A DNA stretch of 51,184 nt from Oscillospiraceae bacterium (GTDB lineage: Bacteria > Bacillota > Clostridia > Oscillospirales > Oscillospiraceae), in contig JAFYHU010000068.1 in assembly GCA_017538965.1 (NCBI GenBank), positions 1-51,184 of the forward strand, given 5' to 3'. This document shows, piece after piece, positions 1 to 51,184 of this stretch (its first letter is position 1; the number at the start of each line of letters is the position of its first letter). Below the pieces are notes generated by a model. That model worked only from the letters and a program-made list of their open reading frames with translations. It was not told the DNA's origin and ran no database searches. Both the position numbers and the translations under genes were made by a program.

Positions 1-12
1 GTCTTTCTCCAT
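1..12 (-). CDS. Start of a putative IS200/IS605 Y1 transposase (4 codons only)
   Basis: Only the first four codons (MEKD) are inside the window. The call rests on the strong GGAGG ribosome-binding site 7 nt upstream and on the hairpin-bearing leader behind it, not on protein sequence. Family members of this transposase often begin with MEKD, which is recalled knowledge and not proof. Confidence 0.35.
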
Positions 13-140
13 GGAAGACCTCCTCATTTTCATTGGTGTTGGTCGGCAAACCTTTCACCTACTGTAATGGGGAGTTTTATTTTTGTCCATAGCTAAAGCC
101 TTTTTTGCCACTGGCATAGCCAGTGGTTGTCTACCAAGAA
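1..140 (-). mobile_element. 5' end of an IS200/IS605-like element, cut by the window edge
   Basis: The minus strand shows a perfect 8-bp hairpin (CCACTGGC, loop ATA, GCCAGTGG at 108-126), then a leader and a start codon at 12 with a GAGGAGG ribosome-binding site at about 18-25. A subterminal hairpin, a structured leader and an open frame beginning Met-Glu-Lys-Asp are what I know of the Y1 (HUH) transposase elements common in Clostridia. The exact left end is not visible; I place it near 130-140. Only the beginning lies in the window, so completeness cannot be judged. Confidence 0.5.
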
Positions 141-147
141 CGGGAGA

Positions 148-176
148 AAAAAGGCGTTTTAAGACAACGCCTTTTT
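148..176. terminator. Bidirectional intrinsic terminator
   Basis: AAAAAGGCGTT pairs with AACGCCTTTTT around a 7-nt loop, with T-tracts on both strands. It lies 15 bp past the stop of the serine dehydratase gene and would end that minus-strand operon, and would also stop plus-strand readthrough. Confidence 0.85.
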
Positions 177-190
177 CTCATTTGGATGGA

Positions 191-1393
191 TTATCCTAAG
201 CTGCTGTAGTAGATCGCTGCCAGTCCGCCGTGGGATGTCTCACGGTATTTTTCATTCATGTCCTTTCCCGTGCGGTACATGGTCTCCACCACTTCGTCGA
301 ACGAGATTTTTCTCGTCTCATACAGGAAGCGGGACAGGTTCACCGAACTGATGGCACGCATGGCCGCAACCGCGTTCCGCTCGATGCAGGGGATCTGCAC
401 CAGTCCGTTCACTGGGTCGCAGGTAAGCCCCAGGTTGTGTTCCATGGCGATCTCGGCCGCGTATTCCACCTGATCGATGTTCATTCCGTACAGCGAGGCC
501 AGCGCCGCCGCCGTCATTGAGCAGGCGCTGCCGATCTCGGCCTGACAGCCGCATTCCGCGCCGGAGATGCTGGCGTTGGTGCGGATGACATTACCGATGA
601 TTCCGGCGACGGCCAGGGCGTCCAGAATTTCGTCTTCCGGGAAGCCCCTGTCATGCTGCATGTAATACATGACCGCCGGCAGCACGCCGCAGCTTCCGCA
701 GGTCGGTGCGGTGACGACGATGTTCTCGTCGGCGTTTTCTTCGCTGACGGCATAGGCATAGGCCGCAATCACGCGGTTCATCGTCACGTCCGCGCTCTCG
801 TTGTAGCAGCGCTTGGAGTAGAGCAGCTTGGCTTTTCTGCTGACGCCGAGCCCTCCGGGCAGGATGCCTTCGGCCTTCAGGCCGCGATTGATTGATTCCT
901 GCATGGCCTTCCAGATCTTGCTCAGATACGTGCTGAAGCTCGGGCCTTCCATCCGGTACAGATACTGTGCGAGCGTAATCCCCTTCTCGTTGCAGAGATT
1001 GACGATTTCCGAGAAATGCTTCTGCGGATAGACTTCCTTCTCCTCGTCCGAGGTTTCATTCTCGATCCGAATCGAGCCGCCGCCGATGCTGAAGATCCGG
1101 TTCCGGCCGATTTCCTTGCCGTCCTTCAAAGCGACGAACAGCATGGTGTTGGGATGCGGAAGGTCTTTTTCATCCGGATCGGAGATGAGCTCGCAGTTCG
1201 GCAGTGCCGAACGGATGGCCTTGCCGGTCCCGTGTCCCTCGCCGGTAAAGGCGAGGGAGCCGTAAAGCGTCACGCGGAAAGCATCCGCCTCCGGATAACG
1301 CGAGCCGAAAATCTGCGCGGCATGGTACGGGCCGACCGTATGCGAACTGGACGGCCCGTTGCCGATTTTGTAAACGCTTTTGATGCTTTTCAT
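191..1393 (-). CDS. sdaA: L-serine ammonia-lyase (iron-sulfur type, single chain)
   Basis: Converts L-serine to pyruvate and ammonia in the cytoplasm using a [4Fe-4S] cluster. The 400-residue chain joins the beta part (about 1-130, with GNGPSSSHTVGP and the GEGHGTGKA motif) to the alpha part (about 135-400). Candidate cluster cysteines are in APTCGSCG (232, 235) and ECGCQAEIGSAC (281, 283, 291), and the conserved MEHNLGLTCDPV motif is present. Many Bacillota split alpha and beta into two genes; here they are fused. It is the last gene of a minus-strand operon, 6 bp after the symporter gene, with only a weak AAGAG ribosome-binding site, so translation is probably coupled. A terminator follows directly. 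Confidence 0.95.
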   Translation of the reverse strand: MKSIKSVYKIGNGPSSSHTVGPYHAAQIFGSRYPEADAFRVTLYGSLAFTGEGHGTGKAIRSALPNCELISDPDEKDLPHPNTMLFVALKDGKEIGRNRIFSIGGGSIRIENETSDEEKEVYPQKHFSEIVNLCNEKGITLAQYLYRMEGPSFSTYLSKIWKAMQESINRGLKAEGILPGGLGVSRKAKLLYSKRCYNESADVTMNRVIAAYAYAVSEENADENIVVTAPTCGSCGVLPAVMYYMQHDRGFPEDEILDALAVAGIIGNVIRTNASISGAECGCQAEIGSACSMTAAALASLYGMNIDQVEYAAEIAMEHNLGLTCDPVNGLVQIPCIERNAVAAMRAISSVNLSRFLYETRKISFDEVVETMYRTGKDMNEKYRETSHGGLAAIYYSSLG

Positions 1394-1399
1394 ATGCTC

Positions 1400-2611
1400 T
1401 TATGCCGGGTTCTCTGCAGGAGCTTCTTCTTCGTTCTCCTTGCCGGTGATCGCGTTCATCAGCATGGCGATCGCGCCGTCGCCGGTCACGTTGCAGGCGG
1501 TTCCGAAGGAATCCTGCGCAATATACAGGGCGATCATCAGCGTGAGCATGTTGTCATTGAAGCCCAACATGGATTCGAGAATGCCAAGCGCCGCCATGAC
1601 CGCGCCGCCCGGGACGCCGGGAGCCGCAACCATCGTGATGCCGAGCATCATGACGAAGGGGAACATCTGGGCAAAGTTGACCTGCCAGCCGTTGAGCATC
1701 ATGACCGCGATGGCGCAGCTGGTCAGCGTAATCGTGGATCCGGAGAGGTGGATCGTCGCGCAGAGCGGGATGACAAAGTCCGCGATCTTTTCCCGGCAGC
1801 CGTTTTTCTTGGTGCACTCCAGCGTGACCGGGATGGTTGCCGCCGAGGACTGCGTGCCGATGGCGGTCATATAGGCCGGCACCATGTTCTTGATCATCTT
1901 GAAGGGGTTCTTCTTGGCAAACGAGCCCGCCACAAAATACTGGAACACGATGATCAGAAGGTGCATGATAATGATGATCGCAAAGACCTTGGCAAAGACG
2001 CTCATGATCTCGGCAACCGTGCCGGCGTAGGTCATGTTGGCAAAAATACCGTAGATATGGAAGGGCAGCAGGGGGATCAGAACGCCGGCGACGACGCCTT
2101 CCACAATCTTCTGGAACTCATGGAAAATGCTCTTGAGCGTTTCCGCCTTGGTCACGGCAATGCCGATGCCCATGATGAACGAGGTAATCAGCGCCGTCAT
2201 AACGCCCATCAGCGGCGGCATCTCGACCGTAAAGAGGCCGGCCAGCATGGTATCTTCCGCGTTCTGGGCGTTGTCCATGACAATGGAACCGAATTTCAGG
2301 AAGGTCGGGAACACGGCGCTGTCGACGAGAAAAGCGAAGGTTCCCGCAATCAGCGTGGACAGGTAGGCAATGCCCGCGGTGATCGCGAGGGTTTTGCCTG
2401 CGCCGGCGCCCAGATCGGCAATGCCCGGGGCCACGAAGCCGATGATGATCAGCGGAATGCAGAATCCGAGGAAGTTGCCGAAGATGCTGTTGAAGGTGGC
2501 GCCGATCCGGATGATGATCGGCAGGTTGGCCTTGCGTGCGATAGTACCGATCACGATACCGAGGACAATCGCGATGATCAGCTTGGGCAGGAGACCGAGT
2601 TTCTTTTTCAT
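1400..2611 (-). CDS. DAACS-family amino acid:cation symporter (probable serine/threonine uptake)
   Basis: A 403-residue membrane protein of the dicarboxylate/amino acid:cation symporter family. The N-terminus is a run of hydrophobic helices starting LLPKLIIAIVLG. The serine-rich re-entrant loop is visible as GTQSSAATIPVTLE and the second substrate-site signature as DSFGTACNVTGDGA near the C-terminus. Family members carry glutamate, aspartate, serine or threonine with sodium or protons. Its place between threonine and serine ammonia-lyase genes suggests serine/threonine as substrate (inference, SstT-like role). The acidic tail (ENEEEAPAENPA) is unremarkable. Confidence 0.9.
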   Translation of the reverse strand: MKKKLGLLPKLIIAIVLGIVIGTIARKANLPIIIRIGATFNSIFGNFLGFCIPLIIIGFVAPGIADLGAGAGKTLAITAGIAYLSTLIAGTFAFLVDSAVFPTFLKFGSIVMDNAQNAEDTMLAGLFTVEMPPLMGVMTALITSFIMGIGIAVTKAETLKSIFHEFQKIVEGVVAGVLIPLLPFHIYGIFANMTYAGTVAEIMSVFAKVFAIIIIMHLLIIVFQYFVAGSFAKKNPFKMIKNMVPAYMTAIGTQSSAATIPVTLECTKKNGCREKIADFVIPLCATIHLSGSTITLTSCAIAVMMLNGWQVNFAQMFPFVMMLGITMVAAPGVPGGAVMAALGILESMLGFNDNMLTLMIALYIAQDSFGTACNVTGDGAIAMLMNAITGKENEEEAPAENPA

Positions 2612-2644
2612 GAGAATATACCTCTTTTCTTTTTTCGGTGCTGC

Positions 2645-3025
2645 TTATTCTGCCAGGGCAATGGCTTCGATTTCGCAGAGGACCTGCTTGGGGAGCTCGC
2701 GGACGGCAACGCAGGAGCGGGCCGGTTTGCTGACGAAGTATTTCTCATACACGGCGTTGAACGCGGCGAAATCCTTCATGTCGGCGAGGAAGCAGGTGGT
2801 CTTGATCACCTTTGAGAAGTCCGTGCCGGCAGCTTCCAGAATTGCGCCGATGTTCTTGCAGCTCTGTTCCGCCTGCTCGGCGATCGCGGTTCCGACGATC
2901 TCGCCCGTCTGCGGATTCAGGGGAACCTGCCCCGAGGTAAACAGAAAGCCGTTTGCCGTATAGGCCTGGGAATAGGGGCCGATGGCCGCCGGTGCGTTTT
3001 TCGTTGCGATTGTTTTCATTGTCAT
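2645..3025 (-). CDS. ridA: RidA family 2-iminobutanoate/2-iminopropanoate deaminase
   Basis: A 126-residue protein of the YjgF/YER057c/UK114 family. It speeds hydrolysis of the reactive enamine/imine released by PLP-dependent serine/threonine dehydratases. The C-terminal signature CVAVRELPKQVLCEIEAIA carries the conserved substrate-binding Arg and a Glu; IGPYSQA near residue 16 is the usual N-terminal motif. Length is normal. It lies 14 bp downstream of the threonine ammonia-lyase gene, which makes the functional pairing direct: the lyase produces the imine that RidA clears. Ribosome-binding site GGAGG precedes the ATG. Confidence 0.95.
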   Translation of the reverse strand: MTMKTIATKNAPAAIGPYSQAYTANGFLFTSGQVPLNPQTGEIVGTAIAEQAEQSCKNIGAILEAAGTDFSKVIKTTCFLADMKDFAAFNAVYEKYFVSKPARSCVAVRELPKQVLCEIEAIALAE

Positions 3026-3039
3026 TCTCCTTCCTGCTT

Positions 3040-4236
3040 TCAGTCAAACAGATGATAGCCTTTTGCGAGCAGCGCCTTCCGGATATCGAGCACATGCGCT
3101 TCGTCACGCGTCTCGAGCGTCATGGTGACCACGCAGCTGTTTACCTCGGTCTTGGCGTCCTCGCGCTCGTGCTCGATGTTCAGGACGTTTGCGCCCGTCT
3201 CCGCCACGCAGGTCAGCAGCGCCGCCAGATTGCCCGCCTTGTCGGTCAGCTTGGTGGTGAGATTGACCATTCTGCCGGTTTTCTGCAGGCCCTTCGTGAT
3301 GATGCGGGAGAGCGTCGTGATGTCCACGTTGCCGCCGGACACCAGCGCCACGGTTTTCAGCGAGGTGTCGACCTTGCCGAACAGATAGGCCGCTACGCTG
3401 GTCGCGCCGGCGCCTTCCGCCACGGTCTTCGGTCCCTCGAGCAGGGCCACGATCGCCGCCGCGATCTCGTCCTCGCTCACCGTCACGATGTCGTCCAGGT
3501 TTTCCTGAATCAGCTTGAAAGTCAGATCGCCCGGCGTCAGGACGTGGATGCCGTCGGCAATGGTCGCGCCGTCCTTGACGGTCGTAATCTCGCCGCTGCG
3601 GATGGAAACGAACATGGACGGGACCGTCGATGCCTGCACGCCGATCACCTTGACATTCGGCCGCATGGACTTCACCGCGACGGCCACACCGCTGGCAAGT
3701 CCGCCGCCGCCGATCGGAACGATGATCTGTTCGACTTCGGGGACCTGTTCCAGAATTTCCAGACCGATGGTTCCCTGCCCCGCGATGACGTAGGGGTCGT
3801 TGAATGGATGGGCAAAGGTGTAGCCTTCTTCCTTTGCCAGACGCTGAGCCTCGCGCGCGGCATCGTCATAGATTCCCGGCACCAGAACCACTTCCGCGCC
3901 GTAGCCGCGGGTCGCTTCGACCTTCAGGATCGGCGCGCCTTCCGGCATGCAGATCACCGAGTGAATGCCCAGGCGGGTTGCCGAGAGCGCAACGCCCTGT
4001 GCATGGTTGCCGGCCGAGCAGGCAATCACGCCGTGAGATGCTTCTTCCGGCGAGAGCATGCGAATCTTGTTGTACGCGCCGCGGATCTTGAAGGATCCGG
4101 TTTTCTGGAGGTTCTCGGATTTGATATACAGGTTCTTTCCGAGGCGGGTTGATGTGACGATGGGTGTTACCTCCGCCACACCGCTGAGAGCTTTTCTGGC
4201 ATCCCTGATCATTTCCAGGGTTACCTTGTTCTCCAT
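3040..4236 (-). CDS. ilvA: Threonine ammonia-lyase with C-terminal ACT domain
   Basis: PLP enzyme converting L-threonine to 2-oxobutanoate and ammonia (also acts on serine in many relatives). The PLP-binding lysine is Lys50 in GSFKIRGA; the phosphate-binding loop is PIGGGGLASG around residue 180, and SGGNVD follows near 310. Residues about 325-398 form a single ACT domain, so the 398-residue length matches the short catabolic-type IlvA/TdcB enzymes rather than the 500-residue biosynthetic form with two ACT-like domains. First gene of the minus-strand operon; AGGAGG lies 8 nt before ATG. With RidA, the symporter and serine ammonia-lyase it forms a uptake-and-deamination unit giving pyruvate and 2-oxobutanoate. 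Confidence 0.94.
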   Translation of the reverse strand: MENKVTLEMIRDARKALSGVAEVTPIVTSTRLGKNLYIKSENLQKTGSFKIRGAYNKIRMLSPEEASHGVIACSAGNHAQGVALSATRLGIHSVICMPEGAPILKVEATRGYGAEVVLVPGIYDDAAREAQRLAKEEGYTFAHPFNDPYVIAGQGTIGLEILEQVPEVEQIIVPIGGGGLASGVAVAVKSMRPNVKVIGVQASTVPSMFVSIRSGEITTVKDGATIADGIHVLTPGDLTFKLIQENLDDIVTVSEDEIAAAIVALLEGPKTVAEGAGATSVAAYLFGKVDTSLKTVALVSGGNVDITTLSRIITKGLQKTGRMVNLTTKLTDKAGNLAALLTCVAETGANVLNIEHEREDAKTEVNSCVVTMTLETRDEAHVLDIRKALLAKGYHLFD

Positions 4237-4284
4237 GGGACATTCCTCCTTTTATATCTTCTGTTTTCCAGCAGAGATGGTTAT

Positions 4285-4360
4285 ATCATACCACACATTG
4301 TTTAAAAAAGAAAGCGTCGTTTTCTTCATGTTTGTGCTTTTTGACGATAAACGTCAAAAA
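4285..4360 (-). promoter_or_regulatory. Upstream region of the serine/threonine operon with a perfect palindrome
   Basis: A TATGAT -10 box reads on the minus strand at 4285-4290, with only a weak -35 (TTTCTT). Further upstream, TTTTTGACG and CGTCAAAAA (4338-4346 and 4352-4360) form a perfect 9-bp inverted repeat around ATAAA. Its distance of about 40-70 bp upstream of the -10 box fits an activator or repressor operator; it could also be part of the terminator of the small upstream gene. Confidence 0.45.
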
Positions 4361-4364
4361 AAGA

Positions 4365-4386
4365 GAAGCTGACTTCTGTCGGCTTC
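4365..4386 (-). terminator. Terminator of the 32-residue peptide gene
   Basis: On the minus strand GAAGCCGAC, loop AGAA, GTCAGCTTC (one mismatch) is followed by CTTTTTTT. It begins 21 bp after the stop of the small gene at 4408-4506. Confidence 0.75.
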
Positions 4387-4407
4387 CCTTTCTGTATTTC
4401 CGGATGA

Positions 4408-4506
4408 TTACTCGTCTTCGTCGATGAGGTCTTCCCCAAAGAGCGCTGCAATCAGCTCATAGGTCAGTTGCTGGTTTCGAAACACTTCTTTCATGGTATC
4501 TTCCAT
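4408..4506 (-). CDS. Small acidic peptide of unknown function (32 aa)
   Basis: A 32-codon frame starting MEDTMKEVFRNQQ and ending GEDLIDEDE. I do not recognise it. It is probably real because it has its own complete transcription unit: a sigma-A promoter (TTGACG-17-TATTAT at 4596-4624), a leader hairpin (AGCCACAA/TTGTGGCT), a GGGAGG ribosome-binding site 9-10 nt before ATG, and a terminator just after the stop. The peptide would be an amphipathic helix with an acidic tail, soluble rather than membrane-inserted. Function is unknown; a regulatory or adaptor peptide is a guess. Confidence 0.6.
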   Translation of the reverse strand: MEDTMKEVFRNQQLTYELIAALFGEDLIDEDE

Positions 4507-4595
4507 TTGTTTCAGCCTCCCAACTGTAATCCTGTTCTTTTTGGCAGTTTGCCCATTTTCTGGCTGTTCGAGCCACAAAAACTTGTGGCTTTTAC

Positions 4596-4624
4596 ATAAT
4601 AGCAGGGTGGATAAGCTCCGTCAA
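4596..4624 (-). promoter_or_regulatory. Sigma-A promoter of the 32-residue peptide gene
   Basis: Minus-strand TTGACG (4619-4624), 17-bp spacer, TATTAT (4596-4601). The transcript would start about 85 nt before the ATG and include a stable hairpin with stem AGCCACAA/TTGTGGCT. Confidence 0.7.
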
Positions 4625-4719
4625 CAAACATTCAGTAACAGAAAAGAACGAATTCAGTAAAGAGGAGAAACAGTTTGAAGATGTCAGAAACATAACGCAG
4701 ACAGATGCGTTTCGGAATC

Positions 4720-7422
4720 TTATTTGCGGAGGATCTTGATGGCCTGCATGCCCGCATACTTGAGCATCGGGCCGACCTTGTCCTCGCAGCGGACCATGGT
4801 GGAGGCTTTGGGAACATCGCGCTCGAGGTGGATCGCGTCGAACATGCAGCGGGTGGTGCACAGGCCGCAGCCGATGCAGCGGTTGGGATCCACGATGCTC
4901 ACGCCGCAGCCCAGGCAGCGGCTGGCCTCCGCCTTGACCTGCTCTTCGGTAAAGGTAAGCCGGTCATGCTCAAAGGACCTCGCCTTCTTCGGATCGTGCA
5001 GAATCGGCTGACGGGCCGGGCGGTCGAAGCAGTCGACATCGATCAGGAGGTTGCCCTTATCCAGTTCGTAGAACTCGCGGAGATTTCTGCCGCGGGTCAG
5101 ACTCTGGCCGTCCTGGACAAAGCGGTGCAGCGACTCGGCGCCTTCGCGGCCGGCCGCAATGGCGTCGATCGCGAACTTCGGTCCGGTATAGACGTCGCCG
5201 CCGACGAAGATGTCGGGTTGCTCGCTCTGATAGGTGACGGGATCGGCGACGGCATTGCCCTTCTTGCCAGTCTTCAGTGCGCCGACATCCAGGCCGCCCC
5301 AGTCGATGACCTGGCCGACGGCCGCAATCACGGAATTAAGCTCGATGGTTTCAAACTTTCCGGTGCCGACCGGCGCACGACGGCCCTTCTCATCCGGCTC
5401 GCCGAGTTCCATGATCTCGACCTTCAGTCCGCTGACCTTGCCGTTTTCGCCGACGATCTCGACCGGCGCGTTGAGGAAGCAGAACTTCACGCCCTCTTCC
5501 CTGGCTTCTGCGACCTCTTCCCTGTCGGCAGGCATTTCCGCTTCGCTGCGGCGGTAAATGACAAAGGTCTCGGCGCCGAGGCGGACCGCGGTGCGGCACA
5601 CATCCATCGCTACATTGCCGCCGCCGATGACGGCGCACTTTTTGCCGATTCTGGGCTTCTTGCCGAGGTTCACCTCGCGCAGGAAGTCAACGCCGCCGAA
5701 CACGCCCTTCAGCTCCTCGCCGGGAATCCGGAGGCCGGAGCTCTTCTGGGCGCCGATGGCCACATAGAAGCCCTTGTATCCTTCCTCGCGCAGCTGCTGA
5801 ATCGTGATGTCCTTGCCGACCTCGGTGTTCATACGGAAGTGAACGCCCATCTTCTCAAGGATTTCAATCTCGCCCTTGAGCGCCGAGCGGTCCAGACGAT
5901 AGCTCGGGATGCCCATGACGAGCATGCCGCCGGGTGCGGGATTGCGGTCGAAGACCGTCACGTTGACATAGCCCATCCTTGCCAGATAATACGCACAGCT
6001 CAGCCCCGCGGGACCGGCGCCGATGATCGCGATCTTCTCCTCGTAATCCTTGTCGATGGGACGGCGGCGAAGAAGCTCCGGCACATAGCGCTCGTCGCTC
6101 TTCATATCCTGCTCGGCGATGAATTTCTTGATTTCGTCGATGGCAAGCGCCTTGTCCATCGTGCCTCTGGTGCAGGCGTCCTCGCAGCGGCGGTTGCAGA
6201 CGTAGCCGCAGACCGAGGGGAAGGGGTTGTCCTGCTTGATGAGCTTGAGCGCATCCAGATAGCGGCCTTCCTTTGCCAGCTTGATATAGCCCTGGATGGC
6301 GATATGCGCGGGGCATGCGGTCTTGCAGGGAGCCGTGCCCGACTCGTGGCAGTTCTTGCGGTTGTCGAAGACATAATTCGGGTTCCACTTGTCTTCGCCC
6401 CATTTGAGGCCGCTCGGCAGTTCCTGGCGCGGATAGCTGAGTTCGCCCTGTTTGGTGCAGAGCTTCTGGCCCAGCTTGACGGCGCCGGCGGGACAGACTT
6501 CGACGCACTTGCCGCAGGCCACGCAGTTGTCCTTGTTGACATGGGCACGGTAGGCGGAGGCGGACAGGTTCGGGGTGTTGAAGTACTGGCTGGTGCGCAG
6601 GGCAAAGCAGACGCCGATGTCGCAGTTGCAGAGGCCGAATATCTTGTCCTCGCCGTCGATGTTGGTCACCTGGTGGACATAGCCGTTCTCCTCGGCGCGC
6701 TGGCAGATCTGAAGTGCCTCTTCCTTGGTGATGTAGTGGGCCTTGCCGGTCTCGACCAGATAGGTGGCAAAGTCGCCGAGGCCGATGCAGCAGTCGTCCT
6801 GGATCTCGCCCGAGCCCTCATTGTAGAGGCGGCGGGCGTTGCGGCAGGAGCAGTAGCCGACCGAAAGCTGGCCGTCGTACTTGTCCAGCCAGTGCGAAAT
6901 GTGCTCAATCGAGGCGGACTGGGTGTGCGTGGGGATCGCATTCTCCACGGGCAGAACATGCATGCCGATGCCGTCGCCGCCCGGCGGGATCAGGTGGGTC
7001 TTTCCTTCCAGCGGCAGGAAGGTCATCTTGTCGAAGCTGTCGGCCAGTTCGGGATATTTCTCGACCTGCTCCAGCACCATGTTGGTCATCTCGGCAATGC
7101 CGGGAACAAAGAGCTGGACATACCACTGCTTCTCGTGCTGCGGATTCTCCCAGTTGTACTCGACGATGCCGTGCTTCGCACCGTCCGTGAGCAGTTCTTC
7201 GATGCGCTCGGGAGTTTTGCCGGTGATCTTGGCGATCTCTGCCGTCGTCTTCGGTTTGCGCAGGCCCATTTTCAGCATGACTTCGGCGATCTCGTCATTG
7301 CTGCAGGCGCGGTCCAGAATGATGTATTCCGGATCCTCCTCCGTCAGTTTTTTAATGCCGAATTTGTACGGCAGCCGGTCCGTGATCATCTTGCCGAGAT
7401 CAAACAGGATCTCTCTTGCCAT
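4720..7422 (-). CDS. Multidomain Fe-S/FAD NAD(P)-dependent oxidoreductase (GltD-like)
   Basis: A 900-residue cytoplasmic electron-transfer flavoprotein. In order: an N-terminal helical and Cys-rich region (about 1-290, with CSCRNARRL and CCIGLG), a ferredoxin-type 4Fe-4S motif CVACGKCVEVC (about 303-315), the GltD-type Cys cluster domain starting CKTACPAH (about 365-420), an FAD Rossmann motif GAGPAGLSCAYYLA (about 469), an NAD(P) motif GGGNVAMD (about 602), and a C-terminal ferredoxin with CLGCG and CIGCGLCTTRCMF (about 835-865). Start chosen at MAREILF because GGAGAG lies just before it; 27 more residues are open upstream but lack a ribosome-binding site. Resembles the beta chain of NADPH-glutamate synthase but has no glutamate synthase partner here, so the true electron acceptor is unknown. 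Confidence 0.85.
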   Translation of the reverse strand: MAREILFDLGKMITDRLPYKFGIKKLTEEDPEYIILDRACSNDEIAEVMLKMGLRKPKTTAEIAKITGKTPERIEELLTDGAKHGIVEYNWENPQHEKQWYVQLFVPGIAEMTNMVLEQVEKYPELADSFDKMTFLPLEGKTHLIPPGGDGIGMHVLPVENAIPTHTQSASIEHISHWLDKYDGQLSVGYCSCRNARRLYNEGSGEIQDDCCIGLGDFATYLVETGKAHYITKEEALQICQRAEENGYVHQVTNIDGEDKIFGLCNCDIGVCFALRTSQYFNTPNLSASAYRAHVNKDNCVACGKCVEVCPAGAVKLGQKLCTKQGELSYPRQELPSGLKWGEDKWNPNYVFDNRKNCHESGTAPCKTACPAHIAIQGYIKLAKEGRYLDALKLIKQDNPFPSVCGYVCNRRCEDACTRGTMDKALAIDEIKKFIAEQDMKSDERYVPELLRRRPIDKDYEEKIAIIGAGPAGLSCAYYLARMGYVNVTVFDRNPAPGGMLVMGIPSYRLDRSALKGEIEILEKMGVHFRMNTEVGKDITIQQLREEGYKGFYVAIGAQKSSGLRIPGEELKGVFGGVDFLREVNLGKKPRIGKKCAVIGGGNVAMDVCRTAVRLGAETFVIYRRSEAEMPADREEVAEAREEGVKFCFLNAPVEIVGENGKVSGLKVEIMELGEPDEKGRRAPVGTGKFETIELNSVIAAVGQVIDWGGLDVGALKTGKKGNAVADPVTYQSEQPDIFVGGDVYTGPKFAIDAIAAGREGAESLHRFVQDGQSLTRGRNLREFYELDKGNLLIDVDCFDRPARQPILHDPKKARSFEHDRLTFTEEQVKAEASRCLGCGVSIVDPNRCIGCGLCTTRCMFDAIHLERDVPKASTMVRCEDKVGPMLKYAGMQAIKILRK

Positions 7423-7546
7423 ATTGTCTCTCCTTTCAGAATTTGTTTTGAAGATCATAATCCCTCTGTTATGCATGATAGCATATGGTAAGGAAAAAGT
7501 CATGCAAAACTTTTCGCGCAGCCATTTGTTGGAAAAATAACATCTG

Positions 7547-7601
7547 TTGACAAGAGGAACCCCATCACGTATAGTGGGCTCCGGAGGAGTTTTGCCTCCT
7601 C
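7547..7601 (+). promoter_or_regulatory. Strong sigma-A promoter and leader hairpin
   Basis: TTGACA (7547-7552), 17-bp spacer, TATAGT (7570-7575) drives the PF13303-type gene at 7628. Immediately downstream GAGGAG and CTCCTC (7584-7589, 7596-7601) form a hairpin right at the 5' end of the transcript, which may stabilise it. Confidence 0.8.
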
Positions 7602-7627
7602 TTCAACACATGTTTCCGAGGTCTGAC

Positions 7628-8707
7628 ATGGAAAAACTGAAAGCCTTTCTTGCACGGAAAAATATTGTTCTGTCCGCCCGGAGATACGGGATCGATGCCC
7701 TGGGCGCCATGGCGCAGGGTCTCTTCTGTTCCCTCCTGATCGGTACCATTCTCAAGACGCTTGGCCAGCAGATCGGCTGGGCCATGCTGGTGGATATCGG
7801 CTCCTATGCCATGGCGGTTTCCGGTCCTGCGATGGCCGTGGCCATCGGCTACGCGCTCCAGGCGGACCCGATGGTTTTGTTCTCCCTGGCCGCGGTCGGC
7901 TGGTCCGCAAATGCCGAAGGCGGCGCCGGCGGTCCGCTGGCCGTGCTGATCATTGCCATTGTGGCGGCGGAATGCGGCAAGGCCGTCTCCAAGGAGACCC
8001 GCGTTGATATTCTGGTCACCCCGGCCGTGACGATCTTCATCGGCGTTGCCCTTGCCAAGCTCATCGCGCCGCCGATCGGGAGCGCGGCGAGCGCTTTCGG
8101 TCTGATCATTGACCGCGCGACCAAACTGCAGCCCTTCTGGATGGGCATTGCGGTCTCGGTTCTCGTCGGCATCGCGCTGACGCTGCCGATTTCCTCGGCG
8201 GCCATCTGTTCGGTGCTGGGGCTGACCGGCCTTGCCGGCGGCGCCGCGGTCGCCGGCTGCTGTGCCCAGATGGTCGGCTTTGCCGTCATGTCCTTTAAGG
8301 AAAACCGCTGGGGCGGTCTGATCAGTCAGGGCCTCGGGACCTCGATGCTGCAGATGCCGAACATTGTGCGCAATCCCCGCGTCTGGATTGCTCCGATTCT
8401 CACCTCCGCCGTCACGGGTCCTCTGGCAACCTGCGTTTTCGGGCTGGAAATGAACGGTGCCCCGATCAACTCGGGCATGGGTACCTGCGGTCTCTGCGGG
8501 CAGATCGGCATCTGGACCGGCTGGCTCGCGCCGAGCGAAGCTGCCCTCAGCAAGGGTGCCGTCGCCATCACGCCGGGTGCCTTTGACTGGGCGGGTCTTC
8601 TCCTGATCTGCTTTGTTCTTCCCGCCGTTCTTGCCCCTGCCATCAACGCGCTCTGCCGCAGGCTCGGCTGGGTTCACGACGGCGACCTCAGCCTCTCCCG
8701 GACATAA
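7628..8707 (+). CDS. PTS EIIC-like polytopic membrane protein (PF13303 type)
   Basis: A 359-residue, Gly/Ala-rich protein with about nine or ten hydrophobic segments. It matches what I know of the PTS_EIIC_2 family: GxxxMAQGLFxSLLIGTIxxTLG near the N-terminus, a GPAMAVAIGYALQADP segment, and NGAPxNSGMGTCGLxGQIG near residue 290. Family members are annotated as PTS sugar permeases, but no EIIA or EIIB gene is nearby, so sugar phosphorylation is not supported by context and the substrate is unknown. Start at MEKLKAF is preceded by GAGG at a 6-nt spacing. Transcribed alone from the promoter at 7547, ended by the hairpin at 8714. Confidence 0.75.
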   Translation: MEKLKAFLARKNIVLSARRYGIDALGAMAQGLFCSLLIGTILKTLGQQIGWAMLVDIGSYAMAVSGPAMAVAIGYALQADPMVLFSLAAVGWSANAEGGAGGPLAVLIIAIVAAECGKAVSKETRVDILVTPAVTIFIGVALAKLIAPPIGSAASAFGLIIDRATKLQPFWMGIAVSVLVGIALTLPISSAAICSVLGLTGLAGGAAVAGCCAQMVGFAVMSFKENRWGGLISQGLGTSMLQMPNIVRNPRVWIAPILTSAVTGPLATCVFGLEMNGAPINSGMGTCGLCGQIGIWTGWLAPSEAALSKGAVAITPGAFDWAGLLLICFVLPAVLAPAINALCRRLGWVHDGDLSLSRT

Positions 8708-8713
8708 AAAGCA

Positions 8714-8739
8714 CCTGATCCGACGTCTGTCGGATCAGG
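8714..8739. terminator. Intrinsic terminator between converging genes
   Basis: CCTGATCCGAC, loop GTCT, GTCGGATCAGG followed by TTTT on the plus strand; AAAA on the other side gives a T-tract on the minus strand. It serves the PF13303-type gene and the lipoprotein gene that converge here. Confidence 0.9.
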
Positions 8740-8749
8740 TTTTACGGTT

Positions 8750-9733
8750 TTATGCTGCGGAGAAAAAGATATCGTCAATGTCGTACTCTTCATCATCGTC
8801 TGTCCAGTAAATACCGTTCTTTGAGGGCCAATAATCCAGGTCTCCGCTGTGGTCATAAGGATCGATATCCTTTTCCTCATTGCCCTGTTCGTCATATTTG
8901 AGGGTCGTCTTGACTCCCTCATCATAATACAGGATCCTGTCTCCGTTGAACTTGCCGGAAAACTCCCACATGATAATATGTTCGCTGTCCTCAAACTTGG
9001 TAACTGTCACATAGTAGGTGCCCGAATCCGCGCTGATCTCCATAGTGCAGCCGTCATCGTCTTCTTCGACGTACAGGCCTTCATAGCTTACGGTGTTTGC
9101 GGCGGTGGTCCCGCCTGCTGTGGATCCCGCGGATGTTGAGCCCTGACCGGTCGTGACCGTGATCGAGGCTTTTTCCGTGCTCGTGCTGCCGTAGTCGTTG
9201 CTGTAGCAGCAGTACACCCGCCATCCGTTCATCGCCTCCGGGATGTTGCTCAGCGTCATCGTGCTGTACATTCCGTTCGAGACCTGCAGATTCGGGAACT
9301 TTGTCCCGATCATCTCATACGTCAGGTCCGTCGCTCCGTCGGGACTGACAAAATGCCACACTGCGTAGATGGCGTTCTGATACTCCGCCGAAAAGCTGCA
9401 CGAGCCGCCCGGCGCCACGCTCTCATTCGTCGGGTTTTTCGTTACGATCGGCAGGTTGGATGTCGCCGCGGGGTTTGCCGCCGCAGGCGTCGGGGTCGGC
9501 GTCGGCGTCGCAGCCGGAGGGGATGTCGGCGTGGTCGTCGCCATCGGCAGAGGCGTCGGCGTGGGTGTCGCTGTGGGCTCAGGGGTCGGCGTCGGCGTCG
9601 GGGACGGGACTTCTTCTACGATCAGCGGTGTCGGTGTGGACTCGGGTTTTGCTCCCGGATCGGTCTTCTTCCCGCAGCCGGCAAGCAGCACGGCCGCCAG
9701 GAGAAGCAGCAGAATAATTCTTATTCTTTTCAT
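8750..9733 (-). CDS. Lipoprotein with Pro/Thr-rich stalk and Ig-like domain
   Basis: A 327-residue exported lipoprotein. The signal peptide (MKRIRIILLLLLAAVLLAGC) ends in lipobox LAGC at Cys20. Residues about 30-90 are a Pro-Thr repeat stalk (TPTPTP runs). An Ig-like module follows (about 95-195: VTKNPTNESVAPGGSC, WHFVSPDG, WRVYCCYSNDYG, ending ITVT), a form often seen in Clostridial surface proteins. A second linker leads to a C-terminal acidic beta-rich domain (about 215-327). No enzyme motif is seen. ATG at 9733 is chosen because GGAGGG stands 5 nt before it. Confidence 0.75.
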   Translation of the reverse strand: MKRIRIILLLLLAAVLLAGCGKKTDPGAKPESTPTPLIVEEVPSPTPTPTPEPTATPTPTPLPMATTTPTSPPAATPTPTPTPAAANPAATSNLPIVTKNPTNESVAPGGSCSFSAEYQNAIYAVWHFVSPDGATDLTYEMIGTKFPNLQVSNGMYSTMTLSNIPEAMNGWRVYCCYSNDYGSTSTEKASITVTTGQGSTSAGSTAGGTTAANTVSYEGLYVEEDDDGCTMEISADSGTYYVTVTKFEDSEHIIMWEFSGKFNGDRILYYDEGVKTTLKYDEQGNEEKDIDPYDHSGDLDYWPSKNGIYWTDDDEEYDIDDIFFSAA

Positions 9734-9826
9734 ACGGACCCTCCGCAATCTTCGTTTTATCAGCTTGTTTTTATCCTATCACACCCGCATCCCCAATTGC
9801 AAGTTATTTTCCAGGGAGGCCAGGAC

Positions 9827-10369
9827 ATGAACGATTCCCCTCTTGAGATTGAGCGCAAGTTTCTGATCGCGTACCCTTCCCTTTCGTGGCTCGGACAGCA
9901 GCCCGGCGTGAGAAAGGTCGAGATCGAACAGACCTATCTGACATCCGATGCTTCCAGCAGCCGCCGCGTCCGCCTGTGGCGGGAAGCGGAAGAAATGCAC
10001 TGTTTTCGAAGCATCAAGCGTTCGCTCAGCGACAGGACCCGCATCGAAGAGGAAAAGGAAATCAGCTTTGACGAATACGGGATTCTGCTCTGCGAAGCGG
10101 ACCCCGCGCGCCGTCCGGTTCGGAAGACGCGCTGGTGCCTCCCCTGGGACGGGCATCTGCTGGAGATCGACATCTACCCCTTCTGGAGCAGGCAGGCCGT
10201 CCTTGAATGTGAGCTGGAGCACGAGGAAGAAGCCTTCACCATTCCTCCCGAACTGACGGTCCTGCGTGAAGTCACCGCTGACCGGCGCTATCTGAATTCC
10301 GTTCTGGCCAGGATGAGCGAAGAAGAGCTCGCAGAGCTGGAGATTGCCGCCGCGGAGTCCGAAGGATGA
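9827..10369 (+). CDS. CYTH domain protein
   Basis: A 180-residue protein with the family signature EIERKF at residues 6-11, then alternating charged strands (EQTYLTSDA, RRVRLWREAE, RTRIEEEKEIS) that form the CYTH/triphosphate tunnel, and a C-terminal acidic helix. Family members hydrolyse inorganic triphosphate or act as adenylate/thiamine-triphosphate enzymes; which applies here is unknown. Ribosome-binding site GGGAGG lies 8 nt before ATG. Its stop overlaps the start of the TSUP gene (ATGA), so the two are translationally coupled. Confidence 0.8.
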   Translation: MNDSPLEIERKFLIAYPSLSWLGQQPGVRKVEIEQTYLTSDASSSRRVRLWREAEEMHCFRSIKRSLSDRTRIEEEKEISFDEYGILLCEADPARRPVRKTRWCLPWDGHLLEIDIYPFWSRQAVLECELEHEEEAFTIPPELTVLREVTADRRYLNSVLARMSEEELAELEIAAAESEG

Positions 10370-11133
10370 CGGCGCCTCCCGGACTTCTGACCTGGCTGAT
10401 CGTTTGTCCGCTCGTCTTTCTCGGCGGCTTTGTTGACGCCGTTGCCGGCGGCGGCGGTCTGATCTCCCTGCCGGCCTATCTGATCGCGGGGCTTCCGGTC
10501 CACAACGCCATCGCCACAAACAAGCTCAGTTCGGCCATGGGAACCTCTGTCGCGACCGCCCGGCTCGCCTCGGCGCATTGCATTCCTTGGAAGAAAGCCG
10601 TTCCCTGCGTCGTTGCCGCGCTGATCGGCTCGAACCTCGGTGCGCATCTGGCGCTGCTGGTGGACCCCGAGCTCTTCAAGCGCATCATGCTGGTCATCCT
10701 GCCGCTCACGGCGCTCTATCTGCTCCTGCGCAAAAAGGACTTCGACGACCCGGGAGAGGAACTGCCGCCGATGAAGACCCTGCTTCTCTCCGTCGGGATT
10801 TCCCTGACGATCGGCGCCTACGACGGCTTTTACGGTCCCGGCACCGGGACCTTCCTGATCCTGCTTCTGACCAGTCTGGCGCACTTTCGTCTCGGCGAGG
10901 CAAACGGCGTTGCCAAGGCCATCAACCTGACCACCAATCTCTCCTCCCTCGCGGTTTATCTGCTGAACGGCAAGGTAATTCTGCTTCTGGGCTTCGTGGC
11001 CGGCCTCTGCGGCGTAGCCGGCAACTATATCGGCATTACCTTCTTCCAGACGCGCGGCAGCAAAGCCGTCAAGCCGCTGATGCTGATCGTCCTGACCATC
11101 TTTTTTATCCGCATTCTGACCGAAATCCTGTAA
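10366..11133 (+). CDS. TSUP (TauE/SafE) family anion exporter
   Basis: A 255-residue membrane protein with about eight helices. The two internal halves show the family repeat: GGFVDAVAGGGGLISLPA near residue 20 and IGAYDGFYGPGTGTFLILL near 145. The family moves sulfite, sulfonates or organosulfur anions; the substrate here is not shown. It overlaps the CYTH gene by 4 bp (ATGA), an unusual pairing. A long palindrome follows the stop. Confidence 0.85.
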   Translation: MTAPPGLLTWLIVCPLVFLGGFVDAVAGGGGLISLPAYLIAGLPVHNAIATNKLSSAMGTSVATARLASAHCIPWKKAVPCVVAALIGSNLGAHLALLVDPELFKRIMLVILPLTALYLLLRKKDFDDPGEELPPMKTLLLSVGISLTIGAYDGFYGPGTGTFLILLLTSLAHFRLGEANGVAKAINLTTNLSSLAVYLLNGKVILLLGFVAGLCGVAGNYIGITFFQTRGSKAVKPLMLIVLTIFFIRILTEIL

Positions 11134-11135
11134 AC

Positions 11136-11165
11136 AGCAGCCCCTGCCGGCCGGCAGGGGCTGCT
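11136..11165. terminator. 30-bp perfect palindrome between converging genes
   Basis: AGCAGCCCCTGCCGG is followed without a spacer by its exact reverse complement. It sits between the TSUP and KUP stops. There is no strong T-tract on either side, so termination would depend on the very stable stem; it could also be a cruciform or REP-type site. Confidence 0.6.
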
Positions 11166-11169
11166 CCTG

Positions 11170-13152
11170 TTATTCGCGGATAAGGCGTTCGCCCGAAGGG
11201 GCGCCGGTGGTGATCAGCGGGACATTTTCCCGGATCACGGACGAGGTGTCAAGACCGTACCAGCGTTCTCGCGATCCCGCCATGCGGCGGATCGCATACT
11301 TGGAATTGAGAATGAACTCATCCACGTTTGAAAGCTCCGTCTTGGTTGTAACCGATTTGTGGATGATGCAGAATTTGAAGGTGCCGACCTTGGACGGACC
11401 GTAGATGGAATACTTTTTTTCCTGCGCCGGCAGTTCGCCCCGGGCCAGCATATCCTGAATCACCTGACGCAGATACACGTTGACGCGCTGCGGGCACTGG
11501 AAGCCGAGGTTCAGGCGGATGCGGAAGATGCAGTCGGTGCCGTAGGTCTCGAGGTTGTAGGTCATCGTCTTGGGCTCATTCAGCACGTTGACGTTCACCA
11601 GCCAGTAGGCCTGCGCCCGCTTGGTATCCTTGTCAAGAATGGAATACAGGATGTCGCGGTCGATGTATTCGGGGTCCGATTCACTGTGCAGATATACCAG
11701 GTTGTGTGCCAGAAGCGGAATCTCCGTGTCATTGTGCAGTGCGACAAGGCTGTCGACATGATCCCGCATATGCAGACGGGTTGCATATTTCTTCTCCAGC
11801 TGCGTGCCGCGGTACCAGATGATCTCGAGGGAAAGCAGAATGAGCGTGAGGAACACGGTTACATAGCCGCCGTGCATGAACTTGCTCAGGCTGGAGATGA
11901 AGAAGATGGATTCGATGCTGCCGAAAACCGCCAGCATCAGAAAAGCGAGCGGTCCCTTCTTTTTCAGGTCCTTCAGATAGACGAACAGCAGCAGCGTGGT
12001 CATCAGCATGGTAACCGTGATGGCCAGTCCGTAGGCCGACTCCATCCGTGCGCCGGAGCGGAAATACAGCACCACCAGGCTGCAGCCGATCCAGAGCATG
12101 CTGTTGACCGTGCCGATATAGAGCTGCCCCTTGATATCCGAGGGATAGCGGATTTCCAGATGCGGAAGCAGATCCAGCAGGATGGCCTCCGAGACGAGCG
12201 TGTACGAGCCGGTGATCAGAGCCTGGGAGGCGATGACCGCCGCCGCCGCGCTCAGGAGCACGGCCACGGGGCGCAGTGCGGGCGTCAGCATCAGGAAGAA
12301 GGGGTTCAGGTCGACGACCTGCCAGAGTGCGGCATCTCCGCGGCTCTGAATGATCCAGGCTCCCTGACCCAGATAGTTCAGGATCAGGCAGAGCTTGACG
12401 AAGGGCCAGCTGAAATAGATATTCTCCTTGCCGACATGGCCCATGTCGGAATACAGGGCCTCGGCGCCGGTGGTTGCGAGAAAGACGCTGCCGAGGATCA
12501 TGAAGCCCAGCTTGTTTGCGGGGCTTACCAGGATATGGACGGCATAAATCGGGTTAAAGGCCTTCAGAACGACGGGAAAAGAGAGAATGTGAGAAGCGCC
12601 CGTGAGGCCGAGGAAGGAAAACCAGATCAGCATGACGGGCCCGAAGGCCTTGCCGATGCGGCTGGTTCCGGCGTGCTGAACCGAGAAGAGGGCCGTGATG
12701 ATCACCAGTGTGATGATGACGACCTTCACCTGGTTGGGTCCGAGGAAGCGGTCCATGACCGCCATGCTCCGCAGACCTTCCACGGCGGAGGTAACGGTGA
12801 CGGCCGGCGTCAGGACGCCGTCCGCCAGCAGGGCTGCCCCGCCGAGCATGGCGGGCACGATCAGCCACTTGCCGCAGCCCCGAACCAGGGAGAAGAGCGA
12901 AAAGATGCCGCCCTCTCCGTGGTTGTCCGCCTTCATGGCAATCAGGACATACTTGATGGTTGTAAGAAGGGTGATGGTCCAGATGACGAGCGAGAGAGAT
13001 CCGATGATAAACGCTTCGTCAATCTGGGTGATTCCCCCGTTGCCCTCGAGGATCGACTTCATGACGTACAGCGGCGAGGTGCCGATGTCGCCGTAGACGA
13101 TTCCGATGGTCACGAGAAACATGCCGAAACGAAATTTCGACTTTTTATTCAT
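11170..13152 (-). CDS. kup: KUP-family potassium uptake protein
   Basis: A 660-residue potassium:proton symporter in the cytoplasmic membrane. Residues about 1-440 hold twelve helices beginning with GIVYGDIGTSPLYVMKS, the KUP signature, and HGEGGIFSLFSLV near residue 80. Residues about 450-660 form the usual cytosolic C-terminal region. Full family length. It lies 68 bp downstream of the NSS transporter gene on the same strand and may be cotranscribed. I see no c-di-AMP riboswitch in the short gap, although some Bacillota kup genes have one. Confidence 0.93.
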   Translation of the reverse strand: MNKKSKFRFGMFLVTIGIVYGDIGTSPLYVMKSILEGNGGITQIDEAFIIGSLSLVIWTITLLTTIKYVLIAMKADNHGEGGIFSLFSLVRGCGKWLIVPAMLGGAALLADGVLTPAVTVTSAVEGLRSMAVMDRFLGPNQVKVVIITLVIITALFSVQHAGTSRIGKAFGPVMLIWFSFLGLTGASHILSFPVVLKAFNPIYAVHILVSPANKLGFMILGSVFLATTGAEALYSDMGHVGKENIYFSWPFVKLCLILNYLGQGAWIIQSRGDAALWQVVDLNPFFLMLTPALRPVAVLLSAAAAVIASQALITGSYTLVSEAILLDLLPHLEIRYPSDIKGQLYIGTVNSMLWIGCSLVVLYFRSGARMESAYGLAITVTMLMTTLLLFVYLKDLKKKGPLAFLMLAVFGSIESIFFISSLSKFMHGGYVTVFLTLILLSLEIIWYRGTQLEKKYATRLHMRDHVDSLVALHNDTEIPLLAHNLVYLHSESDPEYIDRDILYSILDKDTKRAQAYWLVNVNVLNEPKTMTYNLETYGTDCIFRIRLNLGFQCPQRVNVYLRQVIQDMLARGELPAQEKKYSIYGPSKVGTFKFCIIHKSVTTKTELSNVDEFILNSKYAIRRMAGSRERWYGLDTSSVIRENVPLITTGAPSGERLIRE

Positions 13153-13220
13153 ACGCTGTCACTCCGCATTTTCTCCGCGCATATTCTTCTGCGCGTGCCG
13201 GCTGTGGACTCAGTGCAGGC

Positions 13221-14561
13221 TTACTTCCATCCGAAGGTGGCAAGGCCATAGATGTAAAGCCCGATGACGGCGATGGGGACGACATACATGAAGATCGGCT
13301 TCATCCAGTTCTGGACTTTCATGCCCTTGCCGGCGTTGGCCTCGGCGACGAAGTTGTCCCAGCCCCAGCCGAACTTATAGCAGCAGAAGACCGCAAACAC
13401 AAAGGCGCCGATCGGCAGGCAGTTGGTGCTGACGATGAAATCCCAGAAATCGAGCCAGGCGCTTCCTTCCGCAAAGGGCTGGAAGTGGAAGACACTGTAG
13501 CCCAGAGCCGTGGTCAGCGCGAGCAGGAAGATGCCGATGCCGCAGACCACGCAGCCCTTCGGGCGGCTCCAGCCGGTCATCTCGCGCACGCAGGCGAGGA
13601 TGTTCTCAAACACCGCAAGCTCGGTCGAGAAGGCCGCGAAGACCATGAACAGGAAGAACAGCGAGCCCCAGACGCGGCCGCCGGCCATGTTGTTGAAGAC
13701 GGTTGCCATCGTGTTGAAGAGCAGCGACGGGCCGGCATCGACCTCGATGCCGTAGGTGAAGCAGGCCGGGAACATGATGAAGCCCGCGATGATGGCGACG
13801 AAGGTGTCCAGCAGAATGACGTTGACCGACTCGCCCAGCAGCGAGCGCTCTCTGCCGATATAGCTGCCGAAGATGGCCATGGAGCCGATGCCGATGCTCA
13901 GGGTGAAGAATGCCTGGTTCATGGCTCCGACGACGACCTGTCCGTTGATCTTCGAGAAGTCGGGCACCAGGTAGAAGCTCAGGCCTTCCTTCGCCCCGGA
14001 CATGCCGGCGCTGTGAATCGCGAGAACGATCATCAGGATGAACAGTGCGACCATCAGATATTTTGTCACGCGCTCGAGGCCGCCCTGCAGGTCAAAGCTC
14101 AGGACCAGGAAGCCAAGCGCTACCGCGATCGCCAGATAGATCACGTTTACGCCCGGGTTGGTAATCATGCCGACAAAGCCGAGATCCGCCGTCTGGCCGG
14201 TCAGGAACATGACGAAGTAATACATCATCCAGCCGGTGACAACCGTATAGAAGGCCATCAGGGCAATGTTGCCGAGCAGGCAGATATAGCCGTGAATGTG
14301 CCATTTCTGACCCGGCTTCTCGAGCTTCTGGTACATCCTGACAGGGCTCGCCTGAGAGGCGCGGCCCATGGCGAACTCCATGGTCATGGCCGGCAGGCCA
14401 AGCAGGAGCAGGCAGAGGATATAGACCAGGACGAAGCCGCCGCCGCCGTACTGGCCGGTCATCCACGGGAACTTCCACACGTTGCCGCAGCCGATGGCGC
14501 AGCCCGCGCTCAGCAGAATGAAGCCAAGGCGGCTGCCGAGTTTTTCTCTGTTGTTGTCCAT
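13221..14561 (-). CDS. Sodium-dependent amino acid transporter (NSS/SNF family)
   Basis: A 446-residue LeuT-fold symporter. The first helix carries the sodium-site motif LSAGCAIGCGNVWKFPW, followed by GGGGFVLVYI; TM6 region shows FFTLSIGIGSMAIFGSYIG and TM8 the FSTELAVFEN segment. About eleven helices are predicted, typical of bacterial NSS proteins such as tryptophan or tyrosine transporters. The substrate cannot be read from sequence. It is transcribed from a clear sigma-A promoter (TTTACA-17-TATAAT) about 40 bp upstream. Confidence 0.9.
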   Translation of the reverse strand: MDNNREKLGSRLGFILLSAGCAIGCGNVWKFPWMTGQYGGGGFVLVYILCLLLLGLPAMTMEFAMGRASQASPVRMYQKLEKPGQKWHIHGYICLLGNIALMAFYTVVTGWMMYYFVMFLTGQTADLGFVGMITNPGVNVIYLAIAVALGFLVLSFDLQGGLERVTKYLMVALFILMIVLAIHSAGMSGAKEGLSFYLVPDFSKINGQVVVGAMNQAFFTLSIGIGSMAIFGSYIGRERSLLGESVNVILLDTFVAIIAGFIMFPACFTYGIEVDAGPSLLFNTMATVFNNMAGGRVWGSLFFLFMVFAAFSTELAVFENILACVREMTGWSRPKGCVVCGIGIFLLALTTALGYSVFHFQPFAEGSAWLDFWDFIVSTNCLPIGAFVFAVFCCYKFGWGWDNFVAEANAGKGMKVQNWMKPIFMYVVPIAVIGLYIYGLATFGWK

Positions 14562-14600
14562 AGTTTTTTCTCCTTTGAACAGATTTTGTGCGTATGGGTT

Positions 14601-14629
14601 ATTATAGTACAGACTTGCCGAGATGTAAA
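14601..14629 (-). promoter_or_regulatory. Sigma-A promoter of the NSS transporter gene
   Basis: Minus-strand TTTACA (14624-14629), 17-bp spacer, TATAAT (14601-14606). Confidence 0.8.
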
Positions 14630-14688
14630 ATCTTTTTTTCAGAATGGCCTTGTTTTCTGTACATCCCCTGCGATCGGCAAGGAAAGAC

Positions 14689-14717
14689 TTGAAATTCCGC
14701 CGGGTTTCTAATATAAT
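14689..14717 (+). promoter_or_regulatory. Sigma-A promoter of the DegV-phosphorelay operon
   Basis: TTGAAA (14689-14694), 17-bp spacer, TATAAT (14712-14717), about 53 bp before the DegV start. It is divergent from the NSS promoter, with 59 bp between the two -35 boxes. Confidence 0.8.
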
Positions 14718-14776
14718 AAAGTATCGTGCCGGTATTGGAAAATGACATTTCGGATTCCCGGAAGGAGGTTGGAAAT

Positions 14777-15640
14777 ATGGGTTTTCTGGTTTTTGCCGAC
14801 GGTACCGCCAATCTGCCGAAAAGCATGCTGGACGGTATCGATCTGCTGCCCTGCGAATTGATCGTAGACTGTGTGCCGCAGACCTATCAGGGAGATGTGG
14901 ACAGTTTTGATGCGCACACCTATTACGAAGGACTGAGAAACGGAAAAAACATCCGCACCACGCTTTTGAACACGCAGCTGTTTCTGTCGCGTTTTTCCCC
15001 GCTGCTGGAGCAGGGTCATGACATCATCTACGTTGCCATGAGTTCCGGCATCAGCGGCACTTACGCCGCCGCCAGGATTGCTTCGCTGGAGCTGATGGAC
15101 CTCTATCCGGGACGCTTTGTCCATATTGTGGACTCCCACGGCTGCGGTTTCGGAAACGGCCTGCTGGCGGTCATGGCTGCCCGGCTGAGCCGCGAGGGCG
15201 TGGACGCGAGAGAGGCTGCTGATATTCTGGATGCGGAAGTTCCCCACACCTGTCAGTACTTCACCGTGGACGACCTGAACTTTCTGAAGAGAACGGGCCG
15301 TGTGAGCGGCATGACCGCCAAAATTGCCACGGTGCTGAACATCAAGCCCATTCTTTACGGGGACAGCACCGGTCATATCGTTTCCTGCGCCAAAGTCCGC
15401 GGGCGCAGGGCCGCCATTGAGGCCGTCGCCAAAAAGTACGAAGAGAAGCGCCTGGACGGTCCGGAGCAGTACGTCTGCATTTCCCACGGCGACTGTCTGG
15501 AAGATGCGGAAAAGCTGGCCGAGCTGGTCCGCGGCATCACGCCCGATGTCCCGATGACCATCTGCCAGCATGAGCCGTTTTCCGGGTCTCATGTCGGCCC
15601 CGGCATGCTCGGTCTCTTTTTCCGGGGGATCGAACGATAA
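14777..15640 (+). CDS. DegV family fatty-acid-binding protein
   Basis: A 287-residue cytoplasmic protein of the DegV/FakB fold. Visible family features are the N-terminal FADGTANLPKS segment (the usual form is TDSxxDLP), the fatty-acid headgroup region with TTLLNTQLF, SSGISGTYAAAR near residue 95, and RTGRVSGMTAKIATVLNIKPIL near 180. Such proteins bind a fatty acid and, as FakB, present it to the kinase FakA. No FakA gene is nearby; instead the stop overlaps the start of a sensor kinase gene (TAATG), so a lipid-sensing input to the phosphorelay is possible. Start chosen at ATG 14777, after GGAGG. Confidence 0.9.
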   Translation: MGFLVFADGTANLPKSMLDGIDLLPCELIVDCVPQTYQGDVDSFDAHTYYEGLRNGKNIRTTLLNTQLFLSRFSPLLEQGHDIIYVAMSSGISGTYAAARIASLELMDLYPGRFVHIVDSHGCGFGNGLLAVMAARLSREGVDAREAADILDAEVPHTCQYFTVDDLNFLKRTGRVSGMTAKIATVLNIKPILYGDSTGHIVSCAKVRGRRAAIEAVAKKYEEKRLDGPEQYVCISHGDCLEDAEKLAELVRGITPDVPMTICQHEPFSGSHVGPGMLGLFFRGIER

Positions 15641-17118
15641 TGATTCGATTTCTGATCATTCTGGGAAGCCTTCTGATGGTCTATAACATCTACGGCTTTA
15701 TTCGCTATGCCCGCTCCGTCAAGGAAAAGGAAAACTGGGGGAAGGACGCCAACATTCTCCATGTGCCGATCTTTCTTCTTGTCATGTTTCTGCTTGGCTA
15801 TCTGGCCGTCGCTTTCTTCGGCAAGCCCGATCTGATCATGGCCGGCATTCTCTTCGGCGGCAGCATCTTTGTCTTTATCATGTATCGCCTGATGAACAGG
15901 ATCACGATACAGATCATAGAGAGCGAACAGCTGGAAGCCAGGCTTCGCGCTTCGGAAGAGAGCAGCCGGGCGAAAAACAGCTTTCTCGCCAGTATCAGCC
16001 ACGAGATGCGCACGCCCATGAACGTCATTCTCGGGCTGGACAGCATTGCTCTGAAGAATCCGGATCTCTCCGACGGAACCCGTGATCAGCTTGAAAAAAT
16101 TGGCCAGAGCGGGCGGCATCTGCTGGGTCTGATAAACAACATGCTGGATCTCCAGCGCATTGAAACCGGAGAACTTGCTGTCCGGCAGGAGCCCTTCTCT
16201 CTCCGGGATCTGGCCGATCAGATCAACGCCATCGCCGGGACGCTCTGCGAAGAGAAGGGTCTGAGCTATCATGCCGCGGTTTCGGACGCTGCGGACGGAT
16301 GGTATCAGGGAGACAGTCTTCTTCTCAAGCAGGTTCTGCTGAATCTGCTGGAAAATGCCGTCAAGTTCACAGATGCTCCCGGATCTGTCGGCTTTTCCGT
16401 CGACCGGCTTCCGTCCGACGACGAACCCCCGCGTCTTTGCTTCTCCGTGACCGACACCGGCATCGGCATCAGTCCGGATTTCCAGCCGAAGGTTTTTGAA
16501 CTGTTCTCTCAGGAGGACAACAGCTATACCACCCGCTTCGGCGGCAGCGGCATGGGCTTGGCCATCGCGAAAAACGATACCGAGCTCATGGGCGGCAGTA
16601 TTGCCGTTGAGAGCCGGCAGAACAGCGGCTCGACGTTCACGGTGACGCTTCCCCTTCCCCGCGTCGCTGCAGAGGAATCCGCCAAAGCGGCGCCTGCTGA
16701 GATTGATCTGGAAGGCCGCCGCATTCTGATCACGGAAGACATCCCGGAGAATGCCGAGATCGCCGCCGATCTGCTGGAACTCGAAGGGGCAGAGACGGAA
16801 CACGCCGAAAACGGACAGGCCGCTTTTGAAATGTTCCGGAACGCCGAACCCGGTTATTACGACGCGATCCTGATGGATCTGCGCATGCCCATGATGGACG
16901 GATACGAGGCTACCCGCCGCATCCGCGCGCTGGATCGGGAAGATGCCGGAAGCATTCCCATCATTGCCCTGACGGCAAACGCTTCCGAGGAGGATGTGCA
17001 GCGTTCTTTGGACTCCGGCATGAACGCCCATCTGGTCAAGCCGATTGATGCCGATCTTCTTTACGCTACCCTGACGCGGTGGATCCGCGTCTCCGGAAAC
17101 GGGAAAGGAAAAACATGA
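15640..17118 (+). CDS. Hybrid sensor histidine kinase with receiver domain
   Basis: A 492-residue membrane kinase. One helix at the very N-terminus and two around residues 45-85 anchor it, with little extracellular sequence, so it has no obvious own sensor domain. HisKA carries the phospho-acceptor His121 in SISHEMRTPMN; the HATPase domain (about 225-350) shows N-box NLLENAVKF, DTGIGIS and GGSGMGLAIAKN. A receiver domain (about 362-485) carries Asp413 in LMDLRMPMMDGYEA. It overlaps both neighbours (TAATG upstream, ATGA downstream), so the whole set is one coupled unit. Confidence 0.93.
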   Translation: MIRFLIILGSLLMVYNIYGFIRYARSVKEKENWGKDANILHVPIFLLVMFLLGYLAVAFFGKPDLIMAGILFGGSIFVFIMYRLMNRITIQIIESEQLEARLRASEESSRAKNSFLASISHEMRTPMNVILGLDSIALKNPDLSDGTRDQLEKIGQSGRHLLGLINNMLDLQRIETGELAVRQEPFSLRDLADQINAIAGTLCEEKGLSYHAAVSDAADGWYQGDSLLLKQVLLNLLENAVKFTDAPGSVGFSVDRLPSDDEPPRLCFSVTDTGIGISPDFQPKVFELFSQEDNSYTTRFGGSGMGLAIAKNDTELMGGSIAVESRQNSGSTFTVTLPLPRVAAEESAKAAPAEIDLEGRRILITEDIPENAEIAADLLELEGAETEHAENGQAAFEMFRNAEPGYYDAILMDLRMPMMDGYEATRRIRALDREDAGSIPIIALTANASEEDVQRSLDSGMNAHLVKPIDADLLYATLTRWIRVSGNGKGKT

Positions 17119-18818
17119 TCGAATCAAAACAGATGCATCACAAGCCGCTTGTGCTGGTAGTGGACGATCAGGAACTCAACCGGGATGTGCTGGGCATCAT
17201 CCTGGAAGAGGACTATGAGCTTATCTATGCCGGGAACGGAAAAGAAGCCCTCGCGCTGATCCGTGAGCACCAGAACGAGCTTTCCATTGTTCTGCTGGAC
17301 CTGATGATGCCGGTTATGAATGGCTTTGAAGTCATGGAAGCCATGCGGGAGGACGAGGCGCTCAGCCGCATCCCGATCATTGTTCTGACGGCCGATAAAA
17401 GCGCCGAACTGGAGGCGCTGGAGATGGGCGCCTATGACTTCATCACCAAGCCCTTCGACGTACATGAAGTTATCCTTGCCCGTGTCAGGCGGATTACGGA
17501 GCTTGTCGACGGAAGGCAGCTGATTTCCGCGGCCGAACAGGACAAGCTGACGCAGCTTTATACCAGGAGCTTCTTCTATGAATATGCCGGACGGATGTTC
17601 CGCTATCGCAGAGATCTGCGTCTGGATGCCGTCGTCATCAATATTGAGCAGTTCCATTCGATCAACGACCTCAACGGCCGGGAATTTGGTGACGAGGTGC
17701 TTCGCACTCTCGGTTCGGAAATTCTGGCATTTCTCTCGGAGACGGAGGGAATCGCCGGCAGAAACGAAGGCGACCGCTTCGGCATTTACTGTGCCGCGCA
17801 GCCGGATTACCGCGCCCTGCTGGATCGTTTCCAGAAAAAACTGGACGCGATTTCTTCCAATGTCAGCATTCACCTTCGCATGGGCGTCACTCCCTGGCAG
17901 GAAGGCATGCCGCCGGTTCTTCTGTTTGACCGGGCGAGAGCCGCGTGCAACAAGGTGCGCGGGGATTTCCAGAATCCGCTGATGATCTATGATGAAGACA
18001 TGCACCGTCATGAAATGCTCAACCAGCGGCTGCTCAACGACCTGCGTGCCGCCGTCGAAGAGCGGCAGTTCATGGTATACTATCAGCCCAAGTACAACAT
18101 TCAGTCCGATCCTCCCCGTCTGACCAGCGCAGAGGCGCTGATCCGTTGGAACCATCCGGAACTGGGCATGATCTCGCCGGGTGCCTTCATTCCCCTGTTT
18201 GAAGGGAACGGCCTGATCAGCGTTGTCGACAGCTTCGTCTGGGAAGAGGCTGCCCGTCAGGTGGCAAAGTGGCGGGAGGAGTACGGGTTTACGCTCCCGG
18301 TTTCCGTCAATCTGTCCCGCGCGGACATTTTTGACCCCACTCTGACCGAGCGGCTGACGCGTCTGATTACGGACAACGGTCTGAATTATAAGGACATCAA
18401 GCTCGAAGTCACCGAATCGGCCTACACCGACAACGCGCGGCAGCTGCTGGAGCTGATTTACGGGCTGCGAGGGCTCGGGTTTGAGGTGGAGATGGACGAC
18501 TTCGGCTCCGGGTATTCCTCGCTGAACATGCTCTCGTCGATGCCGATCGATGTGCTGAAGATGGACATGAAGTTCGTGCGCAACATCGAAAACAACGAGA
18601 CGGATCTTCGCCTGGTCAAGCTGATTCTCGACATCGCCCGCTATCTGAACCTTTGTTCCGTGGCGGAGGGCGTGGAAACCGAGGGGCAGATGAAGCTGCT
18701 TCAGGATGCGGGCTGTGACCTGGTCCAGGGCTTCTTCTTCTCGCGGCCGGTGCCGCCGGAGCAATTTGAACAACTGATTGTCAGAGAGATCGAAACGGAA
18801 AGGAAGGACGAGCAATGA
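17115..18818 (+). CDS. Response regulator with degenerate GGDEF and active-looking EAL domain
   Basis: A 567-residue response regulator. The receiver domain (about 10-130) has Asp62 in VLLDLMMPVMNG. The GGDEF domain (about 150-290) is degenerate, with EGDRF in place of GGDEF, so diguanylate cyclase activity is unlikely. The EAL domain (about 305-560) keeps the catalytic set: SAEALIRW, SVNLSR, EVTES, MDDFGSGYSSL, LKMDMKF, AEGVETEGQ and LVQGF. It should therefore hydrolyse c-di-GMP under control of phosphorylation. ATGA overlaps on both sides tie it to the upstream kinase and the downstream Hpt protein. Confidence 0.93.
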   Translation: MIESKQMHHKPLVLVVDDQELNRDVLGIILEEDYELIYAGNGKEALALIREHQNELSIVLLDLMMPVMNGFEVMEAMREDEALSRIPIIVLTADKSAELEALEMGAYDFITKPFDVHEVILARVRRITELVDGRQLISAAEQDKLTQLYTRSFFYEYAGRMFRYRRDLRLDAVVINIEQFHSINDLNGREFGDEVLRTLGSEILAFLSETEGIAGRNEGDRFGIYCAAQPDYRALLDRFQKKLDAISSNVSIHLRMGVTPWQEGMPPVLLFDRARAACNKVRGDFQNPLMIYDEDMHRHEMLNQRLLNDLRAAVEERQFMVYYQPKYNIQSDPPRLTSAEALIRWNHPELGMISPGAFIPLFEGNGLISVVDSFVWEEAARQVAKWREEYGFTLPVSVNLSRADIFDPTLTERLTRLITDNGLNYKDIKLEVTESAYTDNARQLLELIYGLRGLGFEVEMDDFGSGYSSLNMLSSMPIDVLKMDMKFVRNIENNETDLRLVKLILDIARYLNLCSVAEGVETEGQMKLLQDAGCDLVQGFFFSRPVPPEQFEQLIVREIETERKDEQ

Positions 18819-19183
18819 CCCTGCAGGAACTGTACCGGAACATCGACGGGGATTATGATCAGGCGCTGAAGGTGCTTCGGATGGACAAGCTGCTGGACAA
18901 GCATATCCGGAAGCTGACGCAGAACGGCGTTGTGGACCGTCTCGTCGAAGCCGGGCAGAGCATGGACCCGACGCAGCTTTTCGAAGCAGCCCACGCCGCC
19001 AAGGGCGTCTGCGCCAATCTGGGGCTGACGCGTCTTGCGGAAGCGGCGTCCGAGATCGCCGAGGAGTTCCGTCCCGGCAATCCCCGCCTCATGAGCGACG
19101 CCGAGGTCGCGGAGAAGCTGCTGCAGATCGCCGCGCAGTACGAGAAGACCGCGGACGGCATCCGGAAATATGAAGAAAGCTGA
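18815..19183 (+). CDS. Hpt (histidine phosphotransfer) domain protein
   Basis: A 122-residue, all-helical phosphotransfer protein. His60 lies in the canonical HAAKG motif (EAAHAAKGVCANLGL), followed by the usual LAEAASEIAEEF helix. A free-standing Hpt next to two hybrid kinases with receiver domains is expected to shuttle phosphate between receivers. It overlaps the EAL gene by 4 bp and the following kinase gene by 14 bp. Confidence 0.9.
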   Translation: MTLQELYRNIDGDYDQALKVLRMDKLLDKHIRKLTQNGVVDRLVEAGQSMDPTQLFEAAHAAKGVCANLGLTRLAEAASEIAEEFRPGNPRLMSDAEVAEKLLQIAAQYEKTADGIRKYEES

Positions 19184-22100
19184 GAAAAAGTATCTGTCCG
19201 CGCTCGGAGCCTGGGCGCTGGCATTCGGCTGCAGCGTGGGCTGGGGCTCTTTCGTCATGCCCGGAACGACCTTCCTGCCGATCGCAGGTCCGATCGGCAC
19301 GGCGATCGGGATCGGGCTGGGCGGTCTGGTCATGCTGGTTCTGGCGGGGAACTTTCAGTATCTGATGAACCGCTTTCCGGACAGCGGCGGGACCTACACG
19401 TACACGAAGAACGCGTTCGGGCACGACCACGGGTTTCTGAGCGCGTGGTTTCTGATCCTGACCTACATTGCGATCATCTGGGCGAACGCGACGGCGCTGC
19501 CCCTGATCGCGCGGACGGTGCTCGGCGGGACCTTCCAGTTCGGGTTTGACTACACTGTCGCGGGCTTCCACCTGTACTTCGGGGAGATCCTGCTGGCGGT
19601 GGGTGCGCTGGCGCTGGCGGCGCTGGTATGCCTGTACCGGAAGCAGGCGGAGCGCTGGCAGATCGTGCTGGCGCTGGTCCTGCTGGGCGGGGTGCTGGTC
19701 TGCTTCCTGGGCGCGCTCGGGCGTTTCGGGAGCCGGGCGGGGCTGTTTCGTCCGGCCTTTGCCCCGGGGCGGAGCGCGGCCGGCGGCACCTTCACGATCT
19801 TCGCGCTGGCGCCCTGGGCCTACGTGGGCTTCGAGTCGATCTCGCACTCGGCGGCGGAGGCAAAGTACCCGCTGAAGCGCAGCTTCGGGATCATGGCCGG
19901 GGCGGTGGTGTGCGCGGCGCTGGCGTACAGCCTGCTGGCGCTGCTGGCGGTGACGGCGCTGCCGGAGGGCTGCGGGAGTTGGACGGACTACATCGCGAGG
20001 CTGGACAGCTTCGGGGGGACGGCGGCGCAGCCGACCTTTCACGCGGCATGGGCGGCGCTGGGGAACGCAGGGCTCGCTCTGCTCGGGCTGGCGGCGCTGG
20101 GCGCGATCTTCACGGGCCTGATCGGCAACTATATCGCGCTGAGCCGGCTGCTATGCGCGCTGAGCGATGACGGGATGTTCCCGAAGTGGATCGGGGAGCT
20201 GGATGAGCGGATGGCGCCGCGGCATGCGATCCTCGGGATTCTGGCGGTATCGGCGGTGCTCCCCTTCCTCGGGCGCACGGCGATCAGCTGGATCGTGGAC
20301 GTGACGACGGTGGGGGCGACGATCGCCTACGCCTTCTGCTCGGCCTCGGCCTGGAAGCTGGCGCGGGAGGAGAAGGATAATCGGCAGGCGGGCGTCGGGC
20401 TGGTGGGAATGGCGATGTCGGTGCTGTTCGCGCTGGAGTTCCTGATCCCGAACCTCGTATCGATCAAGACGCTGGCAACGGAGTCCTACCTGATCCTGGC
20501 GCTGTGGAGCATCGCGGGCTTCCTCTACTTCCGCTTCTTCATCCGGAAGGACAGCGAGCGGCGGCTCGGGCGCTCGATCGTGGCCTGGGTCGTGCTGCTG
20601 GGCCTGATCATCTTCACGTCCACCGTGTGGATGCGGGAGACGACGGACCGGGCCCTGTCGGACTCGGCGGCGGCGATCGCGGAGCAGACGGCGGAAGGCG
20701 GGGCGGACGAGGAGTCCCTGCGCGGGGAGATGAAGAAGGCGGAGCGCGCGATGGAGAGCTCCAGCCTGATCCAGATCGCGCTGGTCACGGCGTCGCTGGT
20801 GATTCTGCTGGACATCTACCGCATCCTGCAGGAGCGGGAGAAGCAGATCGAAGTGGAGAAGGTGCTGGCGGAGGAGTCGAGCCGCGCGAAGACGAGCTTC
20901 CTGTCCAACATGAGCCATGAGATCCGCACCCCGATGAACGCGATCATCGGGCTGGACAACATCGCCCTGCGCGACCCGGAGCTCACGCCGCGCACGCGGG
21001 AGCATCTCGAGAAGATCGGGGCGAGCGCGCGGCACCTGCTCGGGCTCATCAACGACATCCTGGACATGAGCCGGATCGAGTCGGGCCGGATGGTGCTGAA
21101 GAACGAGGAGTTCAAGTTCCGGGACTTCCTGGACCAGATCAACGTGATCGTGGGCGGGCAGTGCCAGGACAAGGGCCTGCACTACGACTGCCGCATCCAG
21201 GGAGAGCTGCGCGAGTGGTACGTCGGGGACGACCTGAAGCTCAAGCAGGTGCTCATCAACATCCTGGGCAACGCGGTCAAGTTCACGGAGGCGGGCGGGA
21301 GCGTCACGCTGACGGTGCAGCAGACGGCGGAGTTCGAGGACATGTGCACGCTGCGCTTCCGGATCGCGGACACGGGCGCGGGCATGGACAAGGAGTTCAT
21401 CCCGAAGATTTTCGAGGCCTTCTCGCAGGAGGACACCACCACGACCAACCGCTACGGCGGGAGCGGCCTGGGCATGGCGATCACGAAGAACTTCGTGGAG
21501 ATGATGAACGGCGAGATCCAGGTGGAGAGCGAGAAGGGCGTCGGTTCGACCTTCACGGTGACGGTGACGCTTCGCAGTTCGGAGCGGAAGGCCCGGGAGG
21601 AGCAGAACCTGCGCCTGCCGGAGGGCCTGCGCGTGCTCGTCGTGGACGACGACGAGATCTCCTGCGAGCACTCGCAGCTGGTCCTGCGCTCGCTCGGGGC
21701 CGAGGCGGAGACGGAGACCGACCCGCGCCGGGCGCTCGCGCGCCTGCGTGAGGCACGGGAGGCCGGGCAGGGCTACGCGCTGCTGCTGACGGACTACCGC
21801 ATGCCGGAGATGAACGGGCTGGAGCTGATCAGGGCGCTGCGCGGCTTCGACGGGGGCGGGACGGCCGCCGTCATGCTGACCGGCTACAACTGGGACATCA
21901 TCGAGGAGGAGGCCATCGCCGAGGGCACGGACGCCATCCTCGCCAAGCCCCTCTTCGCCGACACGCTGCTGCGGCAGCTGTGGCCCGTGCTGGAGCGGAA
22001 AGGCCTGCTGAGAGTGGAGAGTGGAGAGTTGAGAGTTGAGAGTGCGCCTGCGGGCGCGGAGAGCTCCCTCGGAGGCGGGGAGGAAACCGCGGACATCGCG

Positions 22101-22508
22101 GGGCGGCGCGTGCTCATGGCCGAGGACGTGGACCAGAACGCCGAGATCCTCGCCGACCTGCTCGAACTCGAGGACGTGCTCTCGGAGCGCGCCGCCAACG
22201 GGCAGGAGGCCGTGGACATGTTCGCCGCGAGCCCGGAGGGCTGGTACGACATCATCCTCATGGACGTGCGCATGCCCGTCCTGGACGGCCTTGCCGCCAC
22301 CCGCGCCATCCGTGCCCTTGACCGCCCCGACGCGAAGACCATCCCCATCGTCGCCATGACCGCCAACGTCTTTGACGAGGACGTCCAGAACTCCCTCCAG
22401 GCCGGCATGAACGCGCACCTCGGCAAACCCGTCGAGCCCGAGAAGCTCTACGAGACGATCGGGAAGATGGTTGCAGGAAAGGAAACCCGGGACAAACCGC
22501 AGTCCTGA
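19170..22508 (+). CDS. APC amino-acid permease fused to histidine kinase and two receiver domains
   Basis: An 1112-residue membrane protein. Residues about 1-460 are a full APC-superfamily permease with some twelve helices (SVGWGSFVMPG near residue 22; PDSGGTYTYTKNAFG near 71; GFESISHSAAEAKYPLKRSFG near 215). Two more helices (about 470-490 and 530-550) flank a short external loop. HisKA has His583 in NMSHEIRTPMN; HATPase shows ILGNAVKF, DTGAGMD and GGSGLGMAITKN. Receiver 1 has Asp875 in LTDYRMPEMNG and receiver 2 Asp1032 in LMDVRMPVLDG. A repeat-derived linker separates the receivers. Permease-kinase fusions are known with SLC5-type carriers (CbrA); an APC version is less familiar. Codon choice (GCG, GGG, CTG) is visibly more GC-rich than its neighbours. 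Confidence 0.92.
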   Translation: MKKAEKKYLSALGAWALAFGCSVGWGSFVMPGTTFLPIAGPIGTAIGIGLGGLVMLVLAGNFQYLMNRFPDSGGTYTYTKNAFGHDHGFLSAWFLILTYIAIIWANATALPLIARTVLGGTFQFGFDYTVAGFHLYFGEILLAVGALALAALVCLYRKQAERWQIVLALVLLGGVLVCFLGALGRFGSRAGLFRPAFAPGRSAAGGTFTIFALAPWAYVGFESISHSAAEAKYPLKRSFGIMAGAVVCAALAYSLLALLAVTALPEGCGSWTDYIARLDSFGGTAAQPTFHAAWAALGNAGLALLGLAALGAIFTGLIGNYIALSRLLCALSDDGMFPKWIGELDERMAPRHAILGILAVSAVLPFLGRTAISWIVDVTTVGATIAYAFCSASAWKLAREEKDNRQAGVGLVGMAMSVLFALEFLIPNLVSIKTLATESYLILALWSIAGFLYFRFFIRKDSERRLGRSIVAWVVLLGLIIFTSTVWMRETTDRALSDSAAAIAEQTAEGGADEESLRGEMKKAERAMESSSLIQIALVTASLVILLDIYRILQEREKQIEVEKVLAEESSRAKTSFLSNMSHEIRTPMNAIIGLDNIALRDPELTPRTREHLEKIGASARHLLGLINDILDMSRIESGRMVLKNEEFKFRDFLDQINVIVGGQCQDKGLHYDCRIQGELREWYVGDDLKLKQVLINILGNAVKFTEAGGSVTLTVQQTAEFEDMCTLRFRIADTGAGMDKEFIPKIFEAFSQEDTTTTNRYGGSGLGMAITKNFVEMMNGEIQVESEKGVGSTFTVTVTLRSSERKAREEQNLRLPEGLRVLVVDDDEISCEHSQLVLRSLGAEAETETDPRRALARLREAREAGQGYALLLTDYRMPEMNGLELIRALRGFDGGGTAAVMLTGYNWDIIEEEAIAEGTDAILAKPLFADTLLRQLWPVLERKGLLRVESGELRVESAPAGAESSLGGGEETADIAGRRVLMAEDVDQNAEILADLLELEDVLSERAANGQEAVDMFAASPEGWYDIILMDVRMPVLDGLAATRAIRALDRPDAKTIPIVAMTANVFDEDVQNSLQAGMNAHLGKPVEPEKLYETIGKMVAGKETRDKPQS
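22010..22057 (+). repeat. Five 7-bp repeats plus GC palindrome inside the fused kinase gene
   Basis: Five tandem copies of GAGAGTG/GAGAGTT (22010-22044) run straight into the palindrome GCGCCTGCGGGCGC (22044-22057). The same GCGCCTGCGGGCGC occurs in noncoding repeats near 24335, 43789 and 43960. Here it is in frame and encodes the linker between the two receiver domains (LLRVESGELRVESAPAGAES). Confidence 0.85.
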
Positions 22509-22537
22509 AAAAATCTTTTATAAACGGAGGAAAAATC

Positions 22538-23296
22538 ATGAAGAAAATCAGAGTCCTGTCCCTTGTCCTGTGCCTTGTTCTGCTGCTCAGCGTATCCGGC
22601 GCCGCCGCGTTTGCCGCGGAGGAAGTACCGGCCGATAAGGCGGAGCTTGTGGAACAGATCAAAGAGTTCCAGAAGGCACACCCTGAATATGAGACCGCCT
22701 ATTATGATATCCTGGATGCGACCGATCTCATTCTGCGCGAAGAGCTTGCAAAGGCCTTTCGGTCTGTTCAGAGGGAATGGAAAAAGGAGATCATGGCGAA
22801 GGAGGAGGAGACCGGGATTCCCCTGGAGGACAGGCAGCGCTTTGCCGGTCTGTGCGAAACGATGGCCTTCATCGTCAACCGGGACTTCAGCGAGCATTAT
22901 AAAAGCGCTTTCGTGCTGGACAAGCCGGAATACTTCGACGGCTCCGGCGAAACCCAGGTGAGGTTCACGGCGGATTATGACGAAGCGTATCAGGCAATCG
23001 CGGAACGGTTCAGGACTTTCCTGGCAGAACGCGGGCGCGGCGACGGGGAGAAGGAACTGTTCACAGAGATCAACCTCAGTCTCAGCAAGGCCATGGACGA
23101 GGCTTTTGACAGAGCCAACGACAGGCTGAAGGAAAGCTTTGATGAAATCGCCGAGGATTACAATTTCTCGGAGGAAGACAAGGAATTTGTCGGCAGCGTG
23201 ATGGCCGGCCTGCTGAAAGACGTCAACGCGAATTTCCTGAGCAGTTTCGCGGGCAACAGGATGGAAGCCTTTGATCCGGAGATCGCAATCAAATAA
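22538..23296 (+). CDS. Secreted helical protein of unknown function
   Basis: A 252-residue protein with a signal peptide (hydrophobic core LSLVLCLVLLLSVSGAAA, cleavage after AFA near residue 27). The mature part is highly charged and predicted nearly all helical (EEVPADKAELVEQIKEF onward), without cysteines that suggest disulfides in a domain I know. GGAGG precedes the ATG and it starts 29 bp after the fused kinase stop, so it is probably the last gene of the phosphorelay operon. It could be an extracytoplasmic partner of the kinase or a cargo; neither is shown. Confidence 0.7.
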   Translation: MKKIRVLSLVLCLVLLLSVSGAAAFAAEEVPADKAELVEQIKEFQKAHPEYETAYYDILDATDLILREELAKAFRSVQREWKKEIMAKEEETGIPLEDRQRFAGLCETMAFIVNRDFSEHYKSAFVLDKPEYFDGSGETQVRFTADYDEAYQAIAERFRTFLAERGRGDGEKELFTEINLSLSKAMDEAFDRANDRLKESFDEIAEDYNFSEEDKEFVGSVMAGLLKDVNANFLSSFAGNRMEAFDPEIAIK

Positions 23297-23308
23297 ACAG
23301 GCACCCGA

Positions 23309-23363
23309 CCCCGCCGAATGGCGGGGACAACTACAACACCAAACCCCGCCGAACGGCGGGGTT
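23309..23363 (+). terminator. Two tandem GC hairpins ending the phosphorelay operon
   Basis: CCCCGCC, GAAT, GGCGGGG (23309-23326), then AACCCCGCC, GAAC, GGCGGGGTT (23342-23363) followed by ATTCTTT. The second is the better terminator candidate; both have the same stem core, so they may also be repeat units. Confidence 0.65.
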
Positions 23364-23644
23364 ATTCTTTACCCGTGCGCCGTGAGGCGCACAGCGCTTT
23401 GAGCCACGGCGCAGCCGGGGCAAAGCGCCCCGCGGCCGGACAGGCAGAGAGCCGGAGAGGGAGAAGAACAACTGGTATTATGTCAACCTCTCATCTGGGC
23501 GGCGCGGGGCGCGGCACGCCGAACGGCGGGCTTGTTTTGACTGTGCGAGCGGAGCGGAGGCCCGCCATGCATGTGGCAGCGATACAGGGATCACCATGCC
23601 CCGACCCGCAGAAGGCTCCGATACCATGTACCGCTTCCCCGCTA

Positions 23645-23694
23645 TGTCATTGCGAAACCAGTGTCGCAACACTGGTTGTGGCAATCCGTTCTCC
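23645..23694 (-). repeat. REP-like hairpin, copy 1
   Basis: Minus strand reads GGAGAACGGATTGCCACAA, then CCAGTGTTGCGACACTGG, then TTTCGCAATGACA. It pairs ATTGC with GCAAT and AACCAGTGT with ACACTGGTT. The copy at 24441-24488 has the same arms with a different loop. Confidence 0.75.
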
Positions 23695-23841
23695 CGTTAC
23701 GCCCCGACACGCACCGACACCCCGACCAAAGCGTCAGCCTGCCTTTTATAATAATCCCGTAGGGAGCCATGCCCTCATGGCTCCGCTATGTCAACACTCC
23801 GACCCGCACCCAGTTCCCCCAAGCGCCCACAACGCTCCCCA

Positions 23842-23994
23842 ACGATAAAGCGCGGCGCAGTGGCCGGAGCGAGGGGCTACTTCCCCTGCCGCGCAACAAC
23901 ACACGCTGAAGATGGGCGCCGTCCACCGCCCACGAACGAACCGCGGCCGAGAGAAAGCCTCCCTAAAGAAGAGAAGCCTCCCCCGGCCGCGCTG
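23842..23994 (+). repeat. Mosaic repeat unit, copy A
   Basis: Starts ACGATAAAGCGCGGCGCAG and ends near CCCCGGCCGCGCT. Two long-range stems are visible: GCGCGGC with GCCGCGC, and CGCGGCCGAG with CCCGGCCGCG. Copies B (35559-35712) and C (36264-36415) are in the same orientation. For copies A and B the likeness extends upstream by about 140 bp, through a GGAGCCATGCCCTCATGGCTCC-type hairpin near 23764. Confidence 0.8.
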
Positions 23995-24159
23995 AGAAGC
24001 GACCGGGCGCAGAAAAGAACTGGTTTTTATCAAACAACAAGAGTGGATTCAGCTCCATTGACTGAGAAAACAAAGGATGGGCTCTGTGAAAGCAGAACCC
24101 GTCCTTTATAAATGTCCTCATGCTTTTCTTTTCCGAACAGTCAAATGCTACAGCGGGAC

Positions 24160-24385
24160 ACCTCATCCGTCTTTGCCCTCGCGTGAGAACGGGCAAAGCC
24201 ACCTTCTCCGCTTTGCAGTGCCCGGAGAATCGTTCGGGCTTACGCTAATCCTCCGATTCTCCGACCGCTGCAGTAATCCCGCAATGCCTTCCTCTGACGC
24301 AGGCAGCGGCATTGCGCGATTCCATGAGGGGAAGGGCGCCTGCGGGCGCGGGGATTGCGGAGCGATCTAGGGATCGCTCCCTACG
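24160..24385 (+). repeat. 226-bp multi-hairpin repeat, copy 1
   Basis: Nearly identical to 43612-43836; I count about nine differences. It is a chain of inverted repeats: GGCTTTGCCC-type arms, CGGAGAATCG/CGATTCTCCG, CGCAATGCC/GGCATTGCG, GCGCC/GGGCGC and GCGATC/GATCGC. It contains no supported gene. Confidence 0.88.
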
Positions 24386-24440
24386 AGCGCGGGGATTGCA
24401 CCCTTCCCGCGCGTCAGAATGCTCCTACGAGCTCGTGGAG

Positions 24441-24488
24441 GGAGAACGGATTGCCACAACCAGTTTGAGAACTGGTTTCGCAATGACA
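24441..24488 (+). repeat. REP-like hairpin, copy 2
   Basis: Plus-strand copy of the unit at 23645-23694, opposite orientation, with arms ATTGCCACAACCAGTT and AACTGGTTTCGCAAT. The two copies flank the mosaic and multi-hairpin units. Confidence 0.75.
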
Positions 24489-24598
24489 GATAGGGGGAAG
24501 ACAAGAGCAGCAGATACGAAGAAGAAAAAGGCAGGCCCAATGGCCTGCCTCCATGTTATTTCAATGCGTTACATACTATTCGCTCAACTTCAGGAATG

Positions 24599-25288
24599 CT
24601 ACATTTTTAATTTTTCGATTTTCCGCCAGTATTCTTTCTTGAACTCATGAGAGCCGTGGAAAAACTCGTAATCCGTTTTTGTGAAAAGACCATGCTCTAT
24701 TTTTGATAGTGTCAGTTCAAGCGTACAAATCAGATCGGCAACCTGAAAAAGCCTGTAATCTGCCGGCTGCACTTTGCGGAGTTCTACATCACGGAAAAGG
24801 CTGTTAAACGTGATATTCAGAACACGTTTCAAGGCTTTCTGTCCATTGTCATAGTAGATGATGATTTTATCAAAAGAATTCCAATATTCCTCTTCTTTCA
24901 GTACTTCCTTCTTGATAGCCTTTGTGAGCTTGGCATCAAGATCGTCTGCATCCTTGCACTCGGACTTTCTGACCTTGACGCTGAAATAATGAATGGGTAT
25001 TTTCCTGGCAAAGTTGAACAGAAGGTTGAACATCTTCTTTCTGTCTTCCATCTGCATATTGATGTAGTCGGATTCACGACGAACCAACGGCCCAGTATGA
25101 AGGGCATGGTGCGGAAAGCCAAGATCGGTAAGATATTGCTCCATTCCCTGAAGCTGGGGTTCAATGCTGTCATCCTGATCGTGAAGCACAACCGAGATAA
25201 TATAATACGGGCAGTGAGGATCATACTTTCCAAAATCCCCTGCTTCATCTACAAAGCAACTCAGTATTTTAGGAGATCCTTTCGGCAT
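24599..25288 (-). CDS. DUF3800 domain protein
   Basis: A 229-residue protein. The N-terminal ILSCFVDEAGDFG carries the DE-x-G-x-FG motif that marks DUF3800, an RNase H-like family of uncertain function. Later conserved segments are KIIIYYDNGQKALKRVLN near residue 150 and LFQVADLICTLE near 195, which supply further acidic residues. ATG 25288 is chosen because GGAGGG precedes it by 6 nt. Upstream is a structured leader with its own promoter. DUF3800 genes are often found in defence or mobile regions, as here beside a toxin-antitoxin pair and repeats. Confidence 0.88.
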   Translation of the reverse strand: MPKGSPKILSCFVDEAGDFGKYDPHCPYYIISVVLHDQDDSIEPQLQGMEQYLTDLGFPHHALHTGPLVRRESDYINMQMEDRKKMFNLLFNFARKIPIHYFSVKVRKSECKDADDLDAKLTKAIKKEVLKEEEYWNSFDKIIIYYDNGQKALKRVLNITFNSLFRDVELRKVQPADYRLFQVADLICTLELTLSKIEHGLFTKTDYEFFHGSHEFKKEYWRKIEKLKM

Positions 25289-25319
25289 AATCATCCCTCC
25301 GTGAAAATGCAATAAAAAT

Positions 25320-25387
25320 GGCGCCGGTTCCCAGCGCCTGTCGATGGACCCGGACCTTTCGGTCAGCCCACATCGGTCACCCGATGT
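25320..25387 (-). ncRNA. Structured leader RNA upstream of the DUF3800 gene
   Basis: Read on the minus strand, three hairpins follow directly after the predicted transcription start: ACATCGG-GTGA-CCGATGT (25370-25387), GACC-GAAA-GGTC (25353-25364) and GGCGCTGG-GAA-CCGGCGCC (25320-25338), then ATTTTTATT. Two loops are GNRA tetraloops. Published surveys of bacterial structured RNAs describe several distinct RNA motifs placed next to DUF3800 genes; whether this one belongs to any of them I cannot test. It may be a leader or a small RNA ended by the third hairpin. Confidence 0.7.
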
Positions 25388-25394
25388 TGTCATC

Positions 25395-25423
25395 ATTCTA
25401 TATTGTTATCATAGCTTTGTCAA
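25395..25423 (-). promoter_or_regulatory. Sigma-A promoter of the DUF3800 leader RNA
   Basis: Minus-strand TTGACA (25418-25423), 17-bp spacer, TAGAAT (25395-25400). Transcription would begin about 25388, the base next to the first hairpin. Confidence 0.8.
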
Positions 25424-25466
25424 GCCGTATTTTATGAACATTTCCCCGGAGTAACAGAAATGCCGA

Positions 25467-26072
25467 TCACGGATTTGCCAACTTTCCGTAATTCCTCGCG
25501 TCCATTTCCGAGCAGAACACGCGGGAGCCGAGATCCGGCTTGCGCAGCCGGACGAGCCTGCCTTCGACGCGGAACAGATAATAATAATCCTTCACCTGCT
25601 CAATGATTCCATAGCCGATCTCACCGGTGTATTTATTCTTATAAAACAGCCTCCACTCCACCCAGGGAAAATATGGGGGAAAATCCTTTTCCGATAAAAG
25701 CAGAGGATCTACCTCATCCCGAATATGGATCTGGATCGGATCTCCTGTCAGAAACAGATCAGCACCAGCGTTCAGCGCAGCACGTAAAATCGGGCGGTCT
25801 TTTGGATCTCGAATCTTTAATTCTGAATCCACCATTTCTTCCGGTGTGGAAACAATGTCAAATGCCGGAAGCGCTGTATATAGAAAAGCTTCCAACTCAA
25901 CGGTTCGTTCCGGAAACTTTTCCTGAAACTTCCGGTGTAATTCATCGATTACATAGTCGCACACGACAGGCTGATATGGAGACAACAAGGCTTTGAACAA
26001 CGCCTCCGCTGCGCGACCGTTTGGAAAGAGGGCTGCCGAGATGAAAATATTGGTATCTATCATTACCCTCAT
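25467..26072 (-). CDS. PIN-domain toxin (VapC-like) with a C-terminal extension
   Basis: A 201-residue putative ribonuclease. PIN acidic residues are visible in MIDTNIFISAA (Asp5), VIDELHRKF, DPKDRPILRAAL and LFLTGD, covering about residues 1-135. Residues about 140-201 (WRLFYKNKYTGEIGYGIIE onward) form an extra strand-rich tail not usual in VapC proteins. ATG at 26072 overlaps the antitoxin stop (ATGA), the classic arrangement for a toxin-antitoxin pair; a longer reading upstream would run deep into the antitoxin gene. Confidence 0.87.
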   Translation of the reverse strand: MRVMIDTNIFISAALFPNGRAAEALFKALLSPYQPVVCDYVIDELHRKFQEKFPERTVELEAFLYTALPAFDIVSTPEEMVDSELKIRDPKDRPILRAALNAGADLFLTGDPIQIHIRDEVDPLLLSEKDFPPYFPWVEWRLFYKNKYTGEIGYGIIEQVKDYYYLFRVEGRLVRLRKPDLGSRVFCSEMDARNYGKLANP

Positions 26073-26344
26073 TCGACATTTTCCTCGCGTCGGGACTTCG
26101 TAATCCATTCAGCAACAGCCTCTTCCGTAAGCAAACCTGCTTTCTTGGCTTCGCCGCTCATTTGCTCTTGAAAGCGCATCAATGCATACACAGCAGAGTT
26201 GACCACGCGCACGGTGTTTCCTTCCACAATGAAAGTTACACGATCACCGCTCTCAACCCCGAGTGCTGTGCGAACGTTTTTAGGAATTGTGACCTGACCT
26301 TTCGCCATGACGCGTGCATCATTCACAAAAGATGTATTCATCAT
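26069..26344 (-). CDS. AbrB/SpoVT-family antitoxin
   Basis: A 91-residue DNA-binding antitoxin. The swapped-hairpin domain is plain: ARVMAKGQVTIPKNVRTALGVESGDRVTFIVEG (about residues 10-42). The C-terminal half (about 50-91) is charged and helical, suited to wrapping the PIN toxin. GGAGG stands upstream of ATG. A palindrome and a TATAAT box just before the gene suggest autorepression by the antitoxin or the complex. Confidence 0.9.
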   Translation of the reverse strand: MMNTSFVNDARVMAKGQVTIPKNVRTALGVESGDRVTFIVEGNTVRVVNSAVYALMRFQEQMSGEAKKAGLLTEEAVAEWITKSRREENVE

Positions 26345-26368
26345 TTAAGAGAACCTCCAACTTGAAAT

Positions 26369-26425
26369 AGTAGGAAAGTAGGGATTTCCTACTCACTATT
26401 ATACACGACCAAAAGAAAAAATCAA
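26369..26425 (-). promoter_or_regulatory. Promoter and palindromic operator of the toxin-antitoxin operon
   Basis: Minus-strand TTGATT (26420-26425), 16-bp spacer, TATAAT (26398-26403). Just downstream AGTAGGAAA and TTTCCTACT (26369-26377, 26385-26393) form a perfect 9-bp inverted repeat spaced by 7 bp, covering the predicted start of transcription. Its position suits repression by the AbrB-type antitoxin. Confidence 0.8.
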
Positions 26426-26436
26426 CAAGAAAAAAA

Positions 26437-26469
26437 GGACAAGGCGCAGCAAACATTGCAACCTTGTCC
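26437..26469 (-). terminator. Terminator of the GNAT gene
   Basis: GGACAAGG and CCTTGTCC pair around a 17-nt loop, followed on the minus strand by TTTTTTTCTTG. Confidence 0.75.
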
Positions 26470-26480
26470 AGAATGATTTT

Positions 26481-26972
26481 TTACTTAGCACAGAGAACCG
26501 TCCCTTGTGCTCTCTGTTCATATGCCGTCTTGAAAAACCGCGGCCCTTCTTCCCCGGAAGTACCGGTCGGAAGAAATCCGCATTTTTCAAGGACCCGCCG
26601 GGAGGCCAGGTTGTCCGGCTCCGTTTCCGCCTCCACGCTGGTCACGCCGGGTTGCTGCAAAGCCCAGTCAACAGCCGCGCCGACTGCCTCGGTGGCATAG
26701 CCCTGCCCCTGGTATTCCTCAAGAATTCCGTAACCGATTTCCGCCATGCCGTTTTCTCCGAGGCCCTTGAAGCACATATCTCCGATATGCGTTCCGTTCC
26801 GCAGCTCGATCATCCACATGGCAAACCATTCCCATTGGTTGGGATACCTCAGACAGCCCTCCAGCATCTCCGTGTATGCCTTTTTGAGTTCCGCATCTGC
26901 TTCAGCAGCAATGAATGCCTCCATCTGCTCTCGCGCAGAGGGATAGATTTTCAGCCGTTTTGTCTTGATCAT
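26481..26972 (-). CDS. GNAT-family N-acetyltransferase
   Basis: A 163-residue RimJ/RimL-like acetyltransferase. Motif A is seen as YGILEEYQGQGYATEAVGAAV (about residues 90-110), with the acetyl-CoA pyrophosphate loop Q-G-Q-G-Y-A, and motif B as VEAETEPDNLASRRVLEKCGF. The substrate is unknown. The last dozen residues (EQRAQGTVLCAK) are encoded by a small inverted repeat that also occurs at 38575-38599, so the natural C-terminus may have been altered by a repeat insertion. Confidence 0.85.
   Translation of the reverse strand: MIKTKRLKIYPSAREQMEAFIAAEADAELKKAYTEMLEGCLRYPNQWEWFAMWMIELRNGTHIGDMCFKGLGENGMAEIGYGILEEYQGQGYATEAVGAAVDWALQQPGVTSVEAETEPDNLASRRVLEKCGFLPTGTSGEEGPRFFKTAYEQRAQGTVLCAK
26487..26511 (-). 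repeat. 25-bp inverted repeat, copy 1, within the GNAT gene
   Basis: Minus strand: AGCACAAGGGACGG, then TTCTCTGTGCT. The arms AGCACA and TGTGCT pair. The copy at 38575-38599 has AACACG and TGTGTT arms, so one arm pair changes from G-C to A-T on both sides, a compensatory change. Confidence 0.75.
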
Positions 26973-27000
26973 CGTTTCAAAATGCCTTTAGCATCGCACA

Positions 27001-28884
27001 TCAGGATACCGCCCTGTTTTTTTCCTTCTGCCGATACATAAGATCATCCGCGGCTTTGATGCAGGCATCCAGTGTCCATTTCTTGGCTCTGTCTGCAGCA
27101 ACGCATCCGATGCTGAGGCTGATCTCGCAGGGAATTCTGTTTTCATTGTTGCATCCGGAAAGTGCTTCCTGAATAGCCTGTTCCGGATTCTTCTCACAGC
27201 AGGATGCAATCACGAGGAACTCATCTCCGCCGTAGCGCATCAGAAAGTCATCCCGGCTGCAGGCGAGCTGCAAAGCCTCCGCCGCAAGGCGGATTGCCAT
27301 GTCGCCGGTTTCGTGGCCGTATCGGTCGTTAATGATCTTCAGGTTGTTCATATCAGCAAAAAGGATCTGAACACAGCCTTCCGTTTCGAGAAAATAGTCA
27401 AATTTCTGCTGGCCGAAGCGCTCCAGGCCGAAGCGATTGTAAAGGCCGGTCAGATTGTCGTGAATGTACAGATTGTCGAGGATCTGATTGAACTGCTGCA
27501 GCAGACATTTTTTTCGAACATTTTCGAAGGCCATCTCAAGGAAGCTGAAAAGGCTTTTATGCAGGTTAACTTTGGCCGCTTCACTGATTCCGTCCATCGC
27601 CAGATATCCGATACAATATGATCTGTAGTGCAGAGGATAGAAGACCAGGAATCTTTCTTTCCGGATCAGGCTCTCCGGCAGGAGATCACGGGCAGGGAGA
27701 CGGATAAAGGGATGCCCCGCATCTGTCTGAATCTCTTCCCGTCCGCAAGTCGCAAGGACGATGTCGTCGCCGAAGCTGGTTGAATCATGCTGCCACTGTT
27801 TTTTATCAAAATTATCAAAATAATAATCATTGATACACAGATAGACGTTGTCACAGCCGAATATTGCGTGATTTTTTTCAACCACTTCCATCAGTTCCGT
27901 CAGGTTGTCGGCTTCCAGCAATTGTTCCGCCATGATTTCCTGCATGGCGTGAAAGTTTTTCAGAACGCGCGTCTGATGAAAATAACGGTCACGGATATAC
28001 GCTGTCTGAGAATTATCTTCGCACCCGCAGGATTCAGAGCATACGAGGCTGTGTTCGAAAGGAATCCAGCTGCGCTTTTCCTTTCCGTCAATGCAGGCAA
28101 TCAGCCTGTCGAGGGCGAAATAATCCAGCGTTTCATTGTCACGGTTGACTGTGGACAGCCGGGGGATCGACAGCTCGGCGCTGGAAACATTATCGAAGCC
28201 GGTAATGCGTACATCGCGGGGAACACATATCCCATGCTCGCCAAGCACTTCCAGGATGCCGAGAGCCATCTCGTCATTCGCACATACAAAGGCATCCGGC
28301 AGAGGTCGTTCTTCCCGGAGCCAGCGGCGAGCCAGTTCCATTCCGTCTGTCGTCCTCCAGGTGCAGAGAACGACTTCGACCAGCTCTTCGGGAATGCCGT
28401 TATCGCTGCAGGCTGACAGGAAACCGTCCATACGCTGACGGGCTTCGGGACAGCCGTTATCCAGAGTACCGGTCAGATAAACCATCCGACGGGCTCCGTG
28501 GCAGCTTATCAGGTGCTCGGTGATGTCGTACTGCGCCTGCCGGTTGTCAATGCCAACCAGCACGCAGCCGTCTATCGGGCAGTCAATCGCTACGGCCGGA
28601 ATGCCGGTCTGCCGGACTTTTTGTTCTATTTCCTTTCGGGCTCTCTCCAGAACAATCTGGTTTCCCTGGATCAGGATACCGTCAAACTGGCTGAGATCCG
28701 GAAGGTCATAGATAATGTACTCGCTCCTGTCGGCCTCGTTGTCCTGATCTTTCCCAAAGCAGTCAAATACACAGACCGAAACATTTTCATGCTCGGTTGT
28801 AAAGCGTTTCAGTCCGCGAAGTGTGCTTTCGACCAGTTCGAAATTCCAGTCAGCCGTGAAAAAGGCAATGCGGTAATTCTTCAT
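27001..28884 (-). CDS. LacI-type sensor domain fused to a GGDEF diguanylate cyclase
   Basis: A 627-residue cytoplasmic protein. Residues about 1-270 match the periplasmic-binding-like ligand domain of LacI/GalR regulators (RIAFFTADWN, FDGILIQGN, DAFVCANDEMALGILEVLGEHG, RITGFDNV) but lack the N-terminal DNA-binding helix-turn-helix. A middle region (about 300-460) is Cys-containing and GAF-like in spacing. The C-terminal GGDEF domain (about 465-620) has an intact YGGDEF site. It should make c-di-GMP in response to a small ligand, opposite in effect to the EAL protein at 17115. ATG 28884 follows GAGGAAA. Confidence 0.88.
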   Translation of the reverse strand: MKNYRIAFFTADWNFELVESTLRGLKRFTTEHENVSVCVFDCFGKDQDNEADRSEYIIYDLPDLSQFDGILIQGNQIVLERARKEIEQKVRQTGIPAVAIDCPIDGCVLVGIDNRQAQYDITEHLISCHGARRMVYLTGTLDNGCPEARQRMDGFLSACSDNGIPEELVEVVLCTWRTTDGMELARRWLREERPLPDAFVCANDEMALGILEVLGEHGICVPRDVRITGFDNVSSAELSIPRLSTVNRDNETLDYFALDRLIACIDGKEKRSWIPFEHSLVCSESCGCEDNSQTAYIRDRYFHQTRVLKNFHAMQEIMAEQLLEADNLTELMEVVEKNHAIFGCDNVYLCINDYYFDNFDKKQWQHDSTSFGDDIVLATCGREEIQTDAGHPFIRLPARDLLPESLIRKERFLVFYPLHYRSYCIGYLAMDGISEAAKVNLHKSLFSFLEMAFENVRKKCLLQQFNQILDNLYIHDNLTGLYNRFGLERFGQQKFDYFLETEGCVQILFADMNNLKIINDRYGHETGDMAIRLAAEALQLACSRDDFLMRYGGDEFLVIASCCEKNPEQAIQEALSGCNNENRIPCEISLSIGCVAADRAKKWTLDACIKAADDLMYRQKEKNRAVS

Positions 28885-28921
28885 TTCCGGTTTCCTCGGC
28901 AATCGGATTGTTTTGCTGAAT

Positions 28922-29683
28922 TCATTGTTGGACTTCCGGCTTTTCGCCCAGAACTTCTTTCAGGTGCGCCTGATCAGACTCATCCGGTTCGTATCCGGCA
29001 TCCATGGCCTTCCGCATCCATTCCGCCGCGGCGTCCGGATCCTTTTTTACGCCGTTCCCCAGGTTATAGCAGTCCCCCACGGCAAACATGGCAACGGGAA
29101 CGCCCTTCTCAGCTGCCTGAAGGCAATGCTTGAATGCCTCTTCATAATCCTGTTCGACACCCATTCCGAAGTAATAACTGTACCCGATGTTAAAGGTTGC
29201 AACCTCATCACCCTGATCGGCAGCAAGCCGGTATAATCTCACGGCCTCCTCGCAGTCCTGCTCCACGCCTGCTCCCAGAAAATAGCAGAGGCCGAGATTC
29301 TGCTGTGCCCAGGACAAGCCCTGGTCCGCCGCGAGCCGGAAATATTTCACGGCCTCTTCATAATTCTGCTCGACCCCTGTGCCTTCATAATAGCAGTTGC
29401 CCAGAACAAACTGTGCTTCCGGATCCCCTTTCGCGGCAGCCTCCTCGAGGATAGAGATGCCGGCTTCATACTCTCCCTGATCCAGCAAAGCCTTTGCCTC
29501 ATCTGCCGGAGATAATGCCTGGTCTTCGTTCTTTGCATCCCGCGCATTGAAAGACTCCGATGCTTTTATAGTCGTTTCATCCGCGCTCTCTGTTCCTTCC
29601 GCCAGACAGGTCGCCGTGCCTGTACAGCAAAGGCAGATGCAGAGCATCGAAATCATCAGTTTTTTCCACATCCCATGGTACAT
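28922..29683 (-). CDS. Exported Sel1-repeat protein
   Basis: A 253-residue protein with an N-terminal signal peptide (MWKKLMISMLCICLCCTGTA region). From about residue 65 it carries four or five Sel1 repeats of 36 residues, recognised by A-x-x-x-L-G-x-x-Y-x-x-G-x-G-V (for example YYEGTGVEQNYEEAVKYFR and YFLGAGVEQDCEEAVRLYR). Such solenoids mediate protein-protein contacts. It lies 37 bp upstream of the GGDEF gene on the same strand, so cotranscription is likely. GGAG precedes the ATG. Confidence 0.85.
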   Translation of the reverse strand: MYHGMWKKLMISMLCICLCCTGTATCLAEGTESADETTIKASESFNARDAKNEDQALSPADEAKALLDQGEYEAGISILEEAAAKGDPEAQFVLGNCYYEGTGVEQNYEEAVKYFRLAADQGLSWAQQNLGLCYFLGAGVEQDCEEAVRLYRLAADQGDEVATFNIGYSYYFGMGVEQDYEEAFKHCLQAAEKGVPVAMFAVGDCYNLGNGVKKDPDAAAEWMRKAMDAGYEPDESDQAHLKEVLGEKPEVQQ

Positions 29684-29746
29684 GGCTTTTCTCCTCTCTT
29701 TACCGGTTTGCCCATAAACCCTGCTTGTGTAAATCGGATTCGTTCT

Positions 29747-30526
29747 TTAATTTACAGCTCCGCCGCAATACTCGCAGCAGCCGTGTTCGTTCGGGAGCGT
29801 GGTTGCGCCGCAGCGCGGGCATATGACCGCCATGATGGGAGCAGGTTTCTCGTCTGATTTCTGATCTCCGAAACACATGCGGTCGAGCAGTTCTTTGATC
29901 TCTTCGCCCATTTCATAGTATTCATAGTAGTCATTTGTCCCGGTTTCGAAGAAGGAGCCGGTCCTCACCTTCCAGGTTCCCGATGCCTCCGAGGGTCTTC
30001 TGTCGCCGACATTGACAGGGCCGTTGGAAAGGCTGTATTCGATCTCATCGAAATACGGGTGATCCACCGTAATCCTGACTTTGAAGTCATAAGAATAGTC
30101 GTAGCGCGGAGGGCTGTAACTGATATAATGCCCTTCCGAATCCTTGGTTTTGCGCTCGATTCTGGTTTCCTTGATATCAAGATCGCATCCGGTCACCTGT
30201 GAATAATCCAGCACATCCGGATTGGCTTTCTCGAGATCATAAGCGTTTGTAACCATAAACTTCTTCTGGTTCTCATCCACCAGAATCTTCCAGTAGTTTC
30301 CGATGCTGCGGGTGGTATTGAAGTTGGCAACCTGCTCCCTGTTCGCCTCGCGATACTCCAGCTGCTCCTGAATCTCAGCCTTTGTGCTGTGCCGACGCTC
30401 ACTGAAAAACGGAGAGAGCTTCTTCGCGCATTCTCCGCACATATTGCCGTCCTCCAGCTTTTTATTTCCCAGGAGACCAATCTTCTTTCCGCAGATATCG
30501 CAGAATTTCTTTTCAAACAGTCCCAT
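29747..30526 (-). CDS. Zinc-ribbon protein with N-terminal DUF4428-like domain
   Basis: A 259-residue cytoplasmic protein. The N-terminus has paired CxxC motifs (CDICGKKIGLLGNKKLEDG, then CGEC), as in DUF4428 proteins. The central part (about 75-215) is beta-rich and resembles membrane-association or PH-like modules found with this domain; this is a loose judgement. The C-terminus has a second zinc ribbon (CPRCG and CEYCG). No catalytic motif is seen. Start at ATG 30526; a longer frame upstream has no ribosome-binding site. Confidence 0.7.
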   Translation of the reverse strand: MGLFEKKFCDICGKKIGLLGNKKLEDGNMCGECAKKLSPFFSERRHSTKAEIQEQLEYREANREQVANFNTTRSIGNYWKILVDENQKKFMVTNAYDLEKANPDVLDYSQVTGCDLDIKETRIERKTKDSEGHYISYSPPRYDYSYDFKVRITVDHPYFDEIEYSLSNGPVNVGDRRPSEASGTWKVRTGSFFETGTNDYYEYYEMGEEIKELLDRMCFGDQKSDEKPAPIMAVICPRCGATTLPNEHGCCEYCGGAVN

Positions 30527-30661
30527 TTTCCGTGAATCCTTTCCCGGTATAAGCCGTGCATAAGCTTCCTGCTTCCGTCCGGATTGCAAGATTATTTTAT
30601 ATTATCACATTTGATTGCCCGGCGCAACCGAAAGCAAACCGGGAATGTGTCAGCGGGACGG

Positions 30662-30928
30662 TTAAGGGTCCGCCACGCCCGCTTCGATCAGGTCGGCAGC
30701 GGTTTTCTGCACATCGGCAAGGGCCTGGGCCTCCGTCACGTCATATTCCGCTGTCAGCTCCCGCGCCGCGTCCTCCGGCGTTCCGCCCTTCTGCAGGCAT
30801 TCAAAAATCAGTGCCCCTGTCTCATTCAGCATCAGCGCGCCGTTGAAGCTTTTCACGTTTTTTCCGGTCGCCATGACCATATTCATCTCCGGCAGCTTCC
30901 GCAGTACAAATCCTTCCCTGATTTTCAT
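30662..30928 (-). CDS. PqqD-like RiPP recognition element protein
   Basis: An 88-residue protein of the PqqD superfamily: REGFVLRKLPEMNMVMATG forms the beta-hairpin start, LNETGALIFECLQKGGTPEDAA the winged-helix core, and DVTEAQALADVQKTAADLIEAG the final helix. Such proteins bind the leader of a ribosomally made peptide and hand it to the modifying enzyme. It is the last gene of the cluster with a precursor peptide and radical SAM enzyme. Start at ATG 30928, after AAGGAG. Confidence 0.9.
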   Translation of the reverse strand: MKIREGFVLRKLPEMNMVMATGKNVKSFNGALMLNETGALIFECLQKGGTPEDAARELTAEYDVTEAQALADVQKTAADLIEAGVADP

Positions 30929-30980
30929 GCTGTTCTCCTTATATCCGCCAAATTCCCAAAAGGGCCGTAATGCGATAAGA

Positions 30981-31011
30981 GCCTGCCGGCATTCGGAAAA
31001 TGCCGGCAGGC
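30981..31011. promoter_or_regulatory. Stable hairpin between precursor and PqqD genes
   Basis: GCCTGCCGGCATT, loop CGGAA, AATGCCGGCAGGC: 13 bp with no mismatch. It lies 44 bp past the precursor stop and 52 bp before the PqqD start, with only a weak T-tract. A partial terminator or processing site that leaves precursor mRNA in excess is the natural reading. Confidence 0.6.
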
Positions 31012-31054
31012 TGACCGGTCCGCAATGATCGAACCGCATGCCGTTCCGATGGCT

Positions 31055-31153
31055 TCAGCAGCCCATCATGATGGTTTCTGCCGCGGTGTTCTCCGTGATT
31101 CTCTCGTCGAATTCCACCTTCGTCACTTCGGGGGCCTCATACGTCTTTTTCAT
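31055..31153 (-). CDS. Putative RiPP precursor peptide (32 aa)
   Basis: A 32-codon gene between the radical SAM and PqqD genes, with an ideal AAAAGGAGG ribosome-binding site 7-8 nt before ATG. The leader-like start MKKTYEAPEVTKVEF carries a Tyr-x-x-Pro motif as in leaders bound by PqqD-type elements. The rest is acidic (DERITENTAAE) and ends ETIMMGC, with one cysteine as the last residue. A single Cys limits the chemistry: one thioether or a Cys-terminal modification is possible, a multi-ring sactipeptide is not. Not like any core peptide I know by name. Confidence 0.8.
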   Translation of the reverse strand: MKKTYEAPEVTKVEFDERITENTAAETIMMGC

Positions 31154-31237
31154 GTTGTTTACCTCCTTTTCTGTGGATTCTTTCTATGTCCTCCGCCGTC
31201 TCCGGCGGGAAAGACCTCTTTCTGCTTTCCCGTGTCC

Positions 31238-32332
31238 TCACGTTTCGCAGTCCGTTCTGTCGCCGCATACGCTTTTCCAGTAAGCGCAGACGGCGGGATC
31301 GCATGCGTGCTGCACAGCATAATGGCCGTGTCTGGCCGGGCAGTAGTGGCAGCGGGTGTTCACGGCGCAGCTGTGGCACGCTTCCGGAACAGCGTAGTCC
31401 TTCACGCCCTGATTGACCTCGTGCCAGGCAGCCTCGAAGCCGGTGCGCAGCGGTTCCGCGCAGAGGATGTCCCGGGGAAAGTTCGGGCACGGTCCCATGG
31501 CGCCGGTCCACCAGACGACGAATCCGGTCCTTCCGCCGTTGCAGTGCAGGCCCCGGGGGCTGACATGGGGGCGGCTTTCTGCCGAACCCAGCAGTTCTCT
31601 CTCCTCCTGCTCCTCTGTGGACAGGCGGCCGGAGGAGAGCAGTTCCCGACTCCGGCGCCGGATCCGGGCGTTTTCCTCCGCGTCAATCCGAAACTCGTCG
31701 AGGCTGCGTCCGGTCTCCGGCTTCGGCTCCGCCAGCAGTCCGTTCAGCAGCACGCTCGTGCCGAAGCCCGCGGCGGTTTCCAGCACCCGGTCGATCCAGG
31801 GCAGCATGTAGGCGCTGGGGGTAATTGCCAGTCCCAGCGGCAGTCCTGCCGCCAGCGCTGTGCGCACATTGCCGGAGACCGTCTCGAACACGTTGTGCCC
31901 CGTGACGGCTTTGTACGACTCTCCGTCGCAGCCGTAAAGAGACACATCAATGCTGAACGGCGGATATTCCAGCAGCCGTTCCACAGTCTCCCCCGTCAGA
32001 AGGATGCCGTTGGTCTTGAGGTGGATCGAGACGCCCTGATCAATCAGGTACATGTAGATCTGCCAGAAATCCGGGTGAGTCATGGCCTCGCCCCCGGTCA
32101 GCACGGCATCCACCATGCCGCTGCGGATGGCCTGCTCCATCAGGGCGATCCACTGTTCCCCGGAAAGTATCCTCTCCCGCACTGCAGGATCATTCAGATG
32201 CACATAGCACATCCTGCAGTCCAGGTTGCACAGCGGTGTCAGTTCAAAGCAGCCGGCGGCGGGAAGGTCGTGAAGACGGGCCTTCTCCAGGAAAGTCTCT
32301 TTCAGAAATTGCTTATAACCGATGGTTTTCAT
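31238..32332 (-). CDS. Radical SAM/SPASM peptide-modifying enzyme
   Basis: A 364-residue radical SAM enzyme. Cluster-binding motif CNLDCRMCYVH lies at residues 35-45, preceded by GCFELTPL; the GGEAMTHPDFW segment follows near 80. The C-terminal SPASM-type Cys set includes CNGG, GPCPNFPRD, CHSCAVNTRCHYCPARHG and CAYWKSVCG, which bind auxiliary Fe-S clusters as in enzymes acting on ribosomal peptides. Start is uncertain: ATG 32332 (used here) has a promoter -10 only 10 bp upstream and no ribosome-binding site, while ATG 32380 would add 16 residues, also without one. It lies directly upstream of the precursor peptide gene. Confidence 0.88.
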   Translation of the reverse strand: MKTIGYKQFLKETFLEKARLHDLPAAGCFELTPLCNLDCRMCYVHLNDPAVRERILSGEQWIALMEQAIRSGMVDAVLTGGEAMTHPDFWQIYMYLIDQGVSIHLKTNGILLTGETVERLLEYPPFSIDVSLYGCDGESYKAVTGHNVFETVSGNVRTALAAGLPLGLAITPSAYMLPWIDRVLETAAGFGTSVLLNGLLAEPKPETGRSLDEFRIDAEENARIRRRSRELLSSGRLSTEEQEERELLGSAESRPHVSPRGLHCNGGRTGFVVWWTGAMGPCPNFPRDILCAEPLRTGFEAAWHEVNQGVKDYAVPEACHSCAVNTRCHYCPARHGHYAVQHACDPAVCAYWKSVCGDRTDCET

Positions 32333-32341
32333 GTCTCTGCA

Positions 32342-32370
32342 ATTATAACGTCTGAAATCAGAAAACGCAA
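32342..32370 (-). promoter_or_regulatory. Internal promoter at the radical SAM start
   Basis: Minus-strand TTGCGT (32365-32370), 17-bp spacer, TATAAT (32342-32347). A transcript would begin near 32335, three bases before ATG 32332, and would be nearly leaderless. Confidence 0.5.
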
Positions 32371-32418
32371 TATTTTTCATGCATGAGCGAGGTTTGATTT
32401 ATAATCAGTCTGCAGCCC

Positions 32419-33252
32419 TCACGCGCATGAAACGTCCTCTGTGTTCCCTGTCTTTTTCAGCAGCGGCTCAACCTTGTTCTTCCGCAGCAGGAACAGGCCG
32501 ATGGCAGCAAAGACCGCTGCCTGAATGATGGCACTTATCATGTTAGTGTTCTGACTTGACTGGGCAATGACAGCAGAAGAGTCCGTGCCGCTCAGTGCCC
32601 CCTGGACCAGGAAAACCACCGTGTCATGGATTCCGTGAACCAACATGACAAACCACAGGTTTTTGCCGGTGCGGAAGTAGATCGCGCCGAAGTAGATCCC
32701 GGCGCCGCAGGCGCTGCAGGCCTGAATGGCGGCATCGCTGAAGCTGACGCCGGGTCTGAACGTGTTTGCCAGATGAAGGCTGCCGAAGCAGACGCCCGCA
32801 CAGACCACGGCAAGAATGACATGCCCGACCGTATCCTCACCGAAAAACTCATGAAAGGCGTTCTGAAGCAGCCCGCGGAACAGCGTCTCTTCATAGACGC
32901 CGACGCAGATCATCATGAGCACAAAGAGCAGAATGTCGGCTGGCCCCGCAGAGATGCCTTGCCTGCTGGCCAGAAAATTATAAATCGAAGAAAGCACAAT
33001 GTACAATTCCGGAAGGGCCGCCGTCCAGCCTTTTTTCAAAAGAGCCGTGTCAAAACGGCGGTAGATCCACATTTTTTTGAGAATGACGGCTCCCAGCACA
33101 GCCAACGCCGCACACTTGAATTCGATAAGGAAATCAGCCAGGTATTTATTGTTTTTTGCGATACCGTTAAAGATTTCGCCGGTAAAAAAATTGATGGCGA
33201 AGACAGCGGCGACAACAAGAATCGTCAGCAGCAAATTGCGTTTTTTGTTCAT
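32419..33252 (-). CDS. CPBP (CAAX-type) intramembrane metalloprotease
   Basis: A 277-residue membrane protein with about eight helices. The family's catalytic residues are present: EETLFRG (Glu121, Glu122), FGSLHLAN (His160) and HGIHD (His206, Asp210). CPBP proteases serve in bacteriocin maturation, export or self-immunity. In this cluster, between a secreted S41 protease and the radical SAM enzyme, leader removal or immunity is plausible. AAAGGAAA precedes ATG. Confidence 0.9.
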   Translation of the reverse strand: MNKKRNLLLTILVVAAVFAINFFTGEIFNGIAKNNKYLADFLIEFKCAALAVLGAVILKKMWIYRRFDTALLKKGWTAALPELYIVLSSIYNFLASRQGISAGPADILLFVLMMICVGVYEETLFRGLLQNAFHEFFGEDTVGHVILAVVCAGVCFGSLHLANTFRPGVSFSDAAIQACSACGAGIYFGAIYFRTGKNLWFVMLVHGIHDTVVFLVQGALSGTDSSAVIAQSSQNTNMISAIIQAAVFAAIGLFLLRKNKVEPLLKKTGNTEDVSCA

Positions 33253-33288
33253 AAGCGTTTTCCTTTCTTCTGCCGTTTCGAATAAGAA

Positions 33289-35214
33289 TCAGTACAGGCC
33301 ATGGATGTATTCCGTCAGCGCTGCACGGTCATAGAAATGTTCATAATCCTTGATGATGAAGTCCGGTTCGACACCCTGATCCACATCGTAATACGCGCCG
33401 TTCTTCAGGAAAGACATTCTCTTCATACCGGAAATCCTGTAGGAGGTTCCCCAGGCGGTCGTTGCGGCTTCGACCACACAGCTGCCGCCGCCGGAAACCT
33501 TGCCCAGCAGAGCAACCCCGCCATTCGCCTTGAAGGCCCAGGGCACCAGGTTGCCGCAGGAGAAGGAGACCGGAGAAATGAGGCAATAGAGGTTCAGGCC
33601 TCTGTTTGCCAGGGTATCTTCCTCGTTGAATTGGTGATCCAGGTTCACGTCGGCTACGAAATATGAGGTGGTCTGCGCACCGGTAAAGGTATTGGTGAGG
33701 GAGATCTGTGCGGCGCCCAGGAACCAGCCCAGCGTATAGAGAGCGGTAGCCGCGTCTCCGCCGGTGTTGCAGCTCAGATCCAGCACCACATTTTTGATGG
33801 GGCTGTTCTCGCGGGTGATCTGGCGGTGCGCCTCGGCGATGATGCCCACCGTATCAGCCGGCAGCTCTCCGCTCTCCGAAAGCGCATAATAATCCGCATA
33901 TTCGCCGACATCGCCCTCCGTGCGCGTAAAACTGTCAAAGGTCACATAGGCGGTATCGCCAACCTCGTAATAGGGCTGGATTGCTTCAGGATACTTCGCT
34001 CTGGCATTCTGCCTTGTCTGTCCCGTTTGGATACGGGTAAGGATGCTGACGCCATACTCGTTCTCGGGCGCGGATTCTGACAGATAGGATCTGGAAAGGA
34101 AGCCGGAATGGCTGTCATCCATCCAGTACTGTGTCAGTTTTAAGATCGCGCTGTCCGCCTTCCCGGCGTCCGAGTCCAGCAGGTCTTCGATCAGTCCGGT
34201 CTGGCGGAAGTAAAGGTCAAAGTCCTTGATATTGTGCGCATCCTTCAGTCCGTAGAAAGAATCCAGTTCCAGACACAGCTCCCTGTACCCATAATCGATC
34301 AGTGCCTCGCTTCGCGGTGCCGTGGGAGCGGAATAATACTTGATCCCGAGACCGCTGGCCACCTCTCGCTCGAACTTGTCAACGATAGCCGCCCCTTCCG
34401 GCGATTGTCTCAGTTCCTCGAACAGTATGCTCTTCCTCTCTTCCTGTGTGCCCTGGAATGTCTGATACCTTTCAAGCAGTTCCGGCGTCATCAGCCCGGC
34501 CAAACTCAGATTTTTGTTGAAATCCTCTACGGGGTGCGTCATTTTACTGATACTGTTGACAAAAATGCCCTCGCCGTTGAAATAGACGCCGACACCGATC
34601 GGGGCGAAAGAAAACGCGGCAAGCGTCTGCAGCGGAACCAGATGCTTCCCGTCCTGTGCAATCATCCGGATGCCGTATCCGTCCAGGTCCAGGACCGTGT
34701 AATCTCCGTAGAGGTTGCGCCCTTCGATGCGCTGCAGCAGGAAGGGCTGTCCGTTTTTGTCCTCCTCCGCGAACATGCTGACATCCATGTAGCTCCCGTT
34801 CGTCCGCTGGTGGAAGGCTATATAATCCTCATAGCTGATCCTGTCCTTCTCGAAATCAGCCTCCATGGTATATCCGTTCTCCCGCGTGAGGATGACTTTG
34901 TTTTCGTCTTCCTGCACCTCGCAGCTTACCTGAAACCCGCGGTAACTCATATCCTTTTCTGCGTCATAGATATAGCTCATGAGCCCTGCCCAGTCTTTCA
35001 GATCCACATAGGGCAGGTCCTCCGCGCCGTCCGTGAAATACAGGGGAAAATCCTCGTCCCAGATGTTATCCTGCGTATAAACATAGACAGGAAATGTTTT
35101 CCCTTCAATCTGAGGAACATCCTCAGACTCTTCCGCCGCCGCTGCGGCTGTGCAGCCCAGCAGCATGGAAAGGATGGTCAGAATCGTCAGCAGGCGTTTC
35201 ATTTTTTTCTTCAT
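33289..35214 (-). CDS. Exported S41-family peptidase
   Basis: A 641-residue protein with a signal sequence whose end, MLLGCTAAAA, could be a lipobox (Cys21). The N-terminal 350 residues are beta-rich with no domain I can name. The tail-specific protease core follows (about 400-641): VVLDLSCNTGGDAATA near 480, the nucleophile region SFSCGNLVPWA (Ser near 552), and the basic partner in LLGKVSGGGSCVVEA (Lys near 570). No PDZ domain is evident. It is the first gene after the cluster promoter and lies 36 bp before the CPBP protease gene, so it probably acts outside the cell on the peptide product or its leader. Confidence 0.85.
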   Translation of the reverse strand: MKKKMKRLLTILTILSMLLGCTAAAAAEESEDVPQIEGKTFPVYVYTQDNIWDEDFPLYFTDGAEDLPYVDLKDWAGLMSYIYDAEKDMSYRGFQVSCEVQEDENKVILTRENGYTMEADFEKDRISYEDYIAFHQRTNGSYMDVSMFAEEDKNGQPFLLQRIEGRNLYGDYTVLDLDGYGIRMIAQDGKHLVPLQTLAAFSFAPIGVGVYFNGEGIFVNSISKMTHPVEDFNKNLSLAGLMTPELLERYQTFQGTQEERKSILFEELRQSPEGAAIVDKFEREVASGLGIKYYSAPTAPRSEALIDYGYRELCLELDSFYGLKDAHNIKDFDLYFRQTGLIEDLLDSDAGKADSAILKLTQYWMDDSHSGFLSRSYLSESAPENEYGVSILTRIQTGQTRQNARAKYPEAIQPYYEVGDTAYVTFDSFTRTEGDVGEYADYYALSESGELPADTVGIIAEAHRQITRENSPIKNVVLDLSCNTGGDAATALYTLGWFLGAAQISLTNTFTGAQTTSYFVADVNLDHQFNEEDTLANRGLNLYCLISPVSFSCGNLVPWAFKANGGVALLGKVSGGGSCVVEAATTAWGTSYRISGMKRMSFLKNGAYYDVDQGVEPDFIIKDYEHFYDRAALTEYIHGLY

Positions 35215-35286
35215 GTTTTTGCTCCTTCCGCTATGTTTTTTCTCTGTGTTCTGACAGTTGTTGAGTCAACGCATTCATAATAAAAT

Positions 35287-35315
35287 ATTATAATGGACAA
35301 TCCCGGACCATGCAA
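35287..35315 (-). promoter_or_regulatory. Sigma-A promoter of the RiPP cluster
   Basis: Minus-strand TTGCAT (35310-35315), 17-bp spacer, TATAAT (35287-35292), about 73 bp before the S41 start. Confidence 0.75.
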
Positions 35316-35558
35316 CAGGAATTATTTGCATTTCGCGCAGGCGGAGCAGACACAGGCGGGCGAACGGTCCGGCCGCGGAGCGGAAGCCCGCGAGGCAGTG
35401 CCACCGATGCAGGGATGACCGCGGGGCGATTAGCACCGACACCCCGACCGAAGCACCAGCCTACCTTTTATGCAACACGTAGGGAGCCATGCCCTCATGG
35501 CTCCGTACCAGCCTATGACCCGCACCCAGCTCCCCCATCAACGCACCAACACTCCCCA

Positions 35559-35712
35559 ACGATAAAGCGCGGCGCAGTGGCCCCGAGCGAGGGACCACCT
35601 GCCCTGCCGCGCCATTGCAGACTCTGAAGACGGGCGCTCGTCCACCGCCCAGCAAAGAAACGCGGCCGAGGACCAGCTTCCCCAAAGAAGATAAGCCTCC
35701 CCCGGCCGCGCT
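35559..35712 (+). repeat. Mosaic repeat unit, copy B
   Basis: Same unit as 23842-23994 and 36264-36415. Likeness to copy A continues upstream to about 35425, including the GTAGGGAGCCATGCC hairpin at 35480-35505. It ends about 60 bp before the toxin promoter, just as copy C does before its own. Confidence 0.8.
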
Positions 35713-35773
35713 GCACAGCGCACAGACGCCACCTGGCGGGCGGGCGCAGGAACTGAAAAGCATTTTCTTATCC

Positions 35774-35802
35774 TTGACAGCACTCTGCTTATCCAGTACA
35801 AT
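35774..35802 (+). promoter_or_regulatory. Sigma-A promoter of small toxin-like gene 1
   Basis: TTGACA (35774-35779), 17-bp spacer, TACAAT (35797-35802). The same promoter with 17-bp spacing occurs at copy 2 (36476-36504). Confidence 0.85.
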
Positions 35803-35927
35803 AGCCTTGTCCCGAAAGGGACGGGATGAAGAGCACAACAGGCTTGGCAACGTCGTCGCAAGCTGCACATCCATTCGCTTCCGGCAGGCTTGCCGAAAGC
35901 TCAGTCGCTTCGCTGCTCCTCCTCTTT

Positions 35928-35967
35928 CAGATCAAACCCACTTCGTTGGGCTTTGATCTGATTTTTT
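35928..35967 (+). terminator. Intrinsic terminator within the toxin-1 leader
   Basis: CAGATCAAACCCA pairs with TGGGCTTTGATCTG (one bulged C) and is followed by ATTTTTT, 16 bp before the small gene's start. It lies in a stretch of about 130 bp that copy 2 lacks. It should end most sense transcripts before the toxin frame. Confidence 0.75.
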
Positions 35968-35983
35968 ACTGGAGGGATGGACG

Positions 35984-36085
35984 ATGCGCATAACCTTTCA
36001 CGTGCGGAAGTACTCGGTGACTATCATCATCAGGGAAACCCAGAAGGGCCGCACCGAAAAAAACAACCGCCACTCGGGCAAGTGA
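35984..36085 (+). CDS. Small basic/hydrophobic peptide, probable type I toxin (copy 1)
   Basis: A 33-residue peptide starting MRITFHVRKYSVTIII and ending RHSGK, with GGAGGG 7 nt before ATG. Comparison with copy 2 at 36587 shows mostly synonymous changes in this frame over the first 16 codons (ATA/ATT, CAC/CAT, CGG/CGA), while the overlapping frame from the ATG at 35977 would suffer replacements; the MRITF frame is therefore the protein. A strand-like hydrophobic middle and basic ends suggest membrane or nucleic-acid contact. A convergent promoter makes an antisense RNA over its 3' end, the layout of type I toxin-antitoxin genes. Toxicity is inferred, not shown. Confidence 0.7.
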   Translation: MRITFHVRKYSVTIIIRETQKGRTEKNNRHSGK

Positions 36086-36161
36086 CAGTTGTTTCTGCGG
36101 TCCTTTGATCGCATTTCACTAATCTTGTTTTGAGGAGCAGCCGCAAAGTCGTTGCTCTTCA
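36056..36161 (-). ncRNA. Antisense RNA to small toxin-like gene 1
   Basis: Promoter on the minus strand: TTGACA (36190-36195), 16-bp spacer, TATAAT (36168-36173). The RNA would start near 36161 and end at a terminator inside the toxin frame: AACAACTGTCACT, loop, AGTGGCGGTTGTT, then TTTTTTC (to about 36056). It would be about 105 nt and overlap the last 30 bases of the coding region and the 3' untranslated part of the sense RNA. Confidence 0.75.
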
Positions 36162-36167
36162 TTTCCT

Positions 36168-36195
36168 ATTATAGGGATTTTGCGAAAGTTGTCAA
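36168..36195 (-). promoter_or_regulatory. Antisense promoter at toxin locus 1
   Basis: TTGACA-16-TATAAT on the minus strand, both boxes at full consensus, stronger than the sense promoter's -10 (TACAAT). Confidence 0.85.
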
Positions 36196-36263
36196 GAATG
36201 ATTTTTCATCCTCCGAGCAGTCAGAGTAACGAAAATGCCAATCAGGGAACTGTCCTTTGATTG

Positions 36264-36415
36264 ACGATAAAGCGCGGCGCAGTGGCTCCGAGCGAGGGAC
36301 CAGCTCCCCTTCCGCGCCATTGCAGAAGCTAAAGACGGGCGTCGTCCCGCACCCACGAACGAACCGCGGCCGAGGACCAGCTTCCCCAAGAAAGAGAAGA
36401 CTCCCCGGCCGCGCT
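36264..36415 (+). repeat. Mosaic repeat unit, copy C
   Basis: Same core as copies A and B, from ACGATAAAGCGCGGCGCAG to CCCGGCCGCGCTGCG. Followed by the palindrome GGGGCGCCCGCGGGCGCCCC at 36427-36446 and then the promoter of toxin-like gene 2. Confidence 0.8.
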
Positions 36416-36475
36416 GCGCCGCAACGGGGCGCCCGCGGGCGCCCCGGCGCAACAGCTAAAAGCATTTTCTTGTCC

Positions 36476-36504
36476 TTGACTGTCCACTGCTTATCCAGTA
36501 CAAT
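36476..36504 (+). promoter_or_regulatory. Sigma-A promoter of small toxin-like gene 2
   Basis: TTGACT (36476-36481), 17-bp spacer, TACAAT (36499-36504); spacer nearly identical to that of copy 1. Confidence 0.82.
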
Positions 36505-36586
36505 AGCCTTGTCCCGCAAGGGATGGGATGAAGAGCACAACAGGCTTGGCGGCTGTTCCTACTCTCCGAAAGGGGGGGGATGGACG

Positions 36587-36715
36587 ATGCGCATTACCTT
36601 TCATGTGCGAAAGTACTCGGTGACTATCATCATCAAGGAAACACACAAGAAGGATCGCAGCGAAAAAAACGACCGCCACTCTGATGTGCTTCCCGTCAAG
36701 CAGACAGCGAAATAA
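36587..36715 (+). pseudogene. Small toxin-like gene, copy 2, interrupted by the IS3 element
   Basis: Starts MRITFHVRKYSVTIIIKETH like copy 1, with a G-rich ribosome-binding site. After RHS (codon 32) the frame enters the IS left end and picks up a foreign tail (DVLPVKQTAK), giving 42 residues. The original last codons (GCC AAG TGA) and the antisense gene lie beyond the IS at 38441. The peptide is almost complete, so it may still be made, but its antisense partner has been moved 1.76 kb away. Confidence 0.78.
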
Positions 36716-36752
36716 TTAAAAGAAAGTTCACAGCGCTACGGCGCTGTGGCAA

Positions 36753-36797
36753 CCACAGATTCCGATCGGATGCATCGCAGCCAATCGGAATCTGTGG
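36753..36797 (+). terminator. Hairpin at the IS left end
   Basis: CCACAGATTCCGAT and ATCGGAATCTGTGG pair around 17 nt, followed on the plus strand by TTTTATG. It would stop plus-strand transcription, such as that from the toxin promoter, from running into the transposase genes. Confidence 0.6.
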
Positions 36798-36799
36798 TT

Positions 36800-37549
36800 T
36801 TATGCCGCTAAATATTGAGCGTACTTCTCCATTGGCGTAAGGATTCCAAGATTGCGCTGCACGCGCCTGCTGTTATAATAACGGATGTAATTCTCAATCA
36901 TGGCAACCAACTCTTTCTTGCTGGTGAAACGCCTTCCATAATAACGTTCGCGTTTTAAGATTCCCCAAAAGCCCTCCATTGGCCCGTTGTCAATGCACTT
37001 GGCTACGCGAGACATGCTCTGCGTCATGCCGGCTTTCTCCAGCTTGTGGTGGAATATGCGATTGGTGTATTGGAAGCCTCTGTCACTGTGAAAAAGAGGA
37101 TGCGCATCTGGATTCGCTTTTATTGCGCGGTCAAAGGTCTTGTAGACTAACGGATTGTCGTTATGATCACTGATCACATGTGCAACAATGCGACGGTCAC
37201 AGAGATCCAGGATTGCGCTGAGATAGATTTTGTGAACCACAATACCATCATACCACTTGAACTCTGTCACATCCGTCAGCCATTTCTCGTTCGGTCTGTC
37301 CGCATAGAATTGGCGATTAAGGAGATTCTCAGCTATATACTGAGGATTCTTTGCTCGCCGCGTACAGCCACGGTTCTCGTACTTGATAGTAGATTTGATG
37401 TTTTTTGCCCGGCAGATTCGCAGGACGCGCTTGTCGTTTACATGGATACTATGATCATGCCGGAGATCATCGTTGATACGTCGATAGCCCTTATCCGGAC
37501 TCTCCATATGGATCTTCTCAATTTTCTCCGCAATCTGTTCATTTTCCAT
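36800..37549 (-). CDS. IS3-family transposase OrfB (DDE integrase)
   Basis: The catalytic half of the transposase. From its first ATG it is 249 residues, but the same frame continues upstream (GYPIEESCKLL, ISRAAYHHW) to the slip site at 37726-37732, which is the usual start of the family's HTH_21 region. The rve core has the DDE triad: Asp in WLTDVTEF, Asp in HSDRGFQYT, Glu in MEGFWGILKRE. The C-terminus (YYNSRRVQRNLGILTPMEKY) is the typical family ending. Most likely made as an OrfAB fusion by -1 frameshifting. Confidence 0.93.
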   Translation of the reverse strand: MENEQIAEKIEKIHMESPDKGYRRINDDLRHDHSIHVNDKRVLRICRAKNIKSTIKYENRGCTRRAKNPQYIAENLLNRQFYADRPNEKWLTDVTEFKWYDGIVVHKIYLSAILDLCDRRIVAHVISDHNDNPLVYKTFDRAIKANPDAHPLFHSDRGFQYTNRIFHHKLEKAGMTQSMSRVAKCIDNGPMEGFWGILKRERYYGRRFTSKKELVAMIENYIRYYNSRRVQRNLGILTPMEKYAQYLAA

Positions 37550-37686
37550 TGTTCTTCTGCTCTGTTTTCCCGACGCCCAATGGTGGTATGCTGCCCTCGA
37601 GATGTGAAGAAGTTTACAGGACTCTTCAATGGGATATCCTTTCTCAGCATGGCATTCCTGAACAGATCGGTACAGATGAGACTGCC

Positions 37687-38376
37687 TTACTTGTGAAAGG
37701 CATCCCTCCTCTCGATTTCGTCCAATTTTTTTAGCAGATCACGCTCCATTTCTGTCAGATACAGCTGATGCTTAAGCTTTTCTATCTCAATCTTGGCAGC
37801 TTCCAGTTCGGACCGTGGCTCTTGATCTTTCTTTCGCTTTCCACGCCTATCCTCAAGTCCAGCCTCTCCAAGCTCTTCAAATCGTAACGTCCATGAACGA
37901 ATCTGTGAATAGCTAACACCGTATTTGAGTGCCGTTTCACCGTAGTTTCTCCCCGACCCTAAACAGGCCTTTACCATCTCCACGCGTTCTTCTTTCGTGG
38001 TTTTTCGTCCCTGTGTCATGTAGCTTCCGCCTCCTCGCTTCGTCTTGGCGCAAATAGCTCCATGAGCATTATACTCCTGAATCCACCTTAGTAGTTGAAC
38101 TTTTGCTCTGATTTTATATTTTTTACAGATTGCCGCCAAACTCCCCAATCCGGACAGGTAATCCATTACGGCCTGATTCCTGATTTCCGTACTATAGCTT
38201 TTATTCTTTTGCTTTGTGAGCCCATCTATCCCTTCCATTTCATAATAACGAATCCATTCCTGGAAGGTTGATAAGTGGACACCGGCCAATTCTGCAGCAT
38301 GCCGCTGACTCAATTCACCGTTTATAAAGCGCTTAACGATATTATACTTTTCTTCTGCGCTTAATTTCTTTGACAT
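37687..38376 (-). CDS. IS3-family transposase OrfA (two helix-turn-helix domains)
   Basis: A 229-residue DNA-binding subunit. An N-terminal HTH (SAEEKYNIVKRFINGE, RHAAELAGVHLSTFQEWIR) is followed by a second (ERVEMVKACLGSGRNYGET, YGVSYSQIRSWTLRFEELG) and a coiled coil (LEAAKIEIEKLKHQLYLTE). Most IS3 OrfA proteins are about 100-170 residues with one HTH; this is the longer double form. ATG 38376 is preceded by GGGGG. It ends 45 bp downstream of the A7 slip site, overlapping the OrfB frame. Confidence 0.9.
   Translation of the reverse strand: MSKKLSAEEKYNIVKRFINGELSQRHAAELAGVHLSTFQEWIRYYEMEGIDGLTKQKNKSYSTEIRNQAVMDYLSGLGSLAAICKKYKIRAKVQLLRWIQEYNAHGAICAKTKRGGGSYMTQGRKTTKEERVEMVKACLGSGRNYGETALKYGVSYSQIRSWTLRFEELGEAGLEDRRGKRKKDQEPRSELEAAKIEIEKLKHQLYLTEMERDLLKKLDEIERRDAFHK
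37726..37732 (-). other. Programmed -1 frameshift site (A7)
   Basis: Minus strand reads CTA AAA AAA TTG in the OrfA frame: an A-AAA-AAA heptamer. A -1 slip continues as ATT GGA CGA and joins the OrfB frame without meeting a stop. Confidence 0.8.
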
Positions 38377-38440
38377 AAAAAATCCCCCTATGATGACAGT
38401 TTTGTTTTTCACTGTCTTTCATAGAGGGAGCATATCACTC

Positions 38441-38525
38441 GGCCAAGTGACGGTGGTTTCTGCAGTCCTTAGACTGCAAAGCTATTTAACTTACTGAGGA
38501 GCAGCCGCAAAGTCGTTGCTCTTCA
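38441..38525 (-). ncRNA. Displaced antisense RNA of toxin locus 2
   Basis: Sequence from GGCCAAGTGACGG to GTTGCTCTTCATTTCC matches the antisense region of locus 1. The promoter is intact on the minus strand (TTGACA at 38554-38559, 16-bp spacer, TATAAT at 38532-38537). Because the IS interrupts the terminator hairpin, transcripts would run on into the IS right end toward OrfA. Confidence 0.7.
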
Positions 38526-38574
38526 TTTCCTATTATAAGCCTTTTACCAATCTTGTCAAGAATGATTTTTGCTC

Positions 38575-38599
38575 AACACAGAGAACCGTCCCTCGTGTT
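38575..38599 (-). repeat. 25-bp inverted repeat, copy 2
   Basis: Minus strand AACACGAGGGACGG, then TTCTCTGTGTT. It directly follows the stop codon of the large secreted-protein gene; copy 1 lies inside the end of the GNAT gene. Confidence 0.75.
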
Positions 38600-41500
38600 A
38601 TGCGTCATTTGAAGACGCAGTTACAGCCTCAACCGGCTCAGAAGCTGTTTGTCCGTTGGTGCTCGTCTGAACCATCTCAGCCGTCGCTGTCGAGATCGCA
38701 GCTACGGAAACATCGTACGCTGTGTTCACAGATGAGCCTGCTAAAGAATTACTCTCTTCATCTTTTAAGTTTACTCCTCCCGTCGCTTCTGCAGCAGGCT
38801 GCTCCAATGCGTTATTCTGATTCATCGAACTATCTGCTGGTTCAACAGGAATACTATTCTCAATGCTTGTTGGTTCAGCAACGAATTTAAGTGATCCTCT
38901 GACCGGTTCAACGAATGCTTCTTTCGTTGCGTTTTCGTTTACACTGCCAGCCGCTTCGGCCGTCTTCGAATCATTTTCAGAAGGGTCGATGATGATCACG
39001 GGCTCAGCACCATCCGAGTTAACCAAGGCTCGGTTCCCTGCTGACTTTCCATCTCCGTCATTGCCCGGTTCGACCGGGGTGCCGATCCAAATATTCTGTT
39101 CAGAATCGTAAGTGTATCTGCAGGCGCTTGTATTACCGTCACTATCTGTAGTTACTGTTGTATAGCTGGCCTGTCCCAACTCATCGTACTCATAGGTTGA
39201 AACGGAAGTAGACTGATTCCCATTCTCGAAAGTTGTGGTCGAAGAATATGTCGAAGTTCTGCCGTTTTCATCGTATTCCTGCTCAGAGACGACAACAGTT
39301 CCGTCTGAATAGATCACTTTACCAGAGGATGAAACCGGTTGATGGGCATTGTTGTAAACAGTGGTATTCGTAGATTTGTTGCCACTCTGGTCAGTGGTGG
39401 AATAATAATCGGTATAAGTAGTTCCGTCATATTCCTGCTTCTGATACCTGCCATCTGCAGATTGCCATTCATAAACAGACGTCATGATCTGTCCATTTGC
39501 GTCATAGACCGCTGTGGAACCGGAGCTGCCGCCATTGGAATCACTTCCCGTAGTTATAGCAGTTTTGGCACCATTTTCATCGTAGGAGTATGTAGTGGCA
39601 GACATGGAACTGTAGCCATTGGTGTTATGCTGACTAGTATTCTCAGACAAAGTTCTTCCCTGCTCGTCATATTCTATTTCCTGAGTATAAGTGTAACCAT
39701 CAGGCATTGAATCCGAGTAAGTTTCAGTACATGAGCCATTCTCATTGTATAACGTTTTATGGTGCGACTGCCTGCCATCGGTGTAAATCCAAGCACTCTC
39801 CGTTGATACAGTTCTCCCGTTCTCAAACGTTTGCTTCGTGCTGGAAGATGAACCATCCGCATTCTTTGTCTGGCTGTTCATGATTGTATGAGAACCATTT
39901 TCGTCATAGGTATAGAAGTGCTGTTCTGATGTTACATAATCATTACCTACGGACACTTGCGTGCTGCTTATCGCCCGACCATCAGAATCATAGGCTGTTG
40001 TTTTAGTTGATCTGGAACCATCGGAGGAACTGGTTTCCTGCTTTCTGAGGATCACATTCCCGTTGTCCCCGTAGGTCAGATCATAGACAGTAGTAGATTG
40101 ACTTGCCGGACCATCCGCCTGTTTGTAAGAATCATAGGAATAGGTCAGATTTCCATGTTCATCATAATGACATTGGTATTTGTGTGAATTCCCGTCTGAA
40201 TACACAGTTTCACTGGCACTGTACTTCAGCTTACCGTTCTCGTCATAGCTCCATACCATATCGGACTGCCAGCTTGTCCCGTTTGGCTCTGTAGTTTTCT
40301 GGCTATATCCGGTCCTGTTGCCATCTTCGTCATAGGTATAAGTTCCGCAGTACGTCCTCTGGTTGCTCTCAGGTGAGCCTGATGTAGTACTTACAGACTT
40401 CAGAGCACCGTTTTCTTCATAGATTGTTGCAGTCGTGCCCTGATACAAAACATCGCCTTCCGCATTATATTGCGTAACCGTTTCAGTATTTGACCGGCCG
40501 TCGCCTTCATATTCGGTTCTTCGCTCAGTCCTCCCAGCATTTGAGGCAGTTTTGACCTCTGTGGAGCTCGTTATTGTTCCTTCCGCATCGTATGTGAATG
40601 TTTGCTCTGTAGTCGATATGATATCACCTTCGGGGGTGCGATCTGTAATGGAACTGCGAACAACCTGACCTTCATCGTTTAGTATTTCAGTTTTCGTATT
40701 TTTGATGCCCGATTCTTCTGGATACGTGTAGACAAGTACACGGTTTCCATCTTCATCTGTTTCGGCAGTTATTGTACCGGGCTGACCAGCAAGTGTATGG
40801 AAAGTCCCTCCGGTAACATTCCCGTTTTCATCAAGCGTATAATCCGTCTGGGAGAAGACGTTACCGCCAGCATCCATCTCCATATACGATGCAGTTTTTG
40901 TCCCGTCCGGGGCAGTCACGGTAACCAAGGAACGTTTATTCGGATAATCAAAGCCGGGGTAATCGGATGTCGTTTCGATGACTGTCCCATCGTCAAGAAT
41001 TTCGATTTGATGCGTAATCCGGTTGTATTTGTCTGTTTCGGTAATGGGAGTAACCGTTGGTGCCGTGGATGATTCGGAATTCTCAGACTTATCAGCCGAA
41101 TTCGGTTTAGCCGGAGAAGCTGTACCGGTGCTCGATGAAGATTCAGTTGCCCATTGATGATGCTGACGCCGGAATGGCGCAATCGATGTTTCCACTTCTG
41201 ATGTCTCAGCGGGCTCTGCTGATGTGACGCTGTTGACAATTGCATCGATTTCCTCATTAACAGCCTCCGGTGCGATACGGGATATTGTTACGGCTTTCCT
41301 CAATTCAGGCACATTGTTTTCAATAATAATCTGGCTCAGATCCAGCAGATCACCGGGAAATTGGATTGTCTGAATGCTGTTGCAGCCTGAGAAAGCCATG
41401 CGATCAACATGGCGCAGCGTCGCCGGAAAGAGGACAGAATCCAGATTAACACAGCCGGAGAAAGCGCCAGCCGGAATAGAGTTGACGCCTTCTATAATGA

Positions 41501-41714
41501 CGAGACGACGAACGCCGGACGCGGCACCGCTCCAGGAGGCGGAGTTTGGCACTGCTCCTAGACCGCCGACAAGCAAAGTCCCGCTGTCAGGAGAATAGTA
41601 AAAAGAAAAACCGGAATCATGATATACTTGCGGTGCGCTCCCTTCGGCAGAGGCAGTGCTGAAGGAAAGAAGGAAAAATATTAAAAACAGAGCGCAAATA
41701 TGGCGTCTCATCAT
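38598..41714 (-). CDS. Large exported protein with LRR start and YD-type repeats
   Basis: A 1038-residue secreted protein. A signal peptide (ICALFLIFFLLSFSTASA) leads to a BspA-like leucine-rich segment (about 65-125: VRRLVIIEGVNSIPAGAFSG, LDSVLFPATLRHVDRMAFSG). A Thr/Ser linker follows (about 150-230). From about 235 to 880 there are some 25 tandem repeats of roughly 22-28 residues of the form Y-D-E-x-G-x (YDEDGNRTG, YDENGKLKYSA, YDEHGNLTYSYD), like YD/RHS repeats but without the RHS core. The C-terminal 150 residues are acidic, low-complexity, with no sortase motif. The likely role is adhesion or a cell-surface shell; how it is anchored is not visible. Confidence 0.82.
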   Translation of the reverse strand: MMRRHICALFLIFFLLSFSTASAEGSAPQVYHDSGFSFYYSPDSGTLLVGGLGAVPNSASWSGAASGVRRLVIIEGVNSIPAGAFSGCVNLDSVLFPATLRHVDRMAFSGCNSIQTIQFPGDLLDLSQIIIENNVPELRKAVTISRIAPEAVNEEIDAIVNSVTSAEPAETSEVETSIAPFRRQHHQWATESSSSTGTASPAKPNSADKSENSESSTAPTVTPITETDKYNRITHQIEILDDGTVIETTSDYPGFDYPNKRSLVTVTAPDGTKTASYMEMDAGGNVFSQTDYTLDENGNVTGGTFHTLAGQPGTITAETDEDGNRVLVYTYPEESGIKNTKTEILNDEGQVVRSSITDRTPEGDIISTTEQTFTYDAEGTITSSTEVKTASNAGRTERRTEYEGDGRSNTETVTQYNAEGDVLYQGTTATIYEENGALKSVSTTSGSPESNQRTYCGTYTYDEDGNRTGYSQKTTEPNGTSWQSDMVWSYDENGKLKYSASETVYSDGNSHKYQCHYDEHGNLTYSYDSYKQADGPASQSTTVYDLTYGDNGNVILRKQETSSSDGSRSTKTTAYDSDGRAISSTQVSVGNDYVTSEQHFYTYDENGSHTIMNSQTKNADGSSSSTKQTFENGRTVSTESAWIYTDGRQSHHKTLYNENGSCTETYSDSMPDGYTYTQEIEYDEQGRTLSENTSQHNTNGYSSMSATTYSYDENGAKTAITTGSDSNGGSSGSTAVYDANGQIMTSVYEWQSADGRYQKQEYDGTTYTDYYSTTDQSGNKSTNTTVYNNAHQPVSSSGKVIYSDGTVVVSEQEYDENGRTSTYSSTTTFENGNQSTSVSTYEYDELGQASYTTVTTDSDGNTSACRYTYDSEQNIWIGTPVEPGNDGDGKSAGNRALVNSDGAEPVIIIDPSENDSKTAEAAGSVNENATKEAFVEPVRGSLKFVAEPTSIENSIPVEPADSSMNQNNALEQPAAEATGGVNLKDEESNSLAGSSVNTAYDVSVAAISTATAEMVQTSTNGQTASEPVEAVTASSNDA

Positions 41715-41872
41715 TTAAACCCCATTTCATCAGGTTTACATAACAGATTATCATTTATAGCAGAAAAAATCAATATAAAATAAGAAGCCATCGACCTGAA
41801 AAGGCAATCATATCGCGCTTTCATTTCTCTATTCCGTTGGAATAATTCAAGCTGAAAAAGATTGATTTTCCT

Positions 41873-41950
41873 ATGGAAACGATGGAAGTCTTGACTTTTC
41901 TTGTTGTTATTGGCATATGCGGCCTGTTCATTCAGGCAAATAAGAAGTGA
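41873..41950 (+). CDS. Holin-like small toxin (25 aa)
   Basis: METMEVLTFLVVIGICGLF followed by IQANKK: one hydrophobic helix with a basic tail, like the putative holin-like toxin family (usual start M-S/E-T-x-E-A-L) linked to type I systems in Bacillota. It is shorter than usual and has only a poor ribosome-binding site (GAAAAAG), so translation may be weak. A convergent antisense promoter lies 95-120 bp downstream, and the shared region includes the CCGCT hairpin. Confidence 0.6.
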   Translation: METMEVLTFLVVIGICGLFIQANKK

Positions 41951-42037
41951 CCGCCGGTTCCCTGCAAAAGATCGGCGATCACTTCAAAGACTCTTTTAAG
42001 GGCTGACCGCTAAAAACCAGCGGAGTGTGCCTTTGTG
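41945..42037 (-). ncRNA. Antisense RNA to the holin-like toxin
   Basis: Minus-strand promoter TTGACA (42067-42072), 17-bp spacer, TATTAT (42044-42049). The RNA would begin near 42037, contain the hairpin CCGCTGG-TTTTT-AGCGG and GGCGATC-type stems, and reach the toxin stop region. No clear terminator is visible, so the left end is approximate. Confidence 0.6.
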
Positions 42038-42043
42038 TTTATT

Positions 42044-42072
42044 ATAATAGCATCTGGGCAGGTTTCTGTCAA
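42044..42072 (-). promoter_or_regulatory. Antisense promoter of the holin-like locus
   Basis: TTGACA-17-TATTAT on the minus strand, pointing at the toxin gene. Confidence 0.75.
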
Positions 42073-42150
42073 GACAAAGCATCATCTTCCCGGTCCTGTC
42101 GCTCGTCTGTTGCCCCGGGGCTGTTACACCAAAACTGTCTCAGATGACCA

Positions 42151-42777
42151 TCACGAAAGTGCATCTGTAATTACGTCTATCTGTTTCTGAGATAAGCCGC
42201 TTCGCTCCGTTGTATGAACAATTCTGTCCAATGCCTTTATCGATGGCAGAATGAGATCATCTTCCACCGGGCTTTCCGCATCACACATATAGACATACCC
42301 TTCGATCCAGGTACGAACCCCATGATCTTCCAGATATTTAGCCAGAATGTAGATTTGTCTCTTTACCTGCCGGATTGGATTCTTTACCGTTTTGGTGTAT
42401 TGATTGCCACCCTGGCTGATATGTGATTTTGTCCATTCGTAATCATCAGCATTCCCTTCAAGCATCCCGCTGTAGTTCTTCACTTCCACGATGAAGACTC
42501 CACAGCGGTTCACAATCACATTATCCAGCTCTGCCTCACGGTTATCATAAGAAATCGTAACATTGGAAAAAAGCCTGTCATCCGGACGCAGGATTTTTCG
42601 AATTTTTTCTCTTGCTTCCTTCTCGCCTATGATCCCTACGATGTCACTCGGAGATTGATGCGGCCGATACCATTCCGGTCTGTGTTTACGGCGGGTCAGA
42701 ATGATGATCAGAACAATCAGCACAAGACCAATTGCAGCAATCATCATGGTATTAAACAGAATTGTCCCTTCGATCAT
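42151..42777 (-). CDS. NERD-domain membrane-anchored nuclease-like protein
   Basis: A 208-residue protein with one N-terminal membrane helix (TMMIAAIGLVLIVLIIILT). The NERD domain (about 50-180) has the restriction-like fold motif AELDNVIVNRCGVFIVEVKN, with Asp and Glu-x-Lys at the active site. Such proteins are thought to process DNA or RNA. Start at MIEGT is preferred; an in-frame upstream stretch overlaps the end of the GIY-YIG gene, suggesting coupled translation of the two. Confidence 0.85.
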   Translation of the reverse strand: MIEGTILFNTMMIAAIGLVLIVLIIILTRRKHRPEWYRPHQSPSDIVGIIGEKEAREKIRKILRPDDRLFSNVTISYDNREAELDNVIVNRCGVFIVEVKNYSGMLEGNADDYEWTKSHISQGGNQYTKTVKNPIRQVKRQIYILAKYLEDHGVRTWIEGYVYMCDAESPVEDDLILPSIKALDRIVHTTERSGLSQKQIDVITDALS

Positions 42778-42791
42778 CACTATGGCATTCT

Positions 42792-43397
42792 TTAGTTCTG
42801 GAACTGGCGCCACTGTGTTTCTTCAGCAATATCTGTAATCAGGCGACCATTATATGTAAAGAACAGCGGTCCGGAAACATTATAACCTTTTTTCTCTTTC
42901 GCTATAGCAGACAGTGAGGTCAGTTCTCCGTTATACTGGACCTTGTGCTCATCAACTACAGTAACCTTCACTTCCGGATCATCAACATATACAAGTTCGG
43001 CTCCTTTGGGGAGTCCGCATTTGAAGAAGTTGATAGGCGGACGTTTTGTTTTAGCCCCTGCATTTGCTGCCGGCTGGGGGCCCTTCGCTTTTTTCAGTTT
43101 TCCCTGGGACCCGCTGATGACCGCAATTGCTTCAAGCAATTCGTATGCATCTTCCGGCGACATAATGAAGAACTCTCTTGACTTGGAAGCACGCAGGTCG
43201 GGATTCAATTTATCGATCATTTTATGCAGTTTCTTATCTTCCAGATTACCGGGAGTCTCATAGGTCGCATAAATCTCATAATCATACGGCAATGCAGTCG
43301 TGCTCAACTGCTGACGTCTCTGCTCCACGTTACTTGCATACCCGATTTTAACCATGTCATGAAGCGCAGGATTCGTCATAATATAAATGTAACCCAT
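42792..43397 (-). CDS. GIY-YIG (T5orf172) nuclease with C-terminal DUF4357-like domain
   Basis: A 201-residue protein. The GIY-YIG fold is seen in GYIYIMTNP (residues 2-10) and VKIGYASNVEQRRQQL (16-31), with the catalytic Arg in the latter and Glu in SREFFIM. After a Lys-rich linker, residues about 120-195 (FFKCGLPKGAELVYVDD, KVQYNGELTSLSAIAKE, GPLFFTYNG) form the DUF4357-like module often found beside such nucleases and restriction genes. Start follows AAGGAGAT. Confidence 0.85.
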   Translation of the reverse strand: MGYIYIMTNPALHDMVKIGYASNVEQRRQQLSTTALPYDYEIYATYETPGNLEDKKLHKMIDKLNPDLRASKSREFFIMSPEDAYELLEAIAVISGSQGKLKKAKGPQPAANAGAKTKRPPINFFKCGLPKGAELVYVDDPEVKVTVVDEHKVQYNGELTSLSAIAKEKKGYNVSGPLFFTYNGRLITDIAEETQWRQFQN

Positions 43398-43456
43398 CGT
43401 AATCTCCTTATTATCTCTAATTCCTACGCCACTGCAAGCAGCGCATACAGCAATTA

Positions 43457-43555
43457 TTATTTCAGCTTCTCACACAGCGGCAGCAGTTCTTCCAACCGGG
43501 CAACAATGCGCTTTTGCTCAGCCAAAGGAGGGAGAGGAATCATTGTTTTTGCCAT
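43457..43555 (-). pseudogene. C-terminal remnant of a type I restriction specificity subunit (HsdS)
   Basis: The last 32 codons read IPLPPLAEQKRIVARLEELL then PLCEKLK, the hallmark end of an HsdS target-recognition half. Upstream of about 43560 the frame passes into repeat DNA (the 226-bp unit starts at 43612), so the rest of the gene is gone. No hsdR or hsdM is in the window. Confidence 0.8.
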
Positions 43556-43611
43556 ACTTCTATATTGGAAAAACGCAGAGCGGGGACGTTTCATCCGCTG
43601 CGGCGGGGGAT

Positions 43612-43836
43612 ACCTCATCCGTCTTTGCCCTCGCGTGAGATCGGGCAAAGCCACCTTCTCCGCTTTGCGATGCCCGGAGAATCGTTCGGGCTTACGCTAA
43701 TCCTCCGATTCTCCGACCGCTGCAGTAATCGCGCAATGCCTTCCTCTGCCGCAGGCAGCGGCATTGCGCGATTCCATGATGAGAAGGGCGCCTGCGGGCG
43801 CGGGGATGCGGAGCGATCTGGGGATCGCTCCCTACG
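43612..43836 (+). repeat. 226-bp multi-hairpin repeat, copy 2
   Basis: Second copy of the unit at 24160-24385, one base shorter, same orientation. It ends at CTCCCTACG in both places and here abuts the HsdS remnant. Confidence 0.88.
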
Positions 43837-43853
43837 GGTATCATTTTTTCAAA

Positions 43854-43880
43854 CCCCATGGCGTAAGCCGGGGGTTTTTT
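43854..43880 (+). terminator. Terminator-like hairpin
   Basis: CCCCATGGC, loop GTAA, GCCGGGGG, then TTTTTT on the plus strand. No plus-strand gene precedes it within 1 kb. Positions 43881-44005 otherwise hold only another GCGCCTGCGGGCGC palindrome near 43960. Confidence 0.6.
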
Positions 43881-44005
43881 CGTCGCAGTGCGTTCGGGAT
43901 ACGTGATCGTTTTCGAAATCAGAACGACCGCTGCAGATAAGCAGAAAGCCGCTTTCCTTTGGGCGCCTGCGGGCGCAGGGAGGAAGAACGGATTGTCTGA
44001 AGGTC

Positions 44006-44548
44006 TTACGGAATATAGACGATCGCAGTTTTTCGGAAGGCGGAGACCAGCTTTACCGCGGCGGCCCAGAGGACGCCGATGACGTAAATATCAAGCAGGA
44101 TCTGCGTGTTTTTCAGAATCAGCCCGCATACCGCAGCCGCCAGCGCAAAGAAAATACTGACGACGCCTGCAGCCAGATTCAGGCGCCATGAGGGTGACTG
44201 CAGTTTTCTGGCCTCAAGGGCGCGCAGAATATCGATTGTCCCGGTAAATGCATTGACGGCAAGGAGGTAGAGGATAATGAACACATGCGGGTCGTTCAGA
44301 ACCGTAATCGTAAAGATGCCCAGATCCATCACAATCAGGCCTTTATACAGACTGCCTCTGCCATCGACCATATACCGTGCCATCGTGAAGTAAAAGATCA
44401 GAGATCGCAGGCCGTAGAGTATCATGGAAATGCACAGGAAAAGCGTAATCAGCAGGAGGCCGTCTTCGCCCGCAACCAGGACAATCACCGCGCACAGCAC
44501 CATGAACAGGGCACTGAGGATTTTCTGGATTCTTTGCATCAGGGTCAT
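44006..44548 (-). CDS. Small membrane protein, HdeD/DUF308-like
   Basis: A 180-residue protein with six hydrophobic segments in the paired-helix layout of HdeD/DUF308 proteins (ILSALFMVLCAVIVLVAG, LYGLRSLIFYFTMARYM, GIFTITVL, AAGVVSIFFALAAAVCGLIL). Function is unknown. ATGA overlap with the preceding DUF6765-like gene shows cotranslation. Confidence 0.65.
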   Translation of the reverse strand: MTLMQRIQKILSALFMVLCAVIVLVAGEDGLLLITLFLCISMILYGLRSLIFYFTMARYMVDGRGSLYKGLIVMDLGIFTITVLNDPHVFIILYLLAVNAFTGTIDILRALEARKLQSPSWRLNLAAGVVSIFFALAAAVCGLILKNTQILLDIYVIGVLWAAAVKLVSAFRKTAIVYIP

Positions 44549-45702
44549 GGCTTCTCCTCCTTCATTGCCTCTTCAACAAGCTTCCGGTAGTCCTTGATGC
44601 CGCGGAATCCCTTCTCCCTGAAGTCAACCGACCAGCCGGCCAACAGGTTCCCTGAACGGAAAATCTTGTTCGTGACCATGCTTTTCTGCGCCAGAGCCGT
44701 AAGGAAGAAGGCGCCCAGAAAAGTCCGGTCTTTCTCCTCCGGGGAGGAGGAAAGATATTCGTTCTGAATGGTATCCATATCAAAATCCGGGATCTCGCGG
44801 CCGGCAATGGCTTCTCCCAAAGCCTGCCAGTCTGCGCAGGCGTCAGGCTGGCGCTTCTCCAGAATCCCGCGGATTTCGTCCTTCCGCGGCTCCGCGGTGT
44901 CGAAGGCGTAGATTCCGGTCTCGAAGCTCTCCCGCTCGCCGCGGAGATACTGCAGCGCGCAGATCATCTGACAGAAAGCCTGCCAGTATTCGGCCGGGTT
45001 GTCCTTGACAATCTCGGCATAATCAGCCCAGGCGGGGAGATAGCGATAACGGATAAAGCTGTAATCCGGCAGGTGCCCGGCCCGTCCGTGGCCGAGATTC
45101 ATGATGGAGTTTTCGCTTCCCTGATAGACGCTGTTTGAATAGATGCCCTTTTCCGGATCATCCGGTGCACCCGGACTGTGCCGGAAGGAAATGGCCCGAT
45201 CCTGCCCGTCCAGGATCTCAAAGAAATAATAATTGGTATTATTGATAACCAGCGAAGGCGTGCCCGCGAAGTTGCGATGTGCCCAGGTGTCGGCAAGAAC
45301 GTGCATGGCTATTCCTGCCGCGGCGGTGCCCTTCCCTTTGGCAAGCTCGACCGTGTCCTTCACGAGCTGACCGTTGGGCTGGCAGATCAGGCGGTATTTG
45401 TTCAGATAGCGCCTGCCGGTCTTCCGTGGCGGTTCGGCACTGAGGTTGCCCGGCAGGAAGTGAAAAGAAGCCCAGATGCGCGTGATGTCCTGCAGCCCCA
45501 CCGGGTCGGTCCGGGCCTGCATGAGTTCCAGCTGCAGCTGAGTTGTGACCGCCGCTTTCGGTCCTTTGACCTTGTCCAGGAAGGTACGCGAGCACATATC
45601 CACCATCTGCGCGGATGTGGCAATTTCGAGGCTTTCCTCCGGGCTCCATCCCGCCAGCAGGGCGGCGCAGCAGGTGGCAAAATAGTGAAAATCCTTCTGC
45701 AT
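44545..45702 (-). CDS. DUF6765-like protein
   Basis: A 385-residue cytoplasmic protein that starts MQKDFHYFATCCAALLAG and has the features I associate with DUF6765: an N-terminal helix pair with ATSAQMVD, and a conserved GIAMHVLADTWAHRNFAG segment (about 155-172) with His and Asp residues that resemble an S1/P1 nuclease-phospholipase C type metal site. An enzymatic role is inference. GGGAGGGGAG precedes the start. It sits in the middle of a three-gene minus-strand operon with two membrane proteins. Confidence 0.65.
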   Translation of the reverse strand: MQKDFHYFATCCAALLAGWSPEESLEIATSAQMVDMCSRTFLDKVKGPKAAVTTQLQLELMQARTDPVGLQDITRIWASFHFLPGNLSAEPPRKTGRRYLNKYRLICQPNGQLVKDTVELAKGKGTAAAGIAMHVLADTWAHRNFAGTPSLVINNTNYYFFEILDGQDRAISFRHSPGAPDDPEKGIYSNSVYQGSENSIMNLGHGRAGHLPDYSFIRYRYLPAWADYAEIVKDNPAEYWQAFCQMICALQYLRGERESFETGIYAFDTAEPRKDEIRGILEKRQPDACADWQALGEAIAGREIPDFDMDTIQNEYLSSSPEEKDRTFLGAFFLTALAQKSMVTNKIFRSGNLLAGWSVDFREKGFRGIKDYRKLVEEAMKEEKP

Positions 45703-45707
45703 CTGCT

Positions 45708-46220
45708 TCAGCTCCCCTCCCGTACCAGTTTTTTCAGACGGACGGCGGTAAAGCACAGCTCTCCGAGAATGATCGTGGCCCCCAGATCCAGAATCAGAGA
45801 AACAATGGTGTCAAGCATTCCATTTCCATGTTCGATCAGATACTTAAAATTCATGCATTCCCAGAGAAGCAGAGCGCACCAGCCGACAAGCAGAATGAAC
45901 GCCCAGATTACCCAGATCCGTCCCTTGTCAATACCCAGTCCTTCTTTCCGTGCCTTTAGCCCTATATAAAAGCGCGGAACCACGTCGATGGACATGACAA
46001 CCAGAACGAGCAGGGCAAAAAAAATGTATGACAGGAACCGTGTCTGCGGTTGTGTGAAAATGGCCATCTGCTCTTCGTTCAAGAATCTTTCTAACGGGGT
46101 AAGAATGACAAAGAGGCTCGTTTTCACAATGCTCCACATCCCGAAGGCGATCGTACCGAGCGCCAGGCTGCGCAGCGTGCTCCTCAACCGTCTCAGTTCT
46201 CTTTCTCTGTCATCGTTCAT
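45708..46220 (-). CDS. Four-helix membrane protein of unknown function
   Basis: A 170-residue protein with an Arg/Glu-rich start (NDDRERELRRLRSTLR) and four membrane helices (SLALGTIAFGMWSIVKTSLF, YIFFALLVLVVMSIDVV, VIWAFILLVGWCALLLW, IVSLILDLGATIILGEL). I do not recognise the family. It is the first gene of the operon with the DUF6765-like gene, 5 bp apart, and has its own sigma-A promoter. Confidence 0.65.
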   Translation of the reverse strand: MNDDRERELRRLRSTLRSLALGTIAFGMWSIVKTSLFVILTPLERFLNEEQMAIFTQPQTRFLSYIFFALLVLVVMSIDVVPRFYIGLKARKEGLGIDKGRIWVIWAFILLVGWCALLLWECMNFKYLIEHGNGMLDTIVSLILDLGATIILGELCFTAVRLKKLVREGS

Positions 46221-46256
46221 GCGTTTACTCCTGTCTCCGAACTCTTTCCGTCGGCA

Positions 46257-46285
46257 ATTCTACCACAGAAAGGAAAGGAAAACAA
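46257..46285 (-). promoter_or_regulatory. Sigma-A promoter of the membrane/DUF6765 operon
   Basis: Minus-strand TTGTTT (46280-46285), 17-bp spacer, TAGAAT (46257-46262). Confidence 0.65.
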
Positions 46286-46286
46286 C

Positions 46287-46315
46287 TTGCCCTTTTTCCT
46301 TCCGTATGCTATGAT
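46287..46315 (+). promoter_or_regulatory. Sigma-A promoter of the MocR/FAD operon
   Basis: TTGCCC (46287-46292), 17-bp spacer, TATGAT (46310-46315). Its -35 box is one base from the -35 of the divergent promoter, so one bound regulator could affect both. Confidence 0.65.
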
Positions 46316-46377
46316 CTTTCTGGCATGGCAGTTTGTTGATTTCTTTTGATTTTTTTATGCCAAAAGGAGGGTGTTTT

Positions 46378-47772
46378 CTGCTCACCTATACCCTTTCCTC
46401 CGAAGACGGCCGTCCGCTGTACGAGCAGCTCTGCGGCTGCCTGCGCGGCGACATTCTCTCCGGCCGCCTGCCCTCCGGAACCCGTCTTCCTTCCAAGCGC
46501 AGTCTTTCCGGAAATCTCGGCGTCAGCAGCATCACGGTGGAATCGGCGTACAATCGTCTGATCGACGAGGGCTACGTCCGTTCCGAACCGAAGCGCGGCT
46601 ATTTTGTTTCCGATCTTTCCGGCCGGGAGCTGCATCCTGCCTCCGCGCCGGCTGTCTCGATCCGTCTGCCGGAATCGGCCGCCGATTCCCCGCTGAATCT
46701 TTCCGGCACCCGGCCTCCCGCCGCGCGTTTTCCGTTTTCGGTCTGGGCGCATCTGATGCGGGAAACCATCAACGACAAGGGCGAAGCTCTCCTTCTCCCG
46801 ACGCCCTGCGGCGGCGTGCGTCCTCTGCGCGAGGCCATCGCCGCTCACCTGCGCTCTTTCCGCGGGATGTCGGTCGATCCGGACCAGATCATTGTCGGTG
46901 CCGGGACGGAATACCTCTACGGCCTGCTGATCCAGCTTCTGGGGAGCAATCGTGTTTACTGTCTCGAAGATCCCGGCTATCCGAAAATTGCCCAGATCTA
47001 TGCCTCCAACGGAGCCGTCTGCCGCTGGGCGCCGATGGACGAGGCAGGTATCTCGGTCGCCGGTCTTGAGGCTGCCGGGGCCGATGTGGTTCACATCAGC
47101 CCGACGCATCATTTTCCGACCGGCATCACCATGCCGGTTTCCCGTCGCTATGAGCTCCTCTCCTGGGCATCGGCCGCCCCCGGCCGCACCATCATAGAGG
47201 ATGACTACGACAGCGAGTTCCGTCTGACCGGCCGGCCGATCCCCTCCCTCCAGAGCATCGATACCGACGGCTGCGTCATCTATATGAACACCTTTTCCAA
47301 AACGCTGGCCTCCACCATCCGCATCAGCTACATGATTCTCCCTCCCGCGCTGGCCAACCGCTATTATGAGCAGCTTTCCTTCTATACCTGCACGGTTTCC
47401 AGCTTCGAGCAGTACTGCCTCGCCCGCTTTCTCTCGGGGGGCTGGTTTGAAAAGCACCTGAACCGCATGCGCCTGTACTATGCGCGCCTGCGCCGCGAAC
47501 TGCTCCGGGTGATTGCCGATTCCCCCTGTGCCGACCGCCTGACGGTCCTCGAGCGCGACTCGGGCCTGCACTTTCTTCTGCAGATCCGGACCGATCTTCC
47601 CGACGCGCTGCTTCTGCAGAAGCTCCGTGACCGGGGTGTCGGTCTCCTTCCCCTCTCCGTCTGGTACCGCCGTCCGCAGGACGCCCCGGACCACACCTTC
47701 CTGATCAGCTACTCCTCTCTTTCCCCCGATGACCTGCGCCGCGCTCTCTCCCTTCTCTCTGAAATTCTCTGA
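46378..47772 (+). CDS. MocR-type regulator (GntR helix-turn-helix fused to aminotransferase fold)
   Basis: A 464-residue PLP-dependent transcription regulator. The winged HTH (about 1-75) shows LYEQLCGCLRGDILSG, LPSKRSLSGNLGVSSITVE and YVRSEPKRGYFV. The aminotransferase-like part has the PLP lysine in NTFSKTLASTIRISYM and the DDYDSEFR motif. Such proteins often control vitamin B6, GABA or amino-acid genes. The best start is CTG at 46378: it lies 7 nt after AAGGAGG and gives M-L-T-Y-T, the usual family beginning, whereas the next upstream ATG (46357) would place the ribosome-binding site inside the frame. Confidence 0.85.
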   Translation: MLTYTLSSEDGRPLYEQLCGCLRGDILSGRLPSGTRLPSKRSLSGNLGVSSITVESAYNRLIDEGYVRSEPKRGYFVSDLSGRELHPASAPAVSIRLPESAADSPLNLSGTRPPAARFPFSVWAHLMRETINDKGEALLLPTPCGGVRPLREAIAAHLRSFRGMSVDPDQIIVGAGTEYLYGLLIQLLGSNRVYCLEDPGYPKIAQIYASNGAVCRWAPMDEAGISVAGLEAAGADVVHISPTHHFPTGITMPVSRRYELLSWASAAPGRTIIEDDYDSEFRLTGRPIPSLQSIDTDGCVIYMNTFSKTLASTIRISYMILPPALANRYYEQLSFYTCTVSSFEQYCLARFLSGGWFEKHLNRMRLYYARLRRELLRVIADSPCADRLTVLERDSGLHFLLQIRTDLPDALLLQKLRDRGVGLLPLSVWYRRPQDAPDHTFLISYSSLSPDDLRRALSLLSEIL

Positions 47773-47799
47773 TCTCCACTCTCTCCAAGGAGGTTTCCC

Positions 47800-49020
47800 A
47801 TGTCTCTTTCCTATCCCACCGTTGCCGTCATCGGCGGCGGCGCCTCCGGCATTCTGGCCGCGCTGACGGCGGCCGAAGTCCCAGGCCGCCGCGTCCTGCT
47901 GCTGGAGAAGCAGCAGCGCATCGGCCGCAAGCTGCTTGCCACCGGCAACGGCCGCTGCAATCTTTCGAACTGGAACGCTCTCCCCGCTGCCTACTTCGGC
48001 ACCGACGCCGCCTTTGCCGCTCCGGCGCTGGAGGCTTTTTCTCCGCTGGATGTCCATCGCTTCTTCTCGCATCTCGGTCTCCTGACCGTCACGGAAGACA
48101 GCGGGCGCATCTATCCTCTTTCCGATTCTTCCAATAGTGTCCTTGACGTTCTGCGCTTCGCGCTGGACCGCGCGGGCGTCGATGTGCGCTGTTCGTTCCC
48201 CGTGGACAGCATCTGCCGTTCCGGCTCCGCTTTCTCTCTGACGGGCGGCTCGGAAACCCTGACCGCCGATGCCGTTATCCTCGCCTGCGGCGGGGCCGCG
48301 GGCGCAAAACTCGGCGGAAGTTCCGACGGCTACCGGCTGGCCGCTCAGCTCGGTCATCGCCGCACGGCGCTCCATCCCTCTCTCACCCGCATTCGGACTG
48401 CGCCGGAATACCCGCGCGCGCTCAAAGGCATCCGCGTGCAGGCAAAGCTGCGTCTTGCGCGGCAGGACGAAACGCTGGCTGCCGCCGACGGAGAAGTCCA
48501 GTTTACCGAGACCGGCATCTCCGGCCCCGCCGGTTTCGATCTCTCGCGTGCGGCCGCCTTCGGCGGAGACGGTCTGACCCTGCACCTGCAGCTGCTCCCC
48601 TATGACGAAGCCGCCGTGCGCTCTCTTGTCTGCGAAAAGATTGCTGCCTTCCCCGCTCTGGAAGCGTCCGAGCTCTTTACCGGCATGCTGCACAACCGTC
48701 TTGGCCGTATCGTGGTGAAAGCCGCCGGTATTCCCCCAACGCTTCCGCTTTCCTCGCTCTCGGAGGCGCAGATCACCGCGGCGGTTTCCCGCTGCTGTGA
48801 TTTCTATCTGCCGGTTCTCGGCGTCGATGGCTTTGATGCCGCTCAGGTCACTGCCGGCGGTCTGCAGACCGATGAATTTTCTCCCGAGACGCTGGAAAGC
48901 CGTCTCGTTCCCGGTTTCTTCGCCTGCGGCGAGGTGCTGGATATTGACGGTCCCTGCGGCGGCTACAACCTCCAGTGGGCCTGGGCCAGCGGAGTGCTTG
49001 CCGGGAGGCTGGGCGCATGA
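47800..49020 (+). CDS. HI0933/BaiN-type FAD-dependent oxidoreductase
   Basis: A 406-residue flavoprotein. The FAD motif is VAVIGGGASGILAALTA, followed by the family signature GRKLLATGNGRCNLSNWN and, at the C-terminus, FFACGEVLDIDGPCGGYNLQ with AWASGVLAGR. Members are annotated as aminoacetone oxidases or BaiN bile-acid reductases; the real substrate is unclear. GGAGG precedes ATG, and its stop overlaps the next gene (ATGA). Confidence 0.9.
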   Translation: MSLSYPTVAVIGGGASGILAALTAAEVPGRRVLLLEKQQRIGRKLLATGNGRCNLSNWNALPAAYFGTDAAFAAPALEAFSPLDVHRFFSHLGLLTVTEDSGRIYPLSDSSNSVLDVLRFALDRAGVDVRCSFPVDSICRSGSAFSLTGGSETLTADAVILACGGAAGAKLGGSSDGYRLAAQLGHRRTALHPSLTRIRTAPEYPRALKGIRVQAKLRLARQDETLAAADGEVQFTETGISGPAGFDLSRAAAFGGDGLTLHLQLLPYDEAAVRSLVCEKIAAFPALEASELFTGMLHNRLGRIVVKAAGIPPTLPLSSLSEAQITAAVSRCCDFYLPVLGVDGFDAAQVTAGGLQTDEFSPETLESRLVPGFFACGEVLDIDGPCGGYNLQWAWASGVLAGRLGA

Positions 49021-50603
49021 TCCTTGTCCGGAATCTTCATCTTCTTCCGGAGGAAGACTTCTCTCTCCTCCGCCGCCGTGCCGCGGAAAAGCTGCACATC
49101 CCCGAAAAGCGCATTCTGTCCTGCGAATTGAAAAAGCGCTCGCTCGATGCCCGGAAAAAAGACCGGATTCACTGGGTCTGCAGCGTGGCTGTCAGCGTCT
49201 CCGGCGACGAGGCGGCGCTCCTGCAGCGCCGTGCCGGTCCGGATATTGCGCTCTGGCAGCCGCCGGTTTATAAGATTCCTTCTCTTCTCAGCGACGAGCG
49301 CCCCGTCGTCGTCGGCTTCGGCCCTGCGGGCATGTTCGCCGCTCTCGTCCTCTGCCGGGCCGGTCTGCGTCCGATCGTTCTCGAGCGCGGGCAGGACGCC
49401 CTCGCGCGACGCGCTGCGATTGAGCGCTTTCAGGCCGGCGGCCCGCTGGATCCGGAAAACAATGTCCAGTTCGGGGAAGGCGGTGCCGGCACCTTTTCGG
49501 ACGGAAAGCTGAACACCGGCACGCACGACCGGCGCATTCACTGGGTCCTCGAGCAGTTTTACCGGCACGGCGCGCCGGAATCCGTTCTCTGGGACGCCAA
49601 GCCGCATATCGGCACCGACATTCTCATCGAGGTGGTTCAGAACATCCGGCGCGAAATCCTGTCCCTCGGCGGCGAGGTGCGCTTCGGCTCCCGCATGACG
49701 GCGCTTGCGCTTCGGGACGGGGCCGTCGCCGGTCTGCAGGTCCGGACGGCGGACGGCGAAAGCCTTCTTCCCTGCCGCCATGTCATTCTGGCCATCGGCC
49801 ATTCCGCCCGTGACACCGTGCAGACCCTGTACGACCAGGGCCTTGCGATGGAGCGCAAGGCGTTTGCCATGGGCGTGCGCATTGAGCATCGCCAGGCCGA
49901 CATCGATCTCGCCCAGTACGGGCGCGCCCGCGGCTCTCTTCCCGCCGCCGATTACGGTCTCCATGTTCATCTTCCGGACGGCACCGGTGTCTTCAGCTTC
50001 TGCATGTGTCCCGGCGGCCGGGTGATCGCCGCCGCCTCCGAGCCCGGCGGCCTCGTCACCAACGGCATGAGCCTTTCCGCCCGCGACGGGGAAAATGCCA
50101 ATGCCGCGCTCCTGGTCGGCCTGAAACCCGAGGATTTCCCGGGCGAAGGCGTCCTCGCCGGCATGTTCTGGCAGCGCTCCATTGAGCAGGCCGCCTGGCA
50201 GTGCGGCGGCGGGAACGCGCTTGCCCCCGCCCAGACGGTCGGCAGCTTCCTCACCGGGCTCCCGGACTCCGGTCCCGGCCGCGTGCTCCCGAGCTACCGC
50301 CCCGGCGTTGTCTGGACCGATCTCCGTGAGATTCTCCCCTTCAGGATCACGGACGCCCTTGCCGCCGCCCTTCCCCTCTTCGGCAGGCAGCTTGCCGGTT
50401 TTGATGCCCCGGACGCGGTCCTGACCGGTCCCGAGACCCGCTCCTCCTCGCCCGTGCGGATTCTGCGCGGCGCCGATCTTTCTTCCTCGGTTCGCGGCCT
50501 CTGGCCCTGCGGCGAAGGTGCCGGCTATGCGGGCGGCATCACCTCGGCCGCCGTTGACGGCATGCGCTGTGCCGAAGCCGTCCTGAACGCGCTTGCCTGT
50601 TGA
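49017..50603 (+). CDS. FAD-dependent dehydrogenase (COG2509 type)
   Basis: A 528-residue flavoprotein. An N-terminal ferredoxin-fold-like stretch (about 1-80, LRRRAAEKLHIPEKRI) precedes the FAD motif VVVGFGPAGMFAALVLC near residue 96 and the family segment NNVQFGEGGAGTFSDGKLNT near 150. C-terminal GLWPCGEGAGYAGGITSAA closes the FAD site. It is widespread in Bacillota, function not settled. Coupled to the HI0933-type gene through ATGA. Confidence 0.88.
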   Translation: MILVRNLHLLPEEDFSLLRRRAAEKLHIPEKRILSCELKKRSLDARKKDRIHWVCSVAVSVSGDEAALLQRRAGPDIALWQPPVYKIPSLLSDERPVVVGFGPAGMFAALVLCRAGLRPIVLERGQDALARRAAIERFQAGGPLDPENNVQFGEGGAGTFSDGKLNTGTHDRRIHWVLEQFYRHGAPESVLWDAKPHIGTDILIEVVQNIRREILSLGGEVRFGSRMTALALRDGAVAGLQVRTADGESLLPCRHVILAIGHSARDTVQTLYDQGLAMERKAFAMGVRIEHRQADIDLAQYGRARGSLPAADYGLHVHLPDGTGVFSFCMCPGGRVIAAASEPGGLVTNGMSLSARDGENANAALLVGLKPEDFPGEGVLAGMFWQRSIEQAAWQCGGGNALAPAQTVGSFLTGLPDSGPGRVLPSYRPGVVWTDLREILPFRITDALAAALPLFGRQLAGFDAPDAVLTGPETRSSSPVRILRGADLSSSVRGLWPCGEGAGYAGGITSAAVDGMRCAEAVLNALAC

Positions 50604-50628
50604 CGCTTTTTCTCGGATATGCTATGAT
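50600..50628 (+). promoter_or_regulatory. Sigma-A promoter of the 69-residue protein gene
   Basis: TTGACG (50600-50605), 17-bp spacer, TATGAT (50623-50628). The -35 box contains the stop codon of the preceding gene. Confidence 0.78.
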
Positions 50629-50688
50629 ACGGGCAAGTTCAGACTCCGATGAGTTCTGATGCCGCAAATACAGGAAAGGAGAACCCCC

Positions 50689-50898
50689 ATGAATTTCAGA
50701 ACCATGACCGTGAAAGAGTGCTTTGCTGATCCCAGGTGCGCCGCCATCGTCAAGGAAAAGGCGCCGAACCTGATGAAGTATCCCATCAAGCTCTTCAATA
50801 AGAAGACCTGCGGTGAGATTTTCGATCTTGTTGTGTCCAAGAAGATCGTTCCGGAAAGCGCCGCAAAGGCGATCGAAGAGGCGATCAACGCGCTCTGA
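50689..50898 (+). CDS. Small helical protein of unknown function (69 aa)
   Basis: Starts MNFRTMTVKECFADPRC, with AAAGGAG 7 nt before ATG. It looks like the short all-helical module T-V-K-E-x-x-x-D-P-x-x-x-x-I found both alone and at the C-termini of Clostridial enzymes: KSPIKL-type middle and a final helix ESAAKAIEEAINAL. Role unknown. It is transcribed alone and followed by a terminator. Confidence 0.7.
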   Translation: MNFRTMTVKECFADPRCAAIVKEKAPNLMKYPIKLFNKKTCGEIFDLVVSKKIVPESAAKAIEEAINAL

Positions 50899-50915
50899 TC
50901 ATCGAGTAAGCAGCC

Positions 50916-50937
50916 CGCCGGCCTCCTCAGGCCGGCG
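50916..50937 (+). terminator. Intrinsic terminator
   Basis: CGCCGGCCT, loop CCTC, AGGCCGGCG, then TTTTTC. Confidence 0.92.
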
Positions 50938-50960
50938 TTTTTCTCTGCTAAAAAAAGATG

Positions 50961-50989
50961 TTGACAAACCCTTCTTTCTCTGTTATATT
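50961..50989 (+). promoter_or_regulatory. Sigma-A promoter of the tRNA genes
   Basis: TTGACA (50961-50966), 17-bp spacer, TATATT (50984-50989), 11 bp before the first tRNA base. Confidence 0.88.
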
Positions 50990-51000
50990 ATCAGAGCTGT

Positions 51001-51077
51001 GGCCGAGTGGTTCAGCTGGTTAGAACGCCGGCCTGTCACGCCGGAGGTCGAGGGTTCAAGTCCCTTCTCGGTCGCCA
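51001..51077 (+). tRNA. tRNA-Asp (anticodon GTC)
   Basis: Acceptor GGCCGAG pairs with CTCGGTC; D-loop TTCAGCTGGTTAGAA; anticodon stem CCGGC-CTGTCAC-GCCGG with GTC; T-arm GAGGGTTCAAGTCCCTT; CCA is encoded. Confidence 0.96.
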
Positions 51078-51107
51078 CATTGCCCCTCCCCGAGGGGCAT
51101 AAAATTT

Positions 51108-51183
<76 letters not shown>

Positions 51184-51184
51184 A

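Follow-up and report, generated by a model that had tools for sequence, protein, structure and literature searches.

In the stretch of DNA analysed here (the window; 51,184 nucleotides), a radical SAM gene and a PqqD-like gene flank a 32-codon reading frame. Its position raises the question of whether these genes form a RiPP pathway and, if so, which of their neighbours take part in it. The genes and elements concerned are the following:

30662..30928, minus strand: PqqD-like discrete RRE, 88 aa (PF05402, E 1.7e-14; start placed by homology)
30980..31012, minus strand: hairpin of 14 pairs between the precursor and PqqD genes
31055..31153, minus strand: predicted RiPP precursor gene, 32 aa (leader YEAPEVTKVEFD...RIT, short core, sole Cys last)
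31130..31141, minus strand: YxxP motif, precursor residues 5–8 (Y5 and P8 invariant in 9/9 aligned precursors)
31238..32332, minus strand: radical SAM maturase with SPASM-type cysteines, 364 aa (PF04055, E 2.3e-18)
32342..32370, minus strand: promoter-like TTGCGT-N17-TATAAT before the radical SAM gene (consensus match only)
32419..33252, minus strand: CPBP (Rce1-like) membrane protein (PF02517, E 1.2e-18)
33289..35214, minus strand: S41-family protein (PF03572, E 1.4e-11)

The minus-strand frame 31153–31055 encodes MKKTYEAPEVTKVEFDERITENTAAETIMMGC, and AAAAGGAGGT, upstream of its ATG with a spacer of seven bases, provides a strong ribosome-binding site. The original prediction described a short frame at this position with a ribosome-binding site, a Tyr-x-x-Pro motif and a single terminal Cys, and all of these elements are present; the only Cys of the window peptide is its final residue. 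When the 648 window ORFs of 20 aa or more were ranked with a profile of the precursors of eight relatives, from which the window sequence was excluded, this frame came first with an E value of 1.2e-10, compared with 1.5 for the runner-up. The refuting case, in which relatives retain the enzymes and lose the frame, was also checked. A related frame is found directly 3' of the radical SAM gene in all nine relatives, and is intact in eight of them; the precursor of the ninth (L054) is broken, as its own start codon is absent and a TGA falls within the core. Judged from its sequence, the 32-codon frame is a genuine gene, beyond chance. The precursors match no family above cut-off in Pfam and NCBIfam searches, and searches of the open-access full-text literature gave no recognised description of the family, which is weak evidence of absence.

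Nine other genomes encode a radical SAM enzyme that is 54–58% identical to that of the window. All nine records bear ruminant-gut names, and the host is a gut bacterium, probably of ruminant origin. In the alignment of the window precursor with those of eight relatives (L054 left out), all ten invariant columns fall in the leader. The leader is under constraint, with a Ka/Ks of about 0.05 (L054 and L056 left out). Its YxxP motif has been reported as an RRE recognition motif (PMC12710340). Within the L058/L059 pair, the core varies far more at the sequence level than the enzyme, with Ka values of 0 for the leader, 0.65 for the core and 0.019 for the radical SAM gene. Positive selection on the core is not proven, because the core Ka/Ks of this pair is below 1 (0.76) and the Ks values of the leader (0.57) and PqqD gene (0.69) are raised with respect to the radical SAM gene (0.20). 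In the L055/L056 pair, the leader holds three of the six amino-acid-changing differences. Among the loci of more distant enzymes, a plausible peptide with a YxxP or FxxP leader was found by filtering and judgement by eye in 14 of 27, and the core Cys is absent from two of the four L077 peptides. Searches for other carriers returned 64 plasmid records, all below 60% identity (22–30% for the eight listed), and no confirmed case among 26 pattern matches in viral contigs.

The lone terminal Cys, whose conservation in relatives had been proposed as a check, is confined to the window copy. Each of the eight intact relatives has two core Cys; in the window, Ala occupies the column of the first Cys, the tail and the TAS motif are also missing, and the cut-site motif reads ITEN. 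The further proposal that a single Cys implies a new modification is weakened by the two Cys of the relatives and the known one-thioether peptide NxxcA, although the modification chemistry may be new.

The homologues place the start of the radical SAM gene at 32332 rather than at 32380. The CxxxCxxC motif and eight C-terminal Cys (C264, C282, C319, C322, C328, C331, C344 and C349) are invariant in the ten aligned enzymes. The earlier description as a radical SAM/SPASM protein is consistent with these residues; Pfam gave no SPASM call for the window protein at E 1, and the domain scores below threshold in the relative L058 (16.8 of 21.5 bits). The enzyme falls below every NCBIfam cut-off among the best 25 of 53 matches. 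Its best solved-structure match is SkfB, both by sequence (E 3.1e-14) and by fold, the latter with a weak model (mean pLDDT 67). The fold search with this model recovers only the superfamily. The genome holds nine radical SAM matches in total.

The start of the PqqD-like gene was likewise moved, from 31039 to 30928, on the basis of its homologues. The protein is 59–69% identical to the copies in the nine relatives. Its AlphaFold model (pLDDT 86.8) is most similar to two lasso B1 proteins solved with leader, one of them TbiB1. The partner thus models as an RRE resembling leader-binding lasso B1 proteins, and leader binding is predicted.

Between the precursor and PqqD genes lies the longest of the eight window hairpins of 12 or more pairs; five shuffles gave one to three such hairpins each. 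The hairpin sequence occurs at a single site in the genome, allowing up to three mismatches, and a covarying hairpin stands behind the precursor gene in six of the nine relatives as well as in the window. It was not found in L054 or L057, nor in L052, where the contig stops some 200 bases further along. In an alignment of six sequences, which omits the L056 and L059 copies (identical to L055a and L058) and a second L056 hairpin, both sides have changed in 6 of 13 pairs and 98.7% of cells are paired. Rfam returned one match over 29000–36500, off the hairpin and far below the gathering score (E 0.72). HprK-like, NTP_transf_5 and ABC genes are found in some relatives. The kinase-like (HprK-like), S26 peptidase and nucleotidyltransferase genes that are usual there have no match in the whole window assembly, and from its gene content the window cluster is a stripped-down version.

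The combination of a radical SAM enzyme, a small peptide and a PqqD-like protein had been proposed to form a RiPP-type core, and this proposal stands, with a genuine precursor, a conserved leader and a predicted RRE. The general features of radical SAM/RRE RiPP systems are found, namely a precursor with leader/core contrast and an RRE partner together with a leader motif, whose binding is predicted. As read from sequence comparison, a pathway of this type is well supported. We consider it likely that the trio forms the heart of a RiPP family whose nine near relatives identified here all stem from ruminant-gut-named records, and of which the window holds a diverged, stripped-down copy.

Sactipeptide and ranthipeptide systems (SkfB, AlbA, StsB/StsC, PapB) are similar in having a radical SAM enzyme with extra Cys, a short Cys-bearing core and an RRE; StsC is cited as a discrete RRE and as a member of the W/Y/LxxP/L/I recognition group (PMC12710340). 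The maturase nevertheless falls outside the described families, as the window enzyme scores 46.9 of 300 bits against SkfB, 36.3 of 850 against AlbA and 33.6 of 625 against StsB, and the L058 enzyme scores 42.4 of 340 against PapB. Here, by contrast, two Cys flank a variable loop in the relatives, a single Cys is found in the window, and the thioether is putative. NxxcA carries a single thioether bridge, from Cys23 to Asn20 (PMC8326336). Its NxxC motif is absent at the second Cys of the window and relatives in the precursor alignment. An aromatic cross-link was rejected: such links characterize streptide, darobactin and triceptides, and aromatic residues are absent from the core of the window peptide. 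The SynChlorMet cassette also brings together radical SAM, PqqD-like and HprK-like proteins, and its ScmC model matches the L058 HprK-like protein (E 3.7e-11), albeit with 42.9 of 125 bits. The window proteins reach 50.5 (ScmF) and 35.1 (ScmE) of 400 bits and 13.5 of 100 bits (ScmD), so that none of the four models is matched above cut-off; the model names imply two radical SAM genes in that system, compared with one here.

Under the original prediction, the CPBP and S41 genes completed a five-gene pathway read from a single promoter at 35287–35315, in which both proteases act in maturing the peptide or in shielding the producing cell. The two protease genes share a strand with the trio, with gaps of 36 and 86 bases down to the corrected radical SAM start, and the S26 peptidase of the relatives is missing from the genome, so that another protease would be needed. 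However, none of the nine related loci (upstream reach 1.5–6 kb) contains an S41 or CPBP match at E 0.001, and the five-gene order is not conserved. The S41 family has eight copies in this genome; 11 of 17 other S41 places were examined as loci, with no CPBP or radical SAM match in their short flanks, and the other S41 contigs of the genome (C3, C26 and C71) carry none of its nine radical SAM matches. Nor is a single promoter supported: an equal TTG-N20-TATAAT lies between the proteases and the trio at 32342–32370, nine bases upstream of where the radical SAM gene begins. This pattern has three matches in the window versus 0.08 expected, and a stricter promoter scan reports neither site. The five-gene operon was therefore rejected, a protease role in the pathway is improbable, and the CPBP and S41 genes are probably neighbours outside it. 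An S41-DUF4428 neighbourhood without the trio in G036 hints that the trio sits within an older S41/DUF4428 context, which is not relied upon because the DUF4428 match is just 39.6% over 106 columns. A pathway of the PQQ or mycofactocin kind, in which the peptide would supply the starting material for a cofactor, would share the discrete PqqD-type RRE and SPASM enzyme, and the enzyme partially matches both profiles. These scores are far below the equivalog cut-offs (mycofactocin, 58.1 of 265 bits; PqqE, 49.6 of 381), and cofactor precursors typically retain their core, in contrast to the leader-confined invariance seen here and the fast-changing core of L058/L059; we regard this reading as very improbable. 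Kinship with the lasso peptides of rumen Bacillota is suggested by the YxxP leader and discrete B1-type RRE, which are both found here, and by the HprK-like, NTP_transf_5 and ABC genes of some relatives; Bacillota lasso clusters have these leader, RRE, HprK-like and nucleotidyltransferase features too, and such accessory genes are reported for rumen lasso clusters (PMC7533575). Yet the ORFs near the window cluster that were submitted to Pfam, and the recurrent genes of the relatives, include no Asn-synthetase-type cyclase or transglutaminase-type (B2) leader peptidase, and a radical SAM enzyme stands in place of the cyclase, which makes a lasso product exceedingly improbable.

It is rather unlikely, on balance, that the window trio is a degenerate remnant, decaying from the cluster of the relatives without yielding a mature product. 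The missing accessory genes, first Cys, tail and TAS motif could mean decay, and the relative L054 is visibly broken. The window enzyme also departs from 25 of the 165 columns that do not vary across its eight closest relatives in the alignment (L056 left out), compared with 0–10 for each other member. On the other hand, its frame is full-length and breaks none of the 40 columns invariant across 17 near and distant sequences, and its identity to nine distant enzymes (0.30–0.36) is no lower than that of its relatives (0.30–0.35). The leader is also constrained in the window copy, with Ks 1.48, Ka 0.061 and Ka/Ks about 0.04 against seven others (12 codons; L054 and L056 left out), and the ribosome-binding site is strong. 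Either the window copy works as a minimal pathway with different proteases, or the cluster is being lost.

In the favoured radical SAM/RRE pathway, the RRE would bind the YxxP leader and hand the core over to the radical SAM enzyme for cross-linking, with a core cysteine as the likeliest participant. A thioether is a tentative first guess, made less likely by the Asn that is also present in all nine near-family peptides, counting the leader/core border residue. By analogy with the relatives, an S26-type peptidase would cleave behind the T-A-S (small-x-small) motif that precedes x-Cys; the product would be decorated by kinase-like enzymes and nucleotidyl- or glycosyltransferases and leave the cell through an ABC exporter. 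The contrast between a changing core and a stable leader is compatible with a secreted interference peptide or with a signal particular to each strain. A bolder and unlikely reading is an undescribed ruminant-gut RiPP class: a single radical SAM enzyme would form a ring on a hypervariable loop that two Cys normally flank, and the window would hold a natural one-Cys, three-gene version. If true, this version, with no dedicated peptidase, kinase or nucleotidyltransferase, would therefore show the minimal catalytic unit.

These results add a precursor and maturase family without an above-cut-off match to any Pfam or NCBIfam model (for the enzyme, among the best 25 of 53 NCBIfam matches). The trio would constitute a compact, co-expressible system for learning how the radical SAM enzyme acts, and the window copy, which has naturally lost its first Cys, offers a ready test of Cys as the bond-forming residue. 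With their steady leader and fast-changing core, the peptides of this family are candidates for interference or signalling roles in the rumen.

The minus-strand frame 31153–31055 encodes MKKTYEAPEVTKVEFDERITENTAAETIMMGC, is preceded by a strong Shine-Dalgarno sequence, and is flanked by genes for a radical SAM protein (PF04055) and a PqqD-family protein (PF05402); homology moves the starts of these two genes to 32332 and 30928, respectively. With a precursor profile built from eight intact relatives, the window copy being left out, this frame ranks first of the 648 ORFs of the window (E 1.2e-10; next ORF, E 1.5). Relatives of the radical SAM protein were sought by scanning one genome per species, and nine of the 13 pattern matches encode a relative, with 55–58% identity to the window protein in the best segment (54–58% in an alignment of eight of them). 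The short precursor originally proposed between the two genes is borne out, as a homologous peptide frame lies directly 3' of the radical SAM gene in all nine related loci. The frame is intact in eight of these but not in L054, where it has no start of its own: at L054:2910–4184, the radical SAM frame continues in frame into the start-less precursor leader, with a TGA inside the core, as would be seen in a fusion of enzyme and substrate or in a copy undergoing decay. The isolate names of the nine records are of the RUG type, which we take to denote rumen genomes, in seven cases, and of the RGIG type (goat reticulum; water deer rumen) in two. One locus, L060, comes from the same genus as the window (its genome matching G478). 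The radical SAM proteins of L055 and L053 are 87% identical, although one of the two records is titled Coriobacteriaceae and the other Lachnospiraceae, which indicates either a transfer between phyla or a binning error.

Alignment of nine precursors reveals ten invariant columns, all of them in the leader (Y5, P8, T11, K12, V13, E14, F15, D16, I19 and T20). The leader block (12 codons, eight sequences) has a Ks of 1.05 and a Ka of 0.052; when the window is compared with the remaining seven over 12 codons, the values are 1.48 and 0.061. In the pair of related loci L058/L059, the leader carries no non-synonymous changes, whereas the core has a Ka of 0.65 and a Ks of 0.85, a Ka/Ks of 0.76 that is below 1. 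The radical SAM gene of this pair has a Ka of 0.019 and a Ks of 0.20, and core and enzyme differ both in non-synonymous density (Fisher p 2.8e-14) and in the ratio of non-synonymous to synonymous changes (Fisher p 3.8e-4). Because Ks is also raised in the leader and in PqqD, the precursor region of this pair may have been exchanged. The L055/L056 precursors differ by six non-synonymous changes, three of them in the leader, and no synonymous ones. The eight intact relatives contain two core Cys, with 8–14 residues between them and 3–6 after (read from the alignment). The window precursor has Ala in the first-Cys column, and its only Cys is the last residue; this lone Cys, previously read as a hint that the modification may be new, is a local variation of the window copy.

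The CxxxCxxC motif and eight C-terminal cysteines are kept in all ten radical SAM sequences. By pairwise identity, none of the nine enzymes is more diverged than that of the window, which breaks 25 of the 165 columns invariant among its eight near relatives in the alignment (0–10 for each of the others). In the deep comparison, 40 columns do not vary across the other 17 sequences, near and distant, and the window enzyme breaks none of them; to nine distant enzymes, it shows about the same identity as its relatives do. No NCBIfam cut-off was reached by the window protein among the best 25 of 53 matches.

The window PqqD-like protein shares 59–69% identity with the copies of the nine relatives; a PqqD match was found in eight of the nine loci, L052 ending about 200 bases past its precursor. 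Its AlphaFold model (pLDDT 86.8) matches two lasso B1 proteins, TbiB1 among them, whose solved structures include the leader (TM 0.77–0.82, E 5e-5 to 2e-4), and the predicted fold resembles the B1-type RRE of lasso systems. YxxP is reported in PMC12710340 as a recognition motif for such RREs. We conclude that this is a genuine radical SAM/RRE precursor family, without a family model and with a fast-changing core.

A hairpin of about 13–15 pairs lies 3' of the precursor in the window and six of nine relatives, and occurs at a single place in the window's genome at up to three mismatches. In a covariation set of six distinct sequences, 98.7% of cells are paired and both sides change at 6 of 13 pairs, against 25–50% pairing in the slid versions; one of the six is a second L055 copy, located before an additional PqqD gene that has no radical SAM gene with it. 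Ordinary terminators, too, keep their pairing. The hairpin would serve to end or attenuate the transcript, setting the dosage of the precursor apart from the downstream genes. The second PqqD gene, with the same kind of hairpin in front, is found at L055:1418–1765 and L056:1379–1722 (two pieces in L056), with no radical SAM gene or precursor seen alongside.

Of the original RiPP cluster, the precursor family stands, but neither the proteases nor a single promoter form part of the case. The S41 and CPBP genes are present near the trio as described, but neither has a match in any of the nine related loci. S41 has eight copies in the window's genome and ten matches in six other genomes (60 searched, own included); 11 of these 17 other S41 places were examined as loci (flanks of up to 1.5 kb, some shorter), and none of the 11 carries a CPBP or radical SAM match, nor does any own-genome radical SAM match lie on contigs bearing other S41 copies. 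On another stretch of the genome (G000:C3:3922–18902), five S41-family genes of the kind seen at window 33289–35214 form an array. The promoter pattern occurs three times in the window (0.08 expected), including directly before the radical SAM gene:

35287–35315, promoter-like TTG-N20-TATAAT, the proposed single promoter (consensus match only)
32342–32370, promoter-like TTG-N20-TATAAT, directly before the radical SAM start (consensus match only)

Upstream of the cluster lies an intergenic unit in direct repeat (35559–36681; spacing 603–705 bases, 83–92% identical), followed by:

36800–38412, transposase genes, presumably IS3-type

The long minus-strand ORFs at 46312–48693, 48966–49970, 7568–8677 and 14711–17127 gave no Pfam match at the thresholds used.

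The related loci carry further genes (tblastn): an HprK-like protein in seven of nine and NTP_transf_5 in six (each in two pieces in L057), an S26-type peptidase in six, and a full ABC transporter in two (L058, L059). The NTP_transf_5 and ABC labels derive from Pfam matches above cut-off, and the HprK-like and S26-type labels from sub-threshold ones (16.7 of 33.3 and 19.9 of 22.9 bits). In L053 and L060, the hairpin and PqqD are separated by a family-4 glycosyltransferase; in L054, a gene for an APH(3')-type phosphotransferase (4233–5045; NCBIfam 217 bits, cut-off 205) follows the precursor and comes before PqqD. By eye, the 3' end of L052 reads like a similar gene. L052, L054 and L055 are among the loci that end early, and gene absences there are soft. 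No tblastn match to the HprK-like, S26, NTP_transf_5, ABC or glycosyltransferase proteins was found in the 51 kb of the window. The first three have no match at E 0.001 in its whole assembly (93.9% complete); the same search did give matches in G478, G011 and G443, three other genomes.

Distant-enzyme loci (mostly about 30–35% identity) were filtered for one leader pattern and a ribosome-binding site and judged by eye; 14 of 27 contain a plausible YxxP- or FxxP-leader peptide, and L029 carries one overlooked by the filter. One locus (L070:1013–4278) has a tandem pair of radical SAM genes and three YxxP-leader peptides, two of which have NPAGKGFA and HPSGKTF in common in the core. Within the window's genus, the enzyme is found at E 1e-60 or better in 4 of 102 genomes and a precursor-like frame at E 0.01 in 7, own included in both counts. 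The leader type is broader than the radical-SAM pathway of the window: two of these frames adjoin very large proteins, and the surrounding stretch that was covered shows no recognisable radical SAM gene. Peptides that combine YxxP with an IITS motif are placed as follows:

L102:3716–3838, directly 3' of a very large protein
L103:3238–3378, directly 3' of a very large protein, which has a subtilase domain

In neither the L102 nor the L103 stretch was a radical SAM gene recognised.

The analysis establishes the genes, the contrast between leader and core and the predicted RRE fold, and every enzymatic step of the pathway is inferred: most likely, the RRE would bind the leader, the radical SAM enzyme would cross-link the core, an S26-type enzyme would cut after T-A-S, and the product would then be exported. 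A Cys-based bond is a first guess, though less likely than not, as Cys is present in all nine cores; Asn is likewise present in all nine peptides, border residue counted, and the core Cys is absent from two of the four peptides of another locus, L077. The TAS motif is missing from the window precursor, as is an S26 match from the window's genome; these two losses fit together and may reflect either decay or processing by another route, the latter being slightly favoured by the intact enzyme.
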